Source of the DNA: Terribacillus sp. DMT04
GTDB lineage: Bacteria > Bacillota > Bacilli > Bacillales > Amphibacillaceae
Length of the DNA stretch: 64,000 nt
Reading direction: 5' to 3'
NCBI RefSeq assembly: GCF_019056395.1
Contig: NZ_CP077639.1
Span: forward strand, 1,118,001 to 1,182,000
Part shown: piece after piece, positions 1 through 64,000 of the stretch
How positions within the stretch are numbered: position 1 is the stretch's first letter
How the letters are laid out: every line of letters starts with the position of its first letter
The notes under the pieces: generated by a model
Databases searched by the model: none
Told to the model about the DNA's origin: nothing
What the model saw: only the letters and a program-made list of their open reading frames with translations
Program-made: the position numbers and the translations under genes

Positions 1-118
1 TACGTACATCTGTTGTTTTCCATTGTTATGCCAAGCTGCTTTTATGATACACTGAATGAAGAGATAATGCATCTGGAACAACTAGACGGGGCTGGTAAGA
101 AAAGGGGCAATGTGAAAC

Positions 119-748
119 ATGAACTGGGAAGTGTTTTTGGCACCATATGCACAAGTGGTTGAAGAACTGAAAGTAAAGTTGAAGGGGATGCGCTCTCAAT
201 TCGAATATGAATCACGCCATTCACCAATTGAATTCATTACAGGCCGTGTAAAACCGGTAAGCAGTATCTTACAGAAGGCAGCTACTAAACAAGTTACTGT
301 TGATCTGCTTCATCGGGAAATCCAAGATATTGCTGGTCTGCGGATTGTTACACAGTTTGTAAATGATATTTATACAGTGGTTGGTATGCTGAAAGCGCGT
401 AAAGATTTCGTCATTGTAGATGAGATTGATTATATTGTGCAGAAAAAAGACAGCGGCTACCGTTCTTATCATATGATCATTGAGTATCCAGTTGAAACCA
501 TTCATGGGGAAAAGAAAGTGCTGGCAGAGATTCAGATTCGGACGCTGGCGATGAACTTTTGGGCGACGAATGAGCATTCTCTTAACTATAAATATGATGG
601 TCAAATTCCGGCAGATTTGAAGGCACGGTTAAAACGGGCAGCAGAAGCTGCATTCCGCCTGGATGAGGAAATGTCTAAAATCCGGGATGATGTTCGAGAA
701 GCACAACGTATCTATCGTGATCAGCAGCAAATAAAAAAGCATAAATAG
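119..748 (+). CDS. relQ: Small alarmone synthetase RelQ (GTP pyrophosphokinase YjbM)
   Basis: Makes (p)ppGpp by transferring pyrophosphate from ATP to GDP or GTP in the cytoplasm, without the hydrolase and TGS/ACT parts of long RelA. The 209-residue length fits small alarmone synthetases. Visible motifs are RVKPVSSILQK (residues 43-53, ATP site), DIAGLRI (70-76), KDSGYRSYH (110-118, GTP-side G-loop) and the acidic EIQIRT (138-143). A purine-rich RBS (aggggc) lies upstream of the ATG. NAD kinase follows after 14 bases, as in the B. subtilis yjbM-yjbN-yjbO operon, so the three genes are probably co-transcribed. Confidence 0.95.
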   Translation: MNWEVFLAPYAQVVEELKVKLKGMRSQFEYESRHSPIEFITGRVKPVSSILQKAATKQVTVDLLHREIQDIAGLRIVTQFVNDIYTVVGMLKARKDFVIVDEIDYIVQKKDSGYRSYHMIIEYPVETIHGEKKVLAEIQIRTLAMNFWATNEHSLNYKYDGQIPADLKARLKRAAEAAFRLDEEMSKIRDDVREAQRIYRDQQQIKKHK

Positions 749-762
749 GGGTGTAAGCTGAG

Positions 763-1560
763 ATGAAATATACGGTACTTTCAAGGGGAGATGAGAAGTC
801 CGATCGTATCAAAGAGACGATCGTCGACCATCTCGCTCATTTCAATTTTGAATACGACGAAAAGGAGCCTGATCTTGCCATCTCTGTTGGAGGCGACGGC
901 ACGTTCCTGGAGAATTTCCATACGTTTGTCCACCGGTTGGACAGTACAGCTTTTATTGGTATCCATACCGGGCATTTAGGATTTTATGCTGACTGGGTCC
1001 CAGAGGAACTGGAGAAGCTGCTGCTTCAAGTAGCGAATAAACCGTACCATATCGTAGAGTACCCACTCTTGGCAATCTCGATTGCCCATAAGGACGGCAG
1101 AGTGGACGAGCATTTAGCCTTAAACGAATGCTCTGTTAAAACACCGGACGGTTCCGTTGTACTTGATCTCTCGATAAAAGGGGAGCACTTTGAGACATTT
1201 CGCGGAGACGGCCTTGTCATCTCAACACCTTCTGGCAGTACAGCATATAATAAGGCGCTAAACGGAGCGATTATCCATCCGTCACTTGCTTCCATTCAGG
1301 TGACAGAGCTAGCTTCTATTAATAATCGCGTATTCCGGACAATTGGTTCGCCGCTTATACTGCCGAGCCATCATCCATGTACGCTTCGCCCTGTCTTGGA
1401 TAAAAGTTTCTTCATTGCCATTGATCACATGACCGAAAATCATACCGATATTGAGTCTATTACGTGTTCTGTAGCCAAGCAGCGCGTTCGCTTTGCTCGT
1501 TTTCGTCCTTTCCCGTTCTGGAAACGAGTACATGACTCCTTTATTGCAGATAAGAGGTAG
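763..1560 (+). CDS. nadK: NAD kinase (YjbN/PpnKA type)
   Basis: Phosphorylates NAD+ to NADP+. The 265-residue length matches the short Bacillus NAD kinases. The signature [10 protein letters not shown] (residues 43-52, with catalytic Asp45), the NE pair at 121-122, and [11 protein letters not shown] (155-165) are all intact. It is the second gene of the relQ operon and stops 5 bases before the pseudouridine synthase start, so translation is probably coupled. Pairing an NADP-making enzyme with an alarmone synthetase is conserved in Bacillus. I see no sign of damage. Confidence 0.95.
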
Positions 1561-1565
1561 CAATT

Positions 1566-2429
1566 ATGAAATTGAGTTGGACTTTACAGGAAGAAGTCAG
1601 CCTGAAGGACTTCTTAAAGTCGCAAGGCGTATCCAGAAGATTATTCAAAACATTGAAAGAGGAGCCGGAGCTGGTAACACTCAATCAGCTGCCGGCCCTT
1701 CTTTGGTATACCGGAAAACCTGGCGATTGCTTGGAAGTAAAGCTGCCGGATGAGACAGCAGGTGGGTTTATGGAGCCAGAGCCGATGGACCTGGCTATAG
1801 TCTTTGAAGATGAGCATGTGCTGGTGCTTGATAAGCAGCCAGGAGCAGCAGTTATTCCTTCCATGAATCAGCCGAATGGAACAATTGCCAATGGTTTGCT
1901 TTGGCATTACAAGCAGCAAGGACTAGCTTATACGGTTCACATTCTGACAAGACTTGACCGTGATACTTCTGGTCTGATGCTTATTGCGAAACATCGATAT
2001 GCGCACACCCTCTTGGCGGTAGACCAAAAACAGGGAAGAATTTATCGGTCTTATGCCGCACTTGCAGAAGGGCAGGTCAAACAGGAAGCGGGGTTCATTC
2101 ATCAGCCGATTGGCAGAAAAGAAGATTCGATCATTGAGCGGGAAGTCAGACAAGATGGCCAAGATGCTTTGACTTATTATCGTATACAAGAAAGATTTGC
2201 TCGTCATACATTGCTGGAAATAAAACTCGCAACAGGAAGAACCCATCAGATTCGCGTGCATATGGCTTTTCTGGGTCATCCGCTAGCAGGGGACACACTT
2301 TATGGCGGCCGAACAGATGTGCTGAAGCGGCAAGCGCTGCACTCCCAGCAGCTGTGCTTTACCCATCCTTTTACGAAGCGCGTGCTCACTTTCCACGCGG
2401 CATTACCAGCTGACTTCTTAATCGAATGA
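1566..2429 (+). CDS. yjbO: RluA/RluD-family RNA pseudouridine synthase (YjbO)
   Basis: Isomerises uridine to pseudouridine in RNA, probably rRNA. The core motif TRLDRDTSGL is at residues 128-137, with Asp131 as the catalytic nucleophile; GRTHQIRVH near residue 220 is the conserved basic segment. The N-terminal 60 residues look like a degenerate S4 RNA-binding domain. The RBS (aagagg) lies inside the end of NAD kinase. The 3' end overlaps the convergent prpE by 12 bases. The precise target base cannot be read from sequence. Confidence 0.92.
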   Translation: MKLSWTLQEEVSLKDFLKSQGVSRRLFKTLKEEPELVTLNQLPALLWYTGKPGDCLEVKLPDETAGGFMEPEPMDLAIVFEDEHVLVLDKQPGAAVIPSMNQPNGTIANGLLWHYKQQGLAYTVHILTRLDRDTSGLMLIAKHRYAHTLLAVDQKQGRIYRSYAALAEGQVKQEAGFIHQPIGRKEDSIIEREVRQDGQDALTYYRIQERFARHTLLEIKLATGRTHQIRVHMAFLGHPLAGDTLYGGRTDVLKRQALHSQQLCFTHPFTKRVLTFHAALPADFLIE

Positions 2430-3155
2430 GCGGAACTTTTCATTAACGAATGGCTGCTGTGATGGAACACTATAGAGCGTACGTTCAGGGAAGCGGCAGG
2501 CAGTCAGTTTGTTGCCGAAAACACAGCCGGTATCGATATTTATTGTATGGTGCATGATGCGTGCGTCCATAACAGGCGTATGTCCGTATATAATCCAATC
2601 ATCGCCGTGGTAATGCTTGGCCCAGTCACGTCTGACAGGACGGCCAAGCTCATCCATCTCCCCGGTCGTATCACCGTACAGGACGAAGCTTTTCACCTTT
2701 TTCCCCTCTTTGCCAATAAGGGACTCCTTTATGCCAGCGTGTGCTGCAATCGCATTTATTTCTGGTAGCTGTTTATACAGAGGTGCTTTTTTGTATAGTT
2801 GCATGAACATATTCGTTAATTTTCGGCGCTTATTCGGCTCACATGCTTGTAATTCAGATACCGTTGTTTCTAACCCGTGTTTGACTTGTACATTATTGCC
2901 GAGTAAATAGCGGTATAACTTATCACAATGGTTACCGGGCACATAAAAGCCCAGTCCTGCTTCTGTCAGATGATAAGCAAGTTCAATGACGCCAATAGAA
3001 TCTGGCCCGCGGTCCGTTAAATCACCGATGAAAAAAGGCTGCCGGCTGTCGGGATGAACTGGAAGATTATCTTTCAGTTCATAACCTAGCTCATGGAATA
3101 GATTAAGCAGTTCCGGCAAGCAGCCGTGTATATCTCCAATAAAATCGATTTTCAT
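2418..3155 (-). CDS. prpE: Bis(5'-nucleosyl)-tetraphosphatase PrpE
   Basis: Calcineurin-type metallophosphoesterase. In B. subtilis PrpE hydrolyses dinucleoside tetraphosphates (Ap4A) and affects spore germination. The metal-binding motifs are present in order: GDIHG (Asp8, His10), GDLTDRG (44-50), GNHCDK, then GHTPV and NIDTG near the C-terminus. The 245-residue length is normal. It is convergent with yjbO and is separated from the upstream rodA-like gene by a strong terminator, so it probably has its own promoter. Confidence 0.93.
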   Translation of the reverse strand: MKIDFIGDIHGCLPELLNLFHELGYELKDNLPVHPDSRQPFFIGDLTDRGPDSIGVIELAYHLTEAGLGFYVPGNHCDKLYRYLLGNNVQVKHGLETTVSELQACEPNKRRKLTNMFMQLYKKAPLYKQLPEINAIAAHAGIKESLIGKEGKKVKSFVLYGDTTGEMDELGRPVRRDWAKHYHGDDWIIYGHTPVMDARIMHHTINIDTGCVFGNKLTACRFPERTLYSVPSQQPFVNEKFRSFD

Positions 3156-3172
3156 TCAAATCACTCCTATAT

Positions 3173-3209
3173 AAAAAGGGAAAGCTTTGATGAAAGCTTT
3201 CCCTTTTTT
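3173..3209 (-). terminator. Intrinsic terminator after the rodA/ftsW-like gene
   Basis: A perfect stem (GGGAAAGCTTT with AAAGCTTTCCC, loop GATG) is flanked by an A run on one side and a T run on the other. It begins 8 bases beyond the stop of the minus-strand rodA-like gene and isolates prpE from it. Confidence 0.9.
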
Positions 3210-3217
3210 ACGTCTAG

Positions 3218-4396
3218 TTATTTCTGTGTTTCGAACATGTACGTTCTCGTTCGTGAGTGTATATTGAGTACGATACCTATCGCAATCATGTAAGCGAGCG
3301 TGGAGCTTCCGCCGTAGCTCAGAAACGGAAGCGGAAGGCCGGTAATTGGAACAAGACCGACAGACATTCCGATGTTTTGGAAAATTTGGTACGTGAACAT
3401 CCCAATAAAACCAGCAGTTAAATAACTGCCGAATGGCTCATTGCTCTCTAAGCCTACTTGAATCATTCGATAAATAAGAATGAAGAACAAGAAAAGGACA
3501 ACTGCTGAACCGATAAATCCATATTGCTCAGCGATGGCAGAAAAGATGTAATCGGTATGGCGTTCTGGAATAGATACCTGAAAATTAGACGCTCCCTTTC
3601 CAAGCAAAATGCCGGAGCCGATTGCCATCAAACCTAACCTATACTGATAACTGGAATCAGGGTATTTCTCTGGATAAAGCCAGCCGAGAAAACGGCTTTC
3701 CACATGCTTAAAGATTGTTTCTTGTAAGAAAGCGCCGACCTGATTAGGGAAAATAAACGCCAGCAAACCTACAATTGTTGCAATTCCAAGCACAACACCA
3801 AGAATCATCAGCAAAAGCCGCCAGCTAATACCTGATACCAAAATGGTAGCGCCGAGAATAGCGCATAATACTAGGAAACCACCAAGGTCAGGCTGTGAAG
3901 CAATTAATCCCATCGGCGGCAATGCGACAGCTAACAATTTGCCCAGCAGAATCAAATCGGTTTTGTTCGTTCGCATTGCATGTTTTTCATTATGGGACAT
4001 AATTACATGAGCCAGGGCGATAACGACAAATACTTTAACAAATTCCGCTGGCTGCATCGAGCCGATACCAGGCAGGATAAACCAGCTTGTTGCGCCGTTT
4101 GCTTCATTGATAATGGCCGCTGGAAACTTGAAGAAGAGCATAAGCAGCATGACAATACCAATTCCATAAAATATCCACACAAGCTGGCGCAGACGGTCAT
4201 AATCAAGCAACATCATAACGGTAATGACAATGGCGCCAAGCACGTACCATAAAATTTGTCTTGGCATATATTGTGTCTGAGCTGCAAGGCCTGATAAAGT
4301 GGGCTGCAGTTCATGTAACGTAAACGAAGAGACGATACCAAGCAATATCAAAACTAATATAATTGTTAGATCTAACCGAAATTTGTTAGAATTCAT
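3218..4396 (-). CDS. RodA/FtsW/SpoVE-family peptidoglycan glycosyltransferase
   Basis: SEDS polytopic membrane protein that polymerises lipid II, working with a class B PBP in elongation or division. About ten membrane segments are visible. Family motifs are QPAEFVK, QPDLG, ERHTDYIFSAIAEQYGF and GLPLPFLSYGGSS. I start at the ATG giving MNSNKF, because GAAAGG lies 8 bases upstream; a TTG six bases earlier has no RBS. At 392 residues it is closer to RodA length. It lies between prpE and mgtE, unlike in B. subtilis. RodA versus FtsW cannot be settled by sequence reading alone. Confidence 0.9.
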   Translation of the reverse strand: MNSNKFRLDLTIILVLILLGIVSSFTLHELQPTLSGLAAQTQYMPRQILWYVLGAIVITVMMLLDYDRLRQLVWIFYGIGIVMLLMLFFKFPAAIINEANGATSWFILPGIGSMQPAEFVKVFVVIALAHVIMSHNEKHAMRTNKTDLILLGKLLAVALPPMGLIASQPDLGGFLVLCAILGATILVSGISWRLLLMILGVVLGIATIVGLLAFIFPNQVGAFLQETIFKHVESRFLGWLYPEKYPDSSYQYRLGLMAIGSGILLGKGASNFQVSIPERHTDYIFSAIAEQYGFIGSAVVLFLFFILIYRMIQVGLESNEPFGSYLTAGFIGMFTYQIFQNIGMSVGLVPITGLPLPFLSYGGSSTLAYMIAIGIVLNIHSRTRTYMFETQK

Positions 4397-4565
4397 ACAC
4401 AAAACCTTTCTTTCGTTCCTTCCGCATCTCTAGCTGCTATAAAAGCGATTAGATTTTGCAAATGAGTGGAATATAATCTTGTTACAGTTTACAACAAAAA
4501 TACGGATAAATTAAGTGAACACTATTAAAGTTTTTTAAACCTTTCAGGAAACGAGCGTTTATCCG

Positions 4566-4594
4566 TTGACAAATAACGGCACGTTGCATACTAT
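4566..4594 (+). promoter_or_regulatory. Sigma-A promoter of mgtE
   Basis: TTGACA (4566-4571), a 17-base spacer and TACTAT (4589-4594) make a near-consensus vegetative promoter. Its -35 box begins with the TTG that would otherwise be read as an upstream start codon for mgtE, which argues against that longer start. No M-box magnesium riboswitch is recognisable in the roughly 30-base leader. Confidence 0.8.
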
Positions 4595-4625
4595 TGATTT
4601 TTCTTGCAAGCGAGGAGGCTGGCTT

Positions 4626-5993
4626 ATGGATCATCTAGAAAACCAAGAATTCTTACTATATCAGAATAAAATAAGGGAAGCACTAGCCAACCAGCAAATC
4701 GATCAATTTCGTGCAGAATACCTAGAACTGCACCCATATGATCAGGCTGCTGTTTTTGAAGAGCAGCCAGAAGAAGTTCGTAAACAAATCTATTCCTATC
4801 TTTCCCCTGAAGAAACAGCTGAGATAATGGAAAATGTAAATCAGGAAAATGCGGACGAATATTTCACGGAGATGTACTCACGCTACGCGGCCCAGGTACT
4901 GGCAGAGATGTCGGCCGATGATGCGGTTGATATATTAAAGGAAATGGACAAGAATAAGGTTGCTAGTTTCATTACAATAATGGAAAAAGAAGCTGCGGAC
5001 GAAATTAAGCATCTTTTGCATTATGAAGACAAAACGGCAGGAAGTATTATGACGACAGAATTCGTTAGTGTCAGTGCCGCCGATACAGTAAGAGAAGCGA
5101 TGCTGCATCTGCGTGCAGAAGCACCTGACGCAGAGACGATCTATTACACGTATGTTGTCGACATCGACAAAAAACTGGTCGGTGTCATTTCTTTGCGTAA
5201 CTTAATTATTGCAGAAAAAGATTGGCTTATTTCGGAAGTGATGAGTGATCGTATTGTCAGTGTAGCAGTTGGAGATGACCAAGAACACGCTGCGCAGATG
5301 ATGCGTGATTATGACTTCCTAGCACTTCCGGTAGTTGATTTTCAAGATCATATTCTTGGGATTATTACAGTCGATGATATTCTTGATGTTATGGAAGAGG
5401 AAGCAGATGAAGATTACAGCCGGCTAGCTGGTGTAAGTGATACCGAAAAAGGTGAAGATAGTGCCTTTGTGTCTGCGCGAAAACGACTTCCATGGCTTGT
5501 TGCACTTCTTTTCCTTGGTATGATTACGGCCAGCTTGATCAGCCGCTTTGAGTCAACGCTTAGCCAAGTTGCTATCCTTGCAAGCTTCATACCGCTCATA
5601 GGCGGTATGGGTGGTAATACAGGAACCCAAGCACTCGCAGTCGCAGTCCGCGGTATGGCAACAGGGGATATCGCCAAGCGCGGTAAGATGCGCATGGTGC
5701 TGCGTGAAGGTTTGACAGGTATGATGACCGGATTAAGCTGTGGTATCGTGATTACGATTGTCGTTGCGATATGGCAGAATAATATCTATCTTGGTTTACT
5801 TGTAGGGCTTTCCATTTTTGCTACTTTGATTATTGCCACATTAGCAGGAGCCATTATTCCGCTCCTTATGCACAAAATGAAGATAGATCCAGCGATTGCT
5901 TCGGGTCCCTTCATTACGACGATAAATGACATTATATCCATCTTGATTTATTTTGGGCTGGCAACAGCCTTTATGGGATTTATTACACAATAG
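4626..5993 (+). CDS. mgtE: Magnesium channel MgtE
   Basis: Mg2+-gated Mg2+ channel of the cytoplasmic membrane. The order is an N-terminal helical superhelical domain (about residues 1-130), a CBS pair (about 135-260), a connecting helix and five transmembrane segments (about 290-455). IPLIGGMGGNTGTQ, the pore signature, is in the first part of the membrane domain. Start chosen at the ATG after GAGGAGG (MDHLENQ), giving 455 residues, the family norm. The antiporter gene follows 18 bases later, suggesting a two-gene operon for ion homeostasis. Confidence 0.93.
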   Translation: MDHLENQEFLLYQNKIREALANQQIDQFRAEYLELHPYDQAAVFEEQPEEVRKQIYSYLSPEETAEIMENVNQENADEYFTEMYSRYAAQVLAEMSADDAVDILKEMDKNKVASFITIMEKEAADEIKHLLHYEDKTAGSIMTTEFVSVSAADTVREAMLHLRAEAPDAETIYYTYVVDIDKKLVGVISLRNLIIAEKDWLISEVMSDRIVSVAVGDDQEHAAQMMRDYDFLALPVVDFQDHILGIITVDDILDVMEEEADEDYSRLAGVSDTEKGEDSAFVSARKRLPWLVALLFLGMITASLISRFESTLSQVAILASFIPLIGGMGGNTGTQALAVAVRGMATGDIAKRGKMRMVLREGLTGMMTGLSCGIVITIVVAIWQNNIYLGLLVGLSIFATLIIATLAGAIIPLLMHKMKIDPAIASGPFITTINDIISILIYFGLATAFMGFITQ

Positions 5994-6011
5994 AAAAAAG
6001 GAGGGTCCAGC

Positions 6012-7847
6012 ATGGAGCACGAATCCATTCTTTCCCTAGTAGTAGTTATTCTAGCAGCATTCCTCACACCGATCTTAATGAATCGCCTGAAGCTCCGTGC
6101 GCTCCCGGTCGTTGTTGCAGAAATTATCGTTGGTATTATTATCGGCCAAAGCGGTTTTGATTTAGTGAATGAGAGCACGTGGCTGGAAACATTATCTACA
6201 CTTGGTTTTATCTTTCTCATGTTTTTGAGCGGGTTGGAAATTGACTTTTCCATCTTCGCGAATAAGAAGAAAAAGAAAAAGGAAGGTCAGCCTACCCAAT
6301 CTCCGTTTATCATCTCGGTTATTGTGTTCACAGGCATCCTTGTTTTATCTGTCGCATTATCTTATGCCTTCGTTCTAGCGGGCTTTATCGATAATGTCTT
6401 CCTAATGACACTTATCATTTCAACGATTTCATTAGGTGTTGTTGTTCCAACATTAAAAGAAGCACAAATGATGAAATCGACTTTTGGTCAAACGATCTTA
6501 ATGATCGCAGTTATTGCGGATTTGTCCACAATGATCTTGCTCGCGGTGTTTGCCTCCATTTATGGACAAGAAGGCGGGAGCATGTGGCTATTGCTCATTC
6601 TGTTTGGCGTTGGGATCCTGCTTTATTTTATCGGGAAGGTCTTCCAAAAGCGATCCTTTGTTGAAACACTATCAAAGGGAACCGTCCAGATTGGTACAAG
6701 AGCAGTCTTTACATTAATTATCGTACTTGTAGCCGTATCTGAATCTGTAGGTGCTGAGAACATTTTAGGTGCTTTCTTAGCAGGTACACTCGTTTCCTTG
6801 CTATCGCCCAATCAGGAACTTGTCCATCAGCTGGACAGTTTTGGGTATGGCTTCTTGATCCCGATCTTCTTCGTAATGATCGGAGTAGAAATGGACTTAC
6901 GCTCCTTGCTTACAGATCCACAAATATTAATGCTCATTCCGCTGCTTTTAGTTGCACTGCTCGTATCAAAAATCGTGCCAGTGCTGTATCTACGGCGGTG
7001 GTATGACTGGCGCTCGGTGATTAGTGCAGGTACAATTCTGACCTCTACGTTATCGCTGGTTATTGCTGCCGCTGCAATTGGCGAGCGGATCGGCGTTATT
7101 GACAGTAAGATGGAAGGTGCGCTTATTCTCGTAGCTGTTATCAGCTGTATTGTTACACCGTGGTTCTTCAAGCGATTTTATGTGCGTTATGTGGAAACAG
7201 AGAAGAAATATGATGTTGGATTTATTGGTGCAAACCAGCTGACAATGCCTTCTGTCCGCAATTTAGATGAGCGATATTATCGGACGCATTTGTATCATAC
7301 GAAGCAGGACAAGCTTGATGAAAGTTTGGCACAATCCCGCTTTGACATCCGGGAGCTGGAAGATTACGATCCTGTAAAACTGGAAGCTCTCGGGGTGTTC
7401 GATGTTGATATCCTAGTTGTTTCAACTGGGGATGAAGAGAGAAATAAAGAACTCGCGCTTCATGCTAAAGAGCTTGGGGTCGAACGTGTTATTGCTCGTA
7501 TTGAACAGCCCAAATTAAGCGATGAATTGAAAGAAAAAGATGTTGAAGTATTTTCTGTGCTGCTATCAACAAATGCGTTGTTTAAAGCGTTGATTGAAGC
7601 ACCTAGTGTTGTCAATATTATGACGAACCAGGATAATGCGCTTTATCAAGTTTCTGTGCAAAATCCTGCTTATGATGGTGTGTCTCTGCGGCAGTTTCCG
7701 TTTCATGGGGACTTGATTATTGTCCGTATCTTCCGTGGGAAGGATTCTATCGTTCCGCATGGTGACACCGTGCTGCGGTTGGATGATATGCTTATCGTTA
7801 CAGGTTCTGGTGAATATGTAGGAGATTTGCGAGAAGTATTAGAATAA
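6012..7847 (+). CDS. yjbQ: CPA2-family cation/proton antiporter with TrkA domains (YjbQ)
   Basis: Membrane antiporter for Na+ or K+ against H+. Residues 1-395 form about 12 transmembrane segments typical of KefB/CPA2 proteins. Residues 400-520 look like a TrkA-N (RCK) domain and 530-611 a TrkA-C domain, so nucleotide or ion gating is likely. AAGGAGG lies 7 bases before the ATG. The TrkA-N nucleotide loop (VGFIGAN) is degenerate compared with the classical GxGxxG, so ligand binding may be altered. It is followed by an intrinsic terminator. Orthologous position to B. subtilis yjbQ. Confidence 0.88.
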   Translation: MEHESILSLVVVILAAFLTPILMNRLKLRALPVVVAEIIVGIIIGQSGFDLVNESTWLETLSTLGFIFLMFLSGLEIDFSIFANKKKKKKEGQPTQSPFIISVIVFTGILVLSVALSYAFVLAGFIDNVFLMTLIISTISLGVVVPTLKEAQMMKSTFGQTILMIAVIADLSTMILLAVFASIYGQEGGSMWLLLILFGVGILLYFIGKVFQKRSFVETLSKGTVQIGTRAVFTLIIVLVAVSESVGAENILGAFLAGTLVSLLSPNQELVHQLDSFGYGFLIPIFFVMIGVEMDLRSLLTDPQILMLIPLLLVALLVSKIVPVLYLRRWYDWRSVISAGTILTSTLSLVIAAAAIGERIGVIDSKMEGALILVAVISCIVTPWFFKRFYVRYVETEKKYDVGFIGANQLTMPSVRNLDERYYRTHLYHTKQDKLDESLAQSRFDIRELEDYDPVKLEALGVFDVDILVVSTGDEERNKELALHAKELGVERVIARIEQPKLSDELKEKDVEVFSVLLSTNALFKALIEAPSVVNIMTNQDNALYQVSVQNPAYDGVSLRQFPFHGDLIIVRIFRGKDSIVPHGDTVLRLDDMLIVTGSGEYVGDLREVLE

Positions 7848-7848
7848 G

Positions 7849-7880
7849 AAAAAAGGCTGTCTGCGGACAGTCTTTTTTTT
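7849..7880 (+). terminator. Intrinsic terminator of mgtE-yjbQ
   Basis: A-rich stem AAGGCTGTC pairs with GACAGTCTT around the loop TGCG and is followed by eight T residues, immediately after the yjbQ stop. Confidence 0.9.
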
Positions 7881-7895
7881 ATGCAATTATCTGGG

Positions 7896-7924
7896 CACCG
7901 ACTTGCAGGCAGTTGCATACACTA
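7896..7924 (+). promoter_or_regulatory. Sigma-K-like promoter of cotO
   Basis: CACC (7896-7899), 16-base spacer, CATACACTA (7916-7924) matches the late mother-cell sigma-K pattern (mACm, about 15-16 bases, CATAnnnTA). It lies 32 bases before the cotO start. Similar elements precede cotZ and the gene at 9174. Confidence 0.65.
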
Positions 7925-7956
7925 GGTAGGAATCCTAATGCAGAGGAGGACAAAGC

Positions 7957-8415
7957 ATGTCTAAAGGGAAAGTGCGACGCGAGCAGCCGCTGCTATTTAT
8001 CTCCCAGCCAAAACTGGATTTGCCGAAAGCAGCCATGCAGCAAGCTTACCGAACAACGAAAGAAAAAAGAAAAGAAGAGGCAGCAGAAGCGTTACCAGAA
8101 GAAACAGCAGAAGAAATAACAGAAACAGCTGTACAGATGCAAAAAGAGGAGAAATCAGCAGAGCCGGAAGACCCGAAACAGAAAAAGAAGGGGAATTTTA
8201 AAGACCTGTCACTAATTGAGAAGATTGATTACTGCTTGAATCTTCCTTCCCAAATTCCGCGGATGAAGTGTGAAATTGTAACCGAGGAAACCAGTATTAT
8301 TGGAATTATTATGGGGATAGAAGACGATGTTATTCAGGTGAAATCGGTACGCCGTCCATTTAAACGGGAAATTAAGTTAGCATCCATCAAGGATATCAAG
8401 CTGCTTGGATTTTAA
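7957..8415 (+). CDS. cotO: Spore coat protein CotO-like
   Basis: 152 residues. The first 20 residues (PLLFISQPKLDL) and the last 80 (KIDYCLNLPSQIPRMKCEI, then a beta-rich tail ending KDIKLLGF) resemble CotO/YjbX, a morphogenetic protein of the Bacillus outer coat. The middle (about 35-85) is a Lys/Glu/Ala-rich low-complexity linker. It is shorter than B. subtilis CotO (227 residues). A GAGGAGG RBS precedes the ATG. Adjacent convergent cotZ and a sigma-K-like promoter support a coat role. It shares a bidirectional terminator with cotZ. Confidence 0.8.
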   Translation: MSKGKVRREQPLLFISQPKLDLPKAAMQQAYRTTKEKRKEEAAEALPEETAEEITETAVQMQKEEKSAEPEDPKQKKKGNFKDLSLIEKIDYCLNLPSQIPRMKCEIVTEETSIIGIIMGIEDDVIQVKSVRRPFKREIKLASIKDIKLLGF

Positions 8416-8416
8416 G

Positions 8417-8454
8417 AAAAAAGTTCAATCTTGGATTTCAAGATTGAACTTTTT
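8417..8454. terminator. Bidirectional terminator between cotO and cotZ
   Basis: A 16-bp stem (AAAAAGTTCAATCTTG with its complement) around GATTT has A and T runs on opposite ends, so it can stop transcription from both convergent coat genes. Confidence 0.9.
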
Positions 8455-8458
8455 CTCT

Positions 8459-8950
8459 TTAGATAGCTGGTGTTGTTCCAGTATTTCCGCTGAAAGCAGA
8501 GATTGCTGGAAGCGTCGTAATGTGGCAGAAGCAGTGCAAGTCGACAGTGAAGCAAACGCCAGTTGCAGTCAAGTTTGCAACCGCCTGCACATCAATTGTA
8601 TCTGGTGTAAGGTTTAAGTCTGCTGGATCGCGCAGCAATTCCAATACTGCACAGCCATCTTCGTATACTGTCTTCACACGGAAGTAGAAGCTCGCAACAA
8701 GCGGTCCAAGTGCTCCTGGTACAGCTCCTGGTACGACTCCAAGACCTCTAAACGGAGTGCCGTCCTGGTTGTAAAGAATAAATGGTACTGTATCAAAACC
8801 AGTTGATCCTCCCCAGTTGCCAAGAAGATCGTTAATGGATTGTTCCGCACTTGTTGCACAGCATTCTGTGTAGATATCCTTTTGTGCATTAGCGATTTCT
8901 TTTAGGATATCGATTACGCAGCCTGTGCCTTTTTCACATCCACAGCTCAT
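8459..8950 (-). CDS. cotZ: Spore coat protein of the CotY/CotZ (ExsY) family
   Basis: 163 residues with eight cysteines, concentrated near the N-terminus (CGCEKGTGC, ECCATS) and the C-terminus (CFTVDLHCFCH). This is the CotY/CotZ/ExsY pattern; these proteins self-assemble into disulfide-linked crust or exosporium lattices. The start follows GAGGGG. It is the only copy here, whereas B. subtilis has cotVWXYZ. A sigma-K-like promoter lies upstream. Confidence 0.9.
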   Translation of the reverse strand: MSCGCEKGTGCVIDILKEIANAQKDIYTECCATSAEQSINDLLGNWGGSTGFDTVPFILYNQDGTPFRGLGVVPGAVPGALGPLVASFYFRVKTVYEDGCAVLELLRDPADLNLTPDTIDVQAVANLTATGVCFTVDLHCFCHITTLPAISAFSGNTGTTPAI

Positions 8951-8998
8951 GATGTTAACCCCTCTCGAAAAGATAAAGTAATGACGTATCGTCCTTAA

Positions 8999-9026
8999 TA
9001 AGATATGGGATGCCCGGTGTTATGTG
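8999..9026 (-). promoter_or_regulatory. Sigma-K-like promoter of cotZ
   Basis: Read on the minus strand: CACA (9026-9023), 15-base spacer, CATATCTTA (9007-8999). It is about 48 bases before the cotZ ATG and fits late mother-cell expression. Confidence 0.6.
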
Positions 9027-9112
9027 TGGGCGTTTGCCCTGATTGCTAAATAAGTTATTAGGTCATGATGGAATTGGGAAGTCCTTCTCTATAATAGGCA
9101 TACTATGCACAC

Positions 9113-9140
9113 CACCTGTTCCTTGCTAACATAGACTATT
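9113..9140 (+). promoter_or_regulatory. Sigma-K-like promoter of the His-rich small gene
   Basis: CACC (9113-9116), 15-base spacer, CATAGACTA (9132-9140), placed 33 bases before the start of the next gene. It matches the elements before cotO and cotZ. Confidence 0.6.
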
Positions 9141-9173
9141 TCAGAATTGAGTTTAGGAAAAGGAGTGAAACAT

Positions 9174-9431
9174 ATGTCGGAAGAGAAAAAAGTGATTCAC
9201 GTAAAAAACTTAGTCATCAAAGCAGATAAAGTGATTCTTGATACAGAAGACGTGAAAGAAGAAAAGCAAGATCATCACAGAAGACGTCAGCATGATCCCT
9301 TCTTTGGTCCTCACCGTAAAAGAGACGAAGAAAAAGAACATCATCATGATGAGAAGCATGATCATGAAGATAAAAAGGAAGACAACGAACATAAAGATAC
9401 AGATAAAAGACGCCGGAATTTCTGGTTCTAA
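9174..9431 (+). CDS. His/Lys/Asp-rich small protein, probable spore coat component
   Basis: 85 residues starting MSEEKKVIHVKNL after AAAGGAGTG; an upstream in-frame start lacks an RBS. A short ordered N-terminus (VKNLVIKADKVILD) is followed by a highly charged tail with many His, Asp and Lys residues (HDPFFGPHRKR, HHHDEKHDHEDKK) ending RRRNFWF. I do not recognise a named family. The sigma-K-like promoter and cotO-cotZ neighbours suggest a spore surface protein. The His clusters could bind metals, but this is inference. Confidence 0.7.
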   Translation: MSEEKKVIHVKNLVIKADKVILDTEDVKEEKQDHHRRRQHDPFFGPHRKRDEEKEHHHDEKHDHEDKKEDNEHKDTDKRRRNFWF

Positions 9432-9434
9432 GTT

Positions 9435-9461
9435 AAAAAGCAGCCGCGGCTGCTTTTTTTT
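9435..9461 (+). terminator. Intrinsic terminator
   Basis: AAAAAGCAGCC/GGCTGCTTTTTTTT hairpin with a GCG centre, just after the His-rich gene. Confidence 0.88.
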
Positions 9462-9522
9462 ACGTTAATAAAGGAAGAAAAGGGGGAAAAGAAGAATACA
9501 AATACACGAGGAGGAGATGGCT

Positions 9523-9798
9523 ATGACATGGGGAGTACCAGTACCAGGATATCAGTATATGGATTACCAAAATAGGCTTATAGGAATACGGAGGAGCCGT
9601 TATACAATTGAAAACGTCAATCCGGTAACACAAGATCAAACGCGAGACACTTTTGAGCAGCGGGTTCAGGACCGACTTGATTATCAAGCAACTTTGCCTC
9701 ATACCAACAAAAAACAACCCGCAGAAAAAACACCCTTCGATCGCAAGTCATTCAGCTTGCTGACTGGCAAAGGGCGTCATTTTGATACGTATTGTTAA
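9523..9798 (+). CDS. Hypothetical protein, 91 residues
   Basis: Start MTWGVPVPGYQY is placed at the second of two close ATGs because GAGGAGGAG is 7-8 bases upstream. The N-terminal half is Tyr/Arg-rich (YQYMDYQNRLIGIRRSRY) and the rest is polar and basic. No membrane segment, signal peptide or known motif is visible. It is convergent with the DUF421 gene, with 3 bases between them. Its position among coat genes hints at a sporulation role, but no sigma-K-like promoter was found and the function is unknown. Confidence 0.65.
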   Translation: MTWGVPVPGYQYMDYQNRLIGIRRSRYTIENVNPVTQDQTRDTFEQRVQDRLDYQATLPHTNKKQPAEKTPFDRKSFSLLTGKGRHFDTYC

Positions 9799-9801
9799 CT
9801 A

Positions 9802-10482
9802 TTAACGGTAAGCTTTTGTCAATAAACCATTAGCAGGGGTCCATTCCGCATAGGCTACATCTGCCACCTTATGAAAGCCTTGTTTTTTAATTTCTTGGTA
9901 AAGCCAATCCAATGTTTGCCCGCTATTGATCACATTATCTTTAATGATTTCTCCATCCAGGATGTAGGAGACAGGAAGCGGGTTGGCTTGTTCCGGCAAG
10001 TTTAAGTCATTCCTGGTTGGTGTTTGATAGGCGCTTTTCTTTAAGATACTCAACGTACCGTTTGCTTCAATAATGGCATAATCCACTTCCGCTATTGAAA
10101 ATACATTGTTTGTTCGAAGCTGGTGCATCAGCTGGTTAAAATCCATTTTATTGGCTTTCATATCCTCGTAGCGGATTTCACCTTGGGAGATAATAACAGA
10201 CGGCTTTCCTTCAAAAAATCCTCTAGTCCGTTTAAAGCGCTGCGTGATTTTTTCAATGACAATCATCAGCAGGCCCCACGTGATAATAGCAACTGCAATA
10301 TGCGTTATGCCTGCTTCGGGATCGAATATAGCATTTCCGAACAATTCTCCGGCAGCAATAGCGGCGATAAAATCGAAAACTGTAATCTGGTTCATCTGTG
10401 TTTTTCCAAGTACTTTTGTTAACAGAAACAGACCAAGGAATCCGAAAATAACTTCTGCTATTATTTCTGCATACACATCCAC
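9802..10482 (-). CDS. DUF421/YetF-family membrane protein
   Basis: 226 residues. Three N-terminal membrane segments (about residues 7-80) are followed by the conserved DUF421 cytoplasmic domain: FFEGKPSVIISQGEI, MHQLRTNNVFSIAEVDYAIIE and NGTLSILKK. The family (YetF, YdfR, YkjA, YrbG in B. subtilis) is found in spore-formers and has no settled biochemical function. The start is a GTG with AAGGGATG upstream. It probably forms a single-gene unit. Confidence 0.85.
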   Translation of the reverse strand: MDVYAEIIAEVIFGFLGLFLLTKVLGKTQMNQITVFDFIAAIAAGELFGNAIFDPEAGITHIAVAIITWGLLMIVIEKITQRFKRTRGFFEGKPSVIISQGEIRYEDMKANKMDFNQLMHQLRTNNVFSIAEVDYAIIEANGTLSILKKSAYQTPTRNDLNLPEQANPLPVSYILDGEIIKDNVINSGQTLDWLYQEIKKQGFHKVADVAYAEWTPANGLLTKAYR

Positions 10483-10534
10483 GTTTCGTCACATCCCTTC
10501 GTAGAAAGCTTTCCCAAAGGACACAGGTGTATAC

Positions 10535-10563
10535 AAAAAAGAGACTCCCGATTTGGAAGTCTC
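10535..10563 (-). terminator. Intrinsic terminator of yjcG-yjcF
   Basis: On the minus strand GAGACTTCC pairs with GGGAGTCTC around AAATC and is followed by TTTTTT; it overlaps the yjcF stop codon. Confidence 0.85.
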
Positions 10564-10984
10564 ACAGTTGTTTGGTCATCGTTTTATGCGGAATACCCGC
10601 GTCCATAAATTCGTCGGAAACGACAGTGTAACCAAGTCGTTCGTAAAAAGGGATGGCTCTTGTTTGAGCATTGAGCTTTGCTTTATTCAAGCCGCGTTTT
10701 TTCGCTTCATCTTCCATTGCCCAGACAAGTTCATTACCATAATGATTACCACGAAATTTTTTGAGAATACAGATGCGTTCCAATTTAGCATAACCGTCGA
10801 CGAAGCGCATGCGCGCAGCTGCCCCTGGCACATCTTCTTCATAACCGACGAAATGAATGCTCTCATTTTCTAATTCATCAATCTCAAGATCGGCGGGAAC
10901 TTGCTGCTCTTCTACAAAGACGAGTGTTCTTACTTGAAAGGCATCTTGCTGTTGCAAACTATTTTCTGCTACCGATATCTTCAT
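10562..10984 (-). CDS. yjcF: GNAT N-acetyltransferase YjcF
   Basis: 140 residues with the GNAT fold: DVPGAAARMRFVDG (beta4), LERICILKKFRGNHYGNELV (acetyl-CoA loop, R/Q-x-x-G-x-G/A type) and the C-terminal AIPFYERLGY signature. The acceptor substrate is unknown. It lies 3 bases after yjcG in the same order as B. subtilis yjcG-yjcF, so the pair is co-transcribed. Confidence 0.88.
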   Translation of the reverse strand: MKISVAENSLQQQDAFQVRTLVFVEEQQVPADLEIDELENESIHFVGYEEDVPGAAARMRFVDGYAKLERICILKKFRGNHYGNELVWAMEDEAKKRGLNKAKLNAQTRAIPFYERLGYTVVSDEFMDAGIPHKTMTKQL

Positions 10985-10987
10985 TAA

Positions 10988-11500
10988 TTATTCCTCACCT
11001 AACGTAAATGATTCTTTAACTGTCCACTTGCCATCCGACTGCTGTTCTAATAAATGGAACTGCGTCACTTCTTCATGGAATTGGAAGGTCTTCAGCTTAA
11101 GTGTCCCGTGTAAGTCGGCGTATTCTCCATTAGACAGTTCTTGAGCGATGGTAATATGCGGAACAAAGTTATATTTTTTTTCTCCGTCGAAGAAGCCTTG
11201 ATACAAACGCTTATGCAAGTTAACCAGCTCTTCCGTTTGAGACAACTTAAAATAAAGTGTATTGTGTGCTGGAGCAAATGTGCTCACTTTCTCAATGGTA
11301 TAAGAGAAGGGAGCGGTATCACGTGCAATTCGTTTTAATTCACTGACAGCATCAATCAACTCATTCTCATTCAGCGTAAAGGGCTGCCTCACCTTTACAT
11401 GAGGCTTAATAAGTGCATAAGCTGCGTCAAATCTTTTCCGGTACGAATTGGCTTCTTGCTGCACGTGCTCGGATGGGAAAAATGCTATCGTATAGTTCAT
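10988..11500 (-). CDS. yjcG: 2H phosphoesterase (2'-5' RNA ligase-like) YjcG
   Basis: 170 residues. Two H-x-T-x motifs define the 2H superfamily: HNTLYFKL in the first half and PHITIAQ in the second. Family members act on 2'-5' or cyclic phosphodiesters; the natural substrate of YjcG is unsettled. TAGGAGG lies 8 bases before the ATG. First gene of the yjcG-yjcF pair, with a 96-base AT-rich gap to yjcH that should hold its promoter. Confidence 0.88.
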   Translation of the reverse strand: MNYTIAFFPSEHVQQEANSYRKRFDAAYALIKPHVKVRQPFTLNENELIDAVSELKRIARDTAPFSYTIEKVSTFAPAHNTLYFKLSQTEELVNLHKRLYQGFFDGEKKYNFVPHITIAQELSNGEYADLHGTLKLKTFQFHEEVTQFHLLEQQSDGKWTVKESFTLGEE

Positions 11501-11596
11501 CTGACATACCTCCTAATAAGAATGATTAACTTGCATATCATTTGCTTCTGTTTTTATTATACCAAAGTTCCCCCTGTGCTGTATGCGATGTTCCAG

Positions 11597-12322
11597 TCAC
11601 CCAAAGACATCAATCAGCACTTGTTTCATATCATGCTGCCAATACTTCCATGTATGTTCCGCATCGTCTAGCTCTCGATACGTATAATCGACAGCCTGGG
11701 ACTGAAAATATGCTTGTAAATCACGATTAGGTCCTACAAAGTCCATCTCTTTTTCAAAGGAAGTCGGAACAGCAGTCTCTTTTGTTCCAATTGTATGATA
11801 AATAGAAAGACTATCTAACTGTCTGGCAGTCTTTACTTCCTGCATAACGGTGTCATCAACGAGAGGGGACTGCATGACTACACTGCCAAACGTATGCGGA
11901 AAGCGCATAGCAGCAAGAAGGGAGAATGTGCCGGCTAACGAATCACCCATTAGTGTTCTAGTTGCACCCATATGTAATGTCGGCAGGTCATCCTCAAGCA
12001 GCGGCAGTACCTCGTGCAGAAGAAATTGCAGATATGCCTCGTGTTTCTTGCCTGACGGATAGTACTTATCAATCCGGTCGTAGCGATCGCGATAATGAAT
12101 ACCTGCGAATACGGTATTTTGGATTTTCTCTTCGCTATGAAGCTGATCGCTTAATGTTGCTATTCGCCCCATTTGAAAGTAATCATTGCCATCTTGCATG
12201 ATACATAACTGATGCTTATACAAAGGAGAAAATGTTTCTGGTTTATACCAGCGTACTTCCAAGCTTTCGTCTAAAAATATACTGTCTATAGTGACGCTTT
12301 CCATTTTTCCGTTACGTTTCAT
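11597..12322 (-). CDS. yjcH: Alpha/beta-hydrolase of the esterase-D/enterochelin-esterase type (YjcH)
   Basis: 241 residues. The nucleophile elbow GDSLAGTFSLL (Ser in GxSxxG), a downstream acidic residue in the KETAVP region and a late His in DAEHTWKYW form a complete catalytic triad. The family includes esterase YjcH and trilactone hydrolases. The substrate is not deducible. A GCGAGG RBS precedes the ATG. The next gene downstream, yjcG, is on the same strand 96 bases away. Confidence 0.85.
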   Translation of the reverse strand: MKRNGKMESVTIDSIFLDESLEVRWYKPETFSPLYKHQLCIMQDGNDYFQMGRIATLSDQLHSEEKIQNTVFAGIHYRDRYDRIDKYYPSGKKHEAYLQFLLHEVLPLLEDDLPTLHMGATRTLMGDSLAGTFSLLAAMRFPHTFGSVVMQSPLVDDTVMQEVKTARQLDSLSIYHTIGTKETAVPTSFEKEMDFVGPNRDLQAYFQSQAVDYTYRELDDAEHTWKYWQHDMKQVLIDVFG

Positions 12323-12386
12323 CTGTTAAACCTCGCTTTGTGAAGGGTTATGCTGTCATTTTAACATGAATGACAGCCAGACGAAT

Positions 12387-12418
12387 GAAAAAAGCAAATG
12401 GCAAGTGCCATTTGCTTA
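12387..12418 (-). terminator. Intrinsic terminator of the mnt operon
   Basis: A 12-bp inverted repeat (AAGCAAATGGCA with TGCCATTTGCTT) followed on the minus strand by six T residues; it overlaps the last codons of mntD. Confidence 0.85.
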
Positions 12419-13282
12419 AGAGGAAGCCAATGCGGTAAACCGTCGCAGCAAGCCATAGCGAGGGGAGAAGATCCATGTCAATAAAAATAAGATGCCTCCT
12501 GCTGTACTCATGGCTCCAGAAATGGAAACATCGAGCCACACAGCGCCATAATAGCCGAACACAGCACTGGCAATTCCGAAAACGCAGCTGTAGAGCAGCA
12601 TGAACGACAATCGGTCAGTGAGCAGATAGGCACTTACACCAGGCACGACAAGCATACTCACGACGAGAATAGCGCCAACTGCATCAAATGAACCGACAGC
12701 TGTGATGCTGACAAGCCCCATGAGCAGGTAATGAATCAACGTAACAGGAAGACCGAGTGTCAAAGCAAGTGCCGCATCAAACGACGTGATTTTTAATTCT
12801 TTATAAAATAGCGTGATAACCACCAAGGTAAAGACAGTAATGGCGAGCAGCATGCTAGTTGCTTTCGGAATCTCAAAACCGAGAAGCATGTGTGTATTGA
12901 ACGGAAGAAAGGCGATTTCTCCCATGAGCGCATGCTCCACATCCAGGTGAACATCTTTTGCGAATAACGAGAGTAGAATAACACCGATAGCAAAGAAAGT
13001 AGTGAAAACAATACCAATACTCGCGTCTTCTTGAACACCTGCCTGATGAAGCGATTGTATAGCAAACGTTGTAACGAAACCAATAACGGCTGCGCCAATC
13101 AGCATATACATGCCATCCAAACTGTTTGCTATAAGAAAGGTGAGAACAATACCAAGCAGGACACTATGGCTGATGGCATCAGCCAGCATCGTCATCCGTC
13201 TGATGATTAAGAAGCAGCCAACCGTACCGCAGCTTATCCCGACCAAACAAGCTGTAAGCAGAATCCAGCCTTCGTACGTCAT
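12416..13282 (-). CDS. mntD: Manganese ABC transporter permease MntD
   Basis: 288 residues with about eight membrane segments; ABC-3 (ZnuB/MntC-type) permease. Motifs include GTVGCFLIIRRMTMLADAIS near the N-terminus and GSFDAVGAILVVSMLVVPG near residue 195. It overlaps mntC by 4 bases (ATGA). Two different permease genes in one operon is the B. subtilis mntABCD arrangement and contrasts with single-permease zinc operons. Last gene before the terminator. Confidence 0.88.
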   Translation of the reverse strand: MTYEGWILLTACLVGISCGTVGCFLIIRRMTMLADAISHSVLLGIVLTFLIANSLDGMYMLIGAAVIGFVTTFAIQSLHQAGVQEDASIGIVFTTFFAIGVILLSLFAKDVHLDVEHALMGEIAFLPFNTHMLLGFEIPKATSMLLAITVFTLVVITLFYKELKITSFDAALALTLGLPVTLIHYLLMGLVSITAVGSFDAVGAILVVSMLVVPGVSAYLLTDRLSFMLLYSCVFGIASAVFGYYGAVWLDVSISGAMSTAGGILFLLTWIFSPRYGLLRRFTALASS

Positions 13283-14187
13283 GCACTTTCCTCCTTCACA
13301 TGTTTTGTACCAATGCGATGGGCGGTCAGTTTTTGGACAAGGCTTCGTTTGCGTCCAAAGATAAACGAGACACCAAAGAAAGCGGCAGCTGTCACAACAA
13401 TGAGGGGACCAGTTGCCAAACCAGTTCGAATCGTGCTAATTAATGCGCCGGCTGCACCTGAAGCTGCTCCAATAGCGCCGGAAACGACGACCATCCAGCC
13501 AAGCTGATCTGTCCAGAAGCGTGCACTAATAGCAGGGATAATGAGCAGGGCGGCCATCAAAATAACTCCCACACCTTGAATACCGATAACGACAGTCATC
13601 ACAAGCAGTGTGGAGAAGAGGGTCTCCAGCAAACCGATAGGCATCCCGCTATTTTTAGCAAAATCAGCATCAAAAATAAGTAATTTCCATTCTTTAAATA
13701 GAAGGCAGGAGATGAATATCAACCCTGCAGCAACACCTGCCATCGTATAGACATCAAAGCGTGTCATTGCTGCTGCCTGCCCAAAAATAAAGTGATCTAA
13801 GCCGCTTTTATTGCCTTCTGCTTGCTGTGTAATTCGCGATAGAAGAACTATACCAACGCCGAAAAAAACACTTAATACCATACAGATGGCGGCATCTTTC
13901 TTGATTCTTGTTGTTGCTGTAATCAGCTGAATCAGATAAGTCGCCAATAGACCCGTAGCTGTGGCACCTATCAGAAGCACAAGCAGCAGTTTCTCACCTG
14001 CCAGCATATAAGCCATGCAGATACCTGGGAGTGCGGCATGTGCCACCGCATCTCCAATTAAACTTTGTTTCTTTAATAAAGCAAAGCAGCCAAGAACGCC
14101 GCTGGAAATTCCAAGCAGCATCGTACTCAACACGACCCACTGGGTATTCGGCTCATGCAGCAGGCTATCAACTACATCCTGAATCAT
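13279..14187 (-). CDS. mntC: Manganese ABC transporter permease MntC
   Basis: 302 residues, about eight membrane helices, ABC-3 family. Motifs: GVLGCFALLKKQSLIGDAVAH (substrate-path helix and coupling helix) and GVGVILMAALLIIPA. It begins 4 bases after mntB ends and overlaps mntD by 4, so translation of the three genes is coupled. The two permeases probably form a heterodimer in the membrane with MntB on the cytoplasmic face. Confidence 0.88.
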   Translation of the reverse strand: MIQDVVDSLLHEPNTQWVVLSTMLLGISSGVLGCFALLKKQSLIGDAVAHAALPGICMAYMLAGEKLLLVLLIGATATGLLATYLIQLITATTRIKKDAAICMVLSVFFGVGIVLLSRITQQAEGNKSGLDHFIFGQAAAMTRFDVYTMAGVAAGLIFISCLLFKEWKLLIFDADFAKNSGMPIGLLETLFSTLLVMTVVIGIQGVGVILMAALLIIPAISARFWTDQLGWMVVVSGAIGAASGAAGALISTIRTGLATGPLIVVTAAAFFGVSFIFGRKRSLVQKLTAHRIGTKHVKEESA

Positions 14188-14191
14188 TTTG

Positions 14192-14938
14192 TCACCCGCT
14201 TATCCGGTCGCCTGGTGCTGTGAAGAAAGCCAGTGCGCCGCCGTATGTTTTTTGCAATAAATCCTTTGTGAACACATGTTCAGTCGGACCATTGGCAATG
14301 ACTGTTCTATTAAGGAGGAGCGTACGGTCAAAATACTCCGGTACGGTTTGTAAATCATGATGGACGACGATAACTGTTTTGCCTTTTTGCTGCAGTTCTC
14401 GCAGCAAATCAATGATCGCATTTTCTGTTTTGGCATCTACGCCGACAAATGGTTCATCCATAAAGTATACATCTGCATCTTGTACGAGTGCTCGAGCTAG
14501 GAATACCCGCTGCTGCTGTCCGCCGGAAAGCTGGCGGATTTGTCTCGTTGCATAGGACTCCATACCGAGCTTTTGCAAAGCTTCTTTTGCTAGTAAGACA
14601 TCTTGTTTGGAAGGTCGCTTGAACCAGCCGATATGTGCATAGCGGCCCATCAAAACGACATCCAAACTGTTTGTCGGAAAATCCCAGTCCACCGATCCGC
14701 GCTGCGGTACATAGCCTACGTTGCGGTTTTTTGGACTGTAAGGTTTGCCGAGTACAGAAATATGGCCTGAAGAGCGTTTCAGCATACCAAGAATTGCTTT
14801 TATTAAGGTTGATTTGCCGGCGCCGTTCGGTCCAACAATGGCAGTCAGACTGCCTTTCGGAACGATCACATTAACATGTTCCAACACAGCTTTCTTATCG
14901 TATGCCACCTGCAAATCCTTCACTTCCAACGCATGCAT
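14192..14938 (-). CDS. mntB: Manganese ABC transporter ATPase MntB
   Basis: 248 residues. Walker A GPNGAGKST, Q-loop PQRGSVDWDFP, ABC signature LSGGQQQR, Walker B VYFMDEPF and H-loop VVHHD are all intact. The Q-loop context (GYVPQRGSVDWDFPTN) is typical of Mn/Zn/Fe-chelate ATPases. It lies 11 bases after the interrupted mntA. A GGAGGATG RBS precedes the ATG, so it can be translated independently of the mntA defect. Confidence 0.92.
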   Translation of the reverse strand: MHALEVKDLQVAYDKKAVLEHVNVIVPKGSLTAIVGPNGAGKSTLIKAILGMLKRSSGHISVLGKPYSPKNRNVGYVPQRGSVDWDFPTNSLDVVLMGRYAHIGWFKRPSKQDVLLAKEALQKLGMESYATRQIRQLSGGQQQRVFLARALVQDADVYFMDEPFVGVDAKTENAIIDLLRELQQKGKTVIVVHHDLQTVPEYFDRTLLLNRTVIANGPTEHVFTKDLLQKTYGGALAFFTAPGDRISG

Positions 14939-14949
14939 TTGTCATCCTC

Positions 14950-15885
14950 CTATTTTAATGCTTCTGCAATCGTGTCGACATTGTGGCGATACATTCCGAT
15001 ATACGTACCTTCTTCTGTATCAGCTTCCCCCATGGCATCGGAGTATAACTCCCCGCCATTTTCCACTTCATGACCAGCTTCCTTTGCACCATCAATAACG
15101 GCGTTGATTGATTTCTCGGAAATACTAGATTCCACAAACACAGCGCCAATATTTCGTTCGGTCAATGTATCTACTAATTTCTGAATATCAGCCAAACCAT
15201 ATTCAGAGTCAGTAGAGAGCCCTTGCAGTCCCATTACTTCCATATCGTATGCTTCGCCAAAGTAGTTGAAGGCATCGTGTGCAGTGACGAGTACGCGCTG
15301 TTCATCCGGAACAGATGCCATTTGTTCTTCCGCATAACGCTGCAGTTCATCCAGCTCCTAAAAATAGGCCGCTTCGTTTGCTTCATAATCTGCTTTGTTA
15401 GCAGCATCTTCTTCCGCAAAAGATTCGGTAATATTGCGAATGGCATCTTTCCAAATAGCAATATCAAACCAGATATGCGGATCTGCTAAATTGGCATCTG
15501 CTTCATCTGACAATAGAAGAGAGCTGTCTATGCTGTCACCAATCGCAACTGTAGGCGTTTTATCCTGCATACTTTCAAACACTTCCAGCATTTGTCCTTC
15601 CAAATGCAGACCGTTATACAGAATAACATCGGCATCTTGAAGTTTTGCCATGTCACTTTGCGTTGCTTTGTATAAATGCGGATCAATACCTGGTCCCATT
15701 AAACTTTGAACCTCTACATGGTCACCGCCGATTTGCTCAGCAGCATCGGCAATTTGCGCAATCGTCGTCGTTACCTGCAATTTTTCTCCGTCAGTACTTG
15801 AGTCAGATTCATTTTCTGAAGCACCACAACCAGCAAGCAAGAAGATAATCAACAAAGGGACAGCAAAAGAAAGCAGCTTTTTCAT
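14950..15885 (-). pseudogene. mntA: Manganese-binding lipoprotein MntA interrupted by an in-frame amber codon
   Basis: Reading from the ATG at 15885 (RBS AGAGGAGTG) gives a lipoprotein signal (IIFLLAGCGAS) and a TroA/ZnuA-type metal-binding protein. A TAG at 15360-15358 stops it after 175 residues (…EAAYF). The same frame continues without further stop (ELDELQRYAEEQM…) for 135 residues to 14950, making 311 codons, the normal length for the family. Ligands His (DPHLYK) and His (DPHIWFD) precede the stop; the Glu (VFVESS) and Asp (ELYSDAM) ligands follow it. One base change (for example AAG to TAG) explains it. Alternatives are a sequencing error or read-through. Confidence 0.85.
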
Positions 15886-16011
15886 GTAAAACACTCCTCT
15901 TTTTAATTGGATTATTAGACAGTCACACATGTGTTTCCTTAGTGCAAAACTATAGTATGCACGCAGGAAAGTCAAGTGCATGTTCACAAAAAACAAAGCT
16001 TTCCGAAAATA

Positions 16012-16028
16012 AGTTTACTTTAGGCAAA
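16012..16028 (-). promoter_or_regulatory. MntR-box-like operator upstream of mntABCD
   Basis: On the minus strand the sequence TTTGCCTAAAGTAAACT closely resembles the B. subtilis MntR operators before mntA and mntH (TTTGCCTTAAGGAAACT type). It lies 127 bases before the mntA start. A plausible but short-spaced promoter (TTGACT, 15 bases, TATAGT) lies between the two. It supports Mn2+-dependent repression by MntR and the manganese assignment of the operon. The divergent HD gene could also feel it. Confidence 0.65.
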
Positions 16029-16082
16029 TAACGACATAACCAAAAAGAAAATTATGGTAATATAGAAACAGGGGGGATGTAA

Positions 16083-16664
16083 ATGAATACAATCACAGGA
16101 ATTTTAAACGTGTTAAACCTTGCCGAGAAACTGAAATTTGAAATGCGTCACAGCTGGCTTTCAAACGGACGTCAGGAAAGTGTGGCAGAGCACACGTGGC
16201 GGGTAGGACTGATGGCTGTTTTGCTGGAGCCATATATAGAAGAACAAATGGATATGGCAAAGCTGCTCAAAATGATTATGATCCATGATTTAGTAGAAGC
16301 AGAAGCAAGAGATGTGCCAGCTTTTGATACACTGTATGATGCAGACAGGAAAGAACAAAAACGACTGGCGGAATATGCAGCAATAAAGAATATTGAAACG
16401 ATGCTGGACGAAGCGCCAGGAAGCGATTTACGACAGCTTTGGCTGGAATTTGAAGCAAAAGAAACATTCGAAGCGAAGGTAGCGAATGCATTGGACAAGC
16501 TGGAGGCGCAGCTGCAGCATAACGAAGCCGATATGGATACATGGCTGGAAGTGGAAAAGGAAATGGTCTATCTGTTGTCACCGCACACAGCGTTTCATCC
16601 GGTGCTGGAGGAATTGCGGAAAGCGATTGTGGCAGATGCAGAGGCAAAATTGCATGTCCGATAA
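16083..16664 (+). CDS. HD-domain phosphohydrolase (YfbR/HDDC2-like)
   Basis: 193 residues. The metal-binding HD signature is complete: EHTWRVGLMA (His), MIHDLVEAEARD (His-Asp) and ANALDKLEAQLQHNEAD (distal Asp). Relatives are 5'-deoxynucleotidases that remove phosphate from dNMPs; the exact substrate is unknown. A GGGGGGATG RBS precedes the ATG. The end overlaps fosX by 11 bases, so the two are translated together. Confidence 0.88.
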   Translation: MNTITGILNVLNLAEKLKFEMRHSWLSNGRQESVAEHTWRVGLMAVLLEPYIEEQMDMAKLLKMIMIHDLVEAEARDVPAFDTLYDADRKEQKRLAEYAAIKNIETMLDEAPGSDLRQLWLEFEAKETFEAKVANALDKLEAQLQHNEADMDTWLEVEKEMVYLLSPHTAFHPVLEELRKAIVADAEAKLHVR

Positions 16665-17070
16665 GATGCTCGGCGGTATCAGTCACATTACGTTTGTTGT
16701 GAGAGATTTAGATAGGACAGACAAGTTCTTCCGTGAAGTACTGGGAGCTGAAGAGGTGTATGATAGCGGGGAACAGCGTTATTCTTTGTATCGGGAAAAG
16801 TTTTACACAGCAGGCGGTCAATGGATTGCTGTGATGGAGACAGAAGAGATCTTAAACCGAACATATCATCATGTGGCATTTCGGGTTGAAAAATCCAGTT
16901 TGACAGCGTACAGAAAAAGAATCGAGCAGGCAGGATTGGAAATCAAACCTTCTCGAAGCCGTGTGGACGGAGAAGGAGAATCCATTTATTTTTATGATTA
17001 CGACAATAATCTATTTGAGCTGCACACAGGCACGCTGCAAGAGCGGCTGGCAGCATACAAAAAAGGATGA
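16654..17070 (+). CDS. fosX: Fosfomycin-inactivating glyoxalase-fold enzyme FosX
   Basis: 138 residues of the vicinal oxygen chelate fold. It matches FosX: ISHITFVVRDLDRT (metal His), AEEVYDSG (the Glu that acts as general base in FosX), HHVAFRVE (metal His) and NNLFELHTGTLQERL (metal Glu, family tail). FosX hydrates the fosfomycin epoxide, whereas FosA/FosB add a thiol. I start at MSDKML, with GAGG 9 bases upstream, inside the HD gene. Chromosomal, with no mobile element next to it, so probably intrinsic. Confidence 0.85.
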   Translation: MSDKMLGGISHITFVVRDLDRTDKFFREVLGAEEVYDSGEQRYSLYREKFYTAGGQWIAVMETEEILNRTYHHVAFRVEKSSLTAYRKRIEQAGLEIKPSRSRVDGEGESIYFYDYDNNLFELHTGTLQERLAAYKKG

Positions 17071-17093
17071 AGCGCAGCGGCTTCATCCTTTTT
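17059..17093. terminator. Bidirectional terminator between fosX and the pga operon
   Basis: AAAAGGATGAAGC pairs with GCTTCATCCTTTT; A and T runs lie on opposite sides. It overlaps the 3' ends of the two convergent genes. Confidence 0.88.
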
Positions 17094-17952
17094 CCTGTGC
17101 CTCTAAATATGGCAAAATAACAGCGTGAAATGTTTCCGGGTTCGTAACAATCCGGTTTAAATAATATGGATAATCGTTCGGTGTGATGGATTGCGGTGCC
17201 AGGATAGCAGCTTGTTTGAATCCAGCTTCCTTCACCACTTGCGCAACTGCATCATTGGTGTTGCCATATGGATAAGCAAATGTTGTTGGTGTTATGTTCA
17301 ACTGATCGTAGATAGTGTTAATGCTTTTATCCAAATCTTCTCGAAACGCCTTAAAATTTTTGTCATGTAAAAACAACGGTTTATCGGCTTCTAATCGGTG
17401 CATATCGTAAGTATGTGAGCCAATTGCAGCCAGTCCGCTGTCTACCATTTCCTGCAGCTGCGGCCAAGTTGCCATTTGCAAGTTCTGGAAGTTGTTATCA
17501 CCAACATGTCCGGCAATGACATAAAGGGTAAAGGGAACGTTTTCTTGCTTCAGAATCGGAAAAGCATTTTCATAAACAGTGCGATCAATATCATCAAAGC
17601 TAATCCACACACAACGATTCGGAAATTGGCCGTCCTCTTGATATTGATTGAGTTGGTCTGGTGTAATAAATGTGGCATCCAGCGCTTTCAGCTTTTGTAT
17701 CTGTTTTTCAAAATCATCTGTATAAACACTGTAACGTGTTAATTCATCAGAGCGTGTGACGAGAGAAACTGCCTTATTAAAGACAGTCGGCCGCCGCACA
17801 CGATGATAATTCAATCCTAGACAGCCATCCTTGTTTAACGCATGATCAATGGTCGTTTCTTCTGCCTCGTCAGCCTCATACAAGTGGATGGCACGAAAGG
17901 TGATCAATCCGACAATACATACTGCGGCAAGGAATAGCAAGGACTTTTTCAT
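17083..17952 (-). CDS. Poly-N-acetylglucosamine deacetylase (IcaB/PgaB-like)
   Basis: 289 residues with an N-terminal membrane anchor (residues 4-22), then a polysaccharide deacetylase (NodB) domain. Metal and catalytic motifs: FDDIDRTVYENA (FDD) and GSHTYDMH (SHxxxxH); FAYPYGN follows. It removes acetyl groups from surface PNAG outside the membrane. It overlaps the pgaD-like gene by 4 bases, so it is the last gene of the pgaC-pgaD-icaB operon. Confidence 0.86.
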   Translation of the reverse strand: MKKSLLFLAAVCIVGLITFRAIHLYEADEAEETTIDHALNKDGCLGLNYHRVRRPTVFNKAVSLVTRSDELTRYSVYTDDFEKQIQKLKALDATFITPDQLNQYQEDGQFPNRCVWISFDDIDRTVYENAFPILKQENVPFTLYVIAGHVGDNNFQNLQMATWPQLQEMVDSGLAAIGSHTYDMHRLEADKPLFLHDKNFKAFREDLDKSINTIYDQLNITPTTFAYPYGNTNDAVAQVVKEAGFKQAAILAPQSITPNDYPYYLNRIVTNPETFHAVILPYLEAQEKG

Positions 17953-18398
17953 TTTTCCAGATCCCGCACTGGATTTTTGTGGAACTCCATGTAGTTACTT
18001 GCCTGTAGTTTCTTAATCGTTTCCAGCGGCATGAGCTCCAACTTCTCCAAATCATCTACCGTGACGGGCATTGGCTGTTTGCGGCGGGACTTATTGCCAA
18101 AGCGTTTTTTATTATACGTCCGCCAGAATAGAAAATAGAGAAGAAAGGCCAGGAAAATACTCACACCAATTAGCATAAAGGTACGCACCTCTGCATTTGA
18201 AGTTTTAAATGCAATTTTTAGTACACCGCTGTATCTGTCATTTGTATTTAACAAAGCAGAAGCAAAGAACCATACAACAAACACACTATAAATCCAGATT
18301 AGTAATGTGAAAAACAGACTAACAAGAAAACGAGGCAGCGGCTGTTTTTCGAGAATTATTACTTGTTCCTGCCGATCCCGCGGTCTGGGCTTTTCCAT
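17949..18398 (-). CDS. PgaD-like accessory protein of PNAG synthesis
   Basis: 149 residues, two membrane segments (about residues 24-48 and 74-92) and a basic cytoplasmic C-terminus. Size, topology and position between the synthase and the deacetylase fit PgaD/IcaD, the small subunit needed for full PNAG synthase activity. AGGAGG lies 8 bases before its ATG, inside the synthase gene; the overlap of 40 bases is unusually long. Assignment is by context more than by motif. Confidence 0.78.
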   Translation of the reverse strand: MEKPRPRDRQEQVIILEKQPLPRFLVSLFFTLLIWIYSVFVVWFFASALLNTNDRYSGVLKIAFKTSNAEVRTFMLIGVSIFLAFLLYFLFWRTYNKKRFGNKSRRKQPMPVTVDDLEKLELMPLETIKKLQASNYMEFHKNPVRDLEK

Positions 18399-19627
18399 GT
18401 CGCATAGCCTCCTTTATAGCGTGATGCAATAGCGCGAGGAAACGCGCTGATGACAACGCCAGTATTGACGATCCAATAGATTGCCGGATACCAAGAGGCC
18501 CATAAGTAAAACCTTTTTACCTTGTCATACTTTGAATCTATTTGTATGGAAATAAACAGCTGAATCAAACTCATGAATACAAGTGCAAATGAAGTAAACG
18601 TTAGCCAAATGAGCATCTCTTGGAAAGTATCTGCTGTAATCAGAAGGGAAACCGTAACGAACACCCAAGCAAATGCCCAGAAGGTGCTAATCCATTGCTC
18701 TATATACACAATCCAGATACGGCGCTGATTCCAGCGGAAAAGCACACGCCAGTGGCGAAGCATGACTTCTTGGCCGCCTTGTGCCCAGCGGACACGCTGC
18801 TTCCAAATACCGCTCAGGCTCTCTGGTACAAGCATCCAGCAAAGCGCGCGCGGCTCATAGCGAATATCCCAGAAGCGCTGCTGCAGTTTCCAGCTTACCG
18901 CGATATCCTCTGTGATCATATCGCGATCCCATAACCCAACATCCAGCAAAGCGCGTTTTCTAAAGGCCACAACAACTCCAGATACAGTCATTACTTTACC
19001 TAGAATTCGCTGCGTCCGCTTGATTGCTCCAATGATGGAAGAGTACTCCACCAGCTGCATCCGGCTAAGCAGCGTATTACGATTCCGGATACGCGGGTTT
19101 CCCGTTACAGCACCCAAACGCTCTCCTTTATGAAGAAAATGATGAATCAAGTAGTATGGCGCATCGTTATCAAGAATGGCATCTGAATCCAAGCAAAGCA
19201 GGTATTCACCGCGGGCAGCATGTGCTCCAAGGTGCAGTGCATTCGCTTTTCCGCGGTTTTCATACAACTGAATAACCCGAATGCTCGGATGTTCTTGACT
19301 GAGCCTTTTTAGAAGGGCTGCTGTATTATCTTTGCTGCCATCATTTATTAAAATAATTTCTTTCCGTGGATAATCCAAGCCAAGCAGATTATCCAATGTT
19401 TCTTCTATGGTATCTTGTTCGTTATAACACGGAACTAAGAAACTGATCAGCGGCCAATCAACCTTTGCGAAATCAATTTTTTGATCTTTGTCTCGAAACC
19501 AAATATAAACAAGCGTACCGGCAATCCAAAACAGCGACATCACAAATGGGTACCAAAAGACAAAACTAGCAATACCGTTAAGCCCTGGTACAAAGATATT
19601 ATTGAACAAATTCTTGCCTACCTTCAT
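18359..19627 (-). CDS. pgaC: Poly-beta-1,6-N-acetylglucosamine synthase (PgaC/IcaA-like)
   Basis: 422 residues. GT2 processive glycosyltransferase: two N-terminal membrane residues stretches, then VPCYNEQDTIEE, LINDGSKDNT, LDSDAIL, MITEDIAVSW and QRVRWAQGGQ (QxxRW), followed by C-terminal membrane helices. It polymerises UDP-GlcNAc into the biofilm polysaccharide PNAG at the membrane. First gene of a three-gene ica/pga operon. The RBS is weak, while a perfect TATAAT lies 23 bases before the start, so the leader is very short. Confidence 0.9.
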   Translation of the reverse strand: MKVGKNLFNNIFVPGLNGIASFVFWYPFVMSLFWIAGTLVYIWFRDKDQKIDFAKVDWPLISFLVPCYNEQDTIEETLDNLLGLDYPRKEIILINDGSKDNTAALLKRLSQEHPSIRVIQLYENRGKANALHLGAHAARGEYLLCLDSDAILDNDAPYYLIHHFLHKGERLGAVTGNPRIRNRNTLLSRMQLVEYSSIIGAIKRTQRILGKVMTVSGVVVAFRKRALLDVGLWDRDMITEDIAVSWKLQQRFWDIRYEPRALCWMLVPESLSGIWKQRVRWAQGGQEVMLRHWRVLFRWNQRRIWIVYIEQWISTFWAFAWVFVTVSLLITADTFQEMLIWLTFTSFALVFMSLIQLFISIQIDSKYDKVKRFYLWASWYPAIYWIVNTGVVISAFPRAIASRYKGGYATWKSPDRGIGRNK

Positions 19628-19630
19628 TAA

Positions 19631-19655
19631 TTCGCAATTGCGTTATCAAATTATA
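19631..19655 (-). promoter_or_regulatory. pgaC promoter -10 box and palindrome
   Basis: On the minus strand TATAAT (19655-19650) is followed by a 10-bp palindrome CGCAATTGCG (about 19633-19642) just before the ATG. The -35 region is weak, which would suit an activated or repressed promoter. The palindrome occupies the expected transcription start and could be a repressor site. Confidence 0.5.
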
Positions 19656-19763
19656 ATAGAAGGAAAGACAAAAAGCACGAAGTATTTTGTTAGTTTTTGT
19701 AAGTGATAGTAAATTAACTAGGTATTTATAATCATTTACGATTACGATTGAATGATAAATTTA

Positions 19764-19827
19764 GACAGCAACGCTTCTAACACACGCAGTGAGACTAAAC
19801 TTTTATAAACGAGAAGCCAGTGCTGTC
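19764..19827. repeat. Two-step inverted repeat
   Basis: GACAGCA (19764-19770) pairs perfectly with TGCTGTC (19821-19827), and GCTTCT (19773-19778) pairs with AGAAGC (19812-19817), leaving a 33-base loop. The nested pairing with small internal bulges is what a structured RNA or a large operator would show. No T run follows, so it is not a simple terminator. Confidence 0.55.
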
Positions 19828-20075
19828 ATTTTATATGCTATTTCTGCGTGAAAGGGAATTCAGTCCTGTAGTAAATATATCCTCTTAATTTGTAAATTTG
19901 ATTAAAAAATTCCTTATTTATCCATAAGGTGAAGACAAATAGGTATAGTAATAATCAAATGAGTAATCTAGTCCGGGCGTTGTAAATCCTTTTTCAACGT
20001 CTCTTTGTGTACTAATTTCCTGTTATGAATCCTGGCAGTACATAATTGTTTCAGGTGGAGTGTCATTTATACTAT

Positions 20076-20109
20076 ACCTTTCTTCGCTTCAGAAAAGGTT
20101 TCTTTTTTT
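20076..20109 (+). terminator. Terminator-like hairpin upstream of the lipoprotein gene
   Basis: ACCTTTCT pairs with AGAAAAGGT (one bulge) around TCGCTTC and is followed by TTCTTTTTTT. No plus-strand gene ends before it, so it would end an unannotated short transcript or act as an attenuator. Confidence 0.6.
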
Positions 20110-20182
20110 GCTACTTATTACTGGTATTGTAAATATTTTGAACGTGTTACCATTGGATTAGTTTTGAATGGAGGATGAACAA

Positions 20183-21439
20183 ATGAATAAAAAATGGATG
20201 CTTCTTCTTGGAGCGCTGCTTGCAGTATTTGTCATTGGAGGCTGTGGGTCTGATAGTAAGGAAGCCAGCGCAGACGAAGAGGAAAGTTCTGCTGAAAAAT
20301 CAGCAGCGAGTGAAAATAATGAAGATAAATCAACGGATGAAACAAAAGCTGATTCAAAAGCGGCAACATTCCCTGAACTAATTGATTATATGAAAACAAC
20401 AACTGATGCGGAAGAAACTAATGTCTTCTATGAACATAAGGAACCGCAAACACACGAAATGGAAGGCGTAGCCGTCTCTCTAGATGCCTATTCGTTTGTG
20501 GGAATTAAAGATTTCCATACAGATTTCAGCATCCCTTTCGATGATGAAACAAGCGGTGCAGTAATTCTGGCTAAATACACAGTAAAGAATGATTCAGACA
20601 AAGAAGTATTCTATATGCCTAGATTTGATTTAAGCTACTCAAGCGGGCTTGTCTATAACAGTGATTATAAAGAACTTCTTCCGGAAGACCAGCAGTTATT
20701 TGAAAAATTAAATCCGGATACTAAATATGCGATAGAAGCTGGTGAATCTGTAACAGGATTTGTAGCATATCCGTTTGGAACAGCAGAGTTAGAAACAGTA
20801 GTGAATGAAGGTTCTGCTTTAATTGAAGTACCAGCTGCACAAGCAAAAGCAGATGCTTTCGACAACCCAATCGGAAAGAAAGGCAAGTTTACAATCAACT
20901 TTGATGAAGCAGGAGCAAAGAAAACGGAAAGTAATAAGGAATTTTATCAAGATGCAGTTTCTATAGAGAATATGGGCGACAAGCAGATAATTGATCAAAA
21001 AGAAGGTGTTGGAGAAAGCAAAGAGCTTGGTGATGCAACGATCACATTAGATGGCTACCAGTTCACTGAATTTAAACCGAATGAAATGGAAGCACCTCGA
21101 TTCGAGAATTTTAAAAACGGAATCGTTCTGTTAACGGTGAAATTCAATGTGGATAACAAAGGTTCTGCAAACATCGCACTAGACAATCTGCGTTCCAACC
21201 TTTATGTGAATGACGGCGCTCAATATCAAATGAACGAAGGGATGCTGTCACCTCATGAATTCGGCGATATAGCTTCAGCAGGAGGAACTGCTGAACTGTT
21301 CCAAGTATACGTGCTGGATAAAGAGCAATACGATAAGATTTGGAAAAACAAAGCATTCGATATCGAGCTTGGACCATTGTATGACGATAATGCAAAAGAT
21401 GTTTCAAAAGGGAAGAAAGCTGAATTTAAGCTTAAGTAA
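20183..21439 (+). CDS. Lipoprotein, probable DUF5068 family
   Basis: 418 residues. Lipoprotein signal MNKKWMLLLGALLAVFVIG then GGCGS (lipobox Cys about 22), a Ser/Glu/Lys-rich linker (25-60) and two related beta-rich domains: about 65-225 (HEMEGVAVSLDAYSFV, GAVILAKYTVKN) and 265-418 (LGDATITLDGYQF, GIVLLTVKFNVDN). This looks like DUF5068 with an internal duplication. Anchored outside the membrane; function unknown. ATG chosen after GGAGGATG; an in-frame start 15 bases earlier lacks an RBS. Confidence 0.82.
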   Translation: MNKKWMLLLGALLAVFVIGGCGSDSKEASADEEESSAEKSAASENNEDKSTDETKADSKAATFPELIDYMKTTTDAEETNVFYEHKEPQTHEMEGVAVSLDAYSFVGIKDFHTDFSIPFDDETSGAVILAKYTVKNDSDKEVFYMPRFDLSYSSGLVYNSDYKELLPEDQQLFEKLNPDTKYAIEAGESVTGFVAYPFGTAELETVVNEGSALIEVPAAQAKADAFDNPIGKKGKFTINFDEAGAKKTESNKEFYQDAVSIENMGDKQIIDQKEGVGESKELGDATITLDGYQFTEFKPNEMEAPRFENFKNGIVLLTVKFNVDNKGSANIALDNLRSNLYVNDGAQYQMNEGMLSPHEFGDIASAGGTAELFQVYVLDKEQYDKIWKNKAFDIELGPLYDDNAKDVSKGKKAEFKLK

Positions 21440-21446
21440 ACAGATA

Positions 21447-21476
21447 AACCGATCAGCAGCTGCTGATCGGTTTTTT
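21447..21476 (+). terminator. Intrinsic terminator of the lipoprotein gene
   Basis: AACCGATCAGCAG/CTGCTGATCGGTT perfect hairpin followed by TTTTTT. Confidence 0.92.
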
Positions 21477-21495
21477 GTTGGTCGAGTATGTAAGC

Positions 21496-21957
21496 TTAAC
21501 TAGGCTTGGAGATACCAATTACATCGTTTTCAGGAGTAATGCTGTTTGCTTGGGGCGCTAAGTAACCGTGTTGAGTAGCTGTTTCTGCATATGCGAATGT
21601 CCCATCATTCTTCACTACAACAACAAGTTCAAGATCATCTCTTAACGACATATCTGCTGGATCGTGGAATCGCATTCCAAGCTTTTCTTTCATATATGCT
21701 TCATCTGTGTAGGGCGGGAAAATAATAATTTCCTTCCACTCATAATCAATATGATCTCCAAAATCAAAAGTATCAGAACTCGCTGTTTGCAGCTGTTCAT
21801 GAAGACTTGCTTCTAATGTTTTATCGTGACTTACAGATGTACGAGGCACAACGATAAAGATCACGATGAGAATAAGTGCTGCGAGTGATAGCGTGACTAG
21901 CAGCTTTTTCGTTTTTTTAGATATAATAATCTGCTCCACTCTAGTTATAAAGTACAA
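21496..21957 (-). CDS. Membrane-anchored hypothetical protein
   Basis: 153 residues with one N-terminal membrane segment (about residues 18-38, KKLLVTLSLAALILIVIF) and an extracytoplasmic part containing WKEIIIFPPYT and ELVVVVKNDG. I do not recognise the family. The start is uncertain: no strong RBS precedes the first Met. It is convergent with the lipoprotein gene and stands alone. Confidence 0.6.
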   Translation of the reverse strand: MYFITRVEQIIISKKTKKLLVTLSLAALILIVIFIVVPRTSVSHDKTLEASLHEQLQTASSDTFDFGDHIDYEWKEIIIFPPYTDEAYMKEKLGMRFHDPADMSLRDDLELVVVVKNDGTFAYAETATQHGYLAPQANSITPENDVIGISKPS

Positions 21958-22024
21958 AAGTATTATAATACATTCTGTTTGTTATTTATCATAATTTTAA
22001 CAATAAAGGAAAACTGAGGATATG

Positions 22025-22065
22025 AAAAGGCAGAAGCAATTTTATGGATATTGCTTCTGCCTTTA
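22025..22065 (-). terminator. Intrinsic terminator of the tetR-MFS operon
   Basis: GGCAGAAGCAAT pairs with ATTGCTTCTGCC; on the minus strand it is followed by TTTT. It lies 14 bases beyond the MFS stop. Confidence 0.82.
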
Positions 22066-22078
22066 TTTCAAATGAAAA

Positions 22079-23512
22079 TTAAGTTTCGGTACTTACTGTT
22101 TCTGATTGAGCTTGCTTCCCACCTGTATTGTTTCCTTTTTTTAAGAAGAATGACAAGACCAAACCGATGGCTGACAAGATGACAGCCGCAAGGAATGCTG
22201 CATCCATGCCTGTTACTTGTGCTTTCGCAGGGTTGGTGAAATCACCGTATTTAATCGTATTCGTCATAATCGTAATCAAAATAGCTGTACCAATTGAACC
22301 GCCGACTTGACGGAAGGTATTGTTCATTGCCGTCGCATGCGGTATCAAATGATTCGGCAAGGCATTAATGCCCGCAGTGGTGAGCGGCATCATAACAAGT
22401 GCTGTTCCTGCCATTCGTAATGCGTAAATGATGACGATAAAGGTAATCGACGTATCCAGCTCTAGGAAAGCGAACGGAACAGTTGTCGCAGTCATCAGTA
22501 TGAAGCCTACAATAGCCAGCGGTTTAGCACCGATCCGGTCGAAGATAGCTCCGACAAATGGAGACAGCACGCCCATGACAACTGCTCCCGGCAATAACAT
22601 TAAACCGGAATGGAATGCACTAATATCGCGTAAATTCTGTGTGTACAGCGGCAATATAGTTTCTGTACCAATCATTAAACCGAATACAAGCATCCCCATG
22701 ATGGTAGTAATCGCAAATGTAAAATTCTTAAATACTCTAAACTCCAACAATGGTCTTTCCAGCTGCAGCTGGCGAAGAATGAATAAGAGAAGTGACAGCG
22801 CACCTATTCCGAGAGTGCCCATAACCTCCAGATTGACCCAGCCGCTCGTACCAGCAGAACTGAATCCGTATAAAATACCGCCAAAACCGATGGAAGAATA
22901 CACGACAGACAGCACATCGATTTTTGATTCACGGAGTGTTGTTACATTTTTCATAATGAAAATTGCCAAAATCAAATCAATAACCGCAATCGGCAGTACA
23001 ATATAGAACAAGTAATGCCAAGAGAAGCTGTCTACAATCCAACCGCTAAGTGTCGGCCCGATTGCCGGTGCAAACGCAATAACAAGCCCGAACATTCCCA
23101 TTGCCGTCCCGCGTTTTTCGGGAGGGAAGATAGTTAAGAAAACTGTCTGCATAAGCGGCATCATAATACCGGCGCCAATGGCCTGGATAATACGAGCTAA
23201 TAGCAGAACGCTGAAAGCCGGCGCAACCGCTGCCACAAGTGTTCCGATACTGAAGGTTGTCATGGCAAACAAGAATAACCTTCTGGTCGAATACTTTTCA
23301 ATTAAGAAGGCCGTAATAGGAATTAAAATCCCGTTCGTCAGCATAAAGGCAGTCGTCAGCCATTGCCCTTCATCCGCGGTAATATCAAAGTCACTCATAA
23401 TATGAGGAAGCGCTGTAACCAATAACGTTTGGTTCAGTATCGTCACGAAAGCTCCGATTATAAAGATCGTCACTGTCGCTTTTCTGTTTATTTGCATATT
23501 CTGTTCCGCCAT
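22079..23512 (-). CDS. DHA2-family (14-TMS) MFS multidrug exporter
   Basis: 477 residues with about 14 membrane segments. Motifs: LTTAFMLTNGILIPITAFLI (helix 2), RRLFLFAMTTFSIGT, RIIQAIGAGIMMPLM and motif C-like GLVIAFAPAIGPTLSGWI, as in EmrB/QacA/LmrB exporters driven by the proton gradient. An AAGGAGG RBS lies 6-7 bases before the ATG. The TetR-family gene lies 13 bases upstream in the same transcript and probably controls it. Substrates cannot be deduced. Confidence 0.9.
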   Translation of the reverse strand: MAEQNMQINRKATVTIFIIGAFVTILNQTLLVTALPHIMSDFDITADEGQWLTTAFMLTNGILIPITAFLIEKYSTRRLFLFAMTTFSIGTLVAAVAPAFSVLLLARIIQAIGAGIMMPLMQTVFLTIFPPEKRGTAMGMFGLVIAFAPAIGPTLSGWIVDSFSWHYLFYIVLPIAVIDLILAIFIMKNVTTLRESKIDVLSVVYSSIGFGGILYGFSSAGTSGWVNLEVMGTLGIGALSLLLFILRQLQLERPLLEFRVFKNFTFAITTIMGMLVFGLMIGTETILPLYTQNLRDISAFHSGLMLLPGAVVMGVLSPFVGAIFDRIGAKPLAIVGFILMTATTVPFAFLELDTSITFIVIIYALRMAGTALVMMPLTTAGINALPNHLIPHATAMNNTFRQVGGSIGTAILITIMTNTIKYGDFTNPAKAQVTGMDAAFLAAVILSAIGLVLSFFLKKGNNTGGKQAQSETVSTET

Positions 23513-23525
23513 ATGTATTCCTCCT

Positions 23526-24380
23526 TCACATGAGTAACCGAATGGATCGGATACTTTCTTTTAGTAATGATTGTTGATCTAAGTACGTCAGCAAAGCTTC
23601 CACAAGATAGGCGGCTGGTTTATCTTTTGCTAATTCTTTTTCTAAATGGTCTGCCGCCTCTGTCAAAGCTTCATCTTGCAGCGTATTCGTCGTAACATCC
23701 TGGATTTGCAAAAATATTGTATGCATTAACTCAGCTTTACCAGGTGATTCGGGCAAGTCTGCATGGTAATGCAATTGGATATGTTGCTCATCCAAAAGCG
23801 GAGCCCGCTGCAGCTTATCTGTTACAATCGCATCCATCACCAGCTTCAGCTCATGCGCTACTTCAGCTGGGTCACGGATAATCACGCCATCCGCCATCAT
23901 CTTTAAGTAAGGGTTTAGCAAACCGAGCAGATTCAGCGTCATATCCCACTTAAGTGGTTCCACCTTTTCTCCATAGAGATTGAGAAGCATTTCTTGATGC
24001 CATCGCATAAGTATAGCCCGCACATTGTTCATATGTCGCTGCAATTCAGATGACTCCTTAAAAGGAGGGGAGAACATCAACATCTGAATCAAATGCTTGT
24101 TTTCTTTAAAAGATTCAATCTCCAACACAATCTTACGCTCAAACCGCGCTTCATCAGATAAACTTTTATCAACCTCAATTAAAGCAGCCATATTTGTCAG
24201 CTGCTGATGATTATATTGAAGTAGCTCATCCAATAGTGACTCCTTGGAATCAAACAGCTTATAAATAGAAGCTTTTGATATTTTACAAGCCTCCGCAATC
24301 GACTGCATTGACACCTGCTGGAAACCAAATTCCGCAAACTTCTGTTTCGCAGCCAATATGATTTTTGTCTTCCGATCCAT
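23526..24380 (-). CDS. TetR/AcrR-family transcriptional regulator
   Basis: 284 residues. The N-terminal TetR HTH is clear: KIILAAKQKFAEFGFQ, MQSIAEACKISKASIYKLF, KESLLDELL. The C-terminal ligand domain is long for the family (about 220 residues). ATG chosen at MDRKTK because GAGGGA lies 7 bases upstream. Being first in the operon with the efflux gene implies repression of both until a drug binds. Its promoter is visible upstream. Confidence 0.88.
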   Translation of the reverse strand: MDRKTKIILAAKQKFAEFGFQQVSMQSIAEACKISKASIYKLFDSKESLLDELLQYNHQQLTNMAALIEVDKSLSDEARFERKIVLEIESFKENKHLIQMLMFSPPFKESSELQRHMNNVRAILMRWHQEMLLNLYGEKVEPLKWDMTLNLLGLLNPYLKMMADGVIIRDPAEVAHELKLVMDAIVTDKLQRAPLLDEQHIQLHYHADLPESPGKAELMHTIFLQIQDVTTNTLQDEALTEAADHLEKELAKDKPAAYLVEALLTYLDQQSLLKESIRSIRLLM

Positions 24381-24440
24381 CCACATTCCCTCACTCAAAA
24401 AACTCATTGGTTTTGTAAAAACCGTCAGGTCACTATTGGA

Positions 24441-24469
24441 ACTATACGCCCCTAAAAATCGAAAGTCAA
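24441..24469 (-). promoter_or_regulatory. Sigma-A promoter of tetR-MFS
   Basis: Minus strand TTGACT (24469-24464), 17-base spacer, TATAGT (24446-24441). The imperfect dyad AGTTCCAATAGTGACCT just downstream is a candidate TetR-protein operator. Confidence 0.75.
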
Positions 24470-24512
24470 TTCATATGCTATAGGGTACCCGAATTCCCTT
24501 TTCCTAAAAGCG

Positions 24513-24541
24513 TTGACAAGCCCCAGCATCTAGAATAAAAT
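24513..24541 (+). promoter_or_regulatory. Promoter of tRNA-Val
   Basis: TTGACA (24513-24518), 17-base spacer, TAAAAT (24536-24541), 25 bases before the mature 5' end of the tRNA. It remains intact because the phage inserted downstream. Confidence 0.85.
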
Positions 24542-24566
24542 AATACAAGACGTTACATTACATAAT

Positions 24567-24639
24567 GATTCCGTAGCTCAGCTGGGAGAGCACTACCTTG
24601 ACAGGGTAGGGGTCGTTGGTTCGAGTCCAATCGGAATCA
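24567..24639 (+). tRNA. tRNA-Val (anticodon GAC)
   Basis: A full cloverleaf folds: acceptor GATTCCG/CGGAATC with discriminator A, D-arm GCTC/GAGC, anticodon stem CTACC/GGTAG with loop TTGACAG (anticodon GAC), T-arm GTTGG/CCAAT with TTCGAGT. CCA is not encoded. The prophage begins directly downstream, so the 3' half is the likely integration target and the gene stays whole. Confidence 0.97.
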
Positions 24640-24672
24640 CTACTCAGAAACGTTGATATGAAGCGTTTCATA

Positions 24673-24708
24673 AGAAAAACACCACTTTCAAAAGAGTGGT
24701 GTTTTTCT
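24673..24708. terminator. Bidirectional terminator between tRNA-Val and int
   Basis: A 14-bp perfect stem (AGAAAAACACCACT with AGTGGTGTTTTTCT) around TTCAAAAG. It can serve the tRNA on the plus strand and the integrase on the minus strand. Confidence 0.88.
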
Positions 24709-24746
24709 CGTTTATAGGATGTTTGATACGAATTTGATACGAATGC

Positions 24747-25868
24747 TTATTCGTTTTGTGCGTAGAACATTTTCCCGAACTCTGCGACAGTATCTTTTTG
24801 CAGGTTAGGCAGCAAGTGACTGTACGTGTCTAGTGTTATCCGAACATTTGCATGGCCGAGTCGTTCTGACACAATCTTAGGATTTACACCTTGCTTTAAT
24901 AAGAGGCTGGCATGTGTATGACGCAGATCATGGAACCGTATCTTTTTGACTTCACTTTTCTTAATCATGGCGTAGAAAGCTCGGTTAAGATTTCGAGGAT
25001 ACAGAGGGGTTCCAACGCTTGTTCGGATAACCAAGTCATGCTCGCTGTTATAAACAGGTCTGTTTGCCATTAGTTCTTGTTTATATATAGCTTTCAACCT
25101 AAGCACCTGGTTGAGAGTGTTCTTGTCGACAGACAACCTCCTGTTACCAGCGCTAGTCTTTGCTCCAATATTTAATTCTCCGTTCATATCCATTGTTTGT
25201 ACAATTGAGATTGTCTCATTTTCCTCATCGATATCTTTCCATCTCAAGCCCAATATTTCGCCACGACGCATACCTGTTGTTAATGCAAGCAAGAATACCG
25301 CGTAGTATCTTGAGTTCTTAGCAGCATCCAAGAATGTTTTAATATCATCCTCATCCCAAACTTCAACTTCTTTTTTGTTAACCTTTGGTGGATCAACAAG
25401 AGAGGCTGGATTACGAATGATCATATCCCATTTTTGCGCTTTATTTAGAGAGTCATTAATAACGGTATGCAGCTTCCGTAGATTTTCAGAAGAAAGGCTG
25501 CCGCTACTTTTCACTTCGTTATAGAATGATTGGATGTCACGCGGAGTTATTTTGCTAATCTCCAAATGACCTAGCGCCGGCACTATATGGCTATTTACAT
25601 AGTAACTATAAGTCTGAAAAGTACTCTTACGAACGTTCAATCCTTTATCTTCAAGCCAGGACTTCATAAACTCAGCGTACAATGTCTTTGAAGGTTCTAC
25701 GTATACACCTTTATTCATAGCGTCCTTTGCCTCTGTCATAGCTGCTTCTGCTTCTTTCTTAGTTTTAAATCCTCGCTTCAGTTTCTTTTTGTATTTACCG
25801 TTATCTTTATAACTAAATGAATAGTACCATTTATTTGCTTTTGCATTTTCATCTTTGTATACCGGCAT
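24747..25868 (-). CDS. int: Prophage tyrosine-recombinase integrase
   Basis: 373 residues. N-terminal arm-binding (AP2-like) domain about 1-55, SAM-like core-binding domain 62-160 and catalytic domain 170-370. Catalytic residues are visible: Arg201 (TTGMRRGE), His313 and Arg316 (HDLRHTH), His339 (LGHANV) and Tyr349 (LDTYSH). It integrates or excises the prophage at tRNA-Val. The ATG overlaps the stop of the small Xre gene (TAATG), so the two are translationally coupled. No separate excisionase was recognised nearby. Confidence 0.96.
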   Translation of the reverse strand: MPVYKDENAKANKWYYSFSYKDNGKYKKKLKRGFKTKKEAEAAMTEAKDAMNKGVYVEPSKTLYAEFMKSWLEDKGLNVRKSTFQTYSYYVNSHIVPALGHLEISKITPRDIQSFYNEVKSSGSLSSENLRKLHTVINDSLNKAQKWDMIIRNPASLVDPPKVNKKEVEVWDEDDIKTFLDAAKNSRYYAVFLLALTTGMRRGEILGLRWKDIDEENETISIVQTMDMNGELNIGAKTSAGNRRLSVDKNTLNQVLRLKAIYKQELMANRPVYNSEHDLVIRTSVGTPLYPRNLNRAFYAMIKKSEVKKIRFHDLRHTHASLLLKQGVNPKIVSERLGHANVRITLDTYSHLLPNLQKDTVAEFGKMFYAQNE

Positions 25869-26074
25869 TAATTATCTTCCTTCCAGGTGATAACTTCTTC
25901 GATTGGTATTTGATAATGGCTGCATACCTTGTCCAACACTTCCATGGCAACATATTCATTTCTACCCATCTTAGCTAAAGTGGCAGATGAGATACCTAAG
26001 TCTTCGCGCATCTTTGACTTCGTTTCTTCTAAATCAATTAGGTGTTTCCATAATGGTGCATAAGAAAACGACAT
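25868..26074 (-). CDS. Small Xre-family HTH regulator coupled to int
   Basis: 68 residues, almost only an HTH_26-type Cro/CI domain: KSKMREDLGISSATLAKMGRN is followed by VLDKVCSHYQIPIEEVI. No C-terminal oligomerisation or protease domain. Transcribed ahead of int with a one-base overlap, so it may control int or act like an excisionase-type helper. A promoter (TTTACA, 18 bases, TATAAT) lies upstream on the minus strand, with two direct repeats that may be its operator. Confidence 0.85.
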   Translation of the reverse strand: MSFSYAPLWKHLIDLEETKSKMREDLGISSATLAKMGRNEYVAMEVLDKVCSHYQIPIEEVITWKEDN

Positions 26075-26117
26075 TAAACGACCTACTTTCTATAGCGTTA
26101 TGTGCATATTATAAAAT

Positions 26118-26143
26118 TAAATGTTTGCATATGTAAATGTTTG
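26118..26143. promoter_or_regulatory. Direct-repeat operator at the xre-int promoter
   Basis: TAAATGTTTG occurs twice (26118-26127 and 26134-26143) separated by CATATG, overlapping the -35 region (TTTACA on the minus strand). A 10-bp direct repeat with 16-base period suits binding by an HTH dimer or two dimers. Confidence 0.5.
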
Positions 26144-26252
26144 TTTCATGTACATAGAGGGAGATACGGGATTTTATAGAAAATATTTCTTGTTTTTATC
26201 TAATCAAGTACAAGTTGTTATGTTTATTTCCTTGTATATTTGTATTATCGAC

Positions 26253-26285
26253 AGTCGGCCAAGAGATACTTGGCTGGCTTTTTTT
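26253..26285 (+). terminator. Leader terminator before the phage late region
   Basis: AGTCGGCCAAG pairs with CTTGGCTGGCT (two G-U pairs) around AGATA, followed by seven T residues. It ends 12 bases before the next start codon and contributes part of its RBS region. It would stop a short transcript from the divergent xre region unless antiterminated. Confidence 0.75.
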
Positions 26286-26297
26286 ATGGAGGAAGAA

Positions 26298-26450
26298 ATG
26301 AACTGTACCAGATGTGAGTCCAGTTACCGGACAATGATTCAGTATTACGGCAATATCATCTGCACCGATTGTTATTTGAAACTCCCATTTGAGCAGAGGA
26401 AACAAGCTTATTGGGACATGGAACGGCGTGTAATAGCAGCGTCCGAATGA
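26298..26450 (+). CDS. Small zinc-ribbon protein, 50 residues
   Basis: MNCTRCESSYRT, then NIICTDCYLKLP: two CxxC pairs 14 residues apart make a likely zinc ribbon. GGAGGAAGAA lies directly before the ATG, at normal spacing. A longer in-frame reading upstream would run through the terminator and is rejected. Similar short zinc-binding proteins are common in Bacillus phages; function unknown. Confidence 0.6.
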   Translation: MNCTRCESSYRTMIQYYGNIICTDCYLKLPFEQRKQAYWDMERRVIAASE

Positions 26451-26453
26451 GTG

Positions 26454-26552
26454 ACTGTGCTCTACGTAGTGTCCAGTTTGACTGGGCTCTATATAGTGTC
26501 CAGTACTGTGCTCTACGTAGTGTCCAGTACTGTGCTCTACGTAGAGACCCCT
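26454..26552. repeat. Four 24-bp tandem imperfect-palindromic repeats
   Basis: Unit ACTGTGCTCTACGTAGTGTCCAGT at 26454-26477, variant at 26481-26504 (central ATATAG), exact copy at 26505-26528, and a fourth with a diverged right end at 26529-26552. Copies 2-4 abut with period 24; three bases separate copies 1 and 2. Each unit has ACTG/CAGT ends and a CTACGTAG core, so each is itself a partial dyad. Contiguous units without spacers exclude a CRISPR. Iteron, ParB/TerS-type or operator function is possible. Confidence 0.9.
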
Positions 26553-26582
26553 AAAAATAGTTTCTTCATATAATGCAAAGAC

Positions 26583-26640
26583 GCTAAAGAAAAGTTTAAA
26601 GAAAAGTTTAAAGAAATTACCTAGCAAATGTTTTTGCTAG
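26583..26640. repeat. AT-rich 12-bp direct repeats and hairpin after the tandem array
   Basis: Three copies of a TAAAGAAAAGTT-like element (about 26585-26616, last one partial) are followed by a perfect 8-bp inverted repeat CTAGCAAA…TTTGCTAG (26621-26640). Together with the array this is the composition of an iteron-plus-unwinding-element origin, but function is unproven. Confidence 0.7.
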
Positions 26641-26679
26641 TCAGGATTACTAGATTTAAAAAGAAGGTGATGGGATGAG

Positions 26680-26820
26680 ATGAAGAATAAAAAGGCTGCA
26701 GCTGCTAAGAAAGTAGACAAGCCGATGACTCGGAAGGACTGGATGGAACTGATGGGAACTAATCGTGATACTTACAAGCGTGGTAAGGGTGGAGCAATAC
26801 GGAATACAAGGAGGCGTTAA
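26680..26820 (+). CDS. Small basic phage protein, 46 residues
   Basis: MKNKKAAAAKKVDKPMTRKD, then WMELMGTNRDTYKRGKGG and a basic tail. AAGAAGGTGATGG precedes the ATG, though spacing is only moderate. Strongly basic (Lys/Arg-rich), with no cysteines. The next gene starts one base after its stop, and its 3' end holds that gene's AAGGAGG RBS. Too short to be found by length filters; coding is supported by the tight packing. Function unknown. Confidence 0.6.
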   Translation: MKNKKAAAAKKVDKPMTRKDWMELMGTNRDTYKRGKGGAIRNTRRR

Positions 26821-26821
26821 G

Positions 26822-27307
26822 ATGACTGATCATCCTGGTTCGATAAGGTATGAGTGTTTAAATTGCAAATCAACAAGATCAACCATTAAAGGAAAATATG
26901 GAGAAGTAATAGTGTGCGAGGTATGCAATGGTGCAATGGTGGATGTGTTCTATATTCACAAATATAAAGCAGCTGCAGAAACTAAACCGATCAACGATTT
27001 GCAGATTAAAGTCGAAGTAGATACAGCTGAATTGGATGCAGCAATCGAGAAGGCTAGAAAGTTGGACGAACTTGAAGTGTCTAAGTATATCCATAAGTAT
27101 GGTCCTAACAAGAAAGAGAAGCTGCTGGTGATTGAGCTGGATGATATCGATTCTATTCCTAAGATTATTTTCAAAGGGAAACAGGTCGATGGTATTCATG
27201 AGTTAGATATTGCTTGGCATTCAGAATCTGAATCTAATGCTGCAACAGGAGTAAGGTACACTCAATCAGATACGGACAGAGAGATATCTGTTGTTTATGG
27301 CGACTGA
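26822..27307 (+). CDS. Phage hypothetical protein with N-terminal zinc ribbon
   Basis: 161 residues from the ATG after AAGGAGG (spacing 7). The N-terminus YECLNCKS…VCEVCNGAM has two CxxC pairs, a zinc ribbon. A middle segment (VDTAELDAAIEKARKLDE) is helical, and the C-terminal half (LLVIELDDIDSIPKIIFKGK) is beta-rich. It overlaps the HNH gene by 11 bases. Position in the pre-packaging cluster suggests a late-region accessory function; I do not recognise a named family. Confidence 0.75.
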   Translation: MTDHPGSIRYECLNCKSTRSTIKGKYGEVIVCEVCNGAMVDVFYIHKYKAAAETKPINDLQIKVEVDTAELDAAIEKARKLDELEVSKYIHKYGPNKKEKLLVIELDDIDSIPKIIFKGKQVDGIHELDIAWHSESESNAATGVRYTQSDTDREISVVYGD

Positions 27308-27605
27308 GTACAAGACAAAGCAGCAGAAGCAAAGGTTCTACAAGTCAGGACCATGGCGAAAGTTAAGGCTCGTTGCATTAGAGCGTGACAACCATGAATG
27401 TCAACAGTGCAAGCGCAAGGGTAAGTTCAGCAAGGGACAGAACGTTCACCATCTTAAAGAGATCTATCATCATCCTAAGCTGGCGCTTGAGTTGGATAAC
27501 CTTGAGACATTGTGCATCGATTGCCACAACAAGGAACACAAGAGGACGTTCAATAACATTGGCACGAAGAAGGATAGGAAGGAGTGGAATGATGAGCGAT
27601 GGTAA
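27297..27605 (+). CDS. HNH homing-type endonuclease of the DNA-packaging module
   Basis: 102 residues. A CxxC pair (CQQCKRKG), the HNH core VHHLKEI…LDNLETLCIDCHNKEHKR, and a basic C-terminus are seen. In HK97-like cos phages an HNH protein encoded just before TerS works with terminase to cut cos. Its place one gene before TerS, followed by a GC-rich gap, supports that role rather than a selfish homing enzyme. ATG chosen at MATEYK. Confidence 0.88.
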   Translation: MATEYKTKQQKQRFYKSGPWRKLRLVALERDNHECQQCKRKGKFSKGQNVHHLKEIYHHPKLALELDNLETLCIDCHNKEHKRTFNNIGTKKDRKEWNDERW

Positions 27606-28029
27606 ACCAAACATTATTGTATCTGAAGTGACAGAGAAACATTTGATGATGAGGTATCCACACTTGTCAAAGGAAGATGTGAAGTCATTGTTTGTTCTTG
27701 GACTTCCAATAGAGACACCAATGAAGGTGTTTGGTGACAATGGTTATTTATTGCATACACAGAAACAATTGGGACTACAAGTTTATTGGGCAGACTTTTT
27801 TAATGTTGATACAATCATTGACTTGTTTGCAGGTGAGGACGGCATTTATTTTACTATTGTGGAGGGAAAAGAAATGAGTGTACAAGATAAATCGAAAGAG
27901 AAGGTACTAAATCTGTTTCAGGAATATGACGTCGAATACATTGATTACCGTGTTCAGGATGATGAATATTCCATCAGTCTTGTGAAAAAAGGAAAGCAGG
28001 AAGAACAGGAAGAAAAAGAAGAGAAATAA
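27592..28029 (+). CDS. Phage hypothetical protein, 145 residues
   Basis: Start MSDGKPNIIV after GGAGTGG, overlapping HNH by 14 bases. The N-terminal 75 residues (MMRYPHLSKEDVKSLFVLGLP) look like a globular helical domain; residues 100-145 are highly charged, ending in a Glu/Lys run. No motif recognised. It is the last gene before the cos-like gap. Confidence 0.7.
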   Translation: MSDGKPNIIVSEVTEKHLMMRYPHLSKEDVKSLFVLGLPIETPMKVFGDNGYLLHTQKQLGLQVYWADFFNVDTIIDLFAGEDGIYFTIVEGKEMSVQDKSKEKVLNLFQEYDVEYIDYRVQDDEYSISLVKKGKQEEQEEKEEK

Positions 28030-28150
28030 ATACACAAGACACCCCCCGCCTAAAAGTTTTGGGCTTTTTTTATGCCCGGGGAACCGGGGCAGGGGGTCGA
28101 TTTTCCAGATTTATCGCGCGTGGGCGCATGAGGGAGGGGGGTACCCATGA
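28030..28150. other. Candidate cos packaging site (GC-rich gap before terS)
   Basis: About 120 bases with G/C runs (CACCCCCCGCC, GCCCGGGGAACCGGGGC, AGGGGGTCG, CGCGCGTGGGCGC, GAGGGAGGGGGG) much richer than the surrounding phage DNA. It includes a weak terminator-like hairpin (28048-28075). Location between the HNH gene and TerS is where HNH-dependent cos phages are cut. The exact nick positions cannot be read. Confidence 0.6.
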
Positions 28151-28522
28151 ATGTCTAAGAAAAATCCGATTAAAAATCAAGATGAACAAATAGCTGCTGA
28201 GATTGAAAAGTGGAATGTGACACTGAGCAAGATGCCATCAAACAAGCGAGAAGCTGCACAGGTACTTGTCGAGCGGGTTGCTTTTATGACTGTCACTCTT
28301 CGCATATTGGAAGAAGACATAAAAGCCAAAGGGCCAACTTACAGATTCGTAAACGGTTCACAAAAGATGCATGTGGAGAACCCCTCCCAGAAATCTTATA
28401 ACACCATGATCAATCGATACACTGCAGCATGCGATAAGCTGCTTGCAATGGTGCCGAACGCTCCGGTAGATATCGATAAAGTACAAGCTAAGAAACAGCG
28501 CTCTGCGGAAGACTTGGTATGA
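28151..28522 (+). CDS. terS: Terminase small subunit (P27 family)
   Basis: 123 residues. The pattern NKREAAQVLVERVAFMTVTL … GSQKMHVENPSQKSYNTM is the P27/terminase_4 signature. It recognises the packaging start and directs TerL. A GGGAGGGGGG RBS is about 11 bases before the ATG. It overlaps terL by 4 bases (ATGA). Confidence 0.9.
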   Translation: MSKKNPIKNQDEQIAAEIEKWNVTLSKMPSNKREAAQVLVERVAFMTVTLRILEEDIKAKGPTYRFVNGSQKMHVENPSQKSYNTMINRYTAACDKLLAMVPNAPVDIDKVQAKKQRSAEDLV

Positions 28523-30153
28523 TACAGAACAAATATGTCACGGAGTACATTAAACTCTGGAAGACGGGCAAGATTGAGCTAAATAAAGAGCGCATAATGC
28601 TCATTGCTTATCTGGAGAGACACATCCTCACCCGGGATGACTTGTACTTTGACGAAACCATGCTTGAAAACTTCATAAAGTTTGCTGAACGATGGTACTT
28701 TCCACTAGAACCATTTCAGAAATTCTTTTCGGCGTTTGCCTTTCTTTTATACAAGGAAGATGACGCCAATTTTTATGAGCAATTTTTGTTACTCATGGGT
28801 AGGGGCGCTGGGAAGAACGGTCTCATCTCCGCCCTGGCACACTTCTTTATTAGCCCGCTGCACGGCATACCGAAATATAACGTGTCTATTGTGGCCAATA
28901 ATGAGAAGCAGGCCAAGACATCATTTAAGGAAATCTATGACACTATCGGGTCCAGAGAAGTTTTGGAAGATATGTTCTACCGCACCAAAGTCATGATAAT
29001 GGGATACGACACAAAAAGCGAGTTGCAATTCCATACATCGAACGCTGGTACAAAGGATGGTCTGCGTGATGGCTGCGTTATTTATGATGAGATTCATTCC
29101 TATGCCACTTTCGATACTGTAAACGTATTTTCTTCTGGACTCGGGAAGGTACGCAATTCAAGAGAGTTCTTCATCGGCTCAGATGGATATGTCCGTGATG
29201 GTTTTTTGGATAAAACAATCCAAAGAGCCATGGACATTCTTGAAGGCAAAGAGTTGGACGATCCGCTATTCCCGTTCATCTGCAGAATCGATAATGTCGA
29301 TGAAATGCACGACCCGGACAAGTGGGGCAAGGCAAATCCTATGTTCGAGTACGAAATGTCGGCATATGCGAAAGGCTTGCTCAGAAAAGTTAAGACCCAG
29401 TATCGCCAGTTGAAAACGAACCCTTCCAGCCGCATGGAATTTATCACGAAGCGAATGAACTTTCCGGAAGTGGACCTTGAGAAGTCAGTTGCCACGTGGG
29501 AAGAAATCGAAGCCACTAATAGACCAATGCCTGACCTGCAGCACCGAGCTTGTATTGGCGGCTTAGACTATGGCCGCATAAAGGATTTTGCTGCTGTCGG
29601 CTTGCTGTTCTACGTTGATGGCGACTACGTCTGGAAGACACACTCGTTTGCTCGAAAAGGTTTCCTGGATTCAGTCGAGCTGCAGGCGCCGATTCGAGAT
29701 TGGGAAGATCTTGGACTGCTTACCGTTGTAGATGGACCAGTAATTGATATAGAGCATATCGTTAACTGGTTTGTTGAGATGCGTGAAAGCCACGGCTTAT
29801 CAAGAATAGTAGCAGATACCTTCAGGCTTGATTTGGTGAAATCGGCGCTGGAGGCAGAAGGATTCGAAATTATTTATATCCGGAACCCTCGCGCAATACA
29901 TTCGCTGCTTGCACCCCGGGTGGAAACAGCATTTGCTAAACATAACATTGTATTTGGTGATAACCCGCTCATGCGCTGGTACACGAATAATGTGCTTGTA
30001 AAAACCAAAGCTGATGGAAACAAAGAATATCTGAAGAAGGACGAATACCGGCGAAAGACGGACGGGTTTCAGGCGTTCATACACGCCTTGTGGCAGGCTG
30101 ATGAAGTAATCGAAGATGATCAAGAGTTTTTCTTAGATGAATTAGTATTTTAA
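28519..30153 (+). CDS. terL: Terminase large subunit
   Basis: 544 residues. The ATPase half has Walker A LLMGRGAGKNG (about residue 92) and Walker B CVIYDEIHS (about 185-193). The nuclease half starts near IGGLDYGRIKDFAAVG (about 347), with the first RNase-H-fold Asp, and a later VADTFRLD. It pumps DNA into proheads and cuts it. The Bacillus HK97-type cos terminase family is likely from its pairing with P27 TerS and HNH. Confidence 0.95.
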   Translation: MIQNKYVTEYIKLWKTGKIELNKERIMLIAYLERHILTRDDLYFDETMLENFIKFAERWYFPLEPFQKFFSAFAFLLYKEDDANFYEQFLLLMGRGAGKNGLISALAHFFISPLHGIPKYNVSIVANNEKQAKTSFKEIYDTIGSREVLEDMFYRTKVMIMGYDTKSELQFHTSNAGTKDGLRDGCVIYDEIHSYATFDTVNVFSSGLGKVRNSREFFIGSDGYVRDGFLDKTIQRAMDILEGKELDDPLFPFICRIDNVDEMHDPDKWGKANPMFEYEMSAYAKGLLRKVKTQYRQLKTNPSSRMEFITKRMNFPEVDLEKSVATWEEIEATNRPMPDLQHRACIGGLDYGRIKDFAAVGLLFYVDGDYVWKTHSFARKGFLDSVELQAPIRDWEDLGLLTVVDGPVIDIEHIVNWFVEMRESHGLSRIVADTFRLDLVKSALEAEGFEIIYIRNPRAIHSLLAPRVETAFAKHNIVFGDNPLMRWYTNNVLVKTKADGNKEYLKKDEYRRKTDGFQAFIHALWQADEVIEDDQEFFLDELVF

Positions 30154-30169
30154 CGAAGGGGGTGAATAA

Positions 30170-31333
30170 GTGGGATTTTTAGACCTTGGTCGAATTTTTA
30201 AAAGAAATGAAGAAGTAGATGTGATGCTTGATCTTGATCTTTTCGAAGAGAAGTCTAATAAGGCACATCTGAAAAGAGTTGCTATTGAAACCTGTATAGG
30301 TTTAATCAGTAGGACCATTAGCCAATCAGAATTCCGAGTCCGGAAAGATAAAAAAACAATAAAAGATGAAATGTATTACAAGCTGAACCTTCGACCAAAT
30401 AAGAACATGACAGCCTCATACTTTTGGCAAAAGGTTGTTCGAAAGCTGATATACGAAAATGAATGCTTGATTGTTCAAAGCGATTCAGGCGATTTACTCA
30501 TTGCAGATACTTTCGCTAAGAATGAATATGCGGTGATGGAGGATGTATTTAAGAACGTCATCGTAAAAGATTATGAGTTCAAGCGCAGCTTCCTGATGAG
30601 CGAGGTCATCTATATACAATACTCAAATGAAAAGCTCTCGAAATTAATCGATGAGCTTTTTTACGATTACGGAGACTTGTTCGGTCGGCTACTGGAATTT
30701 CAAATGAGAAAGAACCAGATTCGAGCCACCATCGATACAGCTGGTGTGTCGGGTACTGCCGAACAGATATTGAAAAAAGTACAGAATTTCATTGATCGTG
30801 TCTACGGGGGCGTTCGGGATAAGGCTGTTGCCTTGATACCTCAGCAAAAAGGTTTTGATTACAAAGAGCACCAGAAAGATAATGCAGTCGGCCCAAGTGT
30901 AGACGAGATTAATAAGATTACGGATGGCTTTATGTCGCAATTGGCAGCGGCTCTAGGCATTCCAGTAGTCATGCTGAAAGGTGACACAAAAGATTTGGAG
31001 AAACCTACGCGGAATTACATGGTTTTCTGCATAAAACCACTAGCGAAAAACGTTAGTGATGCGCTTAATTATACCGTCATTGATCGTCGTGCATTCCTTC
31101 GCGGTGAACATTTGGAGATACGCACGCCGACGTACAGTAATATCTTTGATTTGGCCAACAGTATAGACAAGCTTATCGCTTCTGGCGGATGGAATCGAAA
31201 TGAGTTGCGCGACAAGGTGGGTGATGAAATGGTGGATGATCCAAAGATGGACGAGTATGTAATGACGAAGAACTATGAGTCCATTGATAAAATCGGCACA
31301 TCAAGTGAAGGAGGTGAGGAAGAAGATGAGTAA
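30170..31333 (+). CDS. Portal protein (HK97 family)
   Basis: 387 residues from a GTG start after GAAGGGGGTG. Typical features: ETCIGLISRTISQSEFRV near the N-terminus, RPNKNMTASYFWQ, and the stem region QLAAALGIPVVMLKG. It forms the dodecameric ring at the capsid vertex through which DNA passes. It overlaps the protease gene by 8 bases, the usual head-gene order. Confidence 0.93.
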   Translation: MGFLDLGRIFKRNEEVDVMLDLDLFEEKSNKAHLKRVAIETCIGLISRTISQSEFRVRKDKKTIKDEMYYKLNLRPNKNMTASYFWQKVVRKLIYENECLIVQSDSGDLLIADTFAKNEYAVMEDVFKNVIVKDYEFKRSFLMSEVIYIQYSNEKLSKLIDELFYDYGDLFGRLLEFQMRKNQIRATIDTAGVSGTAEQILKKVQNFIDRVYGGVRDKAVALIPQQKGFDYKEHQKDNAVGPSVDEINKITDGFMSQLAAALGIPVVMLKGDTKDLEKPTRNYMVFCIKPLAKNVSDALNYTVIDRRAFLRGEHLEIRTPTYSNIFDLANSIDKLIASGGWNRNELRDKVGDEMVDDPKMDEYVMTKNYESIDKIGTSSEGGEEEDE

Positions 31334-32108
31334 AGAGCTCAAGGAACAGCTCATTAATATGATGACAAAAAAATCTGATGTTCGATTTGAAGCAAATACC
31401 GACAGCAAGGAAGCTCGTTTATATATTTATGGTCCAATAAGCAGCTGGTCATGGAGCGGTACAAGCGCAAAAAGCATGCAGCAGCAGCTCACCAATACTA
31501 AGGCCGATGTCATTCATGTGCATATCAATTCACCGGGTGGTTCGGCTTTCGATGGTGTGGCGATTGGAACGCTTCTAAAAAATCACAAAGCGAAAATTGT
31601 CGTACATGTTGATGGCTTCGCGGCATCTGCAGCATCTGTAATTGCAATGGCAGGCGATGAAATCATTATGCCTGAGAACACAATGCTAATGATTCATAGA
31701 GCATCAACAATTGAATGGGGAAATGCAGCAGCATTCGAGAAGACTGCGAGAGACCTACGTAAGATTGACACAGCATTAGCAGCTTCCTATAAGAAACGTT
31801 TCATCGGAGAAGATGGTGAACTGGAGCAGCTGCTGGATGACGAAACTTGGCTGACTGCTGAGGAGGCTGTGGCTTTTGGTTTAGCTGATACAGTCAGTGA
31901 TGAAATCGAAATTCCAGAGCTCGAAGATGAAGCAGATAATCCGGAAGAACAACCAGATGAATATGAGAACAGCAAGGAAAAGCTACTCGCAAAATATGGA
32001 ATGGCAGCACAAACAAATAAAAATAAACCCAAGGAGACTAACGCTGAACCTGCGGAAGAAATTTCTGTGCAGAACGTGGCTAGTCTCTTTTTGAAATTGA
32101 AATTATAG
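31326..32108 (+). CDS. ClpP-type prohead protease
   Basis: 260 residues. Serine protease of the ClpP/SppA-like phage family: INSPGGSAFDG (oxyanion segment), GFAASAASVIAMAGD (nucleophile Ser) and LMIHRAS (His). The last 65 residues are Glu-rich and probably act as a scaffold linker that is removed. It cleaves the capsid delta domain during maturation. ATG chosen inside the portal gene, after GGAGGTGAGGAAG. Confidence 0.93.
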   Translation: MSKELKEQLINMMTKKSDVRFEANTDSKEARLYIYGPISSWSWSGTSAKSMQQQLTNTKADVIHVHINSPGGSAFDGVAIGTLLKNHKAKIVVHVDGFAASAASVIAMAGDEIIMPENTMLMIHRASTIEWGNAAAFEKTARDLRKIDTALAASYKKRFIGEDGELEQLLDDETWLTAEEAVAFGLADTVSDEIEIPELEDEADNPEEQPDEYENSKEKLLAKYGMAAQTNKNKPKETNAEPAEEISVQNVASLFLKLKL

Positions 32109-32119
32109 GAGGGCAAAAC

Positions 32120-33289
32120 ATGCCGAAAATTAAATTTGTGAACTTTGAAGATAAAAAAACAGCTTTTGCGGAAGCTGTACAAAACGGTGATCAGGAGGCG
32201 CAGGCATCCGCATTAAGCGAAATGATTGAGGCGCTTTCCAGTGATGTTCGCGCTGATATCTTTAATCAGGTGCAAAGCAATATGCAGGATCAATCCGTTT
32301 TGCAGGCTCGTGGCACTAACATGATTACTAGCGAAGAAAGAGAATTTTTCAATGCCGTTATCCAAGAAGGTGGATTTAAAGACAAGGACACTCTTCCTAA
32401 AACAACGCAGGAACGAGTATTCCAAGACCTTGTTGAATCTCATCCGTTGCTGCAAGCTATTGGTATTCAAAACCTTGGTGCAGTAACAGAGTTTATCTAT
32501 TCTGATCCGGAAGGCGCAGCAGTCTGGGGAGAATTGTTCGGAGATATCAAAGGGCAGCTTAATGCTACGTTCCGTAAAGAAAAAATTACGCAGCTTAAAT
32601 TAACTGCGTTCATTCCTATTGCGAACGACATGCTGCAGCTTGGACCAGTGTGGGTTGAGCGTTATGTTCGTACAATGATTGCCGAAGCAATGTCTGTTGG
32701 TCTTGAGCGCGGCTATGTAGCTGGTGATGGTCAGTCCAAACCGGTCGGCCTCTTGTATCAAGTAGCAGAAAACGGGGCAGTGACGCTTAAAGAGACAGCC
32801 GGAACACTTACATTCCGTCCTGGTCGCACAACAATAAATGAATTGAAAGGCGTAGTAGAAAAATTGTCTATTCGACCAGTTGGTAAAGATGGAGAAGAAA
32901 AAGTGCGTAATATTGCGGGCAAGGTTGTCATGGTTGTTAACCCATTTGATAGTTTTGGAATTCAAGCGAATTCCACTATCCAAAACTCTGCCGGTGCTTA
33001 TGTACAAAGCTTGCCATTTAATCCAACTGTTACAACATCATCATTCGTTCCAAAAGATAAAGTGCTGTTCTTTGTCCGTGATCAGTACATCGCTGCAATT
33101 GGTGGGGCTATGACAGTAAATAAGTTCACTGAAACAATGGCCATGGAGGATGCGACATTGTATATCGCTAAGCAGTTTGCTACAGGTAAACCAGTAGATA
33201 ACTACGCTGCACAGGTCTATGACTTGAATCTAGCAATTGAAGAAGATACAGCTGCACCAACTACACCAGAGGAGCCAGCCGGCGTCTAA
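32120..33289 (+). CDS. Major capsid protein (HK97 fold)
   Basis: 389 residues. A Glu/Gln-rich helical N-terminus (about 1-75) resembles the delta/scaffold domain. The body follows with ESHPLLQAIGIQNLGA, ITQLKLTAFIPIANDMLQLG and GDGQSKPVGLL, typical of HK97 capsids of Gram-positive phages. The C-terminus is a short Pro/Glu tail. AGGAGGGC RBS. The protease upstream is the processing enzyme. Confidence 0.94.
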   Translation: MPKIKFVNFEDKKTAFAEAVQNGDQEAQASALSEMIEALSSDVRADIFNQVQSNMQDQSVLQARGTNMITSEEREFFNAVIQEGGFKDKDTLPKTTQERVFQDLVESHPLLQAIGIQNLGAVTEFIYSDPEGAAVWGELFGDIKGQLNATFRKEKITQLKLTAFIPIANDMLQLGPVWVERYVRTMIAEAMSVGLERGYVAGDGQSKPVGLLYQVAENGAVTLKETAGTLTFRPGRTTINELKGVVEKLSIRPVGKDGEEKVRNIAGKVVMVVNPFDSFGIQANSTIQNSAGAYVQSLPFNPTVTTSSFVPKDKVLFFVRDQYIAAIGGAMTVNKFTETMAMEDATLYIAKQFATGKPVDNYAAQVYDLNLAIEEDTAAPTTPEEPAGV

Positions 33290-33306
33290 TCTAGGAGGTG
33301 GCATAG

Positions 33307-33609
33307 ATGTCTAATGTCACAGAAGAATTGCTGCAGGAATTTAAAGATCGCCTTCATATATCTCATAAAAGCGAGGACAGTCACCTTAAAAGGTTGCTGT
33401 CCTTTTCTTATGCGGATATTTCAGATAAGTGCGGTTCATTCAGCTTAGAGACAGCAAATCCCGGCAAAGAGCTAGTGCTCGAGCGTTCAAGGTACGCGTA
33501 TAACGATGCGCTTGAATATTTCAATGACAATTTCTTGTCACAGATTAATAGCTTTGCTCTGAGCAACCTTCCGGACGAGGAGGCAGTCGATGAGACCGAA
33601 CAAGTATAA
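33307..33609 (+). CDS. Head-tail connector (gp6-like)
   Basis: 100 residues, mostly helical: EELLQEFKDRLHIS, then LLSFSYADISDKCGSF, and ERSRYAYNDALEYFNDNF. This is the HK97 gp6/phage_connect family; it forms the ring under the portal. It contains a strong internal hairpin plus T run (33374-33406) that looks like a terminator inside the coding region. Overlaps the next gene by 20 bases. Confidence 0.88.
   Translation: MSNVTEELLQEFKDRLHISHKSEDSHLKRLLSFSYADISDKCGSFSLETANPGKELVLERSRYAYNDALEYFNDNFLSQINSFALSNLPDEEAVDETEQV
33374..33406 (+). terminator. Terminator-like hairpin inside the connector gene
   Basis: AGGACAG pairs with CTGTCCT, extended by ACCTT/AAGGT inside, followed by TTTTCTT. Within coding sequence, so it may reduce or process late transcripts; effect untested. 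Confidence 0.45.
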
Positions 33610-33961
33610 AGAGCCTCGGAAGCACTCGGGCGAGCTGAGAACGGCTGTTACGTTCTATGAATACGAAGATAATCCTGGACCATATCCGGGCGAGAGTGAA
33701 AAACGTACTTTATTTGAATGTTGGGCGGCGGTTGACCAAGTATGGCTGCGAGATATGGAGCAAGCAAAAGCCAATGGCACATTGTCAGACTTGACCATTA
33801 CTATCCGTGATCCGGGCGCAGATTACCGGCCAATGAACAAGCATTATGTACAGGTACATGAGCCGGAATATGAGCATTTGAGATATAACATCCGAACGGC
33901 TCAGCCTAACCTGAAAGACCGGCGCTTTATTGATATTGTGGCGGAAGTGGTGACAGGATGA
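33590..33961 (+). CDS. Head closure / head-tail adaptor protein
   Basis: 123 residues, from an ATG preceded by GAGGAGG. Beta-rich with RTAVTFYEYEDN, LFECWAAVDQVWLRD and ADYRPMNKHYVQVHE, which fits the SPP1 gp16/HK97 gp7 (phage head-tail joining) family. It closes the head after packaging. Its end overlaps the next start by 4 bases. Confidence 0.85.
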   Translation: MRPNKYKEPRKHSGELRTAVTFYEYEDNPGPYPGESEKRTLFECWAAVDQVWLRDMEQAKANGTLSDLTITIRDPGADYRPMNKHYVQVHEPEYEHLRYNIRTAQPNLKDRRFIDIVAEVVTG

Positions 33962-34350
33962 GTGTAGAAGTAACGGGGCTTAATAAATTACTTAAAGAAA
34001 TAGAAGGCCGTTATGGAAAAGATAACGTGCAGCGTGTAAGCGACCGAGCTTTGGAAAAAGGTGCGGAAGTCTTTGTTAGAGAGTTAAAAAGTCAATTTGA
34101 ATCTTTCAAAGACACTGGCGCTTCTCTGCGAGAGATCACGGTTTCTAAACCAATGACCATTGGCAAGGAAAGAGCAATTAAAGTTCACTGGAAAGGGCCG
34201 GATAACCGGTACCGCATTATTCACTTGAATGAATTCGGTACCGTTAAAAATCCGAACCCCAAAGGTAAAGGAGCAATTGCTCGCGCTATGCGTAATGCAG
34301 AAAATGCGTATCGTGCTGCAATCGTTGAGGCTGTTAGGAGAGGGCTATAA
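33958..34350 (+). CDS. HK97 gp10-like head-tail / tail completion protein
   Basis: 130 residues. Signature VTGLNKLLKEIEGRYG at the N-terminus and RYRIIHLNEFGTVKNPNPKG in the second half are typical of HK97-gp10/phage minor tail proteins. It lies between adaptor and tail terminator genes with 1-4 base overlaps, as in all phages of this family. Confidence 0.88.
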   Translation: MSVEVTGLNKLLKEIEGRYGKDNVQRVSDRALEKGAEVFVRELKSQFESFKDTGASLREITVSKPMTIGKERAIKVHWKGPDNRYRIIHLNEFGTVKNPNPKGKGAIARAMRNAENAYRAAIVEAVRRGL

Positions 34351-34730
34351 TGCTGGATAAAATTTATCAAGCTATGATGGCCGATACATTTATAGTGACG
34401 CATGCCGGCAGCCGAATTAAGTATTATGAGTATCCAGAAGCAGCGAACATGGAAGAATCTCATATTGTTATAGATCCCCTGGATGCTCCTAAGCCGGGTG
34501 ACTATGGTGACAATGAAATCCTCACTGATGATTTTCTTTATCAAGTGGATATTTGGTCAAAGGACATAAGCATTCGGGATGAGCTGGCTAAAAGGATACG
34601 CAAGGTTCTAAAGGAGATAGGCCTAGTTCAATATGGCGGTGGCGCTGATGAATATGACGGTGACTATGGCATTTATCGCGATGCCCGCAGATACCGCGGA
34701 AAAGAATACACAACTGATTTTGACACCTGA
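34350..34730 (+). CDS. Tail terminator protein (gp17-like)
   Basis: 126 residues. DAPKPGDYGDNEILTDDFLYQVDIWSKD-type beta strands (seen in part) and KRIRKVLKEIG are typical of the SPP1 gp17/HK97 gp10-neighbour tail terminators (DUF806/DUF3168-type fold). It caps the tail tube. Its stop codon lies within a small terminator-like hairpin before the major tail gene. Confidence 0.78.
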   Translation: MLDKIYQAMMADTFIVTHAGSRIKYYEYPEAANMEESHIVIDPLDAPKPGDYGDNEILTDDFLYQVDIWSKDISIRDELAKRIRKVLKEIGLVQYGGGADEYDGDYGIYRDARRYRGKEYTTDFDT

Positions 34731-34745
34731 GAAGGTGTCTTTTTT
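34722..34745 (+). terminator. Terminator-like hairpin between tail terminator and major tail genes
   Basis: GACACC/GGTGTC hairpin (loop TGAGAA) followed by TTTTTT; it overlaps the upstream stop codon. Major tail protein is needed in large amounts, so the hairpin may protect the 3' end or modulate transcript ratios. Confidence 0.6.
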
Positions 34746-34771
34746 ATACCCAAAAATAGGAGTGATAAAGA

Positions 34772-35395
34772 ATGGCTGAAGAAAAAAATTACCGAGCTTC
34801 CACTGGTATTGACGAATTTTACTACGGTGTACTTGACGAAATTACAAACACAACCGCTGCTGTAGAACGGGTGAAATTCTTGCAAACTATTACAGTAGAA
34901 ATGCCTCAAGAGCCAGTTCGTGCATATGGGGATAACATCACTGCTGAACTAGCTGTATCTAGCGGTAACACGTCTGTTACCTCTGGTTTTCATAAAGTAC
35001 CTGAGCAGGATAAAAAGGTCCTGTTCGGTTTGGAAGAGAACGAAGGTTTGATTGCTTACGGCTCCGAAGATACACCGCCTTATGTGGCGGTTGTTTTTGC
35101 TAAAACTTATGAAGACGGTTCAAAAGAATGGGTTGGTTTGCCTAAAGGAATGTTCATGCGTTCGAACATCACCGGGCAGACAAAAGGTGAAGGTGTAGAA
35201 TTCAGCAGCGAAGAGGTAACAGCTGAATTCATGGATCGTACCGTAGAAGGATTCGAAAACGAAAAGTCAGCTATCTTTGGTCGCGATGCTAAGGGACAGA
35301 CTACAAATCGAGATGCACTGTTCCAAGCCATTTTCGGACAGGCTCATCCTTCCGTTGTAGAAAGCGGAACAGAAACTACCCCGGAAGGAGTGTAA
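34772..35395 (+). CDS. Major tail tube protein (phi13-type)
   Basis: 207 residues. STGIDEFYYGVLDEITN, TITVEMPQEPVRAYGDN and LPKGMFMRSNITGQTKGE match the Siphoviridae phi13-like major tail protein. It forms the hexameric tube rings. AGGAGTG RBS 8 bases before the ATG. Position after the terminator gene and before the assembly chaperones is standard for a long non-contractile tail; there is no sheath gene. Confidence 0.92.
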   Translation: MAEEKNYRASTGIDEFYYGVLDEITNTTAAVERVKFLQTITVEMPQEPVRAYGDNITAELAVSSGNTSVTSGFHKVPEQDKKVLFGLEENEGLIAYGSEDTPPYVAVVFAKTYEDGSKEWVGLPKGMFMRSNITGQTKGEGVEFSSEEVTAEFMDRTVEGFENEKSAIFGRDAKGQTTNRDALFQAIFGQAHPSVVESGTETTPEGV

Positions 35396-35398
35396 TGT

Positions 35399-35710
35399 AT
35401 GGCTAAGAAAGAAGAATTGAAAGACGAGTTGAAAGAAGAAACTGCCGGTGAAGTAACTGCAGCGGCTGCAAAGGAACCGGAGAAAACAGAAGAAGCCCAA
35501 AAGCCTACTGAGGACTCAGCGCCTAAGCAGAAAAAACGGAAATTTGTTGCGGTACAAGATTTCAAGGATTTGCAGGATAGCGGAAAGGTGTACCACAAAG
35601 GTGACTCTTTCCCTAAGCCAGCTAATAAAAACGTAAGTGAAGAACGATTGCAAGAACTTCTTACTGCGAGCAACAATCAAAAACGATCTGTCATTAAAGA
35701 AATGGAATAA
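35399..35710 (+). CDS. Small charged tail-region protein
   Basis: 103 residues. Residues 1-45 are a Lys/Glu/Ala-rich disordered segment (KKEELKDELKEETAGEV); residues 48-103 form a compact domain (FVAVQDFKDLQDSGKVYHKG … SEERLQELL) similar to short phage domains following tail tube genes. The role is unknown; it may be a decoration or tube-associated protein. A terminator-like hairpin follows. Confidence 0.72.
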   Translation: MAKKEELKDELKEETAGEVTAAAAKEPEKTEEAQKPTEDSAPKQKKRKFVAVQDFKDLQDSGKVYHKGDSFPKPANKNVSEERLQELLTASNNQKRSVIKEME

Positions 35711-35715
35711 AACCG

Positions 35716-35742
35716 AGGATGAGCTACGGCTCGTCCTTTTAT
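35716..35742 (+). terminator. Terminator-like hairpin before the tail chaperone genes
   Basis: AGGATGAGC/GCTCGTCCT (one G-U) around TACG, then TTTTATTT. It is directly followed by a 16-bp perfect palindrome ATTTATGCGCATAAAT (35741-35756). Confidence 0.65.
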
Positions 35743-35789
35743 TTATGCGCATAAATAAAAATCGAAAAAATCAATAGAGGAGAATTACA

Positions 35790-36158
35790 ATGAGTGAATT
35801 AAAAAGACATGCAATCGAACTGGTCAAGGATGTTAAAGAAGGGGAAATCGTTAAGGAAACTTATCTAACTCCTGCATTTTTGCCAATGAAAGTAGTTTAT
35901 GAAGCTATCGAAGTATACGCTGAAATCGAAAAGAACGAAACGAGTGAAGGAACTAATCCAAAGAAAGAGATTGAGCTTTATACTCGTGTAATGAACTTTG
36001 TGGCGAATGAAGTGTACGGCAAGCAATTCACTCCAGATGATATTTTCAATGGGCTGCATGCACCTGATGTAAACAAGGTACTTTTTGACCAAGTGCTATT
36101 TGTTGCGCGCGGGGTGCAGAATGATTTCACAAAAAAGTACCTGGCGAAGAAACGCTAA
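35790..36158 (+). CDS. Tail assembly chaperone gpG
   Basis: 122 residues, mostly helical (VVYEAIEVYAEIEKNETSEG, FVANEVYGKQFTPDDIF). It is the zero-frame product of the gpG/gpGT pair that helps tape measure and tube assembly. Its last codons contain the slippery heptamer A-AAA-AAG. It lies between the tube and tape measure genes, the fixed position of this pair in long-tailed phages. Confidence 0.9.
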   Translation: MSELKRHAIELVKDVKEGEIVKETYLTPAFLPMKVVYEAIEVYAEIEKNETSEGTNPKKEIELYTRVMNFVANEVYGKQFTPDDIFNGLHAPDVNKVLFDQVLFVARGVQNDFTKKYLAKKR

Positions 36159-36343
36159 CTGACGAAGATTTTACTTTTGAGAAGCAAAAAGAATACTTGA
36201 ATAACCTAATCAGAAAAATGATGAAAAGTGGAAAGGACATAAACGAAATATTGAATATGCCTTATCACTTTGTACTGGATCTATTAGCAGAAGAAGCAAA
36301 GCCAAAAGAAGAAAAGTCCTTAATTGCCACATTCGGCGGTTAG
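35790..36343 (+). CDS. Tail assembly chaperone gpGT by -1 ribosomal frameshift
   Basis: At A-AAA-AAG (36131-36137) a -1 slip lets translation leave the gpG frame and continue as VPGEETLTDEDFTFEKQKEY… to TAG at 36341-36343, adding 68 residues after gpG residue 116 (184 in total). The extension is helical with KEYLNNLIRKMMKSGKDIN and ends in an acidic-basic linker. The extension lacks its own start codon and RBS, which supports frameshifting. The heptamer is classical X-XXY-YYZ. Efficiency cannot be read from sequence. Confidence 0.85.
36131..36137 (+). promoter_or_regulatory. Slippery site AAAAAAG for -1 frameshift
   Basis: Zero-frame codons ACA AAA AAG allow tandem slippage to AAA AAA. It is in the last 8 codons of gpG, immediately before the overlapping T frame. 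Confidence 0.85.
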
Positions 36344-36378
36344 GGGCTTTTTAAATTTTCGAGGAAAGGAGGAACTAA

Positions 36379-39300
36379 ATGGAACGCATAGAGGGTTTAT
36401 CGATTGGGCTTAATTTGGACGCAACAGCCTTAGAGCGCGGCATTCCCGGATTAAAAAGTAAGCTTGTTGGATTAAACAGTGAGATGAAAGCAAACATGTC
36501 TGCTTTCGATAAGAGTGAACAGTCAGTCGAAAGATATGAAACAAGTCTTCGTGGACTCGATAAAAAGATCTCCATTCAAAAACGCTTAGTCAGCGAATAT
36601 AAAGCCGAGTATGAAAAGATGGTCAAAGAATACGGAGAAGGCTCCAAGCAAGCAGACAAAGCGGCAAAAGCTTATAACAATCAGGTCGCAGCTCTCAACA
36701 ATACGGAGAGATATACAAAAAATCTGCGAGAAGAAATGAAAAAGCTCAAGAAGTCGCAGCAAGAAGCAGATTACGGTTGGAGCAAGATGAGTAGTAATAT
36801 GAAGACTGCTGGCGGCCATATGAAAACTATGGGCGATGGTATTAAAGGTCTAGGTTCTTCCATGACAGCATTTGTTACAACATCAGCAGTTGGTCTTGGC
36901 ACTGCAATGGGGTTGGCTGCGTCTAGTTATGAAGATTCGACTGTCCGGATGAAGAATTCATTAGGTCTAACCACTGGTGAAGCGAAGAATCTAACTGAAG
37001 CCTCACGTAACATCTACAAAAAAGGATTCAGTGAATCCACTCAGGAAATAGACACTGCACTTATACAAACGCGTCAAAATATACGGGATTTAAACGAAGC
37101 AGATCTTGAGCGTATTACCAACAAAGCACTTGTATTGGCTGACACTTTCGAGGCGGACGTAAACGAGGTCACACGAGCTGGAAACAATGTCATGAAGGCA
37201 TTTGGTCTTGAAGCAGACGAAGCGTTCGATTTAATGGCTGTAGGAGCTCAAAAAGGTCTCAACTTCTCTAATGAAATGTTCGATAACCTTTCCGAGTACG
37301 CGCCTTTATTCGGTAAGATGGGTTATTCGGCAGAAGAATATTTTGAGTTGCTTATCAATGGGGCAGAAGCCGGTGTTTACAATCTTGATTATATAAACGA
37401 TGTTATGAAAGAGAATCAGCTTCGCTTAAAAGATGGTTCAAAAACAACATCAGAGGCTATGGAGAAGCTTTCCTCGTCTACTCAAAAAGTTTGGAAAGAA
37501 TTTCTTAAAGGCGATAAGACAGTCAAGGATGTTTCCAACGCAGTCCTCGCAGAGTTAGAAGGAATGGACGACCAAGTAGCTACTAACCAAATTGGCGTAG
37601 ATCTTTACGGAACCAAATGGGAAGACCTAGAAGCAGATGCTATGTATTCACTGGGCGGTATCGATGGTGGATTAAAAGACGTTGATGGCACGATGGATGA
37701 GATGATTAATAATGCAGAGCAATCCCTATCCCAACAATGGAAGTCTACTTGGCGTGAAGCGAAAGCTGCGCTGGTTCCACTAGGGAAAACACTTCTGGAA
37801 TTCGCGCGAGACGTAATGCCGGAAGTGAAAGAAGGTATTGCTGGTGTTACGGATTGGTTAAGAAACCTAGATGATTCCACAAAGAAAAACATTCTAAAAT
37901 TTGGTGCTTTTGTAGCTGCAGCTGGGCCTGTGCTCATGACACTTGGTAGCCTTGTCTCCAGTGTGGCAGGCGTGGTTACTATTGCTGGGTCACTGTCCGG
38001 AATGATTGCTGGCGCTGGTGGATTAGGAGCAGCCTTAGCAGCCTTCGCAACTGGTCCAGTTGGTATAACCATTGGAGCTTTAGCTGCGCTGACAGCTGGA
38101 GGAATTGCGCTATATAACCACTTGAAACAGGATGCTATTCCTGAAGTAGACTTATTTGGTGATGAAGTTTCCAGTTCTACTGAACAGGCTGTAGGTGGCT
38201 TCATGAAGCTAAATGACGAAGCGACTGTTCAACTTAACGAGCTAGCGTGGAGCGGAAAATCTGTAAGCGAGGATATGCGTGATAGTTTGGTAGCTACGTT
38301 CGATGAGATGGGAACACAGATTGTAGAGGGTTTGAAAGAAAAGAAAGATGAAAGTTTGCAAGCATTGTATGAGTTCTTCGCTGAAGCAGAAGGGATATCC
38401 GATGAGGATCAGCAAAATCTCATTCAAAAACTGGAAGAAGGATATAAAAAACGCGAAGAGAAGGTTCGAGAGGGTCAAGATCGAATCGACGATATACTTC
38501 GTACAGCTCATGAAGAAAACCGGAAAACAACTGCTGCTGAAGATGAGGAAATGAACAAAATCAAGCAGTCATTTCAGGATCAAATGTTAGTAGCATTGAC
38601 CAAAAATCAAGAAGAACAAGAAGCAATCTTAAGGAACATGCAAAGTCAGTCATCAGAAATATCAGCTAGACAAGCGGCAGATACCGTTAAGAACTCGGCT
38701 GAGGCTAGAAATAAAGTTATCGCTGATGCTGAGCAGCAATACAGCGATACTGTTGCTACTTGGGAAATGATGCGCGATGAAACTGGAGAAATTAAAGCTG
38801 AGGAAGCTAATGCTCTTATTGAAGAAGCGAAACGTCAAAGAGATGAATCCGTCGGACATGCAGAGGATATGCATGAAAACGTGGTCTCAGAAGCGAGGTT
38901 GCAAGCGGAAGAGCATGTAAGCGAAGTCGATTGGGAAACAGGAGAAGTCCTCTCTAAATGGCAGAAATTGCAGAACGATGTTGGTTTAAAGCAGGCTGAG
39001 ATGTATGCCAATGCAATTAATACTTGGAATCTACTGAAAGAATATGTTCCTCGTAAAGCTGGCGAAATGAAGGACATGGCTATTGATAAGTTCCTAGACC
39101 TGAAAAACAAGGGTTCTAGTTTATTTTCGGCCTTAAAAGGTGCAACAATTGGGAGATTCTCTGAGATGACAGCCGATACCCTTTCTAACGTCTCACGCTG
39201 GAAGAACTCAGTACAAAACGTTGCGTCAAATCTAAAAGATCGCGCACTTGGTAAATTCTCTGATATGAAGAACGGAGCGATTAAAAGATTTACAGATATG

Positions 39301-40806
39301 GCGTCAAATACTTTCGGGACTTTTAAGCGTTGGGGCGGTTGGATTAGCGGAGTGTTTGATGATGTTGTTCAAGGTGCTAAGGACTTACCGGGCAAGATAG
39401 GCGCAGGAATTTCTAAGATGGCTGGGAAAGTTACTGGCGGAATTGACACTTTGAAAGGCAAAATGCTCGGCGGACTGGAAGGTGGCGTCAACGGAGTCGT
39501 AAAAGGTATCAACTGGGTGCTGAAGCATGTAGGTGTAAAAGAAGAGAATCGGCTGGCTAAGTGGGTTCCTGAATATGCGCATGGCACAGACGGTCATCCT
39601 GGAGGCTTGGCAATCGTTGGCGATGGAAAAGGCGCCAATGCCGGTCAAGAACTTATCCAGACACCAGACGGAAAAGTCGGATTGAGTCCAGCAAAAGATA
39701 CTCTCGTCAACCTTCCAGAGGGAACAAGCGTCCTCTCAGCATCTGACACGAAAAGGTTATTTAGCAATATTCCTAAATATGCTTGGGGAATTGGAGATTT
39801 AAAGAAAGCTGCAGGCCTCACTAAAGATTATTTAGTAGGAAAGGGTAAGAAAGCAGCGAGTTCTTTAAAAGATACAGCGTTAGACGTATGGGATTATGTA
39901 TCCGATCCAAAGGAATTGCTTAAGAAAGCGTTGGAAACTACAGGATTTGAAATGCCGGAATTCCCGGGTGGTTTCGCAGCTGCAACAATGCCGGCACTTA
40001 ACAAGATGCTTTCAGGAGCTACAAATTTCATTAAAGGAAAAATAAGTAGTTTTGGTTCATTCGATAGCGATGCTCCCGGCAACGTAAAGAGCTGGATATC
40101 AGCAGCCATTGCTCGAACGGGTGTACCATCATCATGGCTCGGTCCCTTGACTACAATTGCCATGAAAGAATCCGGTGGCCGTACTGGTCCATCTACCATA
40201 AATAAGTGGGATATTAACTGGCAGCGTGGAATTCCGTCCATGGGTCTCATGCAGACAATTGGACCAACGTTCAATGCTTTCAAGGAAAATGGCTGGAATG
40301 ACATTATGAATCCAGTTCACAATGCTGCAGCTGCTATCAATTACATCAAGAGAAGATACGGTAATGTGTTTAATGTGCCTGGTATTAAGGCGTTGCGGCA
40401 AGGACGTCCGTATGTTGGGTATGCTACAGGCGCGCGTATTGCTCAGCATGGCTTGTATGAGTTGTCTGAAGAAGGACATCCGGAATGGGTTATCCCTACG
40501 GATCCAAAGAGACGTACTGAGGCTATGAAGCTTCTTGCTCTTGCCGGCAGGGAGATAACCGGGAATAAGCGTCCTAATCAGCTACCGAATCCCACTGGCG
40601 GTACTGGTGACGGCGTAATGGCAGATGTCATCAATTTACTAAGAGAAATGGTAGGTATCCAACAGGAACAACTGCAAGCTATCATGAACGGCCATATCTT
40701 AGAGATTGATGGCAAGAAAGCCGGTCAGTTGCTTGAAAAGTATATAACTGATCAGCAAAACAGGAAAAAGGGAAGAGGTGGACGCTATGCCCCTAAAGGG
40801 ATTTGA
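36379..40806 (+). CDS. Tape measure protein with lytic transglycosylase domain
   Basis: 1475 residues. Coiled-coil N-terminus (about 1-130), the TP901 core (SSYEDSTVRMKNSLGLTTGE, about 175-420), hydrophobic helices (500-590), long coiled coil (600-900), and an SLT/lysozyme-like domain at about 1230-1345: IAMKESGGRTGPSTINKWD (catalytic Glu), SMGLMQTIGPTF, AAINYIKRRYG. The length sets the tail length (long, roughly 200 nm if the usual ratio holds). The SLT domain cuts peptidoglycan during DNA entry. AAAGGAGGAAC RBS. Confidence 0.94.
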   Translation: MERIEGLSIGLNLDATALERGIPGLKSKLVGLNSEMKANMSAFDKSEQSVERYETSLRGLDKKISIQKRLVSEYKAEYEKMVKEYGEGSKQADKAAKAYNNQVAALNNTERYTKNLREEMKKLKKSQQEADYGWSKMSSNMKTAGGHMKTMGDGIKGLGSSMTAFVTTSAVGLGTAMGLAASSYEDSTVRMKNSLGLTTGEAKNLTEASRNIYKKGFSESTQEIDTALIQTRQNIRDLNEADLERITNKALVLADTFEADVNEVTRAGNNVMKAFGLEADEAFDLMAVGAQKGLNFSNEMFDNLSEYAPLFGKMGYSAEEYFELLINGAEAGVYNLDYINDVMKENQLRLKDGSKTTSEAMEKLSSSTQKVWKEFLKGDKTVKDVSNAVLAELEGMDDQVATNQIGVDLYGTKWEDLEADAMYSLGGIDGGLKDVDGTMDEMINNAEQSLSQQWKSTWREAKAALVPLGKTLLEFARDVMPEVKEGIAGVTDWLRNLDDSTKKNILKFGAFVAAAGPVLMTLGSLVSSVAGVVTIAGSLSGMIAGAGGLGAALAAFATGPVGITIGALAALTAGGIALYNHLKQDAIPEVDLFGDEVSSSTEQAVGGFMKLNDEATVQLNELAWSGKSVSEDMRDSLVATFDEMGTQIVEGLKEKKDESLQALYEFFAEAEGISDEDQQNLIQKLEEGYKKREEKVREGQDRIDDILRTAHEENRKTTAAEDEEMNKIKQSFQDQMLVALTKNQEEQEAILRNMQSQSSEISARQAADTVKNSAEARNKVIADAEQQYSDTVATWEMMRDETGEIKAEEANALIEEAKRQRDESVGHAEDMHENVVSEARLQAEEHVSEVDWETGEVLSKWQKLQNDVGLKQAEMYANAINTWNLLKEYVPRKAGEMKDMAIDKFLDLKNKGSSLFSALKGATIGRFSEMTADTLSNVSRWKNSVQNVASNLKDRALGKFSDMKNGAIKRFTDMASNTFGTFKRWGGWISGVFDDVVQGAKDLPGKIGAGISKMAGKVTGGIDTLKGKMLGGLEGGVNGVVKGINWVLKHVGVKEENRLAKWVPEYAHGTDGHPGGLAIVGDGKGANAGQELIQTPDGKVGLSPAKDTLVNLPEGTSVLSASDTKRLFSNIPKYAWGIGDLKKAAGLTKDYLVGKGKKAASSLKDTALDVWDYVSDPKELLKKALETTGFEMPEFPGGFAAATMPALNKMLSGATNFIKGKISSFGSFDSDAPGNVKSWISAAIARTGVPSSWLGPLTTIAMKESGGRTGPSTINKWDINWQRGIPSMGLMQTIGPTFNAFKENGWNDIMNPVHNAAAAINYIKRRYGNVFNVPGIKALRQGRPYVGYATGARIAQHGLYELSEEGHPEWVIPTDPKRRTEAMKLLALAGREITGNKRPNQLPNPTGGTGDGVMADVINLLREMVGIQQEQLQAIMNGHILEIDGKKAGQLLEKYITDQQNRKKGRGGRYAPKGI

Positions 40807-41500
40807 ATTTAACGGACAGAGGAATGACAAAATTCACATGCTGCGGGGGCGCAGTAAATCCCCGTTCTCTTCGATAGAAAGAGAGATTGTAAAGTATCCT
40901 GGAGGGCATCGGTTAAAGAAAACAACGCGAGGGTTAATTGAAATCAGCCAGCCAGTAGGATTCAAGGTGAAGAATGATGAAGAGCAAATGCAGATTGTGG
41001 AATGGATGACAGACTGGCTTATTATAGAAGACTGGTGCCCGCTAAAGTTTGATGACGAGCCAGGCAGAGTTTATCCGGCTGTACTGCAGAACGATATGAG
41101 CGACTTTGAAAAGATGGCTACGCTTCGGCAAGGCACACTCAGCTTTACAGCGCTGCACGCAGCCGGCAAAGAAATAGAGCTCAATTTACTACCTGACCGA
41201 CGCTCTTACTTCATAACAGGGCAGCGCGAAACGGACTGGACCAGTAAAACAACATTCGAAGCACCAACTAGCAAATACATCATTGAAGAGGCTGGCGGTG
41301 GTCGCATCGTTCTTAACTATAATTTTATTGCCGGCGATGTCCTCGCGATTGATTACCATAAACGAAAAGTGTTGCTGAATGGTAAGAGTCTAGCAACAGC
41401 CATTGCGCTCAATACAGTATGGTTTCCGTTGCGTCCAGGCGCCATGACCATAAATGCTACTGAAAATACGATTATGACTTATGTTGAGAGATTTCATTAA
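40787..41500 (+). CDS. Distal tail protein (Dit)
   Basis: 237 residues from MPLKGFEFNG, chosen because GGAAGAGGTGG is 6 bases upstream; an in-frame GTG nine bases earlier is less likely. SPP1 gp19.1-type N-terminal beta domain with GGHRLKKTTRGLIEISQPV and the C-terminal galectin-like part. It forms the hexameric hub joining tube and tip. It overlaps the tape measure by 20 bases. The tail-tip gene normally follows directly; here a 1.2-kb cargo insertion intervenes. Confidence 0.88.
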   Translation: MPLKGFEFNGQRNDKIHMLRGRSKSPFSSIEREIVKYPGGHRLKKTTRGLIEISQPVGFKVKNDEEQMQIVEWMTDWLIIEDWCPLKFDDEPGRVYPAVLQNDMSDFEKMATLRQGTLSFTALHAAGKEIELNLLPDRRSYFITGQRETDWTSKTTFEAPTSKYIIEEAGGGRIVLNYNFIAGDVLAIDYHKRKVLLNGKSLATAIALNTVWFPLRPGAMTINATENTIMTYVERFH

Positions 41501-41625
41501 AGAGAAAAGGTTAATTCACAAACTAATAAACTTAAATCTCGCTAACTATATCTATACAGTATCGGTTTTCCTTACACTTAGATTCATATATAATCGAACT
41601 AAGTTAAATAAAATGGAGGCTAAAT

Positions 41626-41808
41626 ATGAAGAGAGAAGTGAAAATACTCATCATTTTAGGGATATTATTTTTTGGTTGGCTTTCTCTATACGATTTATTT
41701 AAAAATGGTGCCCTTTTCTTTTGGGAGAACCTCTTACAAACTATCTATATAGTTCTATTTATAAAAATTGTTACATGGTTAACTGGACAATTAAAAAAGA
41801 AAAACTAA
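41626..41808 (+). CDS. Small two-helix membrane protein, possible immunity protein
   Basis: 60 residues: MKREVKILIILGILFFGWL (helix 1) and WENLLQTIYIVLFIKIVTWL (helix 2), with basic ends (QLKKKN). GGAGG precedes the ATG at good spacing and a TATAAT (41589-41594) lies upstream. The gene is between dit and tal and is not a tail gene. Size and topology resemble small bacteriocin immunity proteins. The partner is the secreted protein encoded 117 bases downstream. Function is inference. Confidence 0.7.
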   Translation: MKREVKILIILGILFFGWLSLYDLFKNGALFFWENLLQTIYIVLFIKIVTWLTGQLKKKN

Positions 41809-41925
41809 AGAGATAGTTTTTGTGTTTATATTACATTTATAGTAACAAATTCCATAAAAACCATTGAATTTCCTAGTATACTAAGTTAGCATACTCCTTG
41901 AATACATATAAAAGGAGATGGAAAT

Positions 41926-42528
41926 ATGAAGAATCATTTTGTAAGAGTATTGTCGCTTGTAACTGTAGTAGCATTGTTCACGTGTCTATTAGCTCCCTTT
42001 AGTGTAGCAGCAAAGTCATCAGAATCATCAGAATCATTAGAAGAAGAAAAGGTAAAAGCAGCAGCTGAACAAATAAAATTTGTAGCCGAAGAAGCTACTA
42101 TAAAAGATTCAAATGGGAACATAATTGGCTTAGATATTGAAAAAATCGAACAAAAATACGGCAGCTCTCCAGTATTGGAAAAAATCAAAAAGGATCAGCA
42201 AGCAACCGTCCAAGATATCAAAAATCCAAAATTGGATTCTCAACAATGTGCATTTTCATCAACATTTAGTACATTTAGTACATCCGGTGTAATTATGCCT
42301 ATTGGATTTCATGATATGGAAGAATTTGAGTGCGTTCAAGATGGTTTTAGTTCCTTTTTTGTGGATCTCGTACCAACTACGGTATTAACTACAGCATATC
42401 AATACTTCTTGGATAAAAATTATACAGGTACAGCAAGAGCTTTGTTGAAAGCTGGAGCAAAAGGTAGCATTTGGGGTATTGCCGGTTCACTTACATGGGT
42501 AGCACTTAAGTGTAGGATTACAAATTAA
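41926..42528 (+). CDS. Secreted cargo protein, possible bacteriocin/toxin
   Basis: 200 residues. Clear Sec signal (basic MKNHFVRV, hydrophobic core LVTVVALFTCLLAPFSV, cleavage near VAA-KSS). Mature part: acidic helical segment (about 35-100) that looks like a propeptide, a Ser/Thr/Phe-rich stretch (FSSTFSTFST-like), then a C-terminal Gly/Ala-rich amphipathic or membrane-active helix (ARALLKAGAKGSIWGIAGSL) ending KCRITN. Three Cys are present in the mature part. It has its own RBS (GGAGATGG) and terminator. No named family recognised. Confidence 0.75.
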   Translation: MKNHFVRVLSLVTVVALFTCLLAPFSVAAKSSESSESLEEEKVKAAAEQIKFVAEEATIKDSNGNIIGLDIEKIEQKYGSSPVLEKIKKDQQATVQDIKNPKLDSQQCAFSSTFSTFSTSGVIMPIGFHDMEEFECVQDGFSSFFVDLVPTTVLTTAYQYFLDKNYTGTARALLKAGAKGSIWGIAGSLTWVALKCRITN

Positions 42529-42544
42529 ATAATAACTTTTAATT

Positions 42545-42580
42545 AAAAGACCGTATGCTTAAATTGGCATACGGCCTTTT
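42545..42580 (+). terminator. Intrinsic terminator of the cargo pair
   Basis: AAAAGACCGTATGC/GCATACGGCCTTTT hairpin (loop TTAAATTG) closing the cassette inside the late operon; the late transcript must read through it to reach tal. Confidence 0.88.
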
Positions 42581-42734
42581 AATGTTCTTAAGTTTTACAG
42601 TAAACACTTAAAAAGTGATTAATTGTAAACCACCTTTATTATATGTGTTTATATAAATTTCCTTGGTCGCTTATTCGGCATATTGAGCTCTTGTCTACTA
42701 AAATTCAATACTTTACAAGAAAGGAGGACATAGT

Positions 42735-45700
42735 TTGACAGAACTATATATTTTCGGCCAAGATGACCAGCTGCTTACAGTTATCACAGAATCCACAGGG
42801 CTTGTCAGCGCACCTTTCCGAGAGGAATTAAACAAGGTGTCTGATACGCCTTTTTCTTTTACCGTCGAGGCTGATACGGAAGAATCCCAGCATGTAAAAG
42901 AAGAGAATCAAGTCGTATTCAAAGACAAGGATGGCGACTTGCGGCTGTGCGTTATCAAGGAACTAGATGACAGTGACGGCGCGGATGGTCCAGAAACAAC
43001 AGCTATTTGCGAGCCGGCGTTCATGGAACTCAAAGAACACATCATTGTAGACAGACGCTTCACCGACAAAGAGGCGCAGGTCGCATTAGATGCTGCACTG
43101 GAAGGTTCGCGCTGGGCAGGAGAAGTGGAAGTATCGCTGGGTACCTATTCCACGAACTTCTACTACATGACCAGTATTGACGCTATCTGGAACATCCTCG
43201 AAACATGGGGAGGCGACTTTAAAGATGTAGTCGAATTTGTGGAGGATACCAACCAGATTAAGCGGCGAGTTATCAAGCTGCAGCAGCGACGGGGCGTTGA
43301 TCGCGGCCAGCGCTTTGAAATTGACCATAACATCACAGAAATTCAGCGAACAGTCTTGTCTTACCCGGTTACTGCAATGTACGGCCGCGGCGCTTCCCTC
43401 GAGACAGAAGGCGGCGGATATACGCGCTATCTCGATTTTGCAGAAGTGGAATGGAAGAAAGAGAATGGTGATCCGGTAGATAAGCCGAAAGGAAAGAAAT
43501 GGGTTGGGGACCCGGAGGCTTTGCAAGAGTATGGCCGTGTCCATGAAGGTAAGCTACTACACCGTGAAGGCATCTTTAGCAATCAAGATTACGAGACGGC
43601 GGAGGAACTGCTGCAAGCAACGTGGCAGGCACTGCAGGAAGCAAAGGAACCAGAGGTTAATTACAGCCTGTCTGTGGAACTGCTGGAGCATCTGGCGGGC
43701 TATGAACATGAGTACGTGCAGCTGGGCGACACTTCTCGAGCGATTGACCGTAACTTTTCACGACCGATTGAAATACAGGCACGCATCATCGCAATGGAAT
43801 ATGATCTAGTTGATATTGAAGGAACTGCTACCGTAGAAATGGGGCAGTTCCTTTCTGTTAATTCGGACAATCGGCTTCAACGCGTAATCGAGACCATCGA
43901 TGGCAACCGTGGTAAATGGGAGCATATATCAAATGACCATTTTCCGGATGTTGTGCCGGCAGTACCTTCAAATATAAAAGCGGAGGGGCTGTTTAAGTCC
44001 ATCCTACTGCAATGGGACTATACTGGTGAGATTTATATAAAGCATTACGAAGTGTACGGGTCTCAAGTTCAAGGATTCGTGCCACAACCGCAACATTTGC
44101 TGTATAGAGGTAATGTCTCATCTTTCTCGCACGCTGTAGAGACAGAACAGAAATGGTATTACCGAGTAAGAGCAGCTAATCACCAAGAGCGAGCAAGCGA
44201 CTACAGCCAGGAAGTATCAGCAAGCACCTTGCGTGTTATCAGCGACGATATTCTGTTTGGTGAAGACATTGCAGCCCAACTCCGGGAACTGAGTATGACC
44301 GCCCAACTGCTTGCTGATGGCAGTATCAATTTTGAGCAGATATCGGAAACGGCTAGGGAGCAGATTAAGCAGGATTCTACCAAGTATACGGATGAGCAAA
44401 TTACTACTGCAAGAAATGCTCTTATCCAGAACATCGCTGCTAAAGCCGATTTGGAATTTGTGAATGGTAAGTTCAAATTTTCGGATGAAAAGCTGCAGGA
44501 GTTAGATGGCGAGATTGTGGAGCTTACAAACAAGACAATCGCTTATAATCAAGACTTTGTGGAAGTAAAACAGAGCGTTGATGATGTGAAAGGCTCCATT
44601 GAAACAACAATTCAGCAGGTTAATGGCATTGATGATACCGTAAAAGACCAGCAGCTGCAGATTAAGCAGAATGCAAAAGGCATCAGTAGCAAGGTCAGCA
44701 CGGACACCTACCAACAAGATGCAGCTACTATAAATCGGAGATTCGAGAATGTAAACAGTGAGTTCTCCCAGCAAGCGGGATTAATTCAGCAGCGGGTTAC
44801 GGAAACGAAGTACAACGAAGGTATTAGCGGGCTGCGGCAGGCTATTGAGGGCATTGAGATTGGCGGTACAAATTTAATCCGGAATTCCCGTTATTTTAAG
44901 AATGTCGAGGGCTGGGTAGGGTCAACTCAGATGCCTGTATCTGTTACTGCTAACGGTAATCTTCTAGTTGAGATTATCACTCCCGTTACAGCGCATCATT
45001 TTTGGACGAAAATAACTGAGGATATAGAAAAAGGTGTTCCTTACACTTTAACTATGAAAGCAAGGTCAAGTGACATAGGCTCTCCATCATTTGTATTAGC
45101 AGATTCAAATGGCGGGGTATTTTTTGATTCTATGAATGTTCCTGATTTTTCGCAACCAGATGTGTTCGAGATACTAACTTCTCAATTTACCCCTGTAAAT
45201 GATGGTGATTTAACGCTTGCAACGAGTTCAACTGGAAGACCGGATGGATGGTATCTAGAAATTGAATGGATTAAGTTAGAACGTGCAAACAAACCTTCTG
45301 CTTGGTCGGCAGCTCCAGAGGACTACCTGGATAGGTTTGTGAGGAATGAGTCCGACATCAAGCAACAAGCTGGGCTAATCAGCCAAAAGGTAAGCCAAAC
45401 AGTGTACAAAACCGACCAAGATAAAGTCGTCGAACAGTTGGCAGATCACACATCCTTGATTGAGCAGACAGCGAAGAAGATTGAATCGAAGGTTGAGTCC
45501 AGTACCTTCAATAATTTGCAGCAAACTGTAAGCGAACAGGCAGCCACAATTGAACAGCAGGCTGGGCTAATTAGACAGAAGGTTGATTCGTCTATGTTCA
45601 ATAACTTAAAAGGAACAGTGGAAAGTCACACAAGCCAGATCAAGCAGCAGGCAACTCAAATATCGCAGCGGATTACTAGTACAGAGTTGAAGAGTGCTAT

Positions 45701-47777
45701 TGATAGTGTTACAAAGAAGTACATCACATCAGGAACTGGCTCGAGTAATTATGGGAAATGGACAAAGATATTTGATCTTGACATATATAATCGATACTCG
45801 TGGGTTTCGCTAGATTTTTCATTTATAGGTGGTGCAGATGGTGGATCTAAGACAAGATATGGAACAGGTTTTGCGAGGTTAAAACAGCAAAATAGCATGG
45901 GGAGCCCGCCTTTATGTCAATTAGAAATTAGAGAATCAACTGGCATTAGCGAAAATGATTTCGTCTATGTAGTTACGCAAAATGATTCAAGCAAAACTGT
46001 TATGACTGTTTATATGAAAATATCAAATTCATACGAGAGTTATTACATTAGCCCTGTTTCAATTGCTGGTCAGACTACGCCTAACTTTTATGAAAATACC
46101 GGTTTTGTGAGCCCGGTTCCAGGTGATTATGTTTGGGCTAAGCGTAATTTGGTTGCTGGAGATACTGAAAATATAAATGGTGTTCCTTCCGGTGAAGTTA
46201 CACAAAGGCTTTCTACAGCCGAATCTGAGATTAAACAGCAAGCCGACAACATCGAGCTGCGTGTCCGCAAAGATGGTATCGTAGCTGCTTTAAATGTTTC
46301 GTCTGAAGGTATCCGTATCGACGGCAGACTGCACCATATCACCGGCACTACCCTGATTGACAGAAGTGTTATAAAAGCAGCGCATATTGCCAATGCTGCC
46401 GTAGGCAATGCAGCAATAGCCAATGCTGCTATAACAAAAGCGAAAATAGGAACTGCGGCAATAGGAACTGCGCAAATTGAGAACGGCGCTATTACCAATG
46501 CTAAGATTGCAAACTTAGCTGTCGATGATGCGAAGATAGCGAGTCTATCAGTTAACAAATTACGAGCTGGTACGCTTGATGCGAATAAGATTAAAATTCG
46601 GGGAGGCAGCTCGGTTGACTATATGGATATACAAGGCTCTAATTTAGAGTCTCGTGGTCGTTACAGTATGAGATGGAAGAATAGGTCAAGCACAATTGAT
46701 GCCAGTCTGTACCTAGCTAATGGCAATTTTCGAGTTGCGAACTGGACAGATGAACGATCAATTTTCCTAACGCCTTACGGATTGTCAACTTTCGCAGATG
46801 GTTATGGTGATGGTACTAGTTCAGGGATGTTGGAATTCTTCTCTGAAGAATATGAGAGTAATACACATGGTATAACGTTAGGTAGTCAATACGGTATTAC
46901 GGGTGTTAAATCAGCGAATAACAGCGTCATTATTGATTCTCATGCATCAGCGAGAATTGAGAGTCGTATATCCCCTGTATACATCAGAGCAGGACATGGT
47001 TTACAGCCTTATGACATGACTTTTGCATTCACTCCATCAAGTGATAGCGCCGATAGTTATTTAATGTATGGAAATACAGGAGCGCCAAATGTCGGTTTAC
47101 GATTCTATAGAGGAGACGGAGATCCACGAATAGCTGTCGTTGACAGAAACTATGCGCGTGGTGGAAATACATGGTTTGATGTAGGTAACATCTCAGCAAA
47201 CAGTATTGATAAGCGTGACGGCAGTGCTAGTGTCTATTGGAACGGCACAGGTGGCGGAACTCTGCTTACCACTAACCCGCAAACCCCTCTAATGGCTGAT
47301 GGTGTGCGAGGAACTGCTGAATACTTCTATATCGGATCAGATGGCGGTACTAAAATTACAAATGGCGCGGGTTACAATTACGGCAGAGGGTTAGTCCATA
47401 AGCCTATATGGGCCAGTGCATTTAATCAGGTATCTTTAATTGAATATAAGACTAATATCGAAAGGCTATCTGTTGATGCGCTAGACCTAATAAACAGCAC
47501 CACATTGACAAAGTACAATCTGAAAGCTGATTTAGAAGAAGGACATATTGTAGACAAAGTTGGTCTTATCATTGGTGGAGATTATAGTACCCCTAAGGAA
47601 GTTATTAATCCTGATGGAGATGCAATTGACCAATATGCCATGAACACACTAAGCTGGAAAGCTATTCAGGAACTGTCTTCGGAATATGAGAGTGCCGCAA
47701 AAGAAATAAACTTCTTACGATTAAGAGTGAGCACTTTAGAACAGCAAATTCAAGACTTAAAAAACAATGCAGCATAA
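42735..47777 (+). CDS. Tail endopeptidase/receptor-binding protein (Tal) with S74 chaperone
   Basis: 1680 residues from a TTG start after AAGGAGG. Tal/prophage endopeptidase tail hub about 1-400; FN3-like domain about 410-497 (IYIKHYEVYGSQV, WYYRVRAANHQERAS); coiled coils 500-710; a carbohydrate-binding-like domain about 711-870 (NLIRNSRYFKNVEGW); coiled coils 875-1000; pentad-like repeat NAAIANAAITKAKIG near 1220; beta-rich tip; Peptidase S74 intramolecular chaperone from about Ser1567 (VSLIEYKTNIERLS). Probably self-cleaves before Ser1567, leaving a trimeric receptor-binding tip. Confidence 0.88.
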   Translation: MTELYIFGQDDQLLTVITESTGLVSAPFREELNKVSDTPFSFTVEADTEESQHVKEENQVVFKDKDGDLRLCVIKELDDSDGADGPETTAICEPAFMELKEHIIVDRRFTDKEAQVALDAALEGSRWAGEVEVSLGTYSTNFYYMTSIDAIWNILETWGGDFKDVVEFVEDTNQIKRRVIKLQQRRGVDRGQRFEIDHNITEIQRTVLSYPVTAMYGRGASLETEGGGYTRYLDFAEVEWKKENGDPVDKPKGKKWVGDPEALQEYGRVHEGKLLHREGIFSNQDYETAEELLQATWQALQEAKEPEVNYSLSVELLEHLAGYEHEYVQLGDTSRAIDRNFSRPIEIQARIIAMEYDLVDIEGTATVEMGQFLSVNSDNRLQRVIETIDGNRGKWEHISNDHFPDVVPAVPSNIKAEGLFKSILLQWDYTGEIYIKHYEVYGSQVQGFVPQPQHLLYRGNVSSFSHAVETEQKWYYRVRAANHQERASDYSQEVSASTLRVISDDILFGEDIAAQLRELSMTAQLLADGSINFEQISETAREQIKQDSTKYTDEQITTARNALIQNIAAKADLEFVNGKFKFSDEKLQELDGEIVELTNKTIAYNQDFVEVKQSVDDVKGSIETTIQQVNGIDDTVKDQQLQIKQNAKGISSKVSTDTYQQDAATINRRFENVNSEFSQQAGLIQQRVTETKYNEGISGLRQAIEGIEIGGTNLIRNSRYFKNVEGWVGSTQMPVSVTANGNLLVEIITPVTAHHFWTKITEDIEKGVPYTLTMKARSSDIGSPSFVLADSNGGVFFDSMNVPDFSQPDVFEILTSQFTPVNDGDLTLATSSTGRPDGWYLEIEWIKLERANKPSAWSAAPEDYLDRFVRNESDIKQQAGLISQKVSQTVYKTDQDKVVEQLADHTSLIEQTAKKIESKVESSTFNNLQQTVSEQAATIEQQAGLIRQKVDSSMFNNLKGTVESHTSQIKQQATQISQRITSTELKSAIDSVTKKYITSGTGSSNYGKWTKIFDLDIYNRYSWVSLDFSFIGGADGGSKTRYGTGFARLKQQNSMGSPPLCQLEIRESTGISENDFVYVVTQNDSSKTVMTVYMKISNSYESYYISPVSIAGQTTPNFYENTGFVSPVPGDYVWAKRNLVAGDTENINGVPSGEVTQRLSTAESEIKQQADNIELRVRKDGIVAALNVSSEGIRIDGRLHHITGTTLIDRSVIKAAHIANAAVGNAAIANAAITKAKIGTAAIGTAQIENGAITNAKIANLAVDDAKIASLSVNKLRAGTLDANKIKIRGGSSVDYMDIQGSNLESRGRYSMRWKNRSSTIDASLYLANGNFRVANWTDERSIFLTPYGLSTFADGYGDGTSSGMLEFFSEEYESNTHGITLGSQYGITGVKSANNSVIIDSHASARIESRISPVYIRAGHGLQPYDMTFAFTPSSDSADSYLMYGNTGAPNVGLRFYRGDGDPRIAVVDRNYARGGNTWFDVGNISANSIDKRDGSASVYWNGTGGGTLLTTNPQTPLMADGVRGTAEYFYIGSDGGTKITNGAGYNYGRGLVHKPIWASAFNQVSLIEYKTNIERLSVDALDLINSTTLTKYNLKADLEEGHIVDKVGLIIGGDYSTPKEVINPDGDAIDQYAMNTLSWKAIQELSSEYESAAKEINFLRLRVSTLEQQIQDLKNNAA

Positions 47778-47792
47778 CAGGAGGAATAGTTC

Positions 47793-48221
47793 ATGCAAGT
47801 AAAAATTGAAAATGCAAAGCTGGGGCAGGCAATCGACCTGCTCTTTAATATGCCATTAAAAGGGAAGAAGTCGCGTCATCGGAGCAAGCTGGTTAAACTG
47901 CTGCAGGAGCGACTGAAAGAAGTGGGCGACCAGGAACTGGATCTTATTAAAGAATTTGCTGGAGAGGATGAGGAAGGCAACCCAAAACGTAAGGAAGATG
48001 GTAGCTTTGCTATTGATAATCCGAAAGAGTTCAGACAGCAGCAGGACGAGCTTTTCGAAGAAGAATACGTCATTGATGGGGGTGATGCCCAGGGGATGCT
48101 GAAAACTGTAAAGGAAGTACTGTTAAATTATGATGAAGAACTAAGTGGCCAAAAAGCTGTTATCTACGACTACTTGTGTGATGCATTTGAGGAAGAAGAA
48201 ACTAACAAAGGGAGCGAGTAA
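47793..48221 (+). CDS. DUF1617-like tail-associated protein
   Basis: 142 residues: QVKIENAKLGQAIDLLFNMP at the N-terminus, KSRHRSKLVKLLQERL, and an acidic C-terminal part (FRQQQDELFEEEYVI). This matches the pattern of DUF1617 proteins found right after the receptor-binding protein in Bacillus and Listeria phages. The role is unknown. AGGAGGAA RBS. It precedes a 74-residue gene by 2 bases. Confidence 0.75.
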   Translation: MQVKIENAKLGQAIDLLFNMPLKGKKSRHRSKLVKLLQERLKEVGDQELDLIKEFAGEDEEGNPKRKEDGSFAIDNPKEFRQQQDELFEEEYVIDGGDAQGMLKTVKEVLLNYDEELSGQKAVIYDYLCDAFEEEETNKGSE

Positions 48222-48223
48222 AC

Positions 48224-48448
48224 ATGGAAGACAAAATTACTGTACGAGTTACTGGTGTGAATTTTGAGTACAACGAGGACAACACAGCCATTGAAAAAGT
48301 GAACGTAAACTTCACTCTTGTGGATCCGACGCAGCAGTTTTACGGTAACGGAATTACGCCAGTAACCAAGGAAGAGTATGATGCATCTGACATCGCTACG
48401 CTGGGTACGCTTATTTCTGATAAGTTGGTTGCAAGATTGCAAGCATAG
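48224..48448 (+). CDS. Small phage protein, 74 residues
   Basis: Beta-rich sequence (KITVRVTGVNFEYNEDNTA, VNVNFTLVDPTQ) followed by a short helix (ATLGTLISDKLVARLQ). GGGAGCGAG RBS. The gene lies in the tail-to-lysis transition. I do not recognise a named family; the pattern fits a small structural or chaperone protein. Confidence 0.7.
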   Translation: MEDKITVRVTGVNFEYNEDNTAIEKVNVNFTLVDPTQQFYGNGITPVTKEEYDASDIATLGTLISDKLVARLQA

Positions 48449-48504
48449 TAGCAGGAATATACTCTTAATCTGTCGAATAAAGACGGAAAAGGAGGAATAA
48501 CTCT

Positions 48505-48840
48505 ATGTATTTAGAAAAATATATCGGTAATAATGTTATCGTAAACTTAAATGATGAGGCAAGAGAGGACAAGATGATGAAAATGTTCTACAATACCTCA
48601 TCGCAAGATAAGGGTATGATAATGAACAAACTTCATGGAGTAGATGGTATAGGAATTTGGATTGATGGTTTTAAAACAACAACTTTGTTTGTTGACGAGA
48701 ATTTAAAGCCGTTACCGAACGGGGAAGAAGTCGTAGAGGATATGCCATATCATGTATTAATCCCTTGGGCGTATATTCAAGGGGTATCTGTTATAGAAGA
48801 CCCAAAACTTGATAAAAGAGTTGGTTATAAAATTGATTAA
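48505..48840 (+). CDS. Hypothetical phage protein, 111 residues
   Basis: YLEKYIGNNVIVNLNDEAR at the start, DGIGIWIDGFKTTTLFVDE in the middle and YHVLIPWAYIQGVSVIED near the end form a beta-rich LSm/SH3-like small domain. It has AAAGGAGGAA before the ATG and ends before a terminator. Function unknown. Confidence 0.72.
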   Translation: MYLEKYIGNNVIVNLNDEAREDKMMKMFYNTSSQDKGMIMNKLHGVDGIGIWIDGFKTTTLFVDENLKPLPNGEEVVEDMPYHVLIPWAYIQGVSVIEDPKLDKRVGYKID

Positions 48841-48852
48841 GGTTAAATAGTT

Positions 48853-48877
48853 AAAGCATCCCAACAGGGGTGCTTTT
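48853..48877 (+). terminator. Intrinsic terminator before the lysis genes
   Basis: AAAGCATCCC/GGGGTGCTTT hairpin with AACA loop and TTTTT; it separates the tail genes from the XhlA-holin-lysin block. Confidence 0.82.
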
Positions 48878-48903
48878 TCTTTTGAAAGGGGGCGAGAAAA
48901 GAA

Positions 48904-49221
48904 ATGGAGGGGGTACCATTGTGGCAGGATCACGAAGAACGAATAAAAAATCTTGAGCAAAATCAAGAAGTGTTAATGACGAAGGTTGATGACCTTTCCG
49001 GAACAGTGGAAAAGGGTAACTCAAAAATAGAGCAGGACAACAAGATACTTCGCGATCAAAACAATTTGCTTCTTGAGAAGGTCATCGAGATTAACACAAG
49101 GGCGCAAGACAGAAAACATGACATTAAGCTGCTTGATAGAAAAAACATCTGGCAGTTAATTATAACTGTCGGAGGTAGCGTTTCGATTATCCAATTAGTT
49201 ATTGAATACGTGTTCAAATAA
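48904..49221 (+). CDS. xhlA: XhlA/BhlA-like lysis-associated membrane protein
   Basis: 105 residues: N-terminal coiled coil (HEERIKNLEQNQEVLMTKV, GNSKIEQDNKILRDQNN) and one C-terminal membrane segment (WQLIITVGGSVSIIQLVIEY). This is the XhlA/hemolysin-XhlA topology, which in PBSX works with the holin XhlB in lysis. Directly upstream of holin and endolysin. RBS AAAGGGGG is about 11 bases before the ATG. Confidence 0.85.
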   Translation: MEGVPLWQDHEERIKNLEQNQEVLMTKVDDLSGTVEKGNSKIEQDNKILRDQNNLLLEKVIEINTRAQDRKHDIKLLDRKNIWQLIITVGGSVSIIQLVIEYVFK

Positions 49222-49277
49222 GGCCTGTCGGGACTAGCCGGCGGGCTATTATTATGCACAAAAAAGGAGAGGTTCAC

Positions 49278-49556
49278 ATGAAAATCAACTGGAAAGTTCG
49301 CTTCAAAAATCCACAGTTTTACATTCAACTGGCACTAGCAATCCTCGTTCCAATCTTAGCTTATGCCGGGCTTACAGCACAGGACCTTACAACATGGCCA
49401 ACACTTTTCAACGTGTTCGCTGATGCTGTCAGAAACCCGTACGTGCTGTTTACTGTTGCAGTCAGTTTGTATAACTCAGTGGTGGACAATACCACAAAAG
49501 GTTTCAGCGATAGCAAGCAAGCTTTATCTTACAGAAAACCAAAGGGGGATAAATAA
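49278..49556 (+). CDS. Holin (phi-LC3 family)
   Basis: 92 residues: KINWKVRFKNPQFYIQLALA, two hydrophobic segments (IQLALAILVPILAYAGLTA and NPYVLFTVAVSLYNSVVDN), and a polar tail ending RKPKGDK. Family signature of phi-LC3 holins. It forms holes in the membrane to free the endolysin. ATG chosen after GGAGAGG. An imperfect hairpin (49223-49250) lies before it. Ends 2 bases before the lysin. Confidence 0.92.
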   Translation: MKINWKVRFKNPQFYIQLALAILVPILAYAGLTAQDLTTWPTLFNVFADAVRNPYVLFTVAVSLYNSVVDNTTKGFSDSKQALSYRKPKGDK

Positions 49557-49558
49557 TT

Positions 49559-50476
49559 ATGAGTAGAGTATCATTAGACACGTTGCTAAGCCGTTCTGAA
49601 AGAAACATAGGTTCTGGCATGAATGCCATCGTAAAGAAGAGCGCGTTGGAGGTTATTCGACGTGCATACAAGGAAGGAATTAACGTACAAATTTCACACG
49701 GAATGAGGACTTATGCAGAGCAAAACGCACTGTATGCGCAAGGACGAACGAAGCCAGGCAACATCGTTACAAATGCCCGCGGTGGTCAATCAAATCATAA
49801 TTTCGGTTTGGCTGTCGATTACTTCCTCACCACATGGGACGGCAGTAAAGCTACATGGTCAGTAAACAGCGATTGGAGACGAGTTGCTGCTATTGGTAAG
49901 TCACTTGGATTCGAGTGGGGCGGGGATTGGAGAAGCTTTAAAGACTATCCACATCTTGAGATGACGGGCGGATTGTCTACAGCGCAATTGCGTGCTGGCA
50001 GACGTCCGAGTCTTAAAGATCGGACTGGAACCAAGACTGCAGCACCGAGTAAAGTAGTTAGCGAGCCTGCATCTGGAGGTACCGACTGGGTTAAAGATGC
50101 GCAGAAGTGGGCAAACAGCCGTGACTATCCAAGTAAGGCGCGCTTCAAAGAATTGGACGAGGACGGCCTACCTGGACCATTATCTTTTGATGCTTTCCTT
50201 CGTATCTATCAATACTTTGGCAAGACTGGCATCGATGGAGAATGGGGTCCGAAGAGTCGTGCTGCAGCTGTTATCCAGGACAAGGACAATCATACTCCTG
50301 GTTGGACGCGATTGCTGCAGGCTACGCTTTGCTTGTATGGTTATAAGTTAAAGGTGGACGGTATTTTTGGAAGGAATACCGATAAAGCACTGCGTGCATT
50401 CCAGCGATCCAGAGGCATTACAGATGATGGAATTACTGGACCTAACACATTTACAGAAATGTTCAAAGCAGCATAA
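49559..50476 (+). CDS. Endolysin, VanY/M15 L-alanyl-D-glutamate peptidase
   Basis: 305 residues. N-terminal M15 peptidase domain with zinc ligands His80 and Asp87 (SNHNFGLAVDY) and His132 (PHLEM), and QISHGMRTYAEQ. A linker (150-165) is followed by a C-terminal region with a peptidoglycan-binding domain (LYGYKLKVDGIFGRNTDKA, RAFQRSRGITDDG). It cleaves the L-Ala-D-Glu bond of the stem peptide, as in Ply500 and CwlK. Final gene of the late plus-strand operon; terminator follows. Confidence 0.93.
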   Translation: MSRVSLDTLLSRSERNIGSGMNAIVKKSALEVIRRAYKEGINVQISHGMRTYAEQNALYAQGRTKPGNIVTNARGGQSNHNFGLAVDYFLTTWDGSKATWSVNSDWRRVAAIGKSLGFEWGGDWRSFKDYPHLEMTGGLSTAQLRAGRRPSLKDRTGTKTAAPSKVVSEPASGGTDWVKDAQKWANSRDYPSKARFKELDEDGLPGPLSFDAFLRIYQYFGKTGIDGEWGPKSRAAAVIQDKDNHTPGWTRLLQATLCLYGYKLKVDGIFGRNTDKALRAFQRSRGITDDGITGPNTFTEMFKAA

Positions 50477-50512
50477 AAATAGCCCCTCCAATTAAGGAGG
50501 GGCTATTTTCTT
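50477..50512. terminator. Bidirectional terminator after the endolysin
   Basis: AAAATAGCCCCTCC/GGAGGGGCTATTTT hairpin with loop AATTAA. It also serves the minus-strand gene that ends beside it. Confidence 0.9.
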
Positions 50513-51165
50513 TTTAATTTTAAATCTTTACTCTTCCTTAGATAAACCTTACATTTTAAAGTGAAATCACTAAGTAAGGAGGGTAAGGACTCCATTTTTT
50601 TATCGCGATCGGTTTTATTTGATTTATATAACTTCGAGTTTTGGTCTTCTTCATCAAGCCAGTGAATTAAGTGTTCATGGAAAAGAATTTCTTTACTCTT
50701 ATTCAATATTTGCTTTAGTATCTCACTAATACCATCTTCTAAGTACAGTTCAACCGATAAGAAATATTCATCTAGACTCTGAACTCGATTGAGTAAGTCA
50801 GTTATTAAGATGTCTTTATAACTGATTTGAAGACTTGATTTAAGCCTAGCATAGTCCTTTTCCCATAATTCTTCTGCCCAATCAATTTCGTCTTGTTCAA
50901 AACCTTTATCAGCTAGGTATTTTGCTACTTGGAAAAAAGGGGTTTTGGGATTAGGTAAATTAAAGTGTACTTTACCTGAAGTTAGGGTTCTTGTTTGGTT
51001 TAAAATGACGTTTACTTCTTTGTACAAGTAAGGAATATGCTCATGCTTTTTATTTCTAAAGAAATCGAGTTTTTTAGCTCTTTCAGAAAAAACATTGTTG
51101 AAGTAAATCGTTAATATTGCTACAACAATAGGGAAAACCGTAGTGAATATCGTCGATGCGTTCAA
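50503..51165 (-). CDS. Single-pass membrane protein, possible superinfection-exclusion cargo
   Basis: 220 residues. Start TTG chosen because GGAGG is 7 bases upstream. One N-terminal membrane segment (IFTTVFPIVVAILTIYF), then about 190 residues of mainly helical, charged cytoplasmic sequence (KHEHIPYLYKEVNVILNQTR, ILKQILNKSKEILFHEHLIHWL) with a very basic tail. It is in the opposite direction to the lysis genes, the usual place for lysogenic-conversion genes. I recognise no family; function is inference. Confidence 0.7.
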   Translation of the reverse strand: MNASTIFTTVFPIVVAILTIYFNNVFSERAKKLDFFRNKKHEHIPYLYKEVNVILNQTRTLTSGKVHFNLPNPKTPFFQVAKYLADKGFEQDEIDWAEELWEKDYARLKSSLQISYKDILITDLLNRVQSLDEYFLSVELYLEDGISEILKQILNKSKEILFHEHLIHWLDEEDQNSKLYKSNKTDRDKKMESLPSLLSDFTLKCKVYLRKSKDLKLKRK

Positions 51166-51241
51166 ATTTAATCCTCCAATCAAGACTGGTATTCTAGCTA
51201 TAGCTTATCTTAATAGGAGAATCTTGTAAAAGTGTATACTT

Positions 51242-51484
51242 TTAATAAGATGGGTCAATACCTTTTCCGTGCAGTGCTTTCATATCCTTCTTATAAATAA
51301 ACTCAAACGACTCAATTTCGTCCTGCGTGAATTGTGTAAGCTTCGGGTGCTGCGGCGTCAACTCAGGCATTACCTCTTTGTCATCATCCTCACTATCCAA
51401 GAAGTCCAGCAAAGCCTGCTGTGAAATATCCATTCTTGCCAACACATACTCTCCATACAATTCAATTCTGATTGGTCTTAACAT
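51242..51484 (-). CDS. Hypothetical prophage protein, 80 residues
   Basis: MLRPIRIELYGEYVLARMDI followed by an acidic stretch (FLDSEDDDKEVMPEL) and FEFIYKKDMKALHGKGIDP. AAAGGAGGAG lies at good spacing before the ATG. No cysteines, no membrane segment. It lies between the membrane protein and the small HTH gene on the same strand, so the three may be transcribed in the lysogen. Confidence 0.68.
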   Translation of the reverse strand: MLRPIRIELYGEYVLARMDISQQALLDFLDSEDDDKEVMPELTPQHPKLTQFTQDEIESFEFIYKKDMKALHGKGIDPSY

Positions 51485-51558
51485 AATTATCTCCTCCTTT
51501 TACCCCTATAATCGCATCTAGAAGTTAAAAGGTGTGATACATATTCCCATCTTTACAA

Positions 51559-51819
51559 TCACTTAAAAAAATTCTCAGCATTGTAGAAATATAAGTCTTC
51601 CACTTTACATTTAAATAAGACAGAAAGCTTATATGCATTCTCCAGAGATGGCACTGCCTTGTTATTACACCACTTAGAAACAGACTCTCTGGACACAGAA
51701 AGCTTTGCTGCCACTTCGTCATTGGTTAGATCAGACCTCACAATCCATTTGTTCGGAACGACGAGCAGAGCGAGAGGGAAGAGTGGAGACTGGTGCCCAT
51801 CTTGGATAGTTTTATACAT
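51559..51819 (-). CDS. Small HTH protein (Xre-like)
   Basis: 86 residues. An N-terminal segment (MYKTIQDGHQSPLFPLALLV) leads into a clear HTH: LTNDEVAAKLSVSRESVSKW, then NNKAVPSLENAYKLSVLFKC. ATG chosen nine bases after a TTG; neither has a strong RBS, so the start is uncertain. It precedes the plus-strand FtsK-like gene. It could regulate the neighbouring minus-strand genes or the divergent FtsK operon. Confidence 0.7.
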   Translation of the reverse strand: MYKTIQDGHQSPLFPLALLVVPNKWIVRSDLTNDEVAAKLSVSRESVSKWCNNKAVPSLENAYKLSVLFKCKVEDLYFYNAENFFK

Positions 51820-51872
51820 GGAATTCAAATATTTTTTAAATAAATTTCTAATTTGTATGAGGAGTGATTAAA

Positions 51873-53069
51873 GTGATCACACTAATAGGTTGTGCTTTGA
51901 TTGGCAGTTCTGTTGCAGGAGGGGCTTATCCTATATTTGAACGCTATTGTTTGAAGGAAAGGTATCGGAAAAGGAAGCTGCGCGAGAATCTTGAAATGGC
52001 ATTTACGAATGGAGAATTGTACAAGAGCAGAGGGGAGAAAAGAGAATACCCATACGTTTTAAAAGCAGAAGAGCAGGGAGACAAGATGACGCTTGTTTTC
52101 AGCGTTCCGAAGGGTATGAATCCAGATGACATTGAAAAGCGTTACTACGTCCTTAAACAGCATTTTGGCAAAAACATTAAATTAGAATTGGACGTTATGC
52201 GTGGCATACTCCAGGTGTTTAAAGAGGGACTGCCAAACAAGCTAACATACAAGAAGGAGGAAGCATCCGCAGCTATTCAAAACATTCGTGTTCCTGTTGT
52301 ATGCGGCCAGTCCCTTGATGGTGAACTGAAGGTATATGACATGGTGGAGAATCCGCACTTGCTGATTAGTGGCGAAACGGGCTCTGGTAAGTCCAGTGAA
52401 TTGCGAAGCATACTCACGACTTTGATTATGAACAAGCGGCCAGAAGAACTGCAGCTAATACTTGGTGACTTGAAGCGATCTGAATTCCATTTATTTAAGC
52501 GGCTGGACCATGTGCAGGGTGTTTACCACTCACCGGCAGAGTTAATTCCAGTGTTATATAAAGTGAAGAGAGAGATGCAAAAGCGCGGAGATATGCTTGA
52601 TGCTGAAGAAGTAAACAGTATAGGCGAGTTGAAGAGGAAGCTGCCATACATTGTGGTCTGCATAGATGAGGTAGCCTTACTCAAAGGCGAAACTGCAGTT
52701 ACGGATATTCTTGAGGAGATATCATCGATTGGCCGGTCATTAGGCGTGTTCCTTATCTTATCGATGCAACGTCCGGATGCGAAGCTCCTGGACGGAAAGC
52801 TAAAAGTAAACCTAACTGTGCGTATGGGATTCCAGACTGCGGATGCAACTAACTCAAGGATTATCGGGACACCGGGTGCAGAAGATATCAGTGTACCAGG
52901 GCGCATGATACTGAAAGTAAATTCAGCTGCAGAAGAGATACAGTGCCCGTGGCTGGATAACCAAAAGGCTAAGCAGCTGCTTGCTCCATATAAGCGAAGC
53001 AAGGAAGAAGTGCAGCAGCAGGAAGAGGAACAACATGACGAGTATGCGGGAGTGTTTAATAATGAATAA
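51873..53069 (+). CDS. FtsK/SpoIIIE-type DNA translocase of prophage
   Basis: 398 residues. An N-terminal hydrophobic segment (ITLIGCALIGSSVAGGAYP) precedes the FtsK motor: HLLISGETGSGKSSELRS (Walker A), YIVVCIDEVALL (Walker B), ILSMQRPDAKLLDGKLKVNL (sensor/arginine finger region). GTG start chosen after GAGGAGTG. This family is found after the endolysin in Bacillus W-beta/Gamma-type phages and in plasmids/ICEs. It probably moves or positions phage DNA; exact job unknown. Confidence 0.88.
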   Translation: MITLIGCALIGSSVAGGAYPIFERYCLKERYRKRKLRENLEMAFTNGELYKSRGEKREYPYVLKAEEQGDKMTLVFSVPKGMNPDDIEKRYYVLKQHFGKNIKLELDVMRGILQVFKEGLPNKLTYKKEEASAAIQNIRVPVVCGQSLDGELKVYDMVENPHLLISGETGSGKSSELRSILTTLIMNKRPEELQLILGDLKRSEFHLFKRLDHVQGVYHSPAELIPVLYKVKREMQKRGDMLDAEEVNSIGELKRKLPYIVVCIDEVALLKGETAVTDILEEISSIGRSLGVFLILSMQRPDAKLLDGKLKVNLTVRMGFQTADATNSRIIGTPGAEDISVPGRMILKVNSAAEEIQCPWLDNQKAKQLLAPYKRSKEEVQQQEEEQHDEYAGVFNNE

Positions 53070-53694
53070 GCGTGACATGGCTATTATAAAAGATTTAGAG
53101 CGATTCCGGGTAATGAGCAGGGATGATATTGCAACCATTCACTTCGGCAAACTGAAGAATCCCATCACCAGTGCAAACATGGTTTTGAAGCGGCTGGCTA
53201 GAGACGGGCAAATTGACGTAAGCAAATCATTCAGCCCGTTTGTATATTTTCCATATGGCTCTATTATGAAGCGAAACTCCACTAAGATACCCCACTTTCT
53301 CAGCCTAGTCGATGCATATAAACAGATATCTCACTACTACACGCCTCGTAAATTTCAGATAGAACCGAAATTCAGAAAGGGATTAGCAGAGCCAGACATC
53401 TACACAGAATTCAACGGCACGTCAATCTTCGTTGAGGTGCAGCGTAATGTGTACTCACAGAAAGTTATGGACCAGAAAATTGAGCGGTATGCTGCGCTCC
53501 GGTATTCTGAAGAGTTTAGATCAAGGCAGTTCCCAATCGTCCTAATGATTAGCACTACGCGTTATGACATTAAGAGCCAAGATGTTCGCGTGTTTCAAAC
53601 TGAATCTATTCATGAGTTCATTCGTAATGCACAGAGAAGCAGGCAACCATCTAAGAAGCCAGCGCAGGGAACTATTAAATACAAGCTGGGATGA
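53062..53694 (+). CDS. Replication-relaxation family protein
   Basis: 210 residues. An N-terminal winged helix (KRDMAIIKDLERFRVMSRDD IATIHFGKL, split here) and a restriction-endonuclease-like C-terminal fold with EPDIYTEFN, FVEVQRNVYS. This is the Replic_Relax family, first described for plasmid and phage relaxation/replication. ATG chosen at MNKRDMAI, overlapping the ftsK-like stop by 8 bases with GGGAGTG upstream. The two genes form one unit, as in related phages. Confidence 0.85.
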   Translation: MNKRDMAIIKDLERFRVMSRDDIATIHFGKLKNPITSANMVLKRLARDGQIDVSKSFSPFVYFPYGSIMKRNSTKIPHFLSLVDAYKQISHYYTPRKFQIEPKFRKGLAEPDIYTEFNGTSIFVEVQRNVYSQKVMDQKIERYAALRYSEEFRSRQFPIVLMISTTRYDIKSQDVRVFQTESIHEFIRNAQRSRQPSKKPAQGTIKYKLG

Positions 53695-53759
53695 ATACAT
53701 TTTAGATGGTATGATTTAGTTGAATTGGAAAATAAGAAATATAGAATCAGGAGGAAATT

Positions 53760-54347
53760 ATGTTTGCGACTTTGTTGATTTTGTTAAGCATTTTATTGTT
53801 TCTTGCAGGCATCGGCCTATTAATTACATTCGCTATCTTAAAGAAGAAAGCATGGATTTGGATTTCGTCAGGAATGGTTGTTGTCGCTCCTATACTACTT
53901 GTTATTGGGATAGTTACGGCTTTTACAGATGGTGAAGATGTGACTAAACAAAGCGAACCGATTGCTACAGAAGTTTCAGAAGAAGAGCCAGCAGGTGAGG
54001 AAGAAAGCATTGATGAGCTGACGCAGGATGAATTAGATGAACAGCTAAAAGAAAAATCTATAGAAGCCGATTATGAAAAAGTTAAATTGGGTGAAGTTAG
54101 CAGCGATGAAAACTTGTATGTAGATGGAACTGTAGCCAGGATCAAAGACCCCAACGAATCTTTTCCAAAGTATTACTTAAATACCGAAGAAAGTGATGGA
54201 AGCACAGGGTGGTACTTAATATGGGATATGAGAATGAACGGACTACCAGAGGAAGATGATCAATTAAGAGTTTACGGGTCTTATGACGGAAAAGAAGAAG
54301 AAACAGGAATACCCATGTTGATTGGAAAAATTATAGAAAAACAATAA
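53760..54347 (+). CDS. Membrane protein with OB-like extracytoplasmic domain
   Basis: 195 residues. Two membrane segments (about 4-26 and 32-52), an acidic linker (VSEEEPAGEEESIDELTQDE), then a beta-rich domain (LYVDGTVARIKDPNES, YYLNTEESDGSTGWYLI, DQLRVYGSYDGKEEETG) reminiscent of OB-fold/tRNA_anti-like modules of Gram-positive membrane proteins. AGGAGG RBS and a terminator of its own. Probably lysogenic-conversion cargo; function unknown. Confidence 0.75.
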   Translation: MFATLLILLSILLFLAGIGLLITFAILKKKAWIWISSGMVVVAPILLVIGIVTAFTDGEDVTKQSEPIATEVSEEEPAGEEESIDELTQDELDEQLKEKSIEADYEKVKLGEVSSDENLYVDGTVARIKDPNESFPKYYLNTEESDGSTGWYLIWDMRMNGLPEEDDQLRVYGSYDGKEEETGIPMLIGKIIEKQ

Positions 54348-54354
54348 TTTGTCT

Positions 54355-54386
54355 AAAGAGTGGCTACTGCAGCTCCTCTTTTTTTT
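54355..54386 (+). terminator. Intrinsic terminator after the membrane/OB gene
   Basis: AAAGAG/CTCTTT outer stem with an inner GCT/AGC stem, then eight T residues. Confidence 0.78.
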
Positions 54387-54535
54387 GTGGCTCAGATTAA
54401 TTGGTCAAAATTACCACTTTATTATTGGTAAGATATACCTGTATTATGAAAACAGGCGCCTAAGATATGTCATGACAATATTTTTACCAATTTCCAAAAA
54501 AGGATTTCCATGTGTTCGCATTGTGTGCTAATATA

Positions 54536-54549
54536 AGAACAAGCGTTCG
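54536..54549. promoter_or_regulatory. LexA (SOS) box candidate
   Basis: AGAACAAGCGTTCG differs from the Bacillus LexA consensus CGAACRNRYGTTCG only at the first base. It lies just downstream of a TAATAT -10-like element (54529-54534) on the plus strand. No plus-strand gene starts close after it. Transcription from here would run antisense through the repressor gene at 54600-54890. Confidence 0.6.
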
Positions 54550-54563
54550 CTATATAACCAAAC

Positions 54564-54599
54564 AAAAAAGCACATTCAAGGATGAACTTAAACGTGCTC
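54564..54599 (-). terminator. Intrinsic terminator of the first repressor gene
   Basis: On the minus strand AGCACGTTTAAG pairs with CTTGAATGTGCT, loop TTCATC, then TTTTTTG; it adjoins the Xre stop. Confidence 0.8.
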
Positions 54600-54890
54600 T
54601 TACATAAATTTCTGCTTTACTGATCTATACAGAGCAAGAGTATTAGTCAGATACTCAACCTCATCAGGTGTGTAAGATTCTAGGTGTATCGGGTTGTCTG
54701 TTCTTTCAAAGAGGTAATCCAGGGGAACTTGGTAGTAGTCAGCTACCTTTAGCAAGGATGTGTAATCCATTTCGCGATTACCCTGTTCATACATTGCATA
54801 AGTTGTCCTACCCACTCCTAGAAGTTCAGCGACCGCATCTTGTGTTAGATCATGATTCTTTCGTAATTCATATAATCTTTTGAGTTTCAC
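54600..54890 (-). CDS. Xre-family phage repressor, first module
   Basis: 96 residues. HTH LTQDAVAELLGVGRTTYAMYEQ is followed by EMDYTSLLKVADYYQVPLDYLF, the normal HTH_3 arrangement, and a short helical tail. I start at the GTG giving MKLKRLYELR, which fits family N-termini; another GTG nine bases upstream is possible. It is much shorter than CI and lacks an oligomerisation domain. An inverted repeat brackets its -10 box, suggesting autoregulation. Confidence 0.85.
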   Translation of the reverse strand: MKLKRLYELRKNHDLTQDAVAELLGVGRTTYAMYEQGNREMDYTSLLKVADYYQVPLDYLFERTDNPIHLESYTPDEVEYLTNTLALYRSVKQKFM

Positions 54891-54898
54891 TATGTACA

Positions 54899-54926
54899 CC
54901 CGCTCTCTAAAACATTATAAAGCGGG
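54899..54926. promoter_or_regulatory. Operator/promoter of the first repressor
   Basis: CCCGCT (54899-54904) and AGCGGG (54921-54926) form an inverted repeat with 16 bases between, enclosing TATAAT (minus strand). A good -35 is not seen. It may be the autoregulatory site. Confidence 0.5.
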
Positions 54927-55014
54927 CATTAACAAATTAAATATGATGTCACGATACGTGTAATAAATCTACTCATACGACACAATTAAATTACAAAAAA
55001 GGTGGGTTCATAGA

Positions 55015-55122
55015 ATGGCAAAGGTGGTTGATCTAGATAAGGTTTGTTTAATTTTAGGCATAAAAAAAGAAATGCTTAAAAAAATTATTTTTGTTGAGAA
55101 CGCAAAAAGCGAAGATAAGTAA
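55015..55122 (+). CDS. Very small ORF between the two repressors (35 residues)
   Basis: MAKVVDLDKVCLILGIKKEM, then LKKIIFVENAKSEDK. An AAGGTGGG RBS lies 10 bases upstream. It is in the Cro-like position relative to the first repressor and overlaps the 3' end of the second repressor on the other strand. Coding is plausible but unproven; it could be a small antirepressor. Confidence 0.4.
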   Translation: MAKVVDLDKVCLILGIKKEMLKKIIFVENAKSEDK

Positions 55123-55522
55123 TTAAATTCTTTGCTTCATCATCAGTAATTATTTCTCCATCAAGTTGAATATTAAATTGCTGCATAAGTTCTTTATCGG
55201 ATAGCTCTAAATTATTAAGGAACTCCTTCTCATTAGTTGCATATGAGACAGGGGTTTCTTTTATTTTTTCCTCAAAATTGATTGGCTCCAGTAGATCTTC
55301 TTCTTCCCAATAATCACATATAACCATTAATTCAACCAATGATGTTGATTTTAAATAACGAGCAAATACTTTTAATGTTTCTGCATTTGGTTTTTGTATA
55401 TTTCTTTCAATTCTAGATATTGTAGCTTCTGAAATATTTGTTGTATTTGCAAATTCTCTCTTTGTTTTAAATCCGCTTAATTTTCTATTGTTTGCTATGA
55501 ATTTTCCTATATCTTTGCTCAT
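55085..55522 (-). CDS. CI-like phage repressor, second module
   Basis: 145 residues. N-terminal HTH: FKTKREFANTTNISEATISR, then NIQKPNAETLKVFARYL. The C-terminal 70 residues are acidic and helical (EKEFLNNLELSDKELMQQ…) without the Ser/Lys protease dyad of LexA-type repressors. Its divergent promoter region has three operator-like repeats. Probably the main lysogeny repressor. Confidence 0.88.
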   Translation of the reverse strand: MSKDIGKFIANNRKLSGFKTKREFANTTNISEATISRIERNIQKPNAETLKVFARYLKSTSLVELMVICDYWEEEDLLEPINFEEKIKETPVSYATNEKEFLNNLELSDKELMQQFNIQLDGEIITDDEAKNLITYLRFLRSQQK

Positions 55523-55594
55523 TTTTATTTCTTTCCTCCGTTTTTCATTTTTTTAAAAAATAAATGTTATCTATTAAAATTTCATTTCCACATA

Positions 55595-55699
55595 ATAATA
55601 TATCTTTTATTACGTGCGCGCAAGGTGTTTTATTTAATTTGAAATATTACTTGCAAGTTCGAAAGTTATGTTTTATAGTCGAATTACGTCCTCGCAAGT
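55595..55699. promoter_or_regulatory. Divergent lysogeny-switch promoters with three operators
   Basis: Minus-strand promoter TTGCGC (55623-55618), 17 bases, TATTAT (55600-55595) for the repressor. Plus-strand promoter TTGCAA (55651-55656), 17 bases, TATAGT (55674-55679) for the early operon. Three related sites: TTACGTGCGCGCAAGG (55610-55625), TTACTTGCAAGT (from 55647) and TTACGTCCTCGCAAGT (55684-55699). The first two overlap the -35 boxes, the third is downstream of the early -10. This is a CI/Cro-type switch. Confidence 0.75.
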
Positions 55700-55724
55700 A
55701 GTATACGAAAGGAGGTTGATATTT

Positions 55725-55991
55725 ATGCCTAAAACCGTCATCAGGTTAAGAACAAAGGAGTTCATGAAGGCAACAATAGATGCTGATTTGGGCACTGTTA
55801 CTGAGATGGCTGCAAAAATCGGTGTTTCTTACACACAGCTTTATCGGACTACTCTTCCAGTAGACCACCCGAATTACAACGCACCTGGCACTGCTTTTAT
55901 TGCAGGAGTTATGTCGGCTTTTGACGCTCCGTTTGAACAATTCTTTTTTTTAGAAAAAAACTTACGAGGGCACAAGTCGGAAGTTAGCTAA
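55725..55991 (+). CDS. Cro-like HTH protein, first early gene
   Basis: 88 residues from the ATG after AAAGGAGG (spacing 8). HTH region VTEMAAKIGVSYTQLYRTTL, then FIAGVMSAFDAPFEQFFFLE. It is the first gene after the early promoter, so it is the Cro equivalent or an early activator. It binds the same operators in related switches (inference). Confidence 0.8.
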   Translation: MPKTVIRLRTKEFMKATIDADLGTVTEMAAKIGVSYTQLYRTTLPVDHPNYNAPGTAFIAGVMSAFDAPFEQFFFLEKNLRGHKSEVS

Positions 55992-56004
55992 GGGGGTGAA
56001 CAAG

Positions 56005-56244
56005 ATGTCATTGTATGAACATTATCTGACTGAGGATTACGAGTTGCTAACTGAAACACTGGGCGCGCTACACGAAACATGCTTAAGGATTATTGAGATC
56101 GGTACAACTGCCGACTTCGAACAGCAAGCTTCTCTTCAAATCAAATTGCACACAGCTCTCACTACATTGCATGCACTGAATCACAAAAAGACCCAGCGTT
56201 CTGAAATCGAACAAGCTGAGTCGATAAGGAGGCACATGTTTTGA
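56005..56244 (+). CDS. Early phage hypothetical protein, 79 residues
   Basis: Helical protein (YELLTETLGALHETCLRIIE, LQIKLHTALTTLHALNHKK). ATG after GGGGGTG with 6-base spacing. It overlaps the next tiny membrane-protein gene by 4 bases. No known motif; early operon member. Confidence 0.7.
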   Translation: MSLYEHYLTEDYELLTETLGALHETCLRIIEIGTTADFEQQASLQIKLHTALTTLHALNHKKTQRSEIEQAESIRRHMF

Positions 56245-56336
56245 TTAACCGTATCAGGGAGTCTAATTGGACTTACAGAATATTGTTTGTTGCTGTAGCT
56301 GGCTTTCTGGCATGGGGTCTTATCAATTCTTACTGA
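56241..56336 (+). CDS. Tiny membrane protein, 31 residues
   Basis: A TTG start (AAGGAGG 8 bases upstream) gives MINRIRESNWTYRILFVAVA and then GFLAWGLINSY: a single membrane segment with basic N-terminus. The start overlaps the preceding TGA (TTGA). Too short for usual gene finders, but the strong RBS and tight packing support translation. Function unknown. Confidence 0.55.
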   Translation: MINRIRESNWTYRILFVAVAGFLAWGLINSY

Positions 56337-56351
56337 AGGGGGGTGAAATCA

Positions 56352-56615
56352 ATGAAGTGCCCATATTGCCAAAAGGCGCCAAATCAGATTCAAGAGTTCG
56401 TAAATAGAGCTAAGGAGGAAATGATAGCACCGGAGGAGTTAGTCAGGTGTAGTGAGGGCACATATGATGCTCGAACAAAACTGTTTTGCTGCACATCCTG
56501 TTATATCCGAATCGGAATGCCTGCAAATGATAAGTTACATGAAGCTTTTCGTTATTACCGAAGAGACCACGAACCGATTGACGGCTTAAATGAGACCTAC
56601 ATTAACCAGTACTGA
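56352..56615 (+). CDS. Early phage zinc-ribbon protein, 87 residues
   Basis: CPYCQKAP near the N-terminus and FCCTSCYIR near residue 55 form a zinc ribbon. ATG chosen after GGGGGGTG. C-terminal part FRYYRRDHEPIDGLNETYIN is basic. Function unknown; widespread type in Bacillus phage early regions. Confidence 0.72.
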   Translation: MKCPYCQKAPNQIQEFVNRAKEEMIAPEELVRCSEGTYDARTKLFCCTSCYIRIGMPANDKLHEAFRYYRRDHEPIDGLNETYINQY

Positions 56616-56629
56616 GGGAGGTGATTGAA

Positions 56630-56818
56630 GTGGAATTAGGAGTAGCTGGATCAATCGCTGTTGAGCAATTTAGCAGTAGCGAAGCAGTAGATGGATCCAT
56701 AAATAAGTGGCTTAAAGATAATCCAAATGTCGATGTCATCGATATTAAATTCTCATCTAGTGCAAGTCATGAAGACTGGGGCAGCGATGCACTAATCATT
56801 TACCGAAAGGAGTCGTAA
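56630..56818 (+). CDS. Cse60-like small protein
   Basis: 62 residues from a GTG after GGGAGGTG. The segment INKWLKDNPNVDVIDIKFSS and WGSDALIIYRK matches the Spore_Cse60 family, a sporulation protein in Bacillus that also occurs in many phages. It ends one base before the ATPase gene. Its phage role is unknown. Confidence 0.7.
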   Translation: MELGVAGSIAVEQFSSSEAVDGSINKWLKDNPNVDVIDIKFSSSASHEDWGSDALIIYRKES

Positions 56819-56819
56819 C

Positions 56820-58331
56820 ATGCAAATAAAATTTAAATCTCTTAAACTGCAAAACTTTAAATCTCACCGCGATCTTACGGTTAACTTTGGCGAGGTAACA
56901 AAGATCACGGCGGACAACGCCAGAGGTAAGTCCTCAATTGGCGAAGCTATATCTTGGCTATTATACGGCATTGATTTGGTCGGAAGCAAATTGGACCCGA
57001 CACCGGTAACATACGAGGCTGATGAAACATTGGTTTCACTTTTATTCAACGATGGTCAAAAAGATGTTCTTTTATCACGCGGATTAAAGAAAGGCAAGGC
57101 GTCCTACTACATCAACGAGGTGCCGTCCAAAGCCGGTGATTACAACGAATTACTGGATAACTTGTTCGATAAAGACTTGTTACTTAGTCTGTTTAACCCG
57201 AATTACTTTTTCACTATGAAATGGACAGACCAACGAGCAATGGTATTGCAGTATGTAACAGCGCCTGCAAATAAAGAAGTATTTGCAGCATTGCCGAAAG
57301 CGCAGGGAGATAAACTGGCTGCCTTGGTTAAAAAGCATTCTCTTTCCGACATAGACAAACTACATCGAGATAAAAAGAAGAAGCTTGATAAACAATACAT
57401 CGCAGCACAGAGCAAGACAAAAACACTAAAAGAGCAACTAGAAGAGGATGCGCCAAGAGTGCCGCTGGAATCCCTGCAGGCTGAGAAAAGCATATTCACA
57501 AAGCAGCTGAATGAAGTGCAAGAAGTGATTAATTCTGCCAGCAGCACTAACAATCAAATCAATACGCTGAATGGTCGCATTAAAGCATTACTGGACGAGC
57601 GTAGTCGCATGCAGGAGCAATGGAAGGTATTGAAAGCAGAAACGATCGAAGATACTTGTCGCACCTGTAAGCAGCCATTGAAAGGTGATGCTGTCAAAGC
57701 GGCCGAGGAAGATAAGGAACATCGCAAGGCAAACTTCAAGGCTACTTACGACAAAACTGTCGCTGACCGTAAGGCATTAGAGGCACAGCTTGCTGGACTA
57801 ACATTCATCGACGTATCTGAACAGATGGCTAAAGCCCAAGAGCTCCAGCAGAAAATAGCACCAATTGAAGCAGAGATACGGAATCACAAGCTGTTTGAAG
57901 GAAAACAGCAGCAAGTGAAAGATGCAGAGCAATCCGAGCAGCAGACGCTAACTGACCTAAACGAATCCATCTTCATTATCGATGCAGTCAAAGCCTACTA
58001 CGCGAAAGAAGCAGAGCTGCAAGCTGCTAAGGTAGACGACTTGCTGGACAACCTATCTATCAAACTATTTGAAACGCTGAAGAATGGCGAGATTAAGACA
58101 ACATTCGAGATTCAGATGGACGGCAAGGACTATCGCAAGTTGTCGTTGTCAGAGAGCATCCGTGCCGGTCTGGAACTGCGAGACGTGCTGTCGGAACAGA
58201 GTGATGTTATCACGCCTGTATTTGTGGACAATGCGGAGTCGATTACGAAGTTTAGAGAGCCACTTGGCCAGCTTATTGTTAGCCGGGTTGTTGCAGGAGA
58301 AGAACTCAATATAAAAGGAGCGAATGAATAA
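56820..58331 (+). CDS. SbcC/Rad50-like ATPase with zinc hook
   Basis: 503 residues. N-terminal LQNFKSHRDLTVNFGEV and a variant P-loop ADNARGKSSIGEA; coiled-coil arms (about 180-270 and 300-390) around a zinc hook CRTCKQPL (about residue 278); C-terminal signature LSLSESIRAGLELRD and Walker B VFVDNAESI. A compact SMC-type DNA-end protein, about half the length of bacterial SbcC. No SbcD nuclease follows; the MBL protein downstream is a conceivable partner. RecT follows, suggesting a recombination module. Confidence 0.85.
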   Translation: MQIKFKSLKLQNFKSHRDLTVNFGEVTKITADNARGKSSIGEAISWLLYGIDLVGSKLDPTPVTYEADETLVSLLFNDGQKDVLLSRGLKKGKASYYINEVPSKAGDYNELLDNLFDKDLLLSLFNPNYFFTMKWTDQRAMVLQYVTAPANKEVFAALPKAQGDKLAALVKKHSLSDIDKLHRDKKKKLDKQYIAAQSKTKTLKEQLEEDAPRVPLESLQAEKSIFTKQLNEVQEVINSASSTNNQINTLNGRIKALLDERSRMQEQWKVLKAETIEDTCRTCKQPLKGDAVKAAEEDKEHRKANFKATYDKTVADRKALEAQLAGLTFIDVSEQMAKAQELQQKIAPIEAEIRNHKLFEGKQQQVKDAEQSEQQTLTDLNESIFIIDAVKAYYAKEAELQAAKVDDLLDNLSIKLFETLKNGEIKTTFEIQMDGKDYRKLSLSESIRAGLELRDVLSEQSDVITPVFVDNAESITKFREPLGQLIVSRVVAGEELNIKGANE

Positions 58332-58801
58332 TGGCACACACTCCAGGTCCGTGGTACATCGGTAAAGAAGCAGGCTGCGTTGTAACAAGTTCTCCTATCG
58401 AGGGAGATATTGAGGACTCAGGTTTTCAAGTAGAACATTACGGCGGCAACCTTATTGCTGAAAGCATCCATCGCGAAGATGATCGTAAGCTGATAGCTGC
58501 CGCACCTGAAATGGCTGCATCGCTTAAGAAGCTAAATAAAGTTTATAACACTGCTCACAAGCCTGAGATTTCTTCTCTTAGAGAAGCTGAGATGTGGACT
58601 GAAGTACAGAAAATCATCGACAAAATCAAACCAGCCAAGCAGTACATCACATTCGCCATGGCTATTCAGCATCTGGCTGATGGGAAGAAGATAGGCTGTG
58701 ATTACAAGAAAGAAACAATCATCATTAATCCTGGAAGTGAGGGACTGATTGCCTCCTTAAACAGAGGAACTCATACTGAGTCAGGCGGGGATGTGCTCTA
58801 G
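58331..58801 (+). CDS. "HTPGPW" phage protein of unknown function
   Basis: 156 residues. It begins MAHTPGPWYIG and has NARLIAAAPEM-type DRKLIAAAPEMAASLKKLNK, the signature of a very common phage family. A second helical half follows (EVQKIIDKIKPAKQYITFAM). ATG overlaps the upstream TAA (AATAATGG) with AAAGGAGC before it. Function unknown. Confidence 0.8.
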   Translation: MAHTPGPWYIGKEAGCVVTSSPIEGDIEDSGFQVEHYGGNLIAESIHREDDRKLIAAAPEMAASLKKLNKVYNTAHKPEISSLREAEMWTEVQKIIDKIKPAKQYITFAMAIQHLADGKKIGCDYKKETIIINPGSEGLIASLNRGTHTESGGDVL

Positions 58802-58853
58802 AAATAGCTTATATCAACAGCCACAAATGGTACGTAATCGAGGAGGATGAGTG

Positions 58854-59033
58854 ATGCGCTTATATGAAATCACTGAGGTCAAAGAAATCACTATAAATGC
58901 TAGAGTACGGGCGAGAGACGCCAGAGAAGCTGAATTGCTTCACAGAAAAGGTGTTAGCTATACACAGTCGGTTTCTGTAGATAGAAGCTCGACAATTGAA
59001 AAATATGAGGAGGAAACAACACATGGCAAATAA
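58854..59033 (+). CDS. Early phage small protein, 59 residues
   Basis: MRLYEITEVKEITINARVRA, basic and beta-rich, ending KYEEETTHGK. AGGAGG 7 bases before the ATG. It overlaps recT by 11 bases and carries recT's RBS. No family recognised. Confidence 0.68.
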   Translation: MRLYEITEVKEITINARVRARDAREAELLHRKGVSYTQSVSVDRSSTIEKYEEETTHGK

Positions 59034-59955
59034 CAATCAACTTATCACACAAGGTATGGAATTCGGCGAACTTACAAAGGAAGACATTACAACAATCCGT
59101 CAGACACTGGCGAAGGATTGCAACGACTCTCAATTTAAGCTTTTCATGTCAATCGCAAAGAGTTCTGGTGCTAACCCGGTTATGAACGAGATCTACCCAG
59201 CAGTGCGTAGCGGGCAGCTAACGGTACAATTCGCTGTCGAATACTTTGTACGTAAAGCGAAAGAATCACCTGGATACTCAGGTCATGATGTGCAGCTGGT
59301 GCATGATAATGACGAATTCAAGATGCACCAAGAGCAGGATGAGGAAGGTCGCTATTATGCTGTAATCGACGAACACTCTTGGGCTTTTCCTCGAGGCAAA
59401 GTAATCGGTGGTTATGCCATTGCTTATCGTGAAGACAAGAAGCCTTTCACAGTTGTTATGGAAGTGGATGAGGTTGAGCATTTCAAAAAGTCTAACATCG
59501 GCATGCAAAAGACAATGTGGACGAATTATTTCAATGACATGTTCAAGAAACACATGCTACGTCGGGCTTTAAAGGCTGCATACGAGCTTAATTACGATGA
59601 TGAGGTAACGGTCGGTGAAAGCCAAGGGTCTAATGATAATGATGAGTTCCAGCGAAATCGCAGGGATATTACACCGAATCAAGACGTTATCGAACACGGC
59701 TCACAGCAAAATGATAATCCGGAACCACAGCAAGAACAGAAGCCATCTAAGATTGACCAGTTAAAAGATCAGATGCGCACGCTCTTCACGCAGCTTGGTA
59801 TCACAACGAATGATGGAATCAAAGATTATCTTAAAAAGCATGCTCCGGATGCTAACCCTGGCACGCAGAAAGGGTTAATTGCTATTAATCAGTTGCTCGA
59901 GACGAATTTGGAAATGCTACAAGCGCAAGCATCTAATGATGACGCGTTGGACTAA
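59023..59955 (+). CDS. recT: RecT-family single-strand annealing protein
   Basis: 310 residues. FKLFMSIAKSSGANPVMNEIYP, GYAIAYREDKKPFTVVMEVDE and MLRRALKAAYELN are RecT/Bet-type motifs. The C-terminal third is Gln/Asp/Pro-rich linker and helical tail. It anneals single-stranded DNA during phage recombination and replication. ATG after GAGGAGG. It follows an SbcC-like ATPase rather than RecE-type nuclease, as in several Bacillus phages. Confidence 0.9.
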   Translation: MANNNQLITQGMEFGELTKEDITTIRQTLAKDCNDSQFKLFMSIAKSSGANPVMNEIYPAVRSGQLTVQFAVEYFVRKAKESPGYSGHDVQLVHDNDEFKMHQEQDEEGRYYAVIDEHSWAFPRGKVIGGYAIAYREDKKPFTVVMEVDEVEHFKKSNIGMQKTMWTNYFNDMFKKHMLRRALKAAYELNYDDEVTVGESQGSNDNDEFQRNRRDITPNQDVIEHGSQQNDNPEPQQEQKPSKIDQLKDQMRTLFTQLGITTNDGIKDYLKKHAPDANPGTQKGLIAINQLLETNLEMLQAQASNDDALD

Positions 59956-59958
59956 GCC

Positions 59959-60144
59959 ATGTATAACCCTTATCGGAAGCACAAACCGAGGGTGCAGGTA
60001 ATCGAGAGAGATCTTGACTGCGAGATTTGTGGAAATGAAATCAATCCTGGTAAAGAAGCTTATAGCCGCGGGTACCGAATATGCCCGCGGTGCCAGGAAA
60101 CATTGGGGGAGAAAAGATGTCGTACATTACGCAAGAGCATTTAG
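59959..60144 (+). CDS. Small zinc-ribbon phage protein, 61 residues
   Basis: MYNPYRKHKPRVQV, then CEICGNEINPG and CPRCQETLG: two CxxC pairs, a zinc ribbon. Basic ends. It starts 3 bases after recT and overlaps the next gene by 28 bases. Function unknown. Confidence 0.7.
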   Translation: MYNPYRKHKPRVQVIERDLDCEICGNEINPGKEAYSRGYRICPRCQETLGEKRCRTLRKSI

Positions 60145-60563
60145 ATTTTTTGAATGAAGCAAATCAAGCTTTTGATAATGACATTGGTTTAACAACATAC
60201 AGAAACGAAGAACTAGGTTTAATTGCGCTACGCCGCGGAGTAGAACGCGATTGCATTCAGGTACTAAATCTTGGTGAGGAAGTTGCCTTCTTCGCAGAAC
60301 AATTGAAAAGCGCGCCACACTTAAGGAAACCATTGTATCAATTTGCTACACAGATGGAATGGCAGCTTCGTCTAAATGACAGCAAGCTGGGATGGAACAA
60401 ATTAAACAGATTAGACATTGATACAAAGCTGAGACAAAAGGTTATGGCATTATCTGATTTACTCACAGCAAATATGTATGACGATAGTGAGGAATTAACA
60501 GAGCTATGTGCTGACATTGGAAACTACGCCATGATGCTATACGACAACGAGGGGGAGAAATGA
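60117..60563 (+). CDS. Early phage hypothetical protein, 148 residues
   Basis: MSYITQEHLDFLNEANQAFD, then IALRRGVERDCIQVLNLGEE and a helical rest (LNRLDIDTKLRQKVMALSDLL). ATG after GGGGGAGAAA. It overlaps the next gene by 4. No motif recognised; probably an early accessory. Confidence 0.68.
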   Translation: MSYITQEHLDFLNEANQAFDNDIGLTTYRNEELGLIALRRGVERDCIQVLNLGEEVAFFAEQLKSAPHLRKPLYQFATQMEWQLRLNDSKLGWNKLNRLDIDTKLRQKVMALSDLLTANMYDDSEELTELCADIGNYAMMLYDNEGEK

Positions 60564-61054
60564 TGGAAGAAGATATTGCTAATTACGCGCTTGAAATAAC
60601 CGCTGGTCTTCATAACACCCTAGACAATGAAAACTTCATGGAAGATCAATTCGGAAATGGATTTAAATATATAAAGAATGAATTAAACCTTATCGATGGC
60701 TGCATTAAGGGAGAAGTGCCAGGCGCAGCATTCAAAGTAGGAGAATTTGTGTCAAGAAAAGGCTCAGAGCTTGTACAAGTAAACCACAGATCCTACACGG
60801 AATCTAGAGGGTGGGTATACGGTATCACTTATGCTTCTGTAAACAAAGAAACCCAAACATTAAATGCAAGTGGTGGTGCTTCATGTTGGTGGAATGAAGA
60901 TGAGTTTAAGAAGATTGATGATCCGTTGCTACTTCTAATCATAAAAAAATACTTTCTTACAAAAGAAAAAGATGATCTAAAACGTCAATTAATTAATGCA
61001 GAAAAGCAACTTGATAAACTCGCTTATTCTTTAAATGTGGTGAAAGGAATATGA
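60560..61054 (+). CDS. Early phage hypothetical protein, 164 residues
   Basis: N-terminal helical part (ANYALEITAGLHNTL), a beta-rich middle (FVSRKGSELVQVNHRSYTE, GWVYGITYASVNKETQT) resembling SH3-like small domains, and a C-terminal coiled coil (TKEKDDLKRQLINAEKQLDK). GAGGGGGA precedes two adjacent ATGs. It overlaps the MBL gene by 4. Function unknown. Confidence 0.68.
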   Translation: MMEEDIANYALEITAGLHNTLDNENFMEDQFGNGFKYIKNELNLIDGCIKGEVPGAAFKVGEFVSRKGSELVQVNHRSYTESRGWVYGITYASVNKETQTLNASGGASCWWNEDEFKKIDDPLLLLIIKKYFLTKEKDDLKRQLINAEKQLDKLAYSLNVVKGI

Positions 61055-61806
61055 AAGTAGACATCCTAGCATCCGGCTCATCAGGAAACTGCATCGCTCT
61101 TACAGCTGGTAACTCTACTATTCTCGTGGATTGCGGAATTGCTAAAACAAAGATAGAGAAGCGCCTGATGGAATGTGGCATCGAACCAGGCAACATCTTG
61201 GCCATCTTTGTGACTCACGCCCATAACGACCATATCAAAGGGCTGCCAATCGCAGAGAAGTATCATATTCCGGTATACGCCGGTGAAGCGGAATGGAAGT
61301 CGATTAAGAATGTTCCGGAAGAGTTACGCGAAAACGTATATGACGAAGAAATCCTTTTCGACTTTGAAGGTTATTATGACTGGTTTTGTGTTGAACCATT
61401 CAAAACGCATCACGATGCATATGATCCGAAAGGTTATGCAATCTACACGGAAAATCATAAGGTCTCCATCTGCCTGGACACTGGTCGCGTTGATGAGGAC
61501 ATGCTGCAAGCTATGAAAGGTAGCCAAGTGTACATCATTGAAAGCAATCACGATCCAGTCATGGTCGAGCATTCCGATTACCCGAATTCAGTCAAAGCAC
61601 GTATTGTCTCGCAGGTCGGTCACTTGAGCAATATGCAGACAGCAGAAGCACTTGCACGGCTGGTGCAGGGCGAGGGAGAAAAGATTTATCTTACTCACTT
61701 GAGCAGCAACAACAATATGCCTTCACTGGCATTAATGACAACAGTGCGGCAGCTGATGAAGAAGGGTTTCAAGCAAGATAAACATTATGAAATTGAGGTG
61801 TTCTAA
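61051..61806 (+). CDS. Metallo-beta-lactamase-fold hydrolase
   Basis: 251 residues. LASGSSGNCIALTAGNSTI and VTHAHNDHIKGLP (HxHxDH motif), IESNHDP and LTHLSSNN complete the YycJ-type MBL hydrolase, likely a nuclease. Such proteins are common in Bacillus and Staphylococcus phages next to recombination genes. It lies between RecT and the replication initiator and so probably acts on DNA (inference). The next gene starts immediately after its stop. Confidence 0.88.
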   Translation: MKVDILASGSSGNCIALTAGNSTILVDCGIAKTKIEKRLMECGIEPGNILAIFVTHAHNDHIKGLPIAEKYHIPVYAGEAEWKSIKNVPEELRENVYDEEILFDFEGYYDWFCVEPFKTHHDAYDPKGYAIYTENHKVSICLDTGRVDEDMLQAMKGSQVYIIESNHDPVMVEHSDYPNSVKARIVSQVGHLSNMQTAEALARLVQGEGEKIYLTHLSSNNNMPSLALMTTVRQLMKKGFKQDKHYEIEVF

Positions 61807-62142
61807 ATGGAAAAAGCAATTGTACCGAAGCAAGTGGCTCAGGCGTTGGACTTACACAAGTTAGTTTGGGATAAGGCTTCATCTAAAACGCAGGCACTCC
61901 AGTTCATGGCTTTGCCCTTCTCTGAAGTGAAAGGAACGGCAGTTGAAACACTAAGAAAATATGCAATTAAAGAGCCTGAAACATACATGCAAGCAGTTCT
62001 CTACGGCTACGAGCCACGAATTGAAAATGAAAAAGACTTGGCTAATGTTATTGAAATTTGGATGGCCAAGCCGTACGTGGATGATGAACGCAAGGATATC
62101 GAGCAGTTTGCCGGAGTGATTACCAAACACTTTCAACATTGA
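61807..62142 (+). CDS. Early phage hypothetical protein, 111 residues
   Basis: Starts MEKAIVPKQVAQALDLHKLV right after the MBL stop, with GAGGTG inside that gene as RBS. Helical (TAVETLRKYAIKEPETYMQA, LANVIEIWMAKPYVDDE). Resembles small phage proteins of the DUF1642 or similar early families, but I cannot name it. Function unknown. Confidence 0.68.
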   Translation: MEKAIVPKQVAQALDLHKLVWDKASSKTQALQFMALPFSEVKGTAVETLRKYAIKEPETYMQAVLYGYEPRIENEKDLANVIEIWMAKPYVDDERKDIEQFAGVITKHFQH

Positions 62143-62156
62143 ACGGATGATATGGC

Positions 62157-62948
62157 ATGGCAAAACCACAGCGAGAAAATGGATATACCGGTGTTGCCAA
62201 TGAAATTATGCAACAAATTGCCAAGACTAATTTGAATGGCACACAGTTTCGATTACTGATTGTGATCTGGCGTTACACATACGGTTTCCAGAGAAAAATG
62301 TATCCCATGTCAATTAACTTTTTTGTGGAGAACACGGAGGCCGGTAGAACACAAGTCAGAAGAGAATTAGATGTTTTGATAGCTAGAAAGATTGTAGCTG
62401 TCGGAGAAACGAGCGTCAGAGGTACCAGGAATATAGGATTCAACAAGGATTACACAACTTGGCTAGAAAAAGAACCAAGCAAGGGGGAAATAAAATTGGC
62501 ACCTAAAAAAGAGAAGACAGCTGCAGACAAGGAGCAACCTGCCAAGAAACAAAAGTACACCGAAGATAACCAGTATTACAAAATGGCCGTTTATTTCTTC
62601 AAACGAGTTGAGAAGGTTGCGGAAGAGGCCGGCATTGCTCACCTGCTGCGGAAGTCGAATATGCAGACCTGGGCTGATGATATGCGAAAACTGGTGGAGA
62701 TTAGTGGAGTTGACAAGCGAAAAGCTAGGGAAGTGATGGATTGGGTTACTACAGATTCATTCTGGAGGACAAATATCCTTTCGGCAAAGAAGCTGCGCGA
62801 CAAGTTTCCCGAGCTGGCAATTAAGATGAAAGCTGAGCAGAGCAAGTCACAGCCGGCAGCAAGAAAGCCTGACCCGCGTGATCCAGAAATCGCGCTTCAA
62901 AAATGGATAAACGAAGGGAATGACCCGAATGACTTCAAATGGAATTGA
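62157..62948 (+). CDS. Phage replication initiator (O/DnaD-like)
   Basis: 263 residues. N-terminal winged helix of the phage replication-protein-O type (QIAKTNLNGTQFRLLIVIWR, GRTQVRRELDVLIARKIV); a basic linker (about 108-140); a helical C-terminal part (VVDWVTTDSFWRTNILS-like) that may contact DnaB. It binds the phage origin, probably located in or near this gene in related phages. The 24-bp repeats at 26.45 kb are an alternative origin. It overlaps dnaB by 20 bases. Confidence 0.82.
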   Translation: MAKPQRENGYTGVANEIMQQIAKTNLNGTQFRLLIVIWRYTYGFQRKMYPMSINFFVENTEAGRTQVRRELDVLIARKIVAVGETSVRGTRNIGFNKDYTTWLEKEPSKGEIKLAPKKEKTAADKEQPAKKQKYTEDNQYYKMAVYFFKRVEKVAEEAGIAHLLRKSNMQTWADDMRKLVEISGVDKRKAREVMDWVTTDSFWRTNILSAKKLRDKFPELAIKMKAEQSKSQPAARKPDPRDPEIALQKWINEGNDPNDFKWN

Positions 62949-64000
62949 ATTAGATATTGAGCTCTCTGCAGAACAATCAGTGCTTGGGGCAGTCTTCCTA
63001 GATGCAGAGGTACTGGACGACATCAGCTTTTTGGAAGCAAGAGATTTCAGCAACCCGGTACATGCCGACATCTATAAAGCAATGCGTTGGTTGGAAGATA
63101 AACATGAACCAATCGACTTTGTAAGCGTAATGTCCTTGTATGTGAAAGCAAATAAGCAGCAGGAATTGACGTCCACTTATTTGCTAAAGCTTTCTGAATC
63201 ATGTCCGACAACAGCTAATGTTGTGTACCACGCAAACCTTGTACGATCTCAAGCTCTTCGCAGGCGTGGCTCAAATGTAGGGAAGCAGATTCAAGAACTG
63301 GCTCGAGAAGACTTTGAAACTGATGAGGAATACTTTGCTGCAGTCGAAGCGAAGGTAACGGAAATTCGCCCTAGCGATTCAGGGAAAATGAAAAGCTTTG
63401 CTGATAACAGACAGAAATATTTTGCTCACATCATTTCCAAAAACGTAGAGTATATCGAGACAGGTTTCCCACAGTTTGACGACTGGGCGCACGGAGTTTG
63501 GCGGGGATGGCTTTTCATATCAGCCGGAAGACCATCAGTAGGTAAAACAGCATTAGCCTTACAGCGTATCCATGGCGTAGCACAGACGGCTCCAGTCCTT
63601 GTGTTCTCGCAGGAGATGGACGACACACAGCTGACAGATCGTCTTATTTCTAATATGAGCGGCATACCTTACAACCGAATTAAGAACAAAGACCTGACAC
63701 CTGAACAGTACGGCATCGTTGAAGAAGAATATAAGAAGCTTGAGAAACTACCAATCTTCATACAGGACAGTGCAGGTATCACCATTGAGGAAGTAAGGGC
63801 AACCGCACGGCGTTACAAACGAAAATATGGAGACTTGGGAATGGTTGTAGTGGACTATCTACAGATCATGAAAATACCTCAACATGGTAACGAAAACCGT
63901 GCAACTGCCATAGGTAATGTAACAACAACAGCAAAGTCAATCGCCAGAGAATTGAAATGCTGCTTCATGATGCTGTCTCAGATGAATAGGGAAAGCGATA
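62929..64000 (+). CDS. dnaB: Replicative DNA helicase DnaB-like (partial, runs off window)
   Basis: 357 codons visible. MTSNGIELDIELSAEQSVLG starts the N-terminal domain (EQSVLGAVFLD motif); RecA fold: SAGRPSVGKTALALQRI (Walker A), VLVFSQEMDD (H1a/EM), MVVVDYLQIM (Walker B) and LSQMNRESD at the edge. ATG has AAGGGAA upstream and overlaps the initiator gene. Replicative helicase loader context. The 3' end, and the rest of the early region with attR, is outside the window. Confidence 0.93.
   Translation, partial: MTSNGIELDIELSAEQSVLGAVFLDAEVLDDISFLEARDFSNPVHADIYKAMRWLEDKHEPIDFVSVMSLYVKANKQQELTSTYLLKLSESCPTTANVVYHANLVRSQALRRRGSNVGKQIQELAREDFETDEEYFAAVEAKVTEIRPSDSGKMKSFADNRQKYFAHIISKNVEYIETGFPQFDDWAHGVWRGWLFISAGRPSVGKTALALQRIHGVAQTAPVLVFSQEMDDTQLTDRLISNMSGIPYNRIKNKDLTPEQYGIVEEEYKKLEKLPIFIQDSAGITIEEVRATARRYKRKYGDLGMVVVDYLQIMKIPQHGNENRATAIGNVTTTAKSIARELKCCFMMLSQMNRESD

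Follow-up and report, generated by a model that had tools for sequence, protein, structure and literature searches.

Why two genes that resemble no known tail component should lie between dit and tal, the genes for the distal tail protein and the tail-tip protein, in a prophage of Terribacillus sp. DMT04, and what their products might do, is the question raised by this locus. The window, i.e., the whole 64,000-nucleotide stretch of DNA analyzed here, carries genes in which PHROGs recognizes an integrase, a terminase large subunit, a portal protein, a major head protein and an endolysin. On its + strand, dit (40778-41500; Pfam SPP1_Dit, E 3.2e-24, and PHROGs) is the left neighbor of the insert, and tal (42735-47777; Pfam Prophage_tail, E 6.1e-34) the right one. 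The limits of the insert come from comparison with the closest relative prophage found, L041 (genome G128, same genus), and with L039, an IMG/VR contig. On either side, their DNA is 81-86% identical to that of the window, to position 41501 and again from 42714, and the foreign block is therefore 41502-42713. Between those points, the two relatives harbor one identical 496-bp stretch that is unrelated to the window insert. An earlier note, made from the sequence alone, had described about 1.2 kb of AT-richer DNA separating dit and tal and carrying two genes, and this description holds: the block has a GC content of 0.31 against 0.42 for the whole window, is absent from L039 and L041, and contains two intact ORFs, of 60 residues (41626-41808) and 200 residues (41926-42528), together with a terminator. 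It thus has two of the traits of a phage moron, in that the insert is missing or different in close relatives and foreign in composition.

Elsewhere in the window, a tRNA-Val gene is followed by the integrase gene (24747-25868) and, about 2.6 kb further on, by the terminase large-subunit gene (24567-28519 in all), while early-type genes were noted by eye 3' of the endolysin gene, namely repressor-like ORFs at 54600 and 55085 and a RecT-like ORF at 58996. Since there is little space for early genes before the terminase and such genes occur past the endolysin, the region may hold a second prophage or one that has been rearranged.

The dit-tal junction is a variable, accessory-gene site in related phages. 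The two genes had been taken as normally adjacent, which is true of 4/12 other junctions in related phages and prophages, with gaps of at most 141 bp, but not of the remaining 8/12, whose gaps hold RBS-bearing ORFs. These figures derive from 32 loci, minus 13 without a detectable Tal and six with a long Dit, with L039 and L041 counted once; the 12 retained junctions have a short Dit, which in L045 is a fragment. The ORF-bearing gaps are those of L039/L041, L042, L044, L045, L057, L061, L149 and L150, and some of their ORFs are on the opposite strand. The gap of Virgibacillus phage Mimir87 encodes a DUF4145 protein and that of Bacillus phage BCJA1c two hypothetical genes. Some gap ORFs may be tail parts and not cargo.

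The larger insert gene (+ strand) codes for a putative bacteriocin preproprotein. The NCBIfam profile EntV_fam (NF058576) aligns with it over positions 3-161 of 162, at 35.3 bits (E 1.1e-8), which does not reach the curated cut-off of 130 bits. Judged by its sequence, the protein is a divergent relative of EntV/enterocin O16 that lies outside the curated cut-off and is not a member by that measure. Its layout comprises a signal peptide (about residues 1-30, by eye), a pro-segment (about 31-98), a linker (about 99-130) and, in an AF2 model, a four-helix domain at the C terminus (131-200) that contains Cys136 and Cys196. The best solved structural match of that model found with VIA-align is 7roa (EntV136). 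NF058576 is characterized by two cysteines about 61 residues apart in the C-terminal domain, to which Cys136 and Cys196 correspond, and both are invariant in 9/9 sequences. A single cysteine is present in L105, which scores above the NF058576 cut-off, and the pair is therefore not a strict feature. The three cysteines initially counted are those of the exported part (108, 136 and 196), and a fourth, Cys20, lies within the signal peptide. Searches of Pfam and PADLOC gave chance-level or zero matches for both insert proteins, and searches of solved chains, with the single sequence and with the A1 profile, returned chance matches only. Likewise, no known virion protein in Pfam or PHROGs matches the 200-residue protein, which partly answers the objection foreseen with the original view, namely that it could be a known non-toxin virion protein; it resembles EntV in profile, in cysteine spacing and, as modeled, in fold. 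Other identities were considered for the two genes and rejected: a tail or virion protein, as neither gene has such a match in Pfam or PHROGs; a lysis pair, as the endolysin gene is located at 49559-50476; and a cytoplasmic toxin-antitoxin pair, as a signal peptide (by eye) opens the larger protein.

The signals that surround the genes partly bear out those initially read from the letters. Each insert ORF has its own RBS, of the GGAG type. The predicted terminator was recovered by a terminator scan as a 9-bp stem at 42551-42574 (+ strand), 3' of the 200-residue gene; the scan yielded two terminator-like sites, one on each strand, against 0.6 expected, and with the stem extended the folding energy is -21.6 kcal/mol. 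The -10-like boxes are legible, TATAAT at 41589-41594 and TATACT at 41877-41882, but a sigma-70 scan placed no promoter on the + strand ahead of either gene and found five sites in the region versus 6.5 expected, and promoters are thus unsupported by it. The second box is overlain by an imperfect inverted repeat read from the sequence, AGTATAC-N7-GCATACT (41875-41895), upstream of the bacteriocin gene, which is possibly an operator.

The smaller gene (41626-41808, + strand) encodes a 60-residue protein with two predicted transmembrane segments, called here with a hydropathy window and not with a dedicated predictor, and is a candidate immunity gene. Profile libraries give it no name, with matches at chance level. 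Two-helix ORFs of 54-88 residues recur beside EntV-like genes elsewhere, on either side and on either strand. An HMM of 13 small proteins adjacent to EntV-like genes, with the window excluded, was used to search 1689 small ORFs from the window and 20 other regions. The 60-residue ORF was ranked directly after eight training members (E 1.3e-6), as the best non-training match, and the next such match (L018, E 0.0017) itself adjoins an EntV-like gene. Named genomes yielded no EntV-like locus with the window protein alone as query and ten with an alignment, five of which (L090-L094) are places already found in the other genome set; adjacent HMM matches occur in Planococcus (E 1.8e-9) and Metasolibacillus (E 4.6e-10), neither in the training set. 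A tblastn search of plasmids with the 60-residue protein found none, while the HMM does detect a relative beside a plasmid-borne EntV-like copy. In plasmid pN24509_1 of Bacillus paramobilis (L144:2968-3735) the two genes are convergent, and their products, WP_098238725.1 and WP_070169294.1, are both annotated as hypothetical.

Pairing of EntV-like genes with genes for two-helix proteins is recurrent. An RBS-bearing ORF of 45-100 residues with two hydrophobic segments lies within 350 bp at 27/37 EntV-like loci, the window itself left out, against 18/165 controls, which are the other ORFs of the 20 regions (Fisher p 8e-14); the 37 loci, like the 13 neighbors used for training, were hand-picked after the neighbor listing had been seen, and L006 and L014 share one genome. 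Broken or truncated copies, repeats of one place and a few others had been dropped before that count (L005, L007-L009, L013, L022, L027, L028, L030, L035-L037, L090-L094, L098, L099 and L148), and some of these nevertheless have a two-helix neighbor (L005, L008, L022, L027, L028, L037 and L094). At L005 (genome G023), the bacteriocin gene is interrupted; its small neighbor is upstream on the same strand with a gap of 117 bp, exactly as in the window. A small membrane protein found beside a bacteriocin across genomes is what is expected of an immunity protein. The trees of the two genes share three groupings, (L003, L015, L004), (L017, L096) and (window, L016), the last of which the bacteriocin tree supports at only 0.41, and they disagree outside these; over 11 pairs, the Mantel p is 0.046 with a rank correlation of only 0.26. 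Co-occurrence of the two genes outside this phage, which the earlier note proposed as a check, is thus substantiated by the counts and by the held-out HMM match, yet most copies of the small-protein gene are solitary.

This last observation bears on the function of the 60-residue protein. A 14-protein profile of its family matches in 91/397 genomes at E ≤0.001, many of them weakly. Among the best 30 places (L114-L143), seven lie within about 1.5 kb of an EntV-like ORF, with the window included and all seven in the profile, and 23 are solitary, in chromosomal settings that are varied by eye. Solitary genes fit immune-only genes but also another role. The secreted protein could thus be an EntV-like bacteriocin while its neighbor is a general small membrane protein, such as a secretion helper, a regulator or an envelope-stress protein, and not an immunity factor. 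The neighbors of EntV-like genes belong to several dissimilar two-TM types, and in Enterococcus faecalis ef1097b, the sole adjacent candidate, was reported not to confer resistance (PMC10380289), which weakens our case for immunity more than that for the bacteriocin. In contrast, the enrichment beside EntV-like genes and the groupings common to both trees argue for a dedicated partner, and solitary immunity genes are known among bacteriocins: one report calls a non-producing, immune-only type common in pneumococci (PMC11155488). On balance, a role other than immunity appears rather unlikely.

A different possibility is that the genes serve the phage itself, in superinfection exclusion, in lysis or through a secreted protein attached to the virion, with the resemblance to EntV being ancestral only. 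Their position in the tail-tip module and the presence of other genes at the same site in related phages are compatible with this, as is a match of PHROG_31694, of unknown function, to the N-terminal half of the 200-residue protein (E 4.5e-19). Two more relatives are in or near phage genes. L074 (genome G019) is a prophage in which, according to PHROGs, the EntV-like gene is directly upstream of that for the terminase small subunit, and in L076 (genome G141; 5356-8228), perhaps a prophage remnant, PHROGs points to ORFs of holin and endolysin type, with the endolysin one split in two, 1.4 kb before the EntV-like gene. At L074 (7964-8772), a two-TM ORF without a recognized RBS is found just 3' of the EntV-like gene; at L070, an integrase-type recombinase gene adjoins it. 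However, among the 20 regions of 8-16.6 kb inspected around relatives, 17 have no phage gene by eye, the pair is found on a Bacillus plasmid, and six EntV-like proteins had zero matches in 50,697 phage records. The PHROG match indicates that a related protein was known to the makers of PHROGs despite that null result, and IMG/VR scans with EntV-like queries, which rely on short conserved peptides and so miss distant copies, found no relative. A phage function is accordingly quite improbable. The chances are slimmer still that the insert is silent or decaying cargo, a former bacteriocin pair now unexpressed or unmatured in this host. No promoter is supported by the scan, the host has no M4 protease, and interrupted copies occur among relatives elsewhere (L005, L007 and L008); on the other hand, the two ORFs of the window are unbroken, each has an RBS, a terminator is present, and the genome has five matches to S8 proteases.

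We therefore regard as probable a bacteriocin cassette of two genes acquired by the phage, in keeping with the original bacteriocin-immunity reading, to which a type, that of EntV/enterocin O16, can now be added from profile, cysteine spacing and modeled fold. The 200-residue protein would be exported by the Sec pathway and its signal peptide removed, and a Cys136-Cys196 disulfide would form; the host encodes a DsbA-type Thioredoxin_4 protein. The flexible linker would then be cut by a secreted protease of the host. No Peptidase_M4_C match was found in the genome, and the M4-gelatinase maturation that is a feature of EntV does not apply here; the enzyme is probably of the subtilisin type (S8). 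Cleavage would free the C-terminal domain as a four-helix bacteriocin of some 65-75 residues, predicted to act at the membrane of related bacteria, while the two-helix protein, in the membrane of the producer, would mediate self-protection. The lysogen would gain a weapon and immunity, and the phage a fitter, protected host.

A broader proposal is offered more tentatively, as something possible rather than expected: two-helix neighbors may represent the missing self-protection of the EntV group, occurring by themselves as immune-only genes too, with temperate phages of Bacilli carrying such pairs, here at a dit-tal cargo site. The parts of the literature that were searched contain no description of the two-helix partner or of carriage in a phage tail module, and both the recurrent partner and the EntV-like carriage in such a module are new as far as searched. 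If the partner is a true immunity family, it is testable and provides a handle on the target of the bacteriocin; if the proposal holds, phages arm their hosts with a bacteriocin of the EntV kind, and searches for phage cargo could be directed at the dit-tal junction.

The insert compares with known systems in several respects. Like phage morons, it is an AT-rich foreign block amid core late genes, with its own terminator and a putative accessory function; unlike them, it carries a secreted bacteriocin-like pair, with relatives unmatched in the phage records. With EntV, also called enterocin O16 or enterococcin V583 (EF1097), the 200-residue protein appears to have in common a signal peptide, a pro-segment modeled as three helices, a flexible linker, and a modeled four-helix domain at the C terminus, in which two cysteines are spaced 60-61 residues apart. 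It differs in its profile score, in its host devoid of M4 protease, in the location of its gene within a prophage, and in the adjoining two-TM partner, whose family the literature examined does not mention in connection with EntV. A review calls for study of the self-protective mechanism against EntV in Enterococcus faecalis (PMC5454873), and the involvement of a magnesium transporter is offered only as speculation (PMC3667150). The text of the latter calls the M57 streptococcin (streptococcin A-M57) similar to enterococcin V583, and its reference list includes Swe et al. 2007, whose title names corynicin JK alongside enterococcin V583. Dysgalacticin (DysA) is plasmid-borne, and its target, the glucose/mannose PTS, is only an analogy for the window protein; by description only, it resembles the pair discussed here in that a Sec-exported bacteriocin has a membrane-associated immunity protein, DysI, encoded alongside it (PMC8308785).
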